NCBI GenBank assembly: GCA_025362575.1
Contig: JANYIQ010000105.1
Location: 1 to 32,807 of the forward strand
Direction of reading: 5' to 3'
Length of the DNA: 32,807 nt
DNA from: Bacteroidia bacterium
Lineage (GTDB): Bacteria > Bacteroidota > Bacteroidia > B-17B0 > Aurantibacillaceae
The notes under the pieces are model-generated. The model was not told where the DNA came from. It did no database searches and was given only the letters and a program-made list of their open reading frames with translations. Shown here piece by piece: positions 1-32,807 of this stretch; positions within the stretch are counted from its first letter, which is position 1, and each line of letters begins with the position of its first letter. A program made the position numbers and the translations under genes.

Positions 1-1
1 T

Positions 2-664
2 CACATTGCTGCTACTTTTTTTGCTACCCACAATTCGACAATTTTAAAGCAAGTCGAAAAAATCGGCTTTCATGAAATAGGGATCCACCCTAATTTTAAT
101 TTTTTGTTAAATGGCCAGGGAGGCAATTATCAAAAGGTAATCGATGATCTTATTACTCTTTACCCCACTGCAGTGGGTATACGCTCCCACTCTTTAGCGC
201 ATTCTTGCCCCATGCTAATTTATTGTCTGGAAAAAGGTTTTAAATACGATTCCAACATTTACATTCCATTTGCAAAAAACATTAAAGCCTTTGATTATTT
301 TGGATTGACACGGATCCCTTATAACTGGGAAGATGACGGGCAGTGGGTTGCAGGAAAATCTTTCGACGATTGCGGACTTGACCTCACGGCTGAGTTGAAT
401 ATTTTTAGTTTCCATCCCATTCACATTTACCTGAACACACCTGATCAGGCCATGTACGAAAGCGTAAAGCATTTTTATCAGGTACCTGAAGAGCTTTTAA
501 AAAACAGGAATACAAGCATTCCGGGAACACGGGATCTATTCTTATTTCTATTAGATTATTGTACAAAAAATAACATTCATACATCTACTCTAAAACAGTA
601 TAACAATTTTTTGCGAGAAAACCCCATTAACCTCATGAATGAACCGCAAAAATATATTCACTAG
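2..664 (+). CDS. Polysaccharide deacetylase-like protein, 5' partial
   Basis: The frame is open from the left edge of the window, so the N-terminus is missing; the TTG at 104 is an internal leucine codon, not a start. The visible 220 residues contain HIAATFFATHNS, then GIHPNFN and RSHSLAHSC, the pattern of a polysaccharide deacetylase (NodB-like, carbohydrate esterase 4) fold in which the histidines would bind the metal, and later FSFHPIHIYLNTP. Such WbmS-like enzymes occur in O-antigen and capsule loci and are thought to remove N-acetyl groups from a sugar or glycan; the substrate here is unknown. The stop overlaps the GTG start of the next gene by one base (TAGTG), so translation is probably coupled. 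Family assignment is fairly secure; substrate is inference. Confidence 0.75.
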   Translation, partial: HIAATFFATHNSTILKQVEKIGFHEIGIHPNFNFLLNGQGGNYQKVIDDLITLYPTAVGIRSHSLAHSCPMLIYCLEKGFKYDSNIYIPFAKNIKAFDYFGLTRIPYNWEDDGQWVAGKSFDDCGLDLTAELNIFSFHPIHIYLNTPDQAMYESVKHFYQVPEELLKNRNTSIPGTRDLFLFLLDYCTKNNIHTSTLKQYNNFLRENPINLMNEPQKYIH

Positions 665-1776
665 TGGATCAAAGTAAATTCATTCAGAAAAATTTAAAAT
701 TCACGGGAAAAATTATTTCTACCCTTGATATTTCTCTTGATGGACTTACAACTCTAACGGAATGTGCCAGCGGAGCCTATGCTTATACTCCCGTAACTGC
801 CTTACTTTGCGGGGCAAAAGTAATTGCCTTTGGAAAAGATACCCGCTATGGTTCCTTTGAAGAAAATAAGAAAAATATTCTCGAGATCATTTCAAATATT
901 GATCCGGCTTTGGTCAAAAACATTCAGTTTACAAATTCAAAAAATGATATTGATGCCGCTGCCATTGATATCTGCACCAATAGCGGTATGTTAAGGCCAA
1001 TAGGTTCTGAACTCATAAAGTGTTTTAAGAAAACCTGCGTACTACCGTTGATGTGGGGAACATGGGAATTCAGGAAAAGTGATCTTGATATTTCAGCCTG
1101 TCAGCAGTACAACATTCCTGTTATAGGAACCAATGAATATTACAAGCCGACAGATTTTACAATAATAGAAGCGCTCCTTGGCCTCAAAATTTTATTCGAC
1201 ATGAATGTGGCTGTTGGCAGTTGCAGAATTGTTCTGATTGGCGGGAAAATTCCAGCTGATCAGATCGCTCATCTATATGAAAGAATTGGAATTGATTTTA
1301 TCTGGTTCTCACCTACCGGAAAAGAAAGGCCAAAAAATTGCCATCCCTATTCCGAACTTAAAAAAATAAAGGACTTAGAATATGTAGATGCATTTATTTG
1401 CGCTGAACACAGCGACCCTATTCTGATTGCCGGTAAAGATGGTTTAATTACATTCAAAGAAATTCACGCAGCACATCCCCTGGCAATATGGGGACATATT
1501 GTAGGGAACGTTGATACAGAGGAGCTAAAAACGTCCGGACTATCTTATTATCCGGAAACAATTTTAGGGTTTGGATATCAAACTTATGGAACTGAAAATT
1601 TAGGATTCGAACCCGTCATCCAGTTAAACGCCTGCGGTTTAAAAGTCGGAGAAATTGCAGCTAAAGAAAGACTGGAAGGAAGAACCATTGAACAAACAAT
1701 TAAAAAAACAGTAGACCATGGAATTGGACAAGATTTTGAAGGAGGATTCCTTCAGTTCAAACCCAAAAAGAACTGA
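664..1776 (+). CDS. Unrecognised 370-residue protein of the glycan locus
   Basis: I do not recognise this family. The start is GTG, overlapping the stop of the deacetylase by one base. The N-terminal third (about residues 28-75) reads like an alpha/beta unit: LTECASGAYAYTPVTALLCG, then VIAFGKDTRYGSFEENK. A central stretch near residues 185-215 (SCRIVLIGGKIPADQI followed by IDFIWFSPTG) looks like one beta-alpha-beta unit of a Rossmann-type fold, distantly recalling NAD-binding proteins such as adenosylhomocysteinase, but a classical GxGxxG is absent. There is no signal peptide or clear membrane segment, so it should be cytoplasmic. Its place between a deacetylase and an acyltransferase suggests a role in making or modifying a sugar precursor. 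The 3' end overlaps the next gene by 59 bases if that gene starts at 1718. Confidence 0.6.
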   Translation: MDQSKFIQKNLKFTGKIISTLDISLDGLTTLTECASGAYAYTPVTALLCGAKVIAFGKDTRYGSFEENKKNILEIISNIDPALVKNIQFTNSKNDIDAAAIDICTNSGMLRPIGSELIKCFKKTCVLPLMWGTWEFRKSDLDISACQQYNIPVIGTNEYYKPTDFTIIEALLGLKILFDMNVAVGSCRIVLIGGKIPADQIAHLYERIGIDFIWFSPTGKERPKNCHPYSELKKIKDLEYVDAFICAEHSDPILIAGKDGLITFKEIHAAHPLAIWGHIVGNVDTEELKTSGLSYYPETILGFGYQTYGTENLGFEPVIQLNACGLKVGEIAAKERLEGRTIEQTIKKTVDHGIGQDFEGGFLQFKPKKN

Positions 1777-2329
1777 GTTGATCAAAGATCTTTTTGATCT
1801 GCAATATGCTTTGCGGGACATTACATTTCGTGATTTCAAACGCACCAATCCTTTTCAGGAGGATCTTACCGACTGGAAAGAACGCGGTGAGTTTCTGTTT
1901 GGTAAAGGAAAAAATATAACCGTTTACAATTCAGTTTCATTTGCAGGTGATGTTAAAGTGGGCGAAAATACATGGATCGGTCCTTATGTTGAATTGGACG
2001 GAACAGGCGGATTGGAAATAGGAAATTTCTGTTCTATTTCTGCTAACGTGAACATTGCAACACACGATACTGTTAAATGGGCACTTTCGGGCGGAAAACA
2101 TCCTTACGAATATGCGCCGGTTAAAATTGGAAATAATTGCTTTATTGGAAACGGCGCTATCATCAATAAAGGTGTAACTATCGGCAACAATGTTTTAATT
2201 GGTTCCGGAGCAATTGTTACTAAAGACATTCCTGATTTTTCGATCGCGGTGGGAGTTCCGGCAAAAGTAACGGGAAAAGTTATACTTATGGAGAATGACG
2301 TTAAATTGGAATTCTTTGATCAGAAATAA
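1718..2329 (+). CDS. Left-handed beta-helix (hexapeptide) acyltransferase
   Basis: A protein of 203 residues with hexapeptide repeats from about residue 75 to 190: VKVGENTWIGPYVELDG, LEIGNFCSISANVNIATHD, VKIGNNCFIGNGAIINKG and VTIGNNVLIGSGAIVTKD, ending in the typical GVPAKVTGK turn. This is the WbbJ/NeuD-like sugar O- or N-acetyltransferase fold, a trimer using acetyl-CoA; the histidine in NIATHDT is the likely catalytic base. The ATG at 1718 lies 59 bases inside the previous gene. A TTG at 1778, two bases after the previous stop, is an alternative start giving 183 residues. It probably acetylates a sugar nucleotide or glycan residue made by this locus. The fold is clear; the acceptor is not. 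Confidence 0.88.
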   Translation: MELDKILKEDSFSSNPKRTELIKDLFDLQYALRDITFRDFKRTNPFQEDLTDWKERGEFLFGKGKNITVYNSVSFAGDVKVGENTWIGPYVELDGTGGLEIGNFCSISANVNIATHDTVKWALSGGKHPYEYAPVKIGNNCFIGNGAIINKGVTIGNNVLIGSGAIVTKDIPDFSIAVGVPAKVTGKVILMENDVKLEFFDQK

Positions 2330-2335
2330 AACAGC

Positions 2336-3571
2336 GTGATCAGGAAAGTTTTTATAGGTACTCAGAACATTGCCTCACAAATCCCGGATTGGAAAAAGGG
2401 TTTTAATGCAAATGGAGTGGAAACAATGACCGCTATAAGCGAAGTTAATTCTGTGATCATAAGTGGTGAGGTAGATTACAATTTCTCGACCATGAAAAGA
2501 TATTGGTTTGGAGGATTGAGACCAAGAAGTCTGCAATTAAAACTACAGGAATATTTTCGTCCTAATAAAAGAGTTTGGAGAAAAGCCATCCGTGAATGCG
2601 ATGCCTTTATGTTTATTTGGGATTCATTTCAACCGGATAAAAGTGATTATAAAACTCTAAAAGAAAAAGGTAAAAAAATAATTACTTTATTTTGCGGCGA
2701 TGATATACGATGGTATTATGCCATGAAACAACATTTCAGTTCAGAAGGCCACGCACCATTGGAATATCCTGATTATGATTACTCATTAATGCACTTAGAA
2801 AGTAAACTTAACTATTTAAGAATTGCTGAAAAATATTCCGACATTATTGTTTCTGTTCCCGATCAAAGTCAAATGGCATTAAGGCCTTATATGTTTTTTT
2901 CGACAATAATCGATATTGAAAGCATTAAAGAAAATACAAATCAGGCACAAGTCCCTTTAATTGTTCATGCCCCATCTAATCGTGAAATCAAGGGCACAAA
3001 ATATATCTTACAGGCAATAGAAAAATTGCAAGCGAACGGAATCAAGTTTGAATTTAAATTGGTTGAAAATGTATCTCATGCCGAAGCTCTAAAATATTAT
3101 GAACAAGCAGATATAGTTATTGGTCAGTTAGGCGGCGGTTTAGGTAAGCAGGGCATGGAAGTGTTAGCAAGTGGAGCTGTACTTTTAAATGGTCTGCATA
3201 GAATGTGTGTTATAAGCGACCAATACCTGGAAGAAATTCCTGCGATCAACATTGATAAGGGAAATATTTTTACTGTTTTATCAGAAATCATACCAGATCT
3301 CAGCAAAAGAAAAGAACTAGCAAAAAAAGGAAGGGCCTTTATCGAAAAATATCACAATCCGGTTACAATGACTAAAAAAATATTAATGGCTCTTGAAAAA
3401 GATAGTCTTAAAATGGACTGCGACATTTATCCAACTTTTTTCAGAGAACAGTTCATTCCTGAATCAAAGGAGAGCATTCAAGTATACAACAAATGGACCG
3501 ATACTGTAAAAGATTGCGTTTGGTATAAAAAGTATGTTAAACCGGGAGAACACGAAGGTTTAAAATTTTAA
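2336..3571 (+). CDS. Glycosyltransferase, GT-B fold (GT4-like)
   Basis: A 411-residue protein starting at a GTG six bases after the previous gene. The C-terminal half looks like a nucleotide-sugar-binding Rossmann domain: IVHAPSNREIKGTKYILQA (about residues 208-226), then ADIVIGQLGGGLGKQGMEVLASGA, where the glutamate near the end matches the conserved acidic position of GT4 enzymes. The N-terminal half has IITLFCGDDIRWYYAM, as expected of an acceptor-binding domain. No membrane segments are evident. It should add one sugar to the surface glycan at the cytoplasmic face. The next gene begins directly after its stop codon. Donor and acceptor cannot be read from the sequence. Confidence 0.8.
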   Translation: MIRKVFIGTQNIASQIPDWKKGFNANGVETMTAISEVNSVIISGEVDYNFSTMKRYWFGGLRPRSLQLKLQEYFRPNKRVWRKAIRECDAFMFIWDSFQPDKSDYKTLKEKGKKIITLFCGDDIRWYYAMKQHFSSEGHAPLEYPDYDYSLMHLESKLNYLRIAEKYSDIIVSVPDQSQMALRPYMFFSTIIDIESIKENTNQAQVPLIVHAPSNREIKGTKYILQAIEKLQANGIKFEFKLVENVSHAEALKYYEQADIVIGQLGGGLGKQGMEVLASGAVLLNGLHRMCVISDQYLEEIPAINIDKGNIFTVLSEIIPDLSKRKELAKKGRAFIEKYHNPVTMTKKILMALEKDSLKMDCDIYPTFFREQFIPESKESIQVYNKWTDTVKDCVWYKKYVKPGEHEGLKF

Positions 3572-4762
3572 ATGCAAAAAAAGACTGTTCTTCTTTTAAA
3601 GTTAAGCAATCTGCGTTCCGCACCAAGGGTTCAAAGAACATTTTGGGCAATAAAAGACAAGTTTGATGTGACTACGGCAGGTTATGACTCTATCAGCGAT
3701 CAAAATGAAAAATTTATAGACCTAAAAGAATACCGAGATATTAAAGATCCGACAATTGATTTTCATTTGAAATACCCATATATCTTACGAAAAACAGTTT
3801 CTGCTTTTGTAAACATTTTTGTTCTTAAAGGATATTCTAAAACATCTTATTTTCAGAATCAATTCTGGAATTTAAAACATAAAGCCATATTAAAACGGCT
3901 GGGAAAAGAAAAATACGATATCGTTATCGGACATGGAATAGATACCTGGCCGATCGCATACGAGTTATCAAAAAAAGAAAGTTCTAAATTGGTTTTTAAC
4001 GCTCATGAATATTACCCGCTTGAATTTGAAGAGAATGCCAGCTGGATTAAATATGAAAAACCATTAAGCGAATTTATCTGTAAAACCTATTTGCCAAAAG
4101 CCGATCTGATATTCAGTGTAACTGAAAGTATTACCGAAAAATATAAAAATGAATTTTCCGTCAATCCGGTTACTATTACCAATGCAGCTTCATTTCAAGA
4201 TATCAAGCCCTACCTGGAGTTTGATTCTATAAAAATAATTCATCATGGCGCCGCTTTACGCGGACGAAAGATTGAAGACATGATAGACTGCGCGAAATTA
4301 CTTGATGAGCGATTCACTTTTGATTTAATGCTGGTTCCAAATGATGAAGATTATGTCACGGAATTAAAACTAAAAATCAAAGATTATCCTAGAATTAATA
4401 TCATCGATCCGGTGCCATATCCACAAATTCCTCAATTCATAAGTAAATATCATATAGGTTTATATATTCTCCCTAAAAATAATTTTAACAACGAAATGGC
4501 CCTTCCCAATAAATTTTTTGAATTTGTACAGGCCCGATTGATGTTAGCAATTTCACCAAACCATGAGATGGCCAGCATAGTTAATAAATATAAAATAGGA
4601 ATAGTGGCTCAAGATTATTCTTATAAGTCCTTGGCGAAAAAGGTTAATAGTCTTTTGACAGAAGAAATTAAATCCTATAAATTAAATACTGTTATTTGTG
4701 CCCGGGAACTCAATGCAGAGAAAAATGCTGAAATTATTTTAAAAAATCTTGAAAGCTTGTAA
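3572..4762 (+). CDS. Glycosyltransferase, GT4-like
   Basis: A 396-residue protein with an ATG directly after the previous stop. The N-terminus (KKTVLLLKLSNLRSAPRVQR) is a typical GT-B first strand with an acceptor loop. Residues near 115-145 carry YDIVIGHGIDTWPIAYEL and LVFNAHEYYP, common in this group. The C-terminal domain contains IIHHGAALRGRKIEDMI, where the donor phosphates would bind, and ALPNKFFEFVQARLMLAIS, equivalent to the PNKLFEYMAAG motif whose glutamate contacts the donor sugar. It is a cytoplasmic enzyme that transfers a sugar to the lipid-linked or growing glycan. Only two bases separate it from the first amidotransferase gene, which supports joint expression. Confidence 0.87.
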   Translation: MQKKTVLLLKLSNLRSAPRVQRTFWAIKDKFDVTTAGYDSISDQNEKFIDLKEYRDIKDPTIDFHLKYPYILRKTVSAFVNIFVLKGYSKTSYFQNQFWNLKHKAILKRLGKEKYDIVIGHGIDTWPIAYELSKKESSKLVFNAHEYYPLEFEENASWIKYEKPLSEFICKTYLPKADLIFSVTESITEKYKNEFSVNPVTITNAASFQDIKPYLEFDSIKIIHHGAALRGRKIEDMIDCAKLLDERFTFDLMLVPNDEDYVTELKLKIKDYPRINIIDPVPYPQIPQFISKYHIGLYILPKNNFNNEMALPNKFFEFVQARLMLAISPNHEMASIVNKYKIGIVAQDYSYKSLAKKVNSLLTEEIKSYKLNTVICARELNAEKNAEIILKNLESL

Positions 4763-4764
4763 AT

Positions 4765-6522
4765 ATGTGTGGCATCGCAGGAATATTATCTTTTAGTGGT
4801 GAGAAAGTTGACACGGCTTCATTAAGAAAAATGACCGACGCCATTCAGCATCGCGGTCCTGATGGTGAGGGTCATTGGCTTAATTCTGAATCTAACATAG
4901 GATTTGGACACCGCCGCCTTTCCATTATCGACTTATCTTCGAATGCCAGCCAGCCAATGCATTATGCAGATGGTCGTTTTACTATAACCTTTAATGGTGA
5001 AATTTACAATTACATTGAATTAAAACTTCAACTAATAAAAGAAGGTTACAAATTTCATTCTGAAAGTGACACTGAAGTTCTTCTGGCCTTGTACATGCAG
5101 AAAGGTCCCGAATGTTTAAACGAACTTGACGGTATGTTTTCATTTGCGATCTGGGATGAACAGAAACAGGAATTATTCTGTGCCCGCGATCGATTTGGTG
5201 AAAAGCCCTTTCATTATTATAAAGATTCTGGAAAATTTATCTTCGCTTCTGAAATAAAACAATTCTGGCCAATAGGAATTAAAAAAATAATTAACCAGAA
5301 AAGATTACAGGATTTTATTTCTCTGGGGCATACGGATGATTATCAAAATATGGAAAATTCGTTCTACGATTCCATAAAACGATTGGATGCCGCTTCTTAT
5401 ATAATTATAAGCCATAATGGATCCATCACAAAAAAGAAATACTGGGCAATTGAAAACACCACACCAACCTTTTCAGGAAATCTTGAGGAAGCAAAACGTG
5501 AATTCTTGTCATTATTTACTGACTCGATCCGCATAAGATTACGTTCTGATGTACCTGTTGGCTCAAGCCTTTCCGGTGGTTTGGATTCTTCAAGCATTGT
5601 AATGTTGATCGACAGATTAAAAGGTAATGAATTAAAACAAAATACATTTTCGGCACGCTTTAAAAATTTCTCTAAAGATGAAGGAAAACACATTGAAGAA
5701 GTGGTAAAGGCTTGTAAAAACATAGAAGTGCATTATACCTGGCCTGACGAAGATTATTTTTTGAACGCTTTTGATAGAGTAGTTTATCATCAGGATGAAC
5801 CTTTTGGCTCAGCAAGCATTGTTGCTCAATGGAGTGTGATGGAACTGGCAAAAAAAAACAATGTTACCGTGTTAATGGACGGACAGGGTGCAGATGAGCA
5901 ATTGGCCGGCTATTTACCTTACTACACACGTTACCTTGATCAGTTATTCTATAATGACAAGAAAAAATACTTTCAGGAATATCCCGCGTATAATAAAATT
6001 CTCGGACAGGCATCGCCACACATACCACTATATAAACGAGAAACTCCCCGAATGAAAGTCGGGCGTTACAAAAGAATTCTTTTAAATCAATCAATGCCCA
6101 TTGGCTCAGATGATCTTCAGAAAAAATTAATTTCAGACACCACAGGCGAAGGGTTAAAAATACTTTTACGCTACGCAGATCGGAATTCGATGGCACACTC
6201 ACGCGAGGTTCGCCTGCCTTTTTTAAGTCATAAACTTGTAGAATTTGTATTTAGTCTTCCCGATGAATTCAAATTACACATGGGTTGGACAAAGTACATA
6301 TTACGAAGATCCATGGAAGAAATACTTCCTCCTTCTATTTGCTGGAGAAAAGACAAAATTGGTTACGAACCGCCCCAAGAGAATTGGCTGAATACACCGG
6401 AGATACAGTTGCAAATACAGAAGTCTTCCCAATTCTTTAATATTCCCACTGAAGAAAATAGTAAAGTGAGTTATGTTAATTCGAAAAACTGGCGCTTATT
6501 ACTTGCGCACAAGTATGCTTAA
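4765..6522 (+). CDS. asnB: Asparagine-synthase-type glutamine amidotransferase, copy 1
   Basis: A complete 585-residue enzyme with both domains of AsnB. The N-terminal glutaminase domain starts MCGIAGILSF, with Cys2 as nucleophile once Met1 is removed, followed by QHRGPDGEG, HRRLSIIDLS, FNGEIYNY and RDRFGEKPFHY. The C-terminal synthetase domain has the PP-loop SLSGGLDSSSIV at about residues 268-279, then MDGQGADEQLAGY and the RYADRNSMAHSREVRLPF stretch. The family takes ammonia from glutamine and adenylates a carboxylate. In glycan loci such paralogs are usually thought to amidate uronic acids or related sugars rather than to make asparagine, and this context favours that role. It shares roughly 70% identity, judged by eye, with the second copy over the glutaminase domain. 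Its old partner gene, now broken, follows at 6529. Confidence 0.92.
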   Translation: MCGIAGILSFSGEKVDTASLRKMTDAIQHRGPDGEGHWLNSESNIGFGHRRLSIIDLSSNASQPMHYADGRFTITFNGEIYNYIELKLQLIKEGYKFHSESDTEVLLALYMQKGPECLNELDGMFSFAIWDEQKQELFCARDRFGEKPFHYYKDSGKFIFASEIKQFWPIGIKKIINQKRLQDFISLGHTDDYQNMENSFYDSIKRLDAASYIIISHNGSITKKKYWAIENTTPTFSGNLEEAKREFLSLFTDSIRIRLRSDVPVGSSLSGGLDSSSIVMLIDRLKGNELKQNTFSARFKNFSKDEGKHIEEVVKACKNIEVHYTWPDEDYFLNAFDRVVYHQDEPFGSASIVAQWSVMELAKKNNVTVLMDGQGADEQLAGYLPYYTRYLDQLFYNDKKKYFQEYPAYNKILGQASPHIPLYKRETPRMKVGRYKRILLNQSMPIGSDDLQKKLISDTTGEGLKILLRYADRNSMAHSREVRLPFLSHKLVEFVFSLPDEFKLHMGWTKYILRRSMEEILPPSICWRKDKIGYEPPQENWLNTPEIQLQIQKSSQFFNIPTEENSKVSYVNSKNWRLLLAHKYA

Positions 6523-6528
6523 ACCATA

Positions 6529-6720
6529 ATGGCAAACATTGCCTTATTTATATATGGAATTGGAAACATTAAAGGTGGCGGAGGCGCCGAGCGTTTCTTT
6601 GCCGATTTTTTTGACGAGTACACCAGCTCTAAAATCTTAAAAAACAAACTGTATTACATCATTGATGAAAACTCTGTTCGAAGTTTGAATGTGTGGAATA
6701 GCCGGCATATTATCCTTTGA
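6529..6720 (+). pseudogene. 5' remnant of a GT4 glycosyltransferase, cut off by asnB copy 2
   Basis: Only the first 54 or so codons of a glycosyltransferase survive. They align without frameshift to the N-terminus of the intact enzyme at 8532: about 29 of 54 positions are identical, including the shared block GGGGAERFF and DFFDEY. Similarity stops exactly where the ATG of the second amidotransferase begins (6689); the last codons are out-of-frame reading of that gene, up to a TGA at 6718-6720. A normal GT4 protein has 350-400 residues and needs a C-terminal donor domain, so this product cannot be a working transferase. It might still be translated as a 63-residue peptide and keep translation coupled into the next gene. 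It is best explained as a scar of duplication or recombination. Confidence 0.85.
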
Positions 6721-8527
6721 TCAATCGCCTGTAACCGCAGTCGATGTGAAAAAAATGACAGATGCCATTCTGCACAGAGGTCCTGATGGCGAAGGGCAAT
6801 GGCTAAATTCAAAACAAAATATTGGCTTAGGGCATCGCCGTTTATCCATCATTGATCTTTCCGAAAGTGGCCAACAGCCCATGCATTACGCCAACGGACG
6901 ATACACCATAACTTTTAATGGAGAAATATACAACTACATTGAATTAAGACTGGAATTAATTAAAGACGGTTTTGTTTTTCATTCAGAATCAGATACCGAA
7001 GTTTTACTAGCGCTGTTCCAACAAAAAGGAAAAGATTGTTTAAAATTCTTAGATGGCATGTTTGCATTTGCTATTTGGGACGAAAAAGAACAACAATTAT
7101 TTTGTGCCCGCGACAGGTTCGGAGAAAAACCCTTCTTCTATTATCTCGATTCTACAAAATTTTTATTTTCGTCGGAGATAAAACAACTACTTACCCAGGT
7201 CAAAAAAGAAACTAATCCTCAAACTTTATACTATTATCTTAATTATAGTATGGAAGGAGATCCTTCTGACTTTAAGCAAACTTTTTTTAAGGATATTTAC
7301 AGGCTAGACCCTTCCACCTGCATGACAGTATTTTCAAACGGAAAACTCAAAAAAGAAAAATACTGGGGTATCGAACTGAAAGAGCCTGTTAAAATTTCTT
7401 TATCCGATGCAATAGAAAAATTTAATTTTTTGTTTCAGCAATCCATAAAAAGAAGATTAAGATCGGACGTGCCGGTTGGCTCTTGCTTATCGGGCGGACT
7501 CGATTCTTCTTCCATTGTTCTAACTATTGATGATCTTAAATCAAAAGGACATGTTCAAAAAACATTTTCGGCTAGATTTAAAAATTTTGAAAAAGATGAA
7601 GGTAATTTCATTGAAGAAGTAGTAAAAAAAGCCAAAAATATTGAACCACATTCTGTATGGCTTAATGAAAATGATTATATGGATAGCCTTGAAGCCATTA
7701 TTCGGCATCAGGACGAGCCTTTTGGAGGGGCCAGCGTTGTTGCACAATATCATGTAATGAAGCTGGCGAAAACAAATAACATCACTGTCTTAATTGACGG
7801 ACAAGGTTCAGATGAATACCTTGCCGGTTACACACCCTTTTTTACAACTTATTTAAATCAGCTATACGGAAGCTTTAGCAATGCCTACTCCCTGGAGAAA
7901 AAAATGATGTTCGAATATCATGGTTTAAAACATCAACTAAGCTTTAACGGAAAATTTCTTTTAAGGTACCCGAGTTTATTTAATACATTTAGCGGCGCCA
8001 AAAAACTGGTGTCGTCAGCTAAAAAAACAACTTTAGATAAACCCAAATCAGTTTTAAGCAGTAATTTCTTAAATTCATTTCAGTTTCATGATAACGTTAT
8101 TGGCAGAAATGATGATAACCTTAAAATTTCTCTCCGTGAAATTATTACAGGTACAGGATTTAACTCTCTTTTAAGGTATGCCGATCGGAACGCAATGGCA
8201 CATTCGGTAGAAGTTAGATTGCCTTTTTTATCTCACGAATTGGTTGAATTTGGTTTCAGCTTGCCCGATAACTTTTTGATACACGAAGGTTGGTCAAAGT
8301 TCATTTTAAGGAAAAGTCTTGAGCCCCTATTGCCTGAAAAAATTACCTGGAGAAAAGATAAAATAGGGTTTGCAGCTCCGCAGGATAAATGGCTTGAAAA
8401 TGACATTTCCAAAAAATTAGTCACCGATGCAAAACAGTATTTACTTTCACATGATGTTCTTTCGAAGGAGGGGGGAAAAGACATCGATCCCTGGAAAAGT
8501 ATAATGACTTATTATCTTCTCAAATAA
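6689..8527 (+). CDS. asnB: Asparagine-synthase-type glutamine amidotransferase, copy 2
   Basis: A complete 612-residue paralog of the enzyme at 4765. It keeps Cys2 (MCGIAGILSF), LHRGPDGEG, HRRLSIIDLS, the PP-loop SCLSGGLDSSSIV near residues 264-276, IDGQGSDEYLAGY and RYADRNAMAHSVEVRLPF, so both half-reactions should be intact. It is longer than copy 1 mainly around residues 390-470, where an extra segment (KKMMFEYHGLKHQL through SAKKTTLDKP) appears; this may mark a different acceptor. The start ATG lies inside the remnant of the preceding glycosyltransferase. The divergence between the copies shows that the duplication is old, or that one copy came from a related locus. Likely role: amidation of a carboxyl group on a sugar, with substrate distinct from copy 1. 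Confidence 0.92.
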   Translation: MCGIAGILSFDQSPVTAVDVKKMTDAILHRGPDGEGQWLNSKQNIGLGHRRLSIIDLSESGQQPMHYANGRYTITFNGEIYNYIELRLELIKDGFVFHSESDTEVLLALFQQKGKDCLKFLDGMFAFAIWDEKEQQLFCARDRFGEKPFFYYLDSTKFLFSSEIKQLLTQVKKETNPQTLYYYLNYSMEGDPSDFKQTFFKDIYRLDPSTCMTVFSNGKLKKEKYWGIELKEPVKISLSDAIEKFNFLFQQSIKRRLRSDVPVGSCLSGGLDSSSIVLTIDDLKSKGHVQKTFSARFKNFEKDEGNFIEEVVKKAKNIEPHSVWLNENDYMDSLEAIIRHQDEPFGGASVVAQYHVMKLAKTNNITVLIDGQGSDEYLAGYTPFFTTYLNQLYGSFSNAYSLEKKMMFEYHGLKHQLSFNGKFLLRYPSLFNTFSGAKKLVSSAKKTTLDKPKSVLSSNFLNSFQFHDNVIGRNDDNLKISLREIITGTGFNSLLRYADRNAMAHSVEVRLPFLSHELVEFGFSLPDNFLIHEGWSKFILRKSLEPLLPEKITWRKDKIGFAAPQDKWLENDISKKLVTDAKQYLLSHDVLSKEGGKDIDPWKSIMTYYLLK

Positions 8528-8531
8528 AACG

Positions 8532-9686
8532 ATGACAAATGTTGCTTTTCTTTTTACCGGAATTGGCGATCTAAGCGGTGGCGGTGGTGCCGAACGTTTT
8601 TTTTCAGACTTCTTTGACGAGTACCTAAACTCTAAACCTAAATATAACTTATTTCTGATCTCTGATAAATCTTCTCTACAGAACTTTAACGCCATAGGAA
8701 ACTTAAAAAGAAAAAAAAACATTCTTTTATCTAGAGTATTTAGCAATAGATTCAAGGATGTTTTAGAGAGTCTCCAAATAATCGGACTGATTATCCGTTA
8801 CAAAATTAAGTTAATTCAGATTCCTCTTTACAGAGTTCAGTATTATCCAATCCTCAAACGAATTGATGATCTTCCCGCCTTTATAAGACCGAAAATTGTT
8901 ATCACTATTGTAGATAGCTTTATTCCGTATTACTATTTTGATGATAAAGGTCGCGGTTACAATTATAAAAACGTTTATGGAAGCCTATTCGACTCTATCC
9001 AAATAGACTCTGTTATCAGCTGGTACGAACTGTTCAAAGAATTTTCGCAAAAAAATGAACTCATAAAAAGCAAGCCGCAAATATTCGCTATCACTTCACG
9101 GTATTGTGGGAAAATATTCAACACTTCCGTTGCTAAAAAAAATCATATAATATTTGCATCACGATTAACCATCGCAAAACGTCCCATCTTATTTGTTGAA
9201 GCCATTCGCATTCTTAAAGAAAGAGGCGTCAATTTATCCGACTGGCATTTTTATATTTTTGGGAAAGGCAATCAGGAAGAAGAAGTAAAACTTAAGGCTG
9301 AAGCATATCATTTAACCGATGTACTTAGTATTGGTCATCACCCTAATCTTACTGAAATTTTCTCAAAATCAAAATGCTTTGTATCTACGCAGGATTTTGA
9401 GAACTTTCCATCATTATCAATGAATGAGGCTATGGCGTCGGGTAATGCCATTATATCACGAAATGTTGGCCAAACCCATTTATTTGTTAAGGATATGGTA
9501 AATGGAATACTTTTAAAACAAGACAATGAAAACGGATTAGCCGATGCAATCGAATATTATATAAGCCATCCTGAAATTCATTCCGGTATGGCTCAACAAA
9601 GCATTAAATTAACCGAAGAGGTGCACACCTTCAATAACTTTAAAAACCAAACAGAAAGTTTCTGGCAAAAAACCCTACACTCATGA
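8532..9686 (+). CDS. Glycosyltransferase, GT4 family
   Basis: A 384-residue GT-B enzyme. The N-terminus has the glycine-rich GIGDLSGGGGAERFF loop typical of GT4 (GGAER). The C-terminal donor domain contains HIIFASRLTIAKRPILFVEA (about residues 203-222), FYIFGKGNQEEEVKLKA, and FENFPSLSMNEAMASGNAII, where the two glutamates of the usual E-x7-E pair are separated by eight residues; my recollection is that related enzymes show the same spacing. It follows asnB copy 2 by four bases, the same order as asnB copy 1 and its broken partner, so an amidotransferase and this transferase form a repeated two-gene unit. The 3' end overlaps the PIG-L gene by four bases (ATGA). Confidence 0.9.
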   Translation: MTNVAFLFTGIGDLSGGGGAERFFSDFFDEYLNSKPKYNLFLISDKSSLQNFNAIGNLKRKKNILLSRVFSNRFKDVLESLQIIGLIIRYKIKLIQIPLYRVQYYPILKRIDDLPAFIRPKIVITIVDSFIPYYYFDDKGRGYNYKNVYGSLFDSIQIDSVISWYELFKEFSQKNELIKSKPQIFAITSRYCGKIFNTSVAKKNHIIFASRLTIAKRPILFVEAIRILKERGVNLSDWHFYIFGKGNQEEEVKLKAEAYHLTDVLSIGHHPNLTEIFSKSKCFVSTQDFENFPSLSMNEAMASGNAIISRNVGQTHLFVKDMVNGILLKQDNENGLADAIEYYISHPEIHSGMAQQSIKLTEEVHTFNNFKNQTESFWQKTLHS

Positions 9687-10327
9687 AAGACGTACAATTT
9701 TCAGGACAAAAAATCTTAATTCTGGCACCTCACACCGATGATGGTGAATTAGGTTGCGGAGCCACCATATCCAAACTCATCGAAAACAAAAATGAAGTTT
9801 ATTATGTGGCTTTTTCTGCATGTGAACAATCTGTGCTTAAAGACTTCCCTTCAGACATATTAATAAGGGAAGTAAAAGCAGCTACAAAAATACTTGGCAT
9901 TGCTGCAGAGAATTTAATTCTTTACGATTTTCAGGTAAGAACTTTCAGTTATCATCGTCAAGAGATACTCGATAAATTAATAGAATTAAAAAATAAAATA
10001 AATCCATCCATTATATTTATTCCTTCGGTCAACGATCTGCACCAGGATCATTCTACAATTGCCACTGAAGCATTGAGAGCATTCAAGCAATGTACTATTT
10101 TAAGTTACGAAGTTCCATGGAATAATGTATCGTTCAACACCACATGTTTTTTTAAACTCGATCAAAAACATATTGACGCGAAAATAAAAGCCATTCACGA
10201 ATACAGGTCACAATCACATCGTGCCTATATCAATGGTGATTTTATAAAATCACTCGCTACTGTAAGAGGTGTGCAGGTTGGAGTTCAGTATGCAGAAACC
10301 TTTGATGTTGTAAGATTGATTTTATGA
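9683..10327 (+). CDS. PIG-L/LmbE family N-deacetylase
   Basis: A 214-residue protein of the LmbE-like fold. The metal-binding signature is present: APHTDDGELGCG (His17, Asp19, Asp20, Glu22) and the second histidine motif LHQDHS (His120 to His123). Family members remove N-acetyl groups from GlcNAc-containing compounds such as GlcNAc-phosphatidylinositol and related glycosides. There is no signal peptide, so it should be cytoplasmic. It overlaps both the preceding glycosyltransferase and the following GNAT acetyltransferase by four bases (ATGA), a strong hint that deacetylation and re-acylation act in sequence on one substrate. The exact substrate is unknown. Confidence 0.88.
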   Translation: MKDVQFSGQKILILAPHTDDGELGCGATISKLIENKNEVYYVAFSACEQSVLKDFPSDILIREVKAATKILGIAAENLILYDFQVRTFSYHRQEILDKLIELKNKINPSIIFIPSVNDLHQDHSTIATEALRAFKQCTILSYEVPWNNVSFNTTCFFKLDQKHIDAKIKAIHEYRSQSHRAYINGDFIKSLATVRGVQVGVQYAETFDVVRLIL

Positions 10328-10746
10328 ACCTTGAACATCTTACCAAGGAAAAAATTCTATTCTACATTGATAAGATGATAAAGATGTCGGCACAACTTGA
10401 AGGGGATTACTGGACAGCCGAACATTATTTATCTGAGCTCCCGGAAAAATGGAATTTGAGTTATGTGGCCCTTGAAAATAATGAACTTATTGGCTTTATG
10501 ATCGTCTCCGATAAAGGAGGAGCTCATCATTTGCACCGCATTGTAATAGATCAAGGTCATCAGAAAAAAGGCGCTGGAAAAGAGCTTCTATTTAAACTGA
10601 TAGCCAATGCAAAAAAAAGTAAAAAAAAAGATGTTACATTAAAAGTGCATCACACAAATTTTTCAGCTATCGAAATATATAAACATTTTGGATTTACCGA
10701 AGTGGAAAGAAGTGGCGAAAATTATTTATACAAGCGAATTCTTTAG
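10324..10746 (+). CDS. GNAT family N-acetyltransferase
   Basis: A short 140-residue protein with the GNAT core: VALENNELIGFMIVSDK (strands 2-3), HRIVIDQGHQKKGAGKELL, which carries the acetyl-CoA pyrophosphate loop (QKKGAGK), and the C-terminal NFSAIEIYKHFGFTEVER motif. It transfers an acyl group from acyl-CoA to an amine. The ATGA overlap with the upstream PIG-L deacetylase suggests the pair swaps the acyl group on an amino sugar. It is shorter than, and does not resemble, PseH as I know it, so I do not assign it to the missing pseudaminic acetyltransferase step. An alternative is a RimI-like protein acetyltransferase captured into the locus. Confidence 0.86.
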   Translation: MNLEHLTKEKILFYIDKMIKMSAQLEGDYWTAEHYLSELPEKWNLSYVALENNELIGFMIVSDKGGAHHLHRIVIDQGHQKKGAGKELLFKLIANAKKSKKKDVTLKVHHTNFSAIEIYKHFGFTEVERSGENYLYKRIL

Positions 10747-10748
10747 AC

Positions 10749-11438
10749 ATGATAGTTTCCATACATCAGCCCAATTTTGTTCCTTGGTTAGGGTACTTCT
10801 TTAAAATTTATAAGAGCGACACATTTGTCATTCTAGATAACGTTCAATTTACTAAGAATGGATTTACCAACCGAAACCGTATCAAAACCCCGCAAGGTGA
10901 AAGCTGGCTAACTCTACCGATCATTCAGTCAGGAAAATTTGGTCAGAATATTACGGATTGCGTGATATTTAACAAGGGCCTTCATGTAAAAAAGATGATC
11001 AGTACATTATCCGCTAACTATAAAAAGGCCAAATATTTTGATAATTATTTTGATACGATTTCAAGCATTATGAAACTTTCGGACGACAATTTATGCAATC
11101 TTAATATTCAGCTCATCGAATTTTCGTTAGTTCAACTCGAAATAAAAACCCAGATCGTTAGATCTTCTGAGCTTAAGAATATTGAAGGCGAAAGTACTGA
11201 ACGATTAATCTCAATTTGTAAAGCTCTCGGTGCAACAAAATATCTGGCTGGATTGGGCGCTAAAAAATATCAGGATGATGAACTCTTTACTCGAAACAGT
11301 ATTGAAGCAATAAACTCGCCCTTTAAGTTTCCTGTTTATGATCAACTATGGGGGGAATTCGTTCCTAACCTATCCATATTGGATGTTTTGTTCAATTGCG
11401 GACCTGAAACCAAAACCATTTTACAAAACGCTGTATAA
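10749..11438 (+). CDS. WbqC-like family protein
   Basis: A 229-residue protein recognisable by its N-terminus, SIHQPNFVPWLGYFFKIYKS, followed by FVILDNVQFTKNGFTNRNRI and TPQGESWLTLPI, which define the WbqC-like family. Members occur in O-antigen and other sugar biosynthesis loci of many phyla. The biochemical role is poorly defined; proposals include a part in making or attaching modified sugars. The conserved histidine and aspartate near the N-terminus (HQPN, LDNVQF) could be catalytic. No membrane segment or signal peptide is seen. Its 3' end overlaps the next glycosyltransferase if that gene starts at 11383. Confidence 0.87.
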   Translation: MIVSIHQPNFVPWLGYFFKIYKSDTFVILDNVQFTKNGFTNRNRIKTPQGESWLTLPIIQSGKFGQNITDCVIFNKGLHVKKMISTLSANYKKAKYFDNYFDTISSIMKLSDDNLCNLNIQLIEFSLVQLEIKTQIVRSSELKNIEGESTERLISICKALGATKYLAGLGAKKYQDDELFTRNSIEAINSPFKFPVYDQLWGEFVPNLSILDVLFNCGPETKTILQNAV

Positions 11439-12657
11439 ACACTTAGTATTTCTGGAGAACCGCAATTTATATATACTAACTACAGGCTTTCCGGTTCTCC
11501 CAAAATCAGAGCCTTATTTGCTTGCTGAAATTTCAGTTTTGAAACAGCACTTTAAAAATATTTATTTCATACCAATTACTGATACTCCTGAGCAGTCTTA
11601 TGAAGGAGAGTTAAATATAATTCGGTATAAAGTAGAGGATACGGCCATTCCATCCCTTTTTTTTATTTTTAGCCAAGTATCGGATGATTTGTGGGCAATA
11701 TTAAAACGGGTAAGAAAATTAAGATCGCTAAGATACTATTTAGCAGATATTAGAAAAACCTTTCAAAAAGCTTTGGCGATCGAAAAAATAATTACTTCAC
11801 CCAGTAATTCCAACCCTCAACTAATTTACGCCTATTGGAGCAACGAGTGCGCAACCATCGCAGCCATCCTGAAAAGCAGATCTGAAAAACCAATTGCATT
11901 AAGCAGGGCCCATGGTTTTGATGTTTTTGAAGAACAAACAAAAGATGGAATCATTCCTTTTCGTGAATTCCAACTTACGCACTTAGATAAAATATTTAGT
12001 GTGTCGAAACAAGGAGAAAATCATCTCAAAAAAATGAACCCATTATTTAATGATAAAATATCTCATTCCTATCTCGGTTCAGTTAAACCGGCAACCTTCA
12101 ATCCATTTGATCCTTCCGAATTTAATTTAGTAACCTGTTGTTTTATAAGAGGTATAAAACGTCTTTCACTGTTTCCCGAAATATTAAAACATATTTCTTT
12201 CAAGGCGAAATGGTTTGTAATTGGAGGCGGTGATGAAAATGAAATAGAACTTATTAAAAGGAACACACAATCACTTCCAACAAATATTGAAGTTATTTTC
12301 TTAGGGCATTTTAATGAAACTGAATTGCACCACTTCTATGAAACGCAATCGCTTAACCTTATGGTTAGCTTAAGCAGCTCAGAAGGATTGCCGTACAGCA
12401 TGATGGAAGCTATCAGCTATGGAATTCCGCTGTTAAGTACCGACGTTGGCGGATGCAAAGAAATTTGCACATCCGAAACAGGCATATTAATTGACAAAAC
12501 GTTTGAACCTAAAAATGTAGCTGAACTTATCAGCAAATTTAGAAATTCAGAAAAAAACGCACTTCCTTTTCGCGAAAATGTTCGAAAATTTTGGCATAAA
12601 AACTTTTATGCTGAAGCCAACTACTCAGAATTCTCAAAACAAATTCTTGAACTATAA
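11383..12657 (+). CDS. Glycosyltransferase, GT4 family
   Basis: A GT-B enzyme of about 424 residues. The open frame extends up to 11338, but that start would overlap WbqC by 101 bases. The ATG at 11383 gives a 56-base overlap, and the real fold begins only at RNLYILTTGFPVLPKSEPYL (11455 on), so the start is uncertain; no ATG, GTG or TTG lies between the WbqC stop and that point. The donor domain has CCFIRGIKRLSLFPEIL, FVIGGGDENEIEL and SSEGLPYSMMEAISYGIPLL, a canonical E-x7-E motif, followed by STDVGGCKEI. AYWSNECATIAAIL and RAHGFDVFEE belong to the acceptor domain. It is the last transferase before the nonulosonate genes. Confidence 0.87.
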   Translation: MFCSIADLKPKPFYKTLYKHLVFLENRNLYILTTGFPVLPKSEPYLLAEISVLKQHFKNIYFIPITDTPEQSYEGELNIIRYKVEDTAIPSLFFIFSQVSDDLWAILKRVRKLRSLRYYLADIRKTFQKALAIEKIITSPSNSNPQLIYAYWSNECATIAAILKSRSEKPIALSRAHGFDVFEEQTKDGIIPFREFQLTHLDKIFSVSKQGENHLKKMNPLFNDKISHSYLGSVKPATFNPFDPSEFNLVTCCFIRGIKRLSLFPEILKHISFKAKWFVIGGGDENEIELIKRNTQSLPTNIEVIFLGHFNETELHHFYETQSLNLMVSLSSSEGLPYSMMEAISYGIPLLSTDVGGCKEICTSETGILIDKTFEPKNVAELISKFRNSEKNALPFRENVRKFWHKNFYAEANYSEFSKQILEL

Positions 12658-12694
12658 AACAATACTAATTAAATCTTGCATTTTATAAATCGTT

Positions 12695-13387
12695 ATGGCC
12701 ATAGCAATAATCCCTGCCCGCGGCGGAAGCAAAAGGATCCCAGATAAGAACATTAAATTATTCCTGGGCAAACCCATTATTTCTTATGCTATCCATTGCG
12801 CCATGCATTCAAACCTGTTCGACGAGGTAATGGTTTCTACCGACAGTGATAAAATTGCGGAGATCGCTTTAAAAGCAGGAGCTTCGGTTCCTTTTATGCG
12901 TTCGGCTGAGAACTCAAATGACTTTGCAACAACCGCTGATGTTCTTACCGAAGTTTTTGATCAGTACAAAAAGATCGGCCGGAACTATGAAACTGCCTGC
13001 TGCATCTATCCTACTGCTGCCCTGATAAACCCCGAACATTTAAAAGCAGCCGAGATCAGTTTAAATAAAAATAATTTCGACAGTGTGTTTTCAGTGCTAC
13101 AATACAGCTACCCTATCCAAAGAGCACTTAAAACAAAAGGTGATAAAATAGAAATGATCTGGCCTGAAAATAAAAACGCACGCTCACAGGATCTGGAAAC
13201 AAGTTATCACGATGCCGGCCAATTCTATTTTTTTAAGGTTAAACCTTTTCACGAAAATAAAAATCTTTTTACCGGCAATTCAGGCTTCATAACCCTGTCT
13301 GAATTCGAGGCTCAGGATATTGACAACGCGGGTGATTGGGCTATGGCCGAATTAAAATACAAATACCTGCAACAGATAAATGGTTAA
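12695..13387 (+). CDS. pseF: Pseudaminic acid cytidylyltransferase
   Basis: A 230-residue CMP-sugar synthetase. The signature IIPARGGSKRIPDKNI (residues 5-20) is the CTP-binding loop of the NeuA/KdsB family. Later motifs VMVSTDSDKIAEIA, SNDFATTADVL, YPTAALINPEHLKAA and YHDAGQFYFF fit the PseF branch rather than NeuA. The reaction is CTP plus pseudaminic acid to CMP-pseudaminic acid plus pyrophosphate, in the cytoplasm. It opens the nonulosonate part of the locus after a 37-base gap, the largest in the whole + strand block, and overlaps pseG by eight bases. A legionaminic-type substrate (LegF) cannot be fully excluded, but linkage to pseG and pseI favours PseF. Confidence 0.9.
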   Translation: MAIAIIPARGGSKRIPDKNIKLFLGKPIISYAIHCAMHSNLFDEVMVSTDSDKIAEIALKAGASVPFMRSAENSNDFATTADVLTEVFDQYKKIGRNYETACCIYPTAALINPEHLKAAEISLNKNNFDSVFSVLQYSYPIQRALKTKGDKIEMIWPENKNARSQDLETSYHDAGQFYFFKVKPFHENKNLFTGNSGFITLSEFEAQDIDNAGDWAMAELKYKYLQQING

Positions 13388-14399
13388 ACCTAAAGTATTC
13401 ATAAGAGCTGAAGGCGGTGCCAATATTGGTCTTGGCCATATCATTCGCTGTCTGGCACTGGCCGACATCATTAAATCGGATTTTTCAATACATTTCATAA
13501 TCAGCAACAACGATCCGAAAATCGTTGAACTTATCAGATCTGTTACGAACGATATAATCTTTTTACCGAAACTAAGTTTACTTGATGAATGGAAAGAAAT
13601 TAAAAAGATCATTAAGCCAAATGATGTTCTTGTTATAGACGGCTACGATTTCAAAGAAGAATATCAAAAACTAATTAAACAAAATTTAGGCTGTACTTTA
13701 ATTGCTATAGATGATCTTCATGCCTGGCACCAATATGCTGATGCAGTAATAAACCACGCAGTTGGCGGAATTGAAAATTTATATTCCAAAGAAAATTACA
13801 CCAAAGTGTATTGCGGTTTGGATTACGCCTTATTACGGAGTGAATTTAAAAAAGCACCGCCAACAAAAAAAGAAGACGGAACAGTATTGGTTGCCATGGG
13901 TGGTGCCGACCCTTATAATTTTACAAAACGAATAGTGAACTCATTGCTGCCCTTTACAGATATCAAAACCATAAATGCTCTGATCGGTAAACTTAATCCT
14001 AACAAAGAATTGCTTGAAAGATCAGTATCGGAAGCAAAACAGAAGGGCAAAGAATTAGTACTGATCGATCATTTGAGCGCATCGGAACTCGCAACTCTAT
14101 ATGGTAAAAGTGCGTTCTGCATCCTTTCTTCGAGTGGCATGGCTATTGAAGCCCTGGCGGTTGGAGCCAATTTAGGCGTAATCAAAACGGCAAATAATCA
14201 AAGTGATTTTTACAACTACATCATAAAAAACAAACTGGCTAAAGATTGCAGCGTATTGGCGGAAGCAGGCGCAGAACTTACTGAAAAAAGCATTGCTTCA
14301 CTGATGGAAGGCTCGACCAAACAAAATTCATTCTCTGCTGAAAATAGCAGCAAGAACATAAAACAGATCTTTTCACAATGGGTAGCAAACAAAGCCTGA
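13380..14399 (+). CDS. pseG: UDP-2,4-diacetamido-2,4,6-trideoxy-beta-L-altropyranose hydrolase
   Basis: A 339-residue GT-B-like hydrolase. The N-terminal FIRAEGGANIGLGHIIRCLA has the GxGHxxR motif (residues 17-23) that carries the catalytic histidine in PseG. The C-terminal half has VLVAMGGADPYNFTKRIV and CILSSSGMAIEALAVGA, which bind UDP. It removes UDP from the diacetamido sugar, releasing the free hexose that PseI condenses with phosphoenolpyruvate. It overlaps pseF by eight bases, so the two are translationally coupled although they act at separate steps. Length and motifs fit the family well; it is a separate protein here, not fused to an acetyltransferase as in some organisms. Confidence 0.9.
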   Translation: MVKPKVFIRAEGGANIGLGHIIRCLALADIIKSDFSIHFIISNNDPKIVELIRSVTNDIIFLPKLSLLDEWKEIKKIIKPNDVLVIDGYDFKEEYQKLIKQNLGCTLIAIDDLHAWHQYADAVINHAVGGIENLYSKENYTKVYCGLDYALLRSEFKKAPPTKKEDGTVLVAMGGADPYNFTKRIVNSLLPFTDIKTINALIGKLNPNKELLERSVSEAKQKGKELVLIDHLSASELATLYGKSAFCILSSSGMAIEALAVGANLGVIKTANNQSDFYNYIIKNKLAKDCSVLAEAGAELTEKSIASLMEGSTKQNSFSAENSSKNIKQIFSQWVANKA

Positions 14400-14400
14400 A

Positions 14401-14431
14401 TTGCTTGCTACAGTATAAATTCTTAAATTTG
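14401..14431 (+). promoter_or_regulatory. Possible internal promoter before the methyltransferase gene
   Basis: A TTG at 14401-14403 lies 20 bases before TAAATTTG (14424-14431), an exact match to the Bacteroidota -7 element TAnnTTTG. A transcript from here would start at or next to the ATG at 14437, giving a nearly leaderless message. The site lies in one of the few gaps of the locus. Short AT-rich matches arise easily by chance, so this is tentative. Confidence 0.3.
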
Positions 14432-14436
14432 TGTCA

Positions 14437-15324
14437 ATGAGCGCTAAAGTAATATTGAATAAATACGGATTTTATGAGGTTTCCGAAAAGCCCAGTGCCG
14501 CCGAACTTGAAGAGTATTACGCAAAAAAATATTACCAATCCGGAAAAGGTTCCTACGAGGCTGAATACCCGCCTGAAGAATATCTTTATTTTAATAATAA
14601 GATCGAACAAAAGAACTGGGTCATCAAAAAATTATTTACAGCCGAGACCGAAAAGCGATCACTTCTGGATATTGGCTGCGGCGAAGGTTTCACTTTAAAT
14701 TATTATAAGAAAAAAGGCTGGACAGTAGTGGGTTTGGATTACAGTGAATTTGGAGTTAAAAAATTCAACCCTGATTGTTTACCAGATCTAATAACAGGAG
14801 ACATTTACGAAAAAATGCAGCCCTTAATAAAGAGCAATACTAAATTTGATGTCGTTTGGCTTGATAATTTACTGGAACACGTTCTGGATCCCTTGAATTT
14901 ACTAAAAGAGTGCAAAAGACTTTTAAAACCGGATGGTGTTCTTGTTATAGAAGTGCCGAACGATTTTTCCGTTCTGCATAAATTCTTGCTCGAAAAAAAA
15001 TATATTAATTCTGAATTCTGGATCGCCATACCCGATCATCTTTCTTACTTTAATAAAAGTGGCCTTGAAGCCATTTCTTCTGACGCTGGCTTTAAAACCG
15101 AATTTTCCATTGGTGACTATCCGATTGATTTCAGCTTAATGAATCCTGATTCTAATTACAATAAAGACAAAAGCAAAGGGAAGAACGCCCACTTTTCACG
15201 TATTGAAATGGAAAATCTTATTCATTCCATTTCCGTTGAAAAAGCCGTGGAATATTTCAAATCCCTTGCCGATCTTGGATTGGGCAGACAACTCGTCTCT
15301 TTCTTAAAACACAAAGAATCGTAA
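14437..15324 (+). CDS. Class I SAM-dependent methyltransferase
   Basis: A protein of about 295 residues with the SAM-binding motif I SLLDIGCGEGFTLNYYKKKG (GxGxG at about residues 80-84), an acidic residue after strand 2 (VVGLDYSEFG), and motif VVWLDNLLEHVLDPLNLL with LLKPDGVLVIEVPND, the usual order of class I methyltransferases. The N-terminal YGFYEVSEKPSAAELEEYY region is common in methyltransferases from sugar loci. I prefer the ATG at 14437; a GTG at 14431 would add two residues but lies within a possible promoter. Lying between pseG and pseI, it may methylate the nonulosonate or an acyl group on it. The acceptor is unknown. Confidence 0.85.
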   Translation: MSAKVILNKYGFYEVSEKPSAAELEEYYAKKYYQSGKGSYEAEYPPEEYLYFNNKIEQKNWVIKKLFTAETEKRSLLDIGCGEGFTLNYYKKKGWTVVGLDYSEFGVKKFNPDCLPDLITGDIYEKMQPLIKSNTKFDVVWLDNLLEHVLDPLNLLKECKRLLKPDGVLVIEVPNDFSVLHKFLLEKKYINSEFWIAIPDHLSYFNKSGLEAISSDAGFKTEFSIGDYPIDFSLMNPDSNYNKDKSKGKNAHFSRIEMENLIHSISVEKAVEYFKSLADLGLGRQLVSFLKHKES

Positions 15325-15325
15325 A

Positions 15326-16030
15326 GTGAAAGTTGCAATTTTATCAGATATTCACGGTAATAGTTGCGCTTTACAGAGGGTGCTGCAAATTGCAAAAAAG
15401 GAAAAGGTTCAAAAATTACTCGTTTTGGGTGATCTGGTCGGATACTATTATCATCCCGACAAGGTGATGCAACTACTTTCAGAATGGCAATACAGTTTAA
15501 TAAAAGGCAATCATGAAGATCTCCTGGCAGGTATTCTCAACGGAAAGATAATTGAAAGTGATCTGCGAAAAAAATACGGCAGCGGTCATAAACTGGCATT
15601 AGAAAAATTAAACAAAGACACTATCAATACCATAACTACTGCACCTGAGCAAATGAATATAGAATTGAACAAGGTTCGCTTTTTAATGTGTCACGGTTCG
15701 CCATGGGATCACGATCACTACATTTATCCTGATGCAGAAGCGGAAATACTGAACAAATGTGACCGAACTGATGCAGATTTTGTTGTGTGCGGACATTCCC
15801 ATTATCAATTCATTCATCGCAACACTCATAGTACTTTGATAAACGTGGGTTCAGTTGGTCAATCACGAAACATGGGCGGAATTGCCAATTGGGTAATTGT
15901 AAATACAGATAATAAAAGTGTTGAGATGAAAGCAACACCTTATGACACGAGTGAACTTGAAAAAGAAGTAAAAGAAGTCGATCCAACGCTGCCCTATTTG
16001 CATGAAATACTTAAAAGAAACAGGTCTTGA
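15326..16030 (+). CDS. Metallophosphoesterase (calcineurin-like, YfcE/MJ0936 type)
   Basis: A 234-residue phosphoesterase starting at GTG, one base after the previous stop. All metal-ligand motifs are present: SDIHGN (Asp8, His10), LGDLVGY (Asp36), GNHE (Asn62, His63), CHGSPW (His123) and CGHSHYQF (His157, His159). The enzyme would hydrolyse a phosphate mono- or diester using two metal ions. It overlaps the next gene by four bases (TTGA). In this position it may remove a phosphate from a nonulosonate intermediate or from the acyl modifier made by its neighbours. A housekeeping phosphodiesterase is possible but less likely in such a compact operon. Confidence 0.88.
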   Translation: MKVAILSDIHGNSCALQRVLQIAKKEKVQKLLVLGDLVGYYYHPDKVMQLLSEWQYSLIKGNHEDLLAGILNGKIIESDLRKKYGSGHKLALEKLNKDTINTITTAPEQMNIELNKVRFLMCHGSPWDHDHYIYPDAEAEILNKCDRTDADFVVCGHSHYQFIHRNTHSTLINVGSVGQSRNMGGIANWVIVNTDNKSVEMKATPYDTSELEKEVKEVDPTLPYLHEILKRNRS

Positions 16031-16971
16031 ATAAAACTTACAACATATTAGTTACAGGCTGTGGCGGCGATATTGGTCAAAGCATCGGGAAGATCTTAAA
16101 ATCCGATAAATTTTTCAAAAGTGTTATTGGCTGCGACATGAATGATGAGCATGCCGGTAAATTTATTTTTGATATCTGCGAGAAAATTCCTGCATGCCGT
16201 GCCGAAAATTATTTCGAAGTTCTAGAAGGCATTGTAAAAAAATATGCCATCGACATTATTTTGCCGGTCTCAGAGCCTGAATTAAGATTTTTTACCGAAA
16301 GAAAAATAAGCAGTCAGATATCAGGAAAACCATTGATCACTGCCAATTTAAAAGCTATGGAAATTGGTTTTGATAAATTAAAGACTGCTCAGTTTTTAAA
16401 AACCGAAAACCTGATCTATCCTGAAACAACTCTTATCAGTGAAGTTCTTCAACCTAAACTTCCCATGATCCTGAAAGACCGGACGGGATCAGGAAGCAAG
16501 GCCTTATTCCTGGTTAAAGATTTTGAGGAATTTGAATTCTATAAGAAGAAATATCCCGGATACATACTTCAGCAATATCTGGAAAACGCGAATGAAGAAT
16601 ATACCTGTGGATTATTCAGAGATGCAAAAGGAAACATTAGAATATTAAATTACAAACGCAAGTTGATGGGCGGCTTCTCAGGATACGGTCTTGTAGTCGA
16701 GAACAAACAAATAGATGATCTGCTTTATCAAATTGCAAAAAAAATTGATTTAAGAGGCTCCATTAATGTTCAGTTACGTTTAACGGAAAAGGGCCCAATG
16801 GTCTTTGAAATTAATCCGCGTTTTTCAAGTACTGTTATGTTCAGACACATGATGGGATTTAAAGATGTGATCTGGAGCATTCAGGATGTTCTTGGATCAG
16901 GCATTGACAATTACACTCCTCCACCTGCAGGCAAAAAATTTTATAAGGGATTTTATGAATACATTGATTAA
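16027..16971 (+). CDS. ATP-grasp domain enzyme, carbamoyl-phosphate-synthase-like
   Basis: A 314-residue protein starting at TTG in a TTGA overlap with the phosphoesterase. The N-terminus ILVTGCGGDIGQSIGKIL is a pre-ATP-grasp Rossmann segment. The ATP-grasp core has PMILKDRTGSGSKALFLV (ATP-binding lysine and small loop), LQQYLENANEEYTCGLF and MVFEINPRFSSTV (about residues 257-269), whose glutamate and asparagine would bind magnesium. Such enzymes form an acyl-phosphate and join it to an amine or other nucleophile. Here it probably attaches an amino acid or small acid to an amino group of the sugar. It overlaps pseI by 17 bases. Substrates are unknown; family assignment is secure. Confidence 0.85.
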   Translation: MNKTYNILVTGCGGDIGQSIGKILKSDKFFKSVIGCDMNDEHAGKFIFDICEKIPACRAENYFEVLEGIVKKYAIDIILPVSEPELRFFTERKISSQISGKPLITANLKAMEIGFDKLKTAQFLKTENLIYPETTLISEVLQPKLPMILKDRTGSGSKALFLVKDFEEFEFYKKKYPGYILQQYLENANEEYTCGLFRDAKGNIRILNYKRKLMGGFSGYGLVVENKQIDDLLYQIAKKIDLRGSINVQLRLTEKGPMVFEINPRFSSTVMFRHMMGFKDVIWSIQDVLGSGIDNYTPPPAGKKFYKGFYEYID

Positions 16972-18010
16972 ACCAATCCGATTTGGAAATATTATGGTGA
17001 GTGATCAGCACAAACCTTTTATAATTGCCGAAATGAGCGGCAACCATAACCAATCTCTCGAAAGAGCATTTGCCCTGGTTGATGCTGCTGCTGAAGCCGG
17101 AGCTCATGCTTTAAAATTGCAGACCTACACAGCAGACACCATCACTATGAAAGGGGCCTTTAAAATTGACGATAAAACTTCTTTATGGAACGGCGAAGAA
17201 TTGCATGAACTTTATGGTAAGGCATCTACACCATGGGAATGGCATGAACCTATTTTTAACCGCGCTAAAGAAAAAGGAATGCTTGCTTTCAGTTCTCCCT
17301 TTGATGAAACTTCGGTGGATTTTCTTGAGAAACTAAATGTTCCGGCTTATAAAATTGCTTCTTTCGAAAACACACATCATCCATTACTCAAAAAAGTAGC
17401 AAGAACCGGCAAGCCCGTTATTATGTCAACCGGGGTTTCAACTTTAAAAGATATTGAGGAGAGTGTTAAGGTATTAAAAGACAATGGATGCGAACAGATC
17501 GTATTATTGAAATGTACCAGCACCTACCCTTCTTCACCAGAAAACACCAATTTAAACGCGATACCACGTTTAAGAGAATTGTTTGATTGCATGGTTGGTC
17601 TATCTGATCATACAATGGGTATTGGTGCTTCGGTGGCTGCCATTGCTTTAGGAGCCCGCGTTATTGAAAAACATTTTACCATGAGCAGAGACGATGGTGG
17701 AGTTGACAGTGCTTTTTCATTAGAACCGGATGAACTAAAAGCACTTGTGGTTGAAACAGAAAGAGCTTATTTAGCCATGGGTAGTGATTTTATAGGTGTA
17801 CAGGAAACTGAAAAAAGCTCTTTGAATTTCAAACGCTCCATATATATTTCAGAGGATATTAAAGCCGGGCAACTTATCAGTCCTGAAAACATAAGAGTGA
17901 TAAGGCCTGCTTTAGGTCTCGCTCCAAAATATTACGATGTTGTAATAGGTAAAAAGGCAAAAACAGATCTGCAAAAAGGAAAACCATTATCTATGGATGA
18001 TCTGATCTAG
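16955..18010 (+). CDS. pseI: Pseudaminic acid synthase
   Basis: A 351-residue NeuB-type synthase. I start it at the ATG at 16955, because homologs begin just before the PFIIAEMSGNHNQSLERAFA motif; a longer reading from 16886 would lie deep in the upstream gene. The TIM-barrel part has HALKLQTYTADTITM, YKIASFENTHHPLLKKVA, IMSTGVSTLKDIEE, LLKCTSTYPSSPEN, GLSDHTMGIG and VIEKHFTMSRDDGGVDSAFS. A C-terminal antifreeze-like SAF domain follows (about residues 290-351: RSIYISEDIKAGQLI). The reaction condenses 2,4-diacetamido-2,4,6-trideoxy-L-altrose with phosphoenolpyruvate to give pseudaminic acid. EMSGNHN is typical of PseI rather than NeuB or LegI. Confidence 0.92.
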   Translation: MNTLIKPIRFGNIMVSDQHKPFIIAEMSGNHNQSLERAFALVDAAAEAGAHALKLQTYTADTITMKGAFKIDDKTSLWNGEELHELYGKASTPWEWHEPIFNRAKEKGMLAFSSPFDETSVDFLEKLNVPAYKIASFENTHHPLLKKVARTGKPVIMSTGVSTLKDIEESVKVLKDNGCEQIVLLKCTSTYPSSPENTNLNAIPRLRELFDCMVGLSDHTMGIGASVAAIALGARVIEKHFTMSRDDGGVDSAFSLEPDELKALVVETERAYLAMGSDFIGVQETEKSSLNFKRSIYISEDIKAGQLISPENIRVIRPALGLAPKYYDVVIGKKAKTDLQKGKPLSMDDLI

Positions 18011-18011
18011 A

Positions 18012-19337
18012 ATGATGTCTTATTTCAAATTATTTTTTTACTACAAGCTTGCCCTTCTCAAAAATATTTTTGGTTCATCTGCCCCTTCTGCTTTTAACGA
18101 TTCAATAAAAACCAATTTCAGGGATCAAAGTTACCGCTATCCCGAAAAAGCTACTAAAGACCTGTTCATCTGCTTTAAGGTCTTCAAAACCATCTTTCTT
18201 TCCCAGCTCCGAAAAACAGAAGTTAAATTCAACAGATCTTCATCCGGAATTGCCCTATTTGATGGCGATATACGTCATGCCCAAACCCGATTTGATTACG
18301 TAAAATACCTTAGTGGCGACGACGCGAAAGTTCTGATAGGCCGTTCTCAGCTCTTAAATAGTCCTTCTCCTTTAATATCTCTGTTCACCATTTTACTGAG
18401 TGCATTGTGGTTTCCTTTCATTTTACCACTTTCCCTTTTTTCAAAAAATAAGCTTCGTTATCCCTTGCATTTCCTAGGCACCATCGAAGCCTTTCATTTG
18501 TTATACTTATTGAAATTTCATGGGATCAATAAACTTCATTTTTTCTGCATCTATGAGAACGACGCCAATCTACTTGCGTATTCGCTGATGAAATCTAAGA
18601 TATTCATTAATAAGATCACATCAGAAGCACCTTTGTCAGTTTGGAATAAGTGCATTGTTGCTGACACGGTGAGTTTTTGTTTTCAATATCAGGAAGAAGA
18701 ATATAATTTATTCAGATCAACAATGCATGTAAACGCCTTTCAGCATTGGATCCCGGAGGCTTCTGTTGAATTAATACCAATTTACTTAAACAAAAGACCT
18801 GAAATAATTAAAAATACAATTGGTTTCTACTCAAGCGCAATGTGGCTAAGGGAAAAAACCGGTCGTGTTGACCTTAAAATAGATGCGGTTGAAAATGAAA
18901 ACAAATTACTCAGCTATCTCCTGAATTTCATAAACGAAAACAAAAAATACAAATTGACTCTTTTTTTGCATCCGCTGGAAAAACAAAACATTAAAGAAGC
19001 CATGGAATATTACAAGGGTTTGAATCCGGAAATTGAAATAGCTGATGCTTCACTTAAAAATTCCTTTCAGTTCTTTAATGCGGATGTTGTGGTTACCTTA
19101 TACTCAACCCTATTATTTGAACGCCTTTTCTGGGGTTTCAAAACCCTTATCATGCCTATGGGCCTGAAGGATTTTCCCATTAAAGGCTCTTTCCTTAATA
19201 CGATCTGTTGTATAGACGAAAAAGATCTTAAAAACAAACTAAGCCTGGCTATAGAGCAGGATACGAATACATTCTTCTCAAAGAATAATATTAGTGCTTG
19301 CCGCTACTCTGAATACGAAATTTTCAAATCTCATTAA
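18012..19337 (+). CDS. Unassigned protein, candidate nonulosonate transferase
   Basis: A 441-residue protein of no family I can name with confidence. Hydrophobic stretches near residues 120-145 (FTILLSALWFPFILPLSLF) could be a membrane segment or buried helix. The C-terminal half has features resembling bacterial sialyl- and polysialyltransferases with a GT-B fold: LFLHPLEK with an HP pair (His320, Pro321), and LYSTLLFERLFWG with a Ser-Thr pair (365-366) followed by a glutamate, at the spacing where those enzymes bind CMP-sialic acid. It starts two bases after pseI and lies inside the nonulosonate gene set, so transfer of CMP-pseudaminic acid is a reasonable hypothesis. This is inference; no close homolog is known to me. 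Confidence 0.6.
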   Translation: MMSYFKLFFYYKLALLKNIFGSSAPSAFNDSIKTNFRDQSYRYPEKATKDLFICFKVFKTIFLSQLRKTEVKFNRSSSGIALFDGDIRHAQTRFDYVKYLSGDDAKVLIGRSQLLNSPSPLISLFTILLSALWFPFILPLSLFSKNKLRYPLHFLGTIEAFHLLYLLKFHGINKLHFFCIYENDANLLAYSLMKSKIFINKITSEAPLSVWNKCIVADTVSFCFQYQEEEYNLFRSTMHVNAFQHWIPEASVELIPIYLNKRPEIIKNTIGFYSSAMWLREKTGRVDLKIDAVENENKLLSYLLNFINENKKYKLTLFLHPLEKQNIKEAMEYYKGLNPEIEIADASLKNSFQFFNADVVVTLYSTLLFERLFWGFKTLIMPMGLKDFPIKGSFLNTICCIDEKDLKNKLSLAIEQDTNTFFSKNNISACRYSEYEIFKSH

Positions 19338-19365
19338 CTATTATTAGATTTAATCAAAGATACAG

Positions 19366-20481
19366 ATGAACGAACTGATCAAATTTAATATTCCCTATTT
19401 TTCAGGCAAGGAAAAGATCTTTGTGCAGGAAGCTATTGAAAACAAAAAGATCTCAGGAGATGGTCCATTCACTCAAAAATGTCAACTGTTCTTTGAAAAG
19501 CGATACGGATTCAAAAAAGTATTCTTAACCACTTCTTGCACAGATGCACTGGAAATGACGTCCATTCTGCTAAATATCAAAGATGGTGATGAAGTTATTT
19601 TACCATCCTACACCTTTGTTTCAACTGCGAATGCTTTTTTATTAAGAGGTGCCAAATTAATATTTGCCGACTCGGGTAATGACAATCCAAATATAGATGT
19701 AAAAACCATTGAATCTCTGATCACCCCAAAAACAAAGGCGCTTGTGATCATGCATTATGCGGGCATTGCCTGTGATATGGATGAGATAATGATTCTTGTA
19801 AAAAAACATAATTTGTTTTTAGTTGAGGATGCGGCATTGGGCTTGGATTCTTTTTATAAAGGAAAAGCCTTGGGTAGTTTCGGGCATTTATCTACATTCT
19901 CGTTTCATGATACCAAAAATATTTATTGCGGCGAAGGTGGGATGCTGGTAATTAACGATGAGCAATTCATTAAACGTGCTGAGATCATTCGCGAAAAAGG
20001 AACCAATAGAAGTGCTTTTTTCAGAGGAGAAGTTGATAAATATGGCTGGGCCGATATTGGATCTTCATTTTTACCTTCGGATATGCTTGCAGCCTTTTTA
20101 TGGGCACAACTCGAAGCCATTGAGTTAATACAAACCAAACGCGTTGAGATCTGGAATTATTATTACAATGCCCTAAAAAGCCTGGTATCATTGCCTCTTA
20201 TAGATCCTAACAAAAAAATGAACGGAAGCATTTTTTACTTTACCTGTAAAAGCTCTGACGAGAGAACAACTTTGATTACACATCTGAAAAATAAAGGAAT
20301 ACAAAGTTCTTTTCATTATCAGTCTCTGCACAAAAGTTCTTTTTTTGTAGCACAAAATAAAACGCTGATCAATTCCGATAAATACTCTGATCGTTTATTG
20401 AGATTGCCTTTGTATCCGGATCTAACAACGGAGCAATTGGGCACAATAACAAGTGCTGTTATTGATTTCTTCAGGAAATAA
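19366..20481 (+). CDS. DegT/DnrJ/EryC1/StrS sugar aminotransferase, WecE/RffA-like
   Basis: A 371-residue PLP-dependent aminotransferase. It begins FNIPYFSGKEKIFVQEAI and shows GDGPFTQKCQ, TTSCTDALEM, LPSYTFVSTANAF and VEDAALG (Asp155 for the pyridine nitrogen). The PLP lysine is Lys184 in FSFHDTKNIYCGEGGM. The FHDTKN and GDGPFT forms match the WecE/RffA branch, which makes dTDP-4-amino-4,6-dideoxygalactose, more than PseC. It therefore probably supplies an amino-dideoxyhexose for the glycan, though a role as PseC substitute cannot be ruled out from sequence alone. It is the last gene of the + strand locus and converges on the GIY-YIG gene. Confidence 0.87.
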   Translation: MNELIKFNIPYFSGKEKIFVQEAIENKKISGDGPFTQKCQLFFEKRYGFKKVFLTTSCTDALEMTSILLNIKDGDEVILPSYTFVSTANAFLLRGAKLIFADSGNDNPNIDVKTIESLITPKTKALVIMHYAGIACDMDEIMILVKKHNLFLVEDAALGLDSFYKGKALGSFGHLSTFSFHDTKNIYCGEGGMLVINDEQFIKRAEIIREKGTNRSAFFRGEVDKYGWADIGSSFLPSDMLAAFLWAQLEAIELIQTKRVEIWNYYYNALKSLVSLPLIDPNKKMNGSIFYFTCKSSDERTTLITHLKNKGIQSSFHYQSLHKSSFFVAQNKTLINSDKYSDRLLRLPLYPDLTTEQLGTITSAVIDFFRK

Positions 20482-20527
20482 TCATTTACGTAATTAGCTC
20501 AAGGGTAAAGACAAAACACTCTAAATT

Positions 20528-20620
20528 CAGATTGCTTCCCGCTTCGTTCCTTGCGGTCGCTACGACGATGTCACGAGAGTTCGTCATTGCGAATGCAGCG
20601 CAGCGGAATGAAGCAATCTG
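20528..20620. repeat. REP-like palindromic repeat, full inverted pair
   Basis: The outer arms CAGATTGCTTC (20528-20538) and GAAGCAATCTG (20610-20620) are perfect inverted complements of 11 bases, around an imperfectly paired core that contains CGTCATTGCGAA. The element is 93 bases long, GC-richer than its surroundings, and ends 11 bases beyond the stop of the GIY-YIG gene. Similar GTCATTGCGA/GAAGCAATCT palindromes recur in many bacterial genomes. It may also serve as a transcription stop between the two converging gene sets, since no ordinary terminator is seen after the aminotransferase. Confidence 0.8.
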
Positions 20621-20631
20621 TCCATTAACGA

Positions 20632-20931
20632 TCACCAATTCAAAACTTCTTCGTATAAATCCTTCCAATCTGGATTTACTGAATTGATCAATTCCTCCTT
20701 CTTCTTTCTCGAGCCTCCCTTAATTTGCTTTTCTCGCGAAATGGCCTCTTCTATATTATGAAAGCCTTCATAATAAACCAACTTAGCTAAATTATATTTT
20801 GCCGTAAAAGAGCTTGGATAGACTTTATTCTTATGCTCTGAAATTCTTTTCTTTAAGTCGGAGGTAACGCCGGTATATAAAGTAGAGTTAGTTTTATTTG
20901 TTACAATATAAACAGCACCTCCACGTTTCAT
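20632..20931 (-). CDS. Small single-domain GIY-YIG endonuclease-like protein
   Basis: A 99-residue protein consisting only of the GIY-YIG nuclease domain (UPF0213/YhbQ-like size). The signature reads VYIVTNKTNSTLYTGVT (YIV and YTG replace GIY and YIG), followed by the conserved arginine in DLKKRISEHK, the catalytic glutamate in ISREKQIKGGSRKKKEELI, and the C-terminal NPDWKDLYEEVL typical of this group. Family members are thought to cut DNA, but for most small ones no role is known. The gene stands alone between pyrH and the glycan locus, with palindromic repeats on both sides, which suggests that nuclease and repeats belong together. It is oriented with the translation genes but has no clear promoter of its own. 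Confidence 0.88.
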   Translation of the reverse strand: MKRGGAVYIVTNKTNSTLYTGVTSDLKKRISEHKNKVYPSSFTAKYNLAKLVYYEGFHNIEEAISREKQIKGGSRKKKEELINSVNPDWKDLYEEVLNW

Positions 20932-20970
20932 AGATTAATCATTTCGCTAATTTAATGATTTCGTAAAGGG

Positions 20971-21009
20971 CAGATTACTTCGCTCCACTCCGTTCCGCTC
21001 GTAATGACG
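20971..21009. repeat. REP-like half repeat upstream of the GIY-YIG gene
   Basis: A 39-base unit starting CAGATTACTTC and ending GTAATGACG. It has the same length and the same ends as the reverse complement of the right half (20582-20620) of the full repeat at 20528-20620 (CAGATTGCTTC ... GCAATGACG); the interiors differ. It lies 39 bases before the GIY-YIG start. The following bases 21018-21040 hold a further short inverted repeat (ATCAC/GTGAT), possibly a decayed second arm. Confidence 0.7.
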
Positions 21010-21072
21010 TCGCCTTGAATCACCTTTCGGTCGTGATGATGTTCTAATTGAGTTTCGTTTCTAAGGTAATCT

Positions 21073-21780
21073 CTAAACCTCCACTAAAGTTCCTACCTTA
21101 TCACCTTTAAGAAGCATTTGCAAATTTCCTTTTTTGTTCATATCAAAAACAATGATCGGCAAATTATTTTCTTTGCAAAGTGTAAAAGCGGTCATGTCCA
21201 TTACCTCTAAACTTTTTTCGTAAAGCTCTTCGAATTTAATGGTATCGTATTTTTTAGCGCTGCTGTCTTTTTCAGGATCGGCTGTGTAAATTCCATCTAC
21301 CCGTGTTCCTTTTAAAATAACATTCGCTTCAATTTCAATGGCTCTTAATGCTGCTGCTGTATCTGTTGTGAAATAAGGGTTTCCGGTGCCTGCACCAAAA
21401 ATAACCACTCTTCCTTTTTCTAAATGGCGAACTGCTTTACGGCGAATGAATGGCTCGCAAATTTGTTCCATTTTAATGGCGCTCTGTAAACGTGTTTGCA
21501 CTCCTAATCCTTCCAATGCCGCCTGAATGGCCATTGAATTAATTACTGTGGCTAACATACCCATGTAATCGCCGTGTACACGATCCATTCCGCCTTTTTC
21601 GGCCTGTATGCCTCTGAAAATATTTCCCCCGCCAATTACAATGGCGATCTGACAACCGGCGTTGTAGGCTTCCTTAATTTCCTTTGCGTACTCCATCAAG
21701 CGATCCTGATCGATACCAAAACCTTTTTTGCCCATTAGGGCCTCTCCTGATAATTTTAATAATACTCTTTTATATTTCAT
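21073..21780 (-). CDS. pyrH: UMP kinase
   Basis: A 235-residue bacterial UMP kinase of the amino acid kinase fold, which phosphorylates UMP to UDP with ATP. Motifs: [18 protein letters not shown] at the N-terminus, [13 protein letters not shown] (phosphate-binding glycines), [35 protein letters not shown] (UMP and nucleotide binding) and [18 protein letters not shown]. The length matches the family (about 235-240). It lies 198 bases downstream of tsf and is separated from it by a strong terminator, so it probably has its own promoter in that gap. The ribosome recycling factor gene, which often follows pyrH, is not next to it here; a repeat and the GIY-YIG gene follow instead. Confidence 0.96.
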
Positions 21781-21942
21781 GTTGAGATAATTTGTTTTTT
21801 ATGGTAACATGGTATACACATCATGCCATTTAATTTTATTTTTTTAATGATGGATGTTTCATGGTTAATTTCCTGTTACAACATTCTTGTTAGAACAGAT
21901 CCTTCGTGACGATTCATTGTGACGAAGGCTGACATAGTACAC

Positions 21943-21972
21943 AAAAAAAATCCCGACCTAATGGTCGGGATT
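21943..21972 (-). terminator. Rho-independent terminator after tsf
   Basis: Read on the - strand, a perfect 10-base stem AATCCCGACC/GGTCGGGATT with a 4-base loop is followed by a run of eight or more T. It begins seven bases after the tsf stop codon, so it should end the ribosomal-protein transcript efficiently. Confidence 0.92.
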
Positions 21973-21978
21973 CAATTT

Positions 21979-22797
21979 TTAAGATAAAGAAAAGCGTTTG
22001 AAACCTGTTACGGTCAGATCTTTATTTATGCTTTGTAAATATTGACGGATCGATAATTTATTATCTTTAATATACTCCTGGTTCAATAAAGTAGATTCTT
22101 TGTAGAACTTATTTAATTTACCGGCAGCAATTTTTTCCACCATGTCTTCAGGTTTACCTTCTGCGCGAATTTGTTCGCGTGCAATTTCCAATTCTCTCTC
22201 TAAGATCGATGCATCTACATCATCTTTATCAAGGGCAACCGGTGCCATAGCGGCAGTTTGCATAGCAACATTCTTTGCAGCTTCATCATCAATATCTTTA
22301 TTGAAACCAACAACTACCGCTAAACGATTACCCGGGTGATTGTATGCAACAACTTTTTCGCCGGCAACTGCATTGAAATATCCAATGTCAATTTTCTCTC
22401 CGATCTTACCAATTTGCTCCATGAATTTATCGGCAATTGTAATTTCAGAATTATAAGGCAATGCTTTAAGTGCATCAATACTTGCCGGTTTTTTCTCTAA
22501 AGCGATGGTTGCAACCGTATCCGCAAACTTAATGAAATCTTCATTTTTTGCAACGAAATCAGTTTCGCAATTCACACTAATAACAATTCCGTTCTTAGAA
22601 TTTGTTTTTGCGAGAACTACTCCTTCTTTTGCATCTCTGTCGGCACGATTAGCGGCAACTTTTGCGCCTTTTTTACGCAAAAAATCCACTGCTTGTTCAA
22701 AGTCACCATTGGTTTCTTCCAATGCTTTTTTGCAATCCATCATACCTGCGCCTGTTTGCTGGCGTAATTTGTTTACATCTGCTGCTGTGATAGCCAT
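21979..22797 (-). CDS. tsf: Translation elongation factor Ts
   Basis: A 272-residue EF-Ts, the nucleotide exchange factor that regenerates EF-Tu-GTP. The N-terminal UBA-like domain is classical: ITAADVNKLRQQTGAGMMDC, then KKALEETNGDFEQAVDFLRK. The core carries the TDFVAKNEDF motif (residues around 77-88), which contacts EF-Tu, and later HPGNRLAVVVGFN and VAMQTAAMAP. Length is close to the E. coli protein (283). It lies 92 bases downstream of rpsB, with a hairpin in between that may lower or tune its expression relative to S2, and is followed by a strong terminator. Confidence 0.97.
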   Translation of the reverse strand: MAITAADVNKLRQQTGAGMMDCKKALEETNGDFEQAVDFLRKKGAKVAANRADRDAKEGVVLAKTNSKNGIVISVNCETDFVAKNEDFIKFADTVATIALEKKPASIDALKALPYNSEITIADKFMEQIGKIGEKIDIGYFNAVAGEKVVAYNHPGNRLAVVVGFNKDIDDEAAKNVAMQTAAMAPVALDKDDVDASILERELEIAREQIRAEGKPEDMVEKIAAGKLNKFYKESTLLNQEYIKDNKLSIRQYLQSINKDLTVTGFKRFSLS

Positions 22798-22833
22798 AAT
22801 TTTATTTTTTATTTGTTATTTATATTTCTAGTT

Positions 22834-22867
22834 AAAAAAAACGGTCAGCCTGTTTCCAGAGTGACCG
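22834..22867 (-). terminator. Hairpin with T run between rpsB and tsf, possible attenuator
   Basis: On the - strand a stem CGGTCA/TGACCG (22862-22867 pairing with 22842-22847), with a second inner CTG/CAG pairing, is followed by eight T. It lies 22 bases after the rpsB stop inside what is otherwise one operon, so it looks like a partial terminator. It is weaker than the one after tsf because the stem is interrupted. Confidence 0.65.
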
Positions 22868-22889
22868 CTTAATAATTTATATGATACTA

Positions 22890-23750
22890 TTATTTTTTTA
22901 CTGCGCTCACTCTTTTGCGTGGTTTACGAGCTGCCCCTTTATCACCACTTTCTTCTTCGTTACTAGCACCTTTAATGTTAAGGCCTGCTACTAACTCTTC
23001 TGCTTCATGTTTAGAATCTTCTTTAGTTTCTTTTTCTTCGGCAGCTTGTGCTTCTTTATCCATTTTACGCTCAGCTAATCCTTCTTTAATAGCGATGCTC
23101 ATTAGGTCAGTGATATAAGCGATAGAAGTAGAAGCATCATCATTTGCAGGAATAGCGTAATCTACTTCATTTGGATTTGAATTTGTATCAACGATCGCAA
23201 AAGTTGGAATGTTTAAACGTTTTGCTTCTTTAACTGCGATATGTTCTTTGGTGATATCAACAATAAATAAAGCAGCAGGTAAACGAGATAATTCAGCCAT
23301 TGAACCAAACTGAGTCTCTAATTTAGCTCTCTCACGAGAAAACTGTAAACGTTCTTTCTTAGAAATATTCTCATAAGTACCATCTGTTTGCATTTTATCT
23401 AACTGCGCCATACGACGGATAGATTTACGGATAGTTGCAAAATTGGTTAACATACCGCCCGGCCAACGCTCAGTAACATAAGGCATGTTAAGAGGCTTAA
23501 TTCTCTCAGCTACGATATCTTTTGCCTGTTTTTTAGTAGCAACAAATAATATTTTTTTACCTGAACGCGCAATTTGTTTCAAAGCATCAGCTGCTTCGTC
23601 AACTTTGGCAACAGTTTTATTTAAATCGATAATGTGAATACCGTTTTTTTCTGCGTATATATAAGGAGCCATCGCTGGATTCCATTTACGCTTAAGGTGC
23701 CCAAAGTGTGCACCGGCTTCAAGTAGTTCGTTAAAAGTTGTTCTAGGCAT
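22890..23750 (-). CDS. rpsB: 30S ribosomal protein S2
   Basis: A 286-residue S2 protein. The conserved body is clear: LLEAGAHFGHLKRKWNPAMA, YIYAEKNGIHIIDLNKTV, ILFVATKKQAKDIVAE, YVTERWPGGMLTNFATIRKS, LPAALFIVDITKEHIAVKEA and IVDTNSNPNEVDYAIPANDD. It is about 45 residues longer than the E. coli protein because of a charged, low-complexity tail from about residue 230 (rich in Glu, Lys and Ala, ending KPRKRVSAVKK), which is common in Bacteroidota. It binds the 30S subunit late in assembly and helps hold S1. It follows rpsI by 30 bases and probably shares the rplM promoter. Confidence 0.97.
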   Translation of the reverse strand: MPRTTFNELLEAGAHFGHLKRKWNPAMAPYIYAEKNGIHIIDLNKTVAKVDEAADALKQIARSGKKILFVATKKQAKDIVAERIKPLNMPYVTERWPGGMLTNFATIRKSIRRMAQLDKMQTDGTYENISKKERLQFSRERAKLETQFGSMAELSRLPAALFIVDITKEHIAVKEAKRLNIPTFAIVDTNSNPNEVDYAIPANDDASTSIAYITDLMSIAIKEGLAERKMDKEAQAAEEKETKEDSKHEAEELVAGLNIKGASNEEESGDKGAARKPRKRVSAVKK

Positions 23751-23780
23751 TTTTTCTTTTGTAAATTATAAAATAAAATA

Positions 23781-24167
23781 TTAACGTTTGCTGAATTGGA
23801 AGCGAGCACGCGCTTTTTTCTGACCGAATTTCTTACGTTCCACCATACGCGGGTCACGTGTCATTAATTCAGCACCTCTTAAAATTGTTTTGTATTCAGG
23901 ATTGATCTCAACTAAAGCTTTAGCAATTGCTAAACGAATAGCTTGTGCCTGACCTGTTATCCCGCCGCCCTTTACGTTTACTTTAACATCGTATTCATTC
24001 AATACCTTAATGGCATTTAATGATTGTGTTACATAATATTGTAAAGTTGGAGTTGGAAAATAAGTTTTATAGTCTTTACCGTTTACTTCGATATCGCCTT
24101 TTCCTTTTTGCATGTACGCACGAGCAACTGAAGTTTTTCTGCGACCTGATGTATTAATGATTTCCAT
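23781..24167 (-). CDS. rpsI: 30S ribosomal protein S9
   Basis: A 128-residue S9 protein with all the usual features: NTSGRRKTSVARAYMQKGKG at the N-terminus, VNVKGGGITGQAQAIRLAIA in the middle, and the basic C-terminal tail RDPRMVERKKFGQKKARARF ending QFSKR, which reaches into the P site to contact the tRNA anticodon stem. It starts eight bases after rplM ends, the conserved L13-S9 pair found in nearly all bacteria. Confidence 0.97.
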   Translation of the reverse strand: MEIINTSGRRKTSVARAYMQKGKGDIEVNGKDYKTYFPTPTLQYYVTQSLNAIKVLNEYDVKVNVKGGGITGQAQAIRLAIAKALVEINPEYKTILRGAELMTRDPRMVERKKFGQKKARARFQFSKR

Positions 24168-24175
24168 TCTGTATA

Positions 24176-24634
24176 CTAAGCTTTAATTTTACTTAAATCA
24201 ATTTTCTTTGGTTGTTGTGCTTCATGTTTGTGCTCAGTACCTGCGTATATATATACGTTAGTATTTAAAGTACGTCCTAAACGGTTCTTAGGTAACATAC
24301 CATGAATAGCATGTGTTAAAATCTCAGTTGGTTTGCTTTTTAACCACTCTTTTGGAGTAGCAAAACGCTGACCACCCGGATAACCTGTGTAACGGATATA
24401 TTCTTTATCACTGGTTTTTTTACCTGTAAAGCGAACTTTATCAGCGTTAATAATTATCACATTTGAACCACAATCGGCAAATGGTGTAAAATTAGTTTTG
24501 TGTTTACCACGTAACATATATGCTACTTTAGAGGCTAAACGGCCAACAACTTCATTTTCTGCGTCGATCAAGATCCAATCTTTAGTGCTGGTTGCTTGAT
24601 TTACGTACTGCGTTTTATAACTTAATGCGTCCAC
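24176..24634 (-). CDS. rplM: 50S ribosomal protein L13
   Basis: A 152-residue L13 protein. The start is GTG at 24634; the N-terminus MDALSYKTQYVNQATSTKDW is at the position usual for Bacteroidota L13. Conserved segments: LIDAENEVVGRLASKVAYML, RGKHKTNFTPFADCGSNVII, GKKTSDKEYIRYTGYPGGQR and HAIHGMLPKNRLGRTL. It is an early-assembly protein of the 50S subunit. It is the first gene of the rplM-rpsI-rpsB-tsf operon, with a well-formed promoter just upstream. In other bacteria L13 can regulate its own messenger; the leader of about 35 bases here is too short for me to judge. Confidence 0.97.
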   Translation of the reverse strand: MDALSYKTQYVNQATSTKDWILIDAENEVVGRLASKVAYMLRGKHKTNFTPFADCGSNVIIINADKVRFTGKKTSDKEYIRYTGYPGGQRFATPKEWLKSKPTEILTHAIHGMLPKNRLGRTLNTNVYIYAGTEHKHEAQQPKKIDLSKIKA

Positions 24635-24677
24635 TGTATCTAAAATTTAATGTTTTTCTCCTTTAAAATAAGGGGTG

Positions 24678-24708
24678 CAAATCTATGAAGTTTTTTTAAA
24701 CCGAACAA
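24678..24708 (-). promoter_or_regulatory. Bacteroidota-type promoter of the rplM operon
   Basis: On the - strand TTG (24708-24706), a 20-base spacer, and TAGATTTG (24685-24678) match the Bacteroidota consensus TTTG/TTG at -33 and TAnnTTTG at -7 exactly in the -7 box. The predicted start is near 24671, giving a leader of about 35 bases before the GTG. An AGGAG-like stretch lies about 23 bases before the start, too far for a normal ribosome binding site. Confidence 0.75.
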
Positions 24709-24729
24709 GTTTTTAAAGAACATTTTGTT

Positions 24730-24785
24730 GAAAAATAACGCCAATAACCATTTTAAAGACAAAATGAGCGTTATTACTGATGAAA
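24730..24785 (-). terminator. Terminator-like hairpin after the dienelactone hydrolase gene
   Basis: The outer arms AATAACGC (24734-24741) and GCGTTATT (24778-24785) pair perfectly, with an inner CATTTT/AAAATG pair (24749-24754 with 24771-24776). Read on the - strand the stem is followed by a short T run. It lies between the end of the hydrolase gene and the rplM promoter, so it probably insulates the ribosomal operon from upstream transcription. Confidence 0.6.
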
Positions 24786-24862
24786 TAAGGGAAATACCCT
24801 CTATACCTTTAATGAAGTCGGTTTTAATCTAAAAAATTCACAAATAACTGATATTCAATTAT

Positions 24863-25696
24863 TTACTTTAAATTTTGGATGATGAAGTTCTTTGCATTCA
24901 CGAAAGCATCTTCCGAAAAGCTCCTCTCAAAATGCGGATTACTTGGATTTGCAAAGGCGTGGTCGGCATCGTATGTTTTTACCGTAATTTTCTTACCTGA
25001 AGCCTTCATATTGGCTTCAAACTTGCTAACTACCTCTTTATTGATCCATTGATCCTTTTGAGCAAAAACGAACAATACAGGAGCGTTTAAATGCATTAAT
25101 TTTTTCAGGTCTTCCTCCGGCATTCCGTAATAAATAACGCAAGCCTTGGCTTGTTTACCGGCCAGTAAACTGGCTTGTAACGACCATCCACCGCCAAAAC
25201 ACCAGCCTATGGTTGCAATTTTAGCTTTTGAACCCACATAACTTATAGCGCCTTTAATAATAGATTCAGCTCTCTCTGTTTTTACACCCTGCATGTATTT
25301 ACCGGCCGAATCGCGGTTACTTGCCACTTTCTTATCATAAAGATCTAAAGCAATTACTCGCGAACCCGTTTCAACAGAAATTCGTTCGGCTTCTTTTTTA
25401 ATGTAGTCATTCAATCCCCACCATTCGTGGATCACGAAGATCACATTATCACTTTTCGCTTCTGTACTCACTTCATAACCATATGCTTCTTTACCATCTG
25501 AGCCTTTAAAACTTATTTCTTTTCCAACCGGGTTTATAAGTGTAAAAGGTAATGGTTCATGATGCGCACTCACAAATTTATTATCATTGCTAAGTGCTGC
25601 AAATGCCTCTGAAGACTTTGGTGCCATGCAACAACTTTTTTGTGCACTTACTGAAAACGCAAATGCAACTAAAGATCCTAAAACTATTTTTTTCAT
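24863..25696 (-). CDS. Secreted dienelactone hydrolase family protein
   Basis: A 277-residue alpha/beta hydrolase with an N-terminal signal peptide (about residues 1-18, MKKIVLGSLVAFAFSVSA). The catalytic triad of the dienelactone hydrolase family is visible: nucleophile Cys166 in TIGWCFGGGWSL, Asp215 in FAQKDQW and His246 in YDADHAFANP. VIHEWWGLNDYIK near residue 90 is also characteristic. The family hydrolyses esters or lactones; the true substrate of exported Bacteroidota members is unknown. Cys22 and Cys23 just after the predicted signal site could form a disulphide or bind metal; a lipoprotein signal is less likely because no LxxC box is clear. It lies 88 bases downstream of the M16 peptidase and could share its transcript. 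Confidence 0.88.
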   Translation of the reverse strand: MKKIVLGSLVAFAFSVSAQKSCCMAPKSSEAFAALSNDNKFVSAHHEPLPFTLINPVGKEISFKGSDGKEAYGYEVSTEAKSDNVIFVIHEWWGLNDYIKKEAERISVETGSRVIALDLYDKKVASNRDSAGKYMQGVKTERAESIIKGAISYVGSKAKIATIGWCFGGGWSLQASLLAGKQAKACVIYYGMPEEDLKKLMHLNAPVLFVFAQKDQWINKEVVSKFEANMKASGKKITVKTYDADHAFANPSNPHFERSFSEDAFVNAKNFIIQNLK

Positions 25697-25711
25697 GATA
25701 TTCTTTTTTTA

Positions 25712-25769
25712 GCCACTAATCACGGCATGTTGTTACAAAGACACTAAATCCAACAAAAATTTTAGTGGC
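25712..25769. repeat. Inverted repeat between the M16 peptidase and hydrolase genes
   Basis: GCCACTAA (25712-25719) and TTAGTGGC (25762-25769) are perfect inverted complements separated by 42 bases, which include an inner CACTAAAT. It fills most of the 88-base gap between the two genes. It might be a decayed palindromic repeat, an operator or a weak RNA structure; nothing decides between these. Confidence 0.45.
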
Positions 25770-25784
25770 AATGCTTTTAAAATT

Positions 25785-28628
25785 TTACTTTATTTCGTTA
25801 CCATTCAGATCAAGTTCCACCATCTCATATCCTAAAGCTTTCACTTTATCATAATTGGTAGCTTTATCTCCAACAATTAAGATCACCAGATTATTATATG
25901 GCAAATATTTCTTCGCTCTTGCATCAATATCTGCTTTGGTAATATTCTTCAGAATTTCTCCCTGAGCACTCACATAATTTTTATCGAGGTTGTAATCTAA
26001 GATTCGTTTAATGAATCCTAATTTCTGAAAAGCAGATTCATATTTTAAAGCGTCGGATTGGGCCATTGCATTTTTTGTAAAGGCCAATTCATCTTCTTTA
26101 ATGCCGCCATCAGCAAATTTTTTGATCTCCTTCATGATCTCGATAATAGTACTATCAGTTGCGTTGGCTCTGAAACCTCCAGAAATGGTAAAGGGTCCGG
26201 CAAACTTGCTTCCTGAAAATCCACCTCTTACTCCATAAGTAAATCCTTTTTCTTCACGTAAATTCAAATTCAAACGACTGTTAAATGCGCCGGCGAAAGA
26301 ATAATTCATGATCTGATTTTTAAAATACTCTCCGGTTGCATCATATGGTATCGCCATATATCCTGCTCTTACTTCCGATTGAGGAGCACCTTTTTTATCT
26401 ACAAAATAAATCTTTGTTTTTGCAATTACAGGCAAAGCCGGCTCATTAACCACAGGCAATGGATTTACTTTCAGTTTAGATACAAAACTCATCTTACCTA
26501 AGATCTCTTCCTTGCTTACATCTCCACTTATGGCAACCTGCGCACCATTACACGATAAAGCTTCGTAACATTTTTTGAGGTCGTCAATGGTGATATTAGC
26601 AACGGTCTCAGGACTACCACTGCTGTTTCCACCCATGATGTGATCTTTTCCATAAATTAATTTGCTGTAAACTAAGCCGGCAATATTTGCAGCGGAAGTT
26701 AATTGCTGAGTAATGCCGTCCAACTGATCCTTTTTAGCAAGCTCAAAATCTTCAGCATCAAATTTTGGCATGAATAAAATTTCATCTGCCAATTTAAGTG
26801 TTGCGTCTAAATTTGTTTTTAAGCAGGAAATGTTCATGCTTATCTCTTCGTTTCCGGCACTCACGCTTATGGTGCTTCCCAATTTATCCTGCATTTTTTC
26901 AATGTCTTCTGAACTGTGTAATGTTGTACTTTCATTCAGCATCGACGCCAGTAAACTCGCCAAACCTGCTTTTTCCTTTGGCTCAAAACGGTGACCATAC
27001 GGAATCGTAATTAATATGTTTACTTTAGGTATTTCGTTGGTGTTAACACCAATTACTTTTATTCCATTACTCAATTTATCTGTCCAGAAATCAGGAACCG
27101 GAACAAGAGCCGCCGATTTAAAACCCGGAATTTTACTGCGATCAAAATTATCTTTTGGTTCTGTGTAACTTAAATTTTTATACTCTGCACTTTCCTGCTG
27201 AATATTTCTGTTATACATCTTCCAGGTATCTTCATGTGCTTTCAGATCGCCTTTTCCTTTCGGAACACAGCTTAAGATCACCGCGTTCTTACCTTTAATG
27301 TAAGTGTTGTAAACACGCATCACATCTGCTTTTGTCACTTTCAAATAATTCTCAATTTCCTTTTTCAGATAATTAGCATCGCCGGTATACGTATAATAAG
27401 CCGCCAACTGTGCTCCTTTTCCTTGCACCGTGCTCAGACCGTTATATAAATTACTTTGAAAAGAAGCCTTGAATTTTTCAATATCCTCATCGGTTGCACC
27501 AATTTTTTCCCATTTCTCTAAAGATGCTTTTAATTCTTTTTCACTTTCAGCAAGCGATGCGCCGGCGTTAGAGCGAATGGCAAAGTCAAATTGGCCGGCT
27601 AATTCTCTGCTAAACTGAAAGCAATTTGCTGAAACCGCTTTCTTCGATTTAATGAAGGCTTCGTACATTGGCGAACCTTTTGAACCTGATAAGATCTGAC
27701 CTAAAACTACCAAAGCTGCTTCATCAGGTGCATTAGATGCAACTGTTGGGTAACTCATTCTTAACATCGGAAACTTCACATTGTCTTCATAAGAAATGTA
27801 ACGCGACTCCGCTAATTTTACGGTCTCAATTTTCTGAGGTTTTACTTCCGGTCCTCTTGAAACAGTTCCGAAATAATTGTTTGCCAATTTTAAAACCTCG
27901 TCTGTATTCACATCTCCTGCAACCGTTAACACCGCATTGTTAGGGCCATACCAACGCATGTAAAAACGCTTTAAGTCGTTTACATCTGAGCGATTCAAGT
28001 CTTCAATATACCCGATCGTGGTCCAGCTGTAAGGATGTCCTTCAGGATACAATGCTTCTCCAATTTTTTCTCCAACCAAACCGTAAGGACGGTTATCGTA
28101 ATTTTGTCCGCGTTCGTTCTTTACAGTGGCGCGCTGCACTTCAAATTTACGTTGTGTTACCGAATCCAGTAAAAAACCCATACGATCTGCTTCTAACCAA
28201 AGCATTTTCTCGAGTTGATTACTTGGCACCACTTCAAAATAATTGGTGCGGTCGGTATTGGTTGTACCGTTCAAAGTTCCGCCGGCTTCGGTAATAATTT
28301 TAAAATGCTGTTCATCGGCAACGTGTTTAGAGCCTTGAAACATCATGTGTTCAAAGAAATGCGCAAAGCCCGAACGGCCTTCCTGCTCACGGGCTGAACC
28401 TACGTGATAGGTTACATCTACATAAGCAACAGGATCGCTATGATCTTCGTGAATTAAAATAGTTAAGCCATTAGCCAGTACATATTTTTTATAAGGGATA
28501 ACCATTTCGTTACCTTTTTTGGTGACCTCTTGCACAAATTTTGGTCCGTCTAATGGTTTAGGTCTTGTTTGAGAAATAGCTCCGGAAATAATTCCTGTAA
28601 GCGCTAAGAATAATGCGGTTTTTTTCAT
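25785..28628 (-). CDS. M16 family zinc peptidase, two-domain, exported
   Basis: A 947-residue protein with a signal peptide (MKKTALFLALTGIISGAISQ). The N-terminal M16 half has the inverted zinc motif HFFEH (His90, Glu93, His94) in GFAHFFEHMMFQGSKH, and the third ligand glutamate near residue 172 (ATVKNERGQN). The C-terminal half, from about residue 500, is a second M16-like unit that lacks the zinc motif but keeps the substrate-binding pattern near GFTYGVRGGFSG. This two-in-one architecture is that of pitrilysin-like and periplasmic peptidases that degrade peptides in a closed chamber. It probably acts in the periplasm on peptides. Physiological substrate is unknown. The gene stands between two terminators and probably heads a two-gene unit with the hydrolase. 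Confidence 0.93.
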   Translation of the reverse strand: MKKTALFLALTGIISGAISQTRPKPLDGPKFVQEVTKKGNEMVIPYKKYVLANGLTILIHEDHSDPVAYVDVTYHVGSAREQEGRSGFAHFFEHMMFQGSKHVADEQHFKIITEAGGTLNGTTNTDRTNYFEVVPSNQLEKMLWLEADRMGFLLDSVTQRKFEVQRATVKNERGQNYDNRPYGLVGEKIGEALYPEGHPYSWTTIGYIEDLNRSDVNDLKRFYMRWYGPNNAVLTVAGDVNTDEVLKLANNYFGTVSRGPEVKPQKIETVKLAESRYISYEDNVKFPMLRMSYPTVASNAPDEAALVVLGQILSGSKGSPMYEAFIKSKKAVSANCFQFSRELAGQFDFAIRSNAGASLAESEKELKASLEKWEKIGATDEDIEKFKASFQSNLYNGLSTVQGKGAQLAAYYTYTGDANYLKKEIENYLKVTKADVMRVYNTYIKGKNAVILSCVPKGKGDLKAHEDTWKMYNRNIQQESAEYKNLSYTEPKDNFDRSKIPGFKSAALVPVPDFWTDKLSNGIKVIGVNTNEIPKVNILITIPYGHRFEPKEKAGLASLLASMLNESTTLHSSEDIEKMQDKLGSTISVSAGNEEISMNISCLKTNLDATLKLADEILFMPKFDAEDFELAKKDQLDGITQQLTSAANIAGLVYSKLIYGKDHIMGGNSSGSPETVANITIDDLKKCYEALSCNGAQVAISGDVSKEEILGKMSFVSKLKVNPLPVVNEPALPVIAKTKIYFVDKKGAPQSEVRAGYMAIPYDATGEYFKNQIMNYSFAGAFNSRLNLNLREEKGFTYGVRGGFSGSKFAGPFTISGGFRANATDSTIIEIMKEIKKFADGGIKEDELAFTKNAMAQSDALKYESAFQKLGFIKRILDYNLDKNYVSAQGEILKNITKADIDARAKKYLPYNNLVILIVGDKATNYDKVKALGYEMVELDLNGNEIK

Positions 28629-28750
28629 GGTATTATTTTACTGAAACGAAATTAAGCCTTATTCGTTAAAGATGTTTGCCTTTTATCAATTAATTTTTGG
28701 ATTGCGGAATAATCACGCAGATTGGGTGAGAAAAGGGGGCGATCCCTAAA

Positions 28751-28780
28751 TAAAAAGCCCCTCATTTCTGAAGGGCTTCT
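28751..28780 (-). terminator. Terminator after the large surface protein gene
   Basis: On the - strand AAGCCCTTCAGAAATGAGGGGCTT forms a stem of about 8-9 base pairs with one mismatch and is followed by TTTTTAT. It starts about 25 bases after the stop of the 1181-residue gene. The reverse strand also ends in TTCTTTT, so it could act both ways. Confidence 0.8.
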
Positions 28781-28803
28781 TTTAAAAAAAGTATTTTCCT
28801 AGT

Positions 28804-31800
28804 CTATTTTATTAAGGTAACGTGCCCCGTAAATTCTTTTGATTTACTGAATACATTGGTAACATTAATGATCCAGATATAAGTATCTTCTGTACACAAT
28901 TTAACTTTTCTGTTCTGGTAAGATCCGTCCCAGGCTTCGTTAATATCGTTACTTGTAAATATTTTTTCTCCCCAGCGGTCAAAAATGTTCAATTCGAATT
29001 TCACAATGCCATAACCTTTCGCGAAGAAAATATCATTCAACCCGTCTGAGTTTGGTGTAAATGAATTCGGAACCCAGATCCCAAAATCTTCTCCAACTAA
29101 AATAGATTTCAATGTTGTATCGATACAACCTTTATCGCTTTTAACAACCAAAGCAACAACGTATTGTCCTGCGTCAGCATAAACATAAGTAGGATTTTGA
29201 ATGTTGGAAGTTGCTCCTGCAGTATTGGTAAAATACCAGTTCCATGAAGTAATGGTTGCTCCATAAGAAGCATCTGTGTAATGCACGTCATCAACACTTG
29301 CCAATGGTTTAATTGGATCGTAGTTAAAGTCTGCAATTGGTTTAGGATAAATTTCAACGGTGTAAGTTGTTGTATTCTCACAACCATTTACATCAACAAC
29401 AGAAGCTGTTAGTGTATAAGTTCCGGGAGTATGATAACAAGCACTTGAATTAATGTTGGCCTGCGTATAAGAACCATCACCCATGATCCAATCAACCGTT
29501 GCGCTTGGCGTAGTTGCTGCGGTAAATGTTACACACAATGGAGCACAACCTTTATTCGGGCTCGATACAATGTTGATCGGCGGAATTGGATTTACAATTG
29601 CAACAGCTCCGGTTGTTGCAGTACAGCCATTCGCATCAACAACCGTTAAAGAATAGGTTCCTCCAAAAGAAGTTGAATTTGCCATGATGGTTGGACTTTG
29701 TGCCGTACTGAAGAAACCGTTAGGTCCTGTCCAAGAATAAGAAAGGCCACCGCTTCCAAAAACGCTTAACACATTGTTAATGCATATTGGACTGTTAGTA
29801 GAAACAGAAGGAGTTGGCGCCGGATTTACACCAATGTTTGCAACACCTGTGTTTGTGCAGCCTACAGCGCTTGTTACTAAAACGGTATACTGACCAGCCA
29901 TGCCTAATACTGCATTAGGAATGTTTGGATTTTGTACTGCCGAACTGTATCCCATCGGGCCTGTCCAGGCATAAGAAGCGCCACCGCTTGAATTCAATCC
30001 GATGGTTTGGTTAACACACACAACCGGATTGTTAACAGTAACAATTGGATTCGCATTTATAATCACGTTGGTTGTAATTGTATTTGTACAGGTATTTGCA
30101 TCAATAACGGTCAGCAAATACACCCCGGCATTTGCAGAAGTTACGGCAGTTATTGTTGGGTTTTGAGAACTTGATATATAACCTGCAGGGCCTGTCCATG
30201 CATACGTAACACCACCTGACCCGGCAAGGTTAAGATCTGTTCCTGAACAAATTGGGCTGTTACTGTTTGCTAATGGAATTGGCAAAGCATTTACCACAAC
30301 TGCTGTAGTTGCTGTAGCGGTACAACCTCCAAAATTCAATGTAACAGAATATACACCACTCATAGCAGGCGTTGCACCTGTTTGAGAAGGATTTTGTAAG
30401 TTAGAAGCGTAAGCACCCGGGCCACTCCAGGTATAAGAACTGGCTGTAGGTGCATTCAACTGAACTGTGGTTCCGGCACAATAAGGGCCTGTGTTATTTG
30501 CAATTGCAGTTGGAGTAGTTACCACAACGTTAGTAGTGGCAGTATTTGTACATCCTAGTAAAGTAGCTGTTACAGTATACACTCCTGAGTTCACAACTCC
30601 AACAGCTGTAATGGTTGGATTTTGAAGAGCAGATGTAAATCCTGCAGGGCCAGACCATGCAAAAGTTGTACCTCCGCCTCCGCTTAATGCTAAATTATTT
30701 CCTGTACATATAGGTCCATTGTTATTTGCTACAACTACCGGTTGAGGATTTATAACAATAACAGAAGAAGCCGAAGCCGTACAACCTGTATTTGTAATAG
30801 TATGGGTAACTGTGTATGTTCCTGCCGAAGTGAAATTCACAGGTCCATAAGGATCTGCTAATCCGGTTGCAGGAGCGCCTGCAGTTGGATTAAAGCCATA
30901 TGTATGTGTACCTACAGCCTGAACTGCAGTAAACACAAAACTGTTTCCGGTTAAACATTGCGTATAACTCGGCGTTGTAAATGCCGGGTTTGGTCCTGCC
31001 GGGGCAACGACGACAAGCGTAGTTGTTGAAACGCAGCTTCCGTTCGCCACCGTGTGATATACAGTGTATGTGCCCGGTGCTAAAGAAATGGTACTTGTTG
31101 TTGCCGTAGTTGTATAACTAGGAGGTGAGCCTGTGCCTGCAAACGAATACGTTTGAATGGCCGGTGGTCCTGCTCCTGTATTTGTAAATGTAAAGTTACC
31201 GCAAGAATTAACAGAAGTAAAACCTGATGTTGGTGGTGGCATTACAGTATAATAAACTGTTTGCACTGAACTTGAACAAGTACTAAATGGTTTGTACTGC
31301 AAAGTATAAGTACCAATTGTTGCAGCCGTGATACATGAAGTTGTAGATACTATGTTTGGAGGAGAGGTCCAAGTATAACTTGACATACCGGGAGGCGCGC
31401 AAATTGTTCCGGGACAAACTGTATTTGTATTTGCAACCGGAGGAAAACAATCTGCATCAATATAGCAGTATCCCCAATCGTAGTTATAGATACACCAGTT
31501 GCAATTTATTTTACATGTAATGTTTTGTCCGATGTAAGCCGAAAGATCCATTGAGATGGTTGTCCAAGGAACATAAGTTACCGGATAAACCTGAGAACCA
31601 ATATTCATTCCGGTTACCGAAGATGTTTGAGCGGTACCTGCAGGCATACCAAAAAATGCTCCCGGAGGATTAGCATAGTAGCAAGTAAATTGCGGGCATG
31701 ATAATAGGTTGTTTGAAGGATCAAAGAACTGAACCTGAAATAAGGCAGCAGCATTTGAAGGGTGAGGGAAATTTAAAATACAAAACGCGAAATGCAATTG

Positions 31801-32349
31801 AAAATTTGAGTTGATAGCGCTTACAGGTATAACGCGTGTTGCCTGAGAAACGAAACCTGTTTTAGAAGAAGAAATATTATCATCATTTAATTTTAAAGAT
31901 GCTGTTCCGCCGGGATATACTTTTGGAAATGCGCCGTAAGGATCTGTTCCTGCTGTAACAATTGAGAAATCGCCTGTAACTGTCCAGCCTGTTGTATTAC
32001 CCGCTTCAAAATCAACGTTGGTGCAACCTGCAGGCTGAGGGCCTTGCATGATAGAGTTATTACCACCTTTTGCATTGGTGAGGTTGTAATTATGTTTGTT
32101 ACTATCTAAACCCTTCTTATTAGGATAAAGACCGTATTTCTGCATTTTATACGTTCGCTTAGCGTGATTTAAGAAAAAGTTTTTTTCTTTATCGGTCTTC
32201 ATTTCATTTGCGTGTTCAAGCGCACCTTTAAAATCAAATCCGGCTAATGAATCTGTAACAGAAACCTGTTTTGAATTTTGGGATAGCATTTTAAAGTTAA
32301 ACGCAAACACGAATAAAGCAAGTGCAGAAAGTGTAAAGTATTTTTTCAT
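28804..32349 (-). CDS. Large repeat-rich surface protein with type IX secretion C-terminal domain
   Basis: An 1181-residue exported protein. A signal peptide covers about residues 1-24. Residues about 108-300 form a domain starting CTNVDFEAGNTTGWTVTGDF, which resembles carbohydrate-binding or jelly-roll modules. Five tandem Ig-like repeats of about 77 residues follow (about 530-918), each with a Cys near the start (PICSGT), a YAWTGPAGY core, QNPTI, a GVY turn and a GCT strand. Two PKD-like domains follow (about 918-1085; WIMGDGSYTQ, GTYTLTASVVDVNGCENTT). The last 90 residues (IWVPNSFTPNSDGLNDIF, FDRWGEKIF, FTGHVTLIK) are the gliding-motility-associated CHU_C-type domain, taken as the signal for the type IX secretion system. 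It is likely an adhesin or mobile surface filament. Confidence 0.92.
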   Translation of the reverse strand: MKKYFTLSALALFVFAFNFKMLSQNSKQVSVTDSLAGFDFKGALEHANEMKTDKEKNFFLNHAKRTYKMQKYGLYPNKKGLDSNKHNYNLTNAKGGNNSIMQGPQPAGCTNVDFEAGNTTGWTVTGDFSIVTAGTDPYGAFPKVYPGGTASLKLNDDNISSSKTGFVSQATRVIPVSAINSNFQLHFAFCILNFPHPSNAAALFQVQFFDPSNNLLSCPQFTCYYANPPGAFFGMPAGTAQTSSVTGMNIGSQVYPVTYVPWTTISMDLSAYIGQNITCKINCNWCIYNYDWGYCYIDADCFPPVANTNTVCPGTICAPPGMSSYTWTSPPNIVSTTSCITAATIGTYTLQYKPFSTCSSSVQTVYYTVMPPPTSGFTSVNSCGNFTFTNTGAGPPAIQTYSFAGTGSPPSYTTTATTSTISLAPGTYTVYHTVANGSCVSTTTLVVVAPAGPNPAFTTPSYTQCLTGNSFVFTAVQAVGTHTYGFNPTAGAPATGLADPYGPVNFTSAGTYTVTHTITNTGCTASASSVIVINPQPVVVANNNGPICTGNNLALSGGGGTTFAWSGPAGFTSALQNPTITAVGVVNSGVYTVTATLLGCTNTATTNVVVTTPTAIANNTGPYCAGTTVQLNAPTASSYTWSGPGAYASNLQNPSQTGATPAMSGVYSVTLNFGGCTATATTAVVVNALPIPLANSNSPICSGTDLNLAGSGGVTYAWTGPAGYISSSQNPTITAVTSANAGVYLLTVIDANTCTNTITTNVIINANPIVTVNNPVVCVNQTIGLNSSGGASYAWTGPMGYSSAVQNPNIPNAVLGMAGQYTVLVTSAVGCTNTGVANIGVNPAPTPSVSTNSPICINNVLSVFGSGGLSYSWTGPNGFFSTAQSPTIMANSTSFGGTYSLTVVDANGCTATTGAVAIVNPIPPINIVSSPNKGCAPLCVTFTAATTPSATVDWIMGDGSYTQANINSSACYHTPGTYTLTASVVDVNGCENTTTYTVEIYPKPIADFNYDPIKPLASVDDVHYTDASYGATITSWNWYFTNTAGATSNIQNPTYVYADAGQYVVALVVKSDKGCIDTTLKSILVGEDFGIWVPNSFTPNSDGLNDIFFAKGYGIVKFELNIFDRWGEKIFTSNDINEAWDGSYQNRKVKLCTEDTYIWIINVTNVFSKSKEFTGHVTLIK
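29595..30750 (-). repeat. Five tandem Ig-like coding repeats in the surface protein gene
   Basis: Five units of about 230 bases encode the repeated pattern PICxGxxLxLxGxGGxxYAWT, then GPxGYxSxxQNPTI, GVYxxTV and CTNT. At DNA level they have clearly diverged, so the array is old and should be fairly stable. Boundaries are approximate. Confidence 0.75.
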
Positions 32350-32686
32350 ACTGTGGGGTTATTAATAACGTAGTGAATATATCATTTTTTTTGATAAAAC
32401 CTATACTCATTCACTCATTATAAAGGCGGGTACAATAAATTTAATTTCGAAATTTGGTTGATTTAGGCTATTTAAATTGATTTAGGAAATTTTTCGCTTT
32501 AATTTGCCTTTAATGAATAGCGTTGTGAGCTTGCAGAACCATCAGTAATTATGGCATCAAATACCGCTGTTCTGATAGCTTTCGGAATAACGAGATGAAC
32601 GAAACATATGTAAAGCTCATCATACTGTTATAAACAAAAAAGCCGCTCTTTCGAACGGCTTTCTTAATATAAATTTTACAAAAAGT
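32350..32686. other. Intergenic region of 337 bases upstream of the surface protein gene
   Basis: No coding frame or RNA gene is convincing here. It holds the terminator of the next gene (32635-32662) and, next to the surface protein start, an AT-rich stretch with a small TATCA/TGATA hairpin (32380-32396). The promoter of the surface protein gene must lie here; a TAGGTTTT close to the -7 consensus is present at about 32396-32405 on the - strand, but no proper TTG box lies 19-21 bases before it. Confidence 0.6.
32635..32662 (-). terminator. Terminator after the partial CHU_C-domain gene
   Basis: On the - strand AGCCG (32660-32656) pairs with CGGCT (32645-32641), extended by flanking A-T pairs, and is followed by a run of six T. 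It lies about 25 bases after the stop of the partial gene, a spacing like that of the paralog's terminator at 28751. Confidence 0.8.
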
Positions 32687-32807
32687 TTATTTGATCAATG
32701 TGACGTGCCCCGTAAACTCCTTGGCTTTTCCAAATACGTTGGTCACATTTATGATCCAGGTATAAGTATCGTCTTTCACGATCTTAGTTCCTCTATTTTG
32801 GTAAGTA
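32687..32807 (-). CDS. 3' end of a second CHU_C-domain surface protein
   Basis: Only the last 39 codons and the stop TAA (32687-32689) are in the window; the gene runs in from the right edge. The residues TYQNRGTKIV, DDTYTWIINVTNVFGKAKEF and TGHVTLIK align without gaps to the C-terminus of the 1181-residue protein, with about 29 of 39 positions identical. It is therefore the end of a type IX secretion C-terminal domain in a paralogous surface protein lying directly upstream and in the same direction. Nothing can be said about its other domains. Confidence 0.88.
   Translation of the reverse strand, partial: TYQNRGTKIVKDDTYTWIINVTNVFGKAKEFTGHVTLIK

Follow-up and report, generated by a model that had tools for sequence, protein, structure and literature searches.

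Bacteria make many sialic-acid-like sugars and, to our knowledge, few enzymes that attach pseudaminic acid (Pse) or legionaminic acid (Leg) have been identified. The Tannerella forsythia protein GtfS (Tanf_01245), a GT-B protein of 445 residues whose gene directly follows pseI, has been identified by knock-out and mass spectrometry as the transferase of a Pse derivative (PMC6120980, PMC6388019). According to the same papers, GtfS and TFUB4_00887 are strain versions of the T. forsythia nonulosonate transferase that are paired with Pse or Leg pathways. A CMP-binding site of solved structure is that of KrkA (GT140), a retaining Kdo transferase in which H227-P228, S271-S272 and E276 hold CMP (PMC12887879).

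The stretch of DNA analysed here (the window; 32,807 nucleotides) is one whole contig of a draft genome of 327 contigs from a member of the Bacteroidia. It encodes, on the forward strand, pseF (CMP-Pse synthetase; 12695..13387; TIGR03584, 292 bits), pseG (UDP-sugar hydrolase; 13380..14399; TIGR03590, 179 bits) and pseI (pseudaminic acid synthase; 16955..18010; TIGR03586, 481 bits), each over its NCBIfam equivalog cut-off, in agreement with a first-pass annotation of the DNA that had assigned the locus to CMP-pseudaminic acid synthesis. The pseI start is probably 16955 and not 16886, as the TIGR03586 match to the long ORF opens at its residue 43. The pseB gene lies elsewhere in the genome, on a different contig (TIGR03589, 509 bits). 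Between pseG and pseI lie methyltransferase, metallophosphoesterase and ATP-grasp genes recognised by Pfam (14431..16971, forward strand), which are possible sugar-modifying genes. The metallophosphoesterase and ATP-grasp genes directly precede pseI (15326-16971) and have the same arrangement in a genome from a different class (L104, genome G225); the pair is perhaps a conserved pseudaminic-acid-modifying module.

One base past the pseI stop (18010) begins a 441-residue ORF (18012..19337, forward strand), the location directly after pseI being as first annotated. The next gene encodes a WecE-type dTDP-4-keto-6-deoxysugar aminotransferase (19366..20481, forward strand; NF008687/TIGR02379 over cut-off), and such a gene also directly follows the homologue of the 441-residue protein in three other loci (L014, L016 and L019). 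We consider the 441-residue protein a candidate CMP-nonulosonate (CMP-Pse) glycosyltransferase on the basis of a GT-B-like model, an HP/ST/E motif and linkage to synthase genes. It probably represents a GT-B family of CMP-nonulosonate transferases that is confined to one clade and apparently undescribed, with CMP-Pse as the donor in this genome, an activity that we infer. We also favour, with rather less assurance, a more detailed description, that of an unclassified CMP-nonulosonate glycosyltransferase family in which pairing with Pse or NeuB-type (sialic/legionaminic-like) pathways is interchangeable, the cytidine pocket lacks the canonical K/R-x-HP and an N-terminal helix is inserted in the membrane.

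Other parts of the window also contain genes of note. A 370-residue ORF (664-1776) has no Pfam, NCBIfam or PDB match, and the remaining glycan locus is annotatable. Two adjoining asparagine-synthetase-like (AsnB) genes lie at 4765-8527, and AsnB-like genes are also found near many of the homologues of the 441-residue protein. The variable glycan locus of this genus has a common chromosomal end point, next to pyrH and tsf, in five or more genomes (window 20481-24634; also L014, L015, L016 and L019).

The C-terminal half of the 441-residue protein had been read as carrying an HP pair and, about 45 residues later, a Ser-Thr pair, and both are in place: LFLHPLEK gives H320-P321 (18969..18974, forward strand) and LYSTLLFE gives S365-T366, at a spacing of 45 residues, within an S365-T366-xxx-E370-R371 motif (19104..19124, forward strand). 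Across an alignment of 21 diverse sequences, with homologues 22-49% identical to the query, the HP motif is kept in 21/21, as are the S/T pair and E370-R371. No variation is seen at H320, P321, E323, E370 or R371; position 365 is Ser in 20 sequences and Thr in one, and position 366 is Thr in 20 and Ser in one; further invariant positions are Y96, S204, Y226, E230, S274, R280 and E296. Scored strictly, as HP-x(40-55)-[ST][ST]-xxx-E within the C-terminal half, the motif is present in all 21 family members compared to 7 of 504 (1.4%) similar-sized ORFs of the fetched loci, and it arises in 0.19% of 20,000 shuffles of the window protein. The motif is not chance. The broader combination typical of CMP-sugar GT-B enzymes, an HP, an S/T pair some 40-50 residues on and a ribose-binding Glu, is likewise found in 21/21. 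The likeness to sialyltransferases that had been proposed from these elements is only partial: the HP and S/T-xxx-E are shared, but the (K/R)xHP form, which marks sialyltransferases of GT29/38/42/52/80 and Kdo transferases of GT99/107, occurs in 0/21 homologues, all of which have Phe or Tyr two residues ahead of the His, and D/E-D/E-G, the catalytic motif of the bacterial GT38/52/80 enzymes, is absent in 19/21 and not conserved in the other two.

Searches of family databases agree with the earlier statement that the protein has no clear family. A Pfam scan at E up to 10 returned a sole match, to PF04464 (residues 309-370, E 0.03), and its 13.6 bits lie below the curated cut-off of 22.1 bits, for which reason membership was rejected; 2 of the 21 homologues match PF04464 at E up to 1. 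NCBIfam gave no match for the window protein and PDB sequence searches gave nothing usable. We therefore use "new family" in the sense of having no counterpart in Pfam, NCBIfam or the sequences of the PDB. The profiles of GT38 (PF07388), GT42 (PF06002), GT52 (PF07922) and GT80 (PF11477) were unmatched by the window protein (E up to 10) and its 21 homologues (E up to 1), and HMM searches with PF05159 likewise matched none of these sequences. A search for PF07922 in 198 genomes also gave no match and is uninformative, because the controls matched nothing either. Filing the family under GT38, GT42, GT52, GT80, PF05159 or PF04464 was rejected on motifs and profile cut-offs.

The sole Pfam match would be explained if the protein were a cytidine-nucleotide transferase of another kind, namely a TagF-like (PF04464) CDP-glycerol or CDP-ribitol phosphotransferase, and TagF chains do appear among the Foldseek matches. 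We regard this as highly improbable: the profile match is 0.2% to clear PF04464 members and reaches 73% only with weak, mixed members, the genome itself has no PF04464 member over cut-off, and the constant neighbour of the family is an ulosonate synthase, with no CDP-alditol gene recognised in the window.

Of 87 genomes in the GTDB-style family to which the window belongs, 24 have a homologue of the window protein. Among 395 genomes sampled from the phylum there was one full match, outside that family (G102), and a weak 20.8-bit piece in G070 that we took as chance, and a 92-genome family of the same phylum gave weak partial matches only. A contig scan for close relatives with the single window protein as query found no match; with an alignment of the closer relatives as query it recovered three loci, all in Bacteroidota/Bacteroidia MAGs. 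Viral contigs and plasmids contained no match to the family. Within the collections searched, the family is clade-restricted.

The genomic surroundings of these homologues tie the family to nonulosonate synthesis. Of the 25 homologue matches, 22 share a contig with a NeuB/PseI-family synthase, in every case at a distance of no more than 2.8 kb; the remaining three are from short contigs or contig ends that have no synthase. By comparison, only 8 of 63 homologues of a GT4 protein of the window (11338-12657), taken from the same genomes as a control, have a NeuB/PseI-family synthase within 6 kb. A NeuB/PseI synthase is encoded in 23/24 genomes with a homologue vs. 61/87 overall (hypergeometric 6e-4). 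The first-pass annotation had proposed a profile search for proximity to such synthases, which every testable copy (22/22) shows, and had named a distribution mainly in genomes without nonulosonate genes as evidence against its reading, which is the opposite of that found.

The partner synthases differ among loci. Some, as in the window, are PseI over cut-off, others are NeuB-type and fall below the NnaB equivalog cut-off, and two are short NeuB-domain proteins. These last two (L021:10449-11144 and L053:8092-8823; 231-243 residues) match the NeuB catalytic domain only, adjoin the homologue of the window protein and lie near a cytidylyltransferase-like gene, and each may make an unusual ulosonic acid. 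L015 encodes (2594-4366) a 590-residue protein in which a NeuB-like domain is joined to a cytidylyltransferase-like one. A maximum-likelihood tree of the family contains, on well-supported branches, at least four switches of partner synthase between the PseI type and other types, one of them between the close relatives L016 and L019 of the window's own genus, and the association with a synthase is kept throughout. Thus, the gene is not simply hitch-hiking with one pathway; the family stays with nonulosonate synthesis whichever pathway is present. Partner synthases cluster weakly on the tree (18/500 shuffles were as low for Pse, and 24/200 for three groups together), and so the tree alone does not show donor specificity. 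One homologue (L063:1062-3560) is fused, with a domain of this family (~1-455) followed by a WbuX-type N-acetyl-sugar amidotransferase (residues 462-798), an enzyme class that modifies such sugars.

The fetched homologue neighbourhoods, which extend up to ~10 kb on either side, contain essentially no HP/ST protein besides the family member; the pattern is otherwise matched there by two asparagine synthetases, by a protein in L053 that looks unrelated and, in L064, by a divergent member of the family itself. This observation bears on a second HP-type protein of the window's genome. On contig C309 (L173:3858-5084), a protein of at least 409 residues that runs off the contig end is encoded directly after pseB and contains VKTHPNS, a (K/R)xHP form, which makes it a candidate for another ulosonate transferase. 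The description of the locus as otherwise holding only GT4-type transferases is hence roughly right within the window but fails genome-wide, and the argument that a transferase was missing is weaker than stated because this protein sits beside pseB elsewhere in the genome. One may suppose that the C309 protein is the organism's CMP-Pse transferase and that the window protein transfers another sugar of the same nonulosonate-containing glycan; the position and motif of the C309 protein, together with a weak profile match (42%) to HP proteins of other Bacteroidota, encoded at 5 bases and 1.5 kb from pseI, speak for this. Still, we think it improbable, as the relatives' fetched loci contain no other HP/ST transferase beside the window family and something there must use the CMP-nonulosonate. 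The two proteins need not, moreover, be mutually exclusive as transferases.

Elsewhere in the phylum, different unassigned proteins are encoded beside or near pseI (L071, L084, L086, L091, L115, L116 and L122), some with RPHP or KAHP and S/T, which suggests that the phylum harbours several unrelated-looking ulosonate transferase families. When the pseI-adjoining proteins (L071, L084 and similar) were examined as relatives of GtfS, none was matched by the window profile. The HP/DxD protein of L086, with its DxD at 203, matched that profile weakly (41%).

Structure prediction is consistent with our preferred reading of the window protein as a GT-B transferase. A full-length AlphaFold (AF2) model of modest confidence, built from a four-sequence alignment (pLDDT 63, pTM 0.53), has two α/β domains in GT-B order and matches GT-B chains with VIA Z scores of 10-11.7 over residues 75-438. 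The predicted N-terminal domain is Rossmann-like (~residues 79-202; 18246..18617, forward strand) and contains a predicted hydrophobic helix (residues 120-143), a stretch that by hydropathy is kept in most homologues; this domain is a candidate for the acceptor and membrane side of the enzyme. The C-terminal domain (residues 262-441; 18795..19334, forward strand) is predicted by the domain model, VIA and hhalign to be the GT-B nucleotide-binding domain and, when modelled alone, with better confidence (pLDDT 77, pTM 0.79), matches GT-B C-domains with a Z of ~10. In the predicted model the HP follows strand 314-318 of this Rossmann domain and the ST opens the helix after strand 359-363. The predicted fold is thus that of a GT-B enzyme with two Rossmann-like domains and HP and ST in the C-terminal one, and the fold without a GT-B nucleotide pocket that had been put forward as a refutation was not encountered.

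The Foldseek/VIA matches listed are mainly UDP-sugar GT-B enzymes and UDP-GlcNAc 2-epimerases, with no sialyltransferase or KpsC/WbbB among them, and as generic GT-B matches they do not single out CMP-sugar enzymes from UDP enzymes. The prevalence of UDP-GlcNAc 2-epimerases among these structures, together with an 89% match of the window profile to PseG, itself a GT-B hydrolase, over 253 columns, would fit a non-transferase GT-B enzyme of nonulosonate metabolism, either a PseG/NeuC-like sugar-nucleotide hydrolase or epimerase or a modifier of the CMP-sugar. This alternative appears quite unlikely: the window already has a PseG over the equivalog cut-off, no family member obviously replaces pseG in a locus, and HP characterises GT-B enzymes that use cytidine nucleotides, not UDP-sugar hydrolases.

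Profile-profile comparison is more informative. In hhalign, residues 306-416 align with PF05159 members at 83%, HP on HP and ST on ST, and at 88% with a PF05159 member from another genome (L091), where it lies 2.5 kb away from pseI; reversed profiles scored <3% and GT4 proteins <1% as controls. In the phylum sample, two other genomes encode PF05159 members close to pseI, and the window's own genome has none. The HP/ST half is distantly related to PF05159, which includes Kdo and pseudaminic-acid transferases.

In the mechanism that we envisage, PseF would make CMP-Pse from the PseB-PseC-PseH-PseG-PseI route, and the window protein would take Pse from CMP-Pse, its presumed donor, and pass it to the putative membrane-side acceptor, a surface glycan that would be extended at the membrane's inner face and is probably lipid-linked. 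The C-terminal domain would bind CMP as in KrkA (GT140), in which case His320 would contact the phosphate, Pro321 would lie against the cytosine, Ser365 and Thr366 would be directed to the phosphate and Glu370 to the ribose. Acceptor binding and membrane attachment would fall to the N-terminal domain and its hydrophobic helix; the predicted helix at 120-143 suggests membrane contact and a lipid-linked acceptor. By eye, the window protein has no clear Asp equivalent to the nucleophile of retaining Kdo enzymes, and conservation marks D84, E182/D184, E230 and E296 as candidates for a catalytic base. Where the neighbouring synthase is of NeuB type, the family member would have a different CMP-nonulosonate as its donor.

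A family that is repeatedly paired with both kinds of pathway provides a concrete gene set to assay, and its natural variation offers material for studying how donor choice changes. If the activity is confirmed, the transferase step could be assigned in surface-glycan loci of these uncultured Bacteroidota, and the family might be a source of enzymes for making Pse- and Leg-containing glycans.

How, then, does the window protein compare with known systems? The GT38, GT52 and GT80 enzymes share with it a GT-B-like layout and an HP followed by an S/T pair, but GT38, GT42, GT52 and GT80 all differ from the window family in that Pfam finds no match, (K/R)xHP occurs in 0/21 and D/E-D/E-G is unconserved. 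The TagF-like CDP-alditol transferases of PF04464 are also cytidine-nucleotide GT-B enzymes, and their sub-threshold match covers the HP/ST stretch. KpsS1 (GT118) and KpsC/KpsS (GT107), which are CMP-Pse or CMP-Kdo transferases of PF05159 (Capsule_synth), align with its HP + S/T-E half (83-88%); relative to these enzymes the window protein has Phe/Tyr for Lys/Arg before HP and an N-terminal half that is unrelated at the profile sensitivity used. The protein is like CMP-sugar transferases, a putative activity in its case, without belonging to GT38/42/52/80, PF05159 or PF04464.

KrkA shows no sequence similarity to the window protein in a PDB sequence search, and its nucleophile Asp193 has no obvious counterpart there. 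However, KrkA, like the window family, is without K/R before HP (PMC12887879), and the spacings between its H227-P228, S271-S272 and E276 are 44 and 5 compared to 45 and 5 in the window protein. GtfS, the nearest precedent in function, is reported to have a DXD at residue 205 and a D/E-D/E-G (PMC6388019), and neither is conserved in the window family, where the window protein has a DxD at 84 only and none is conserved across the family; this comparison with GtfS is one of published motifs, and the two may be distantly related. What GtfS/TFUB4_00887 and the window protein have in common is a Bacteroidota host, the gene order pseG-pseI-transferase, the GT-B architecture and an HP motif, which is reported for GtfS. 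The sequence family is apparently new, and the kind of reaction is known.
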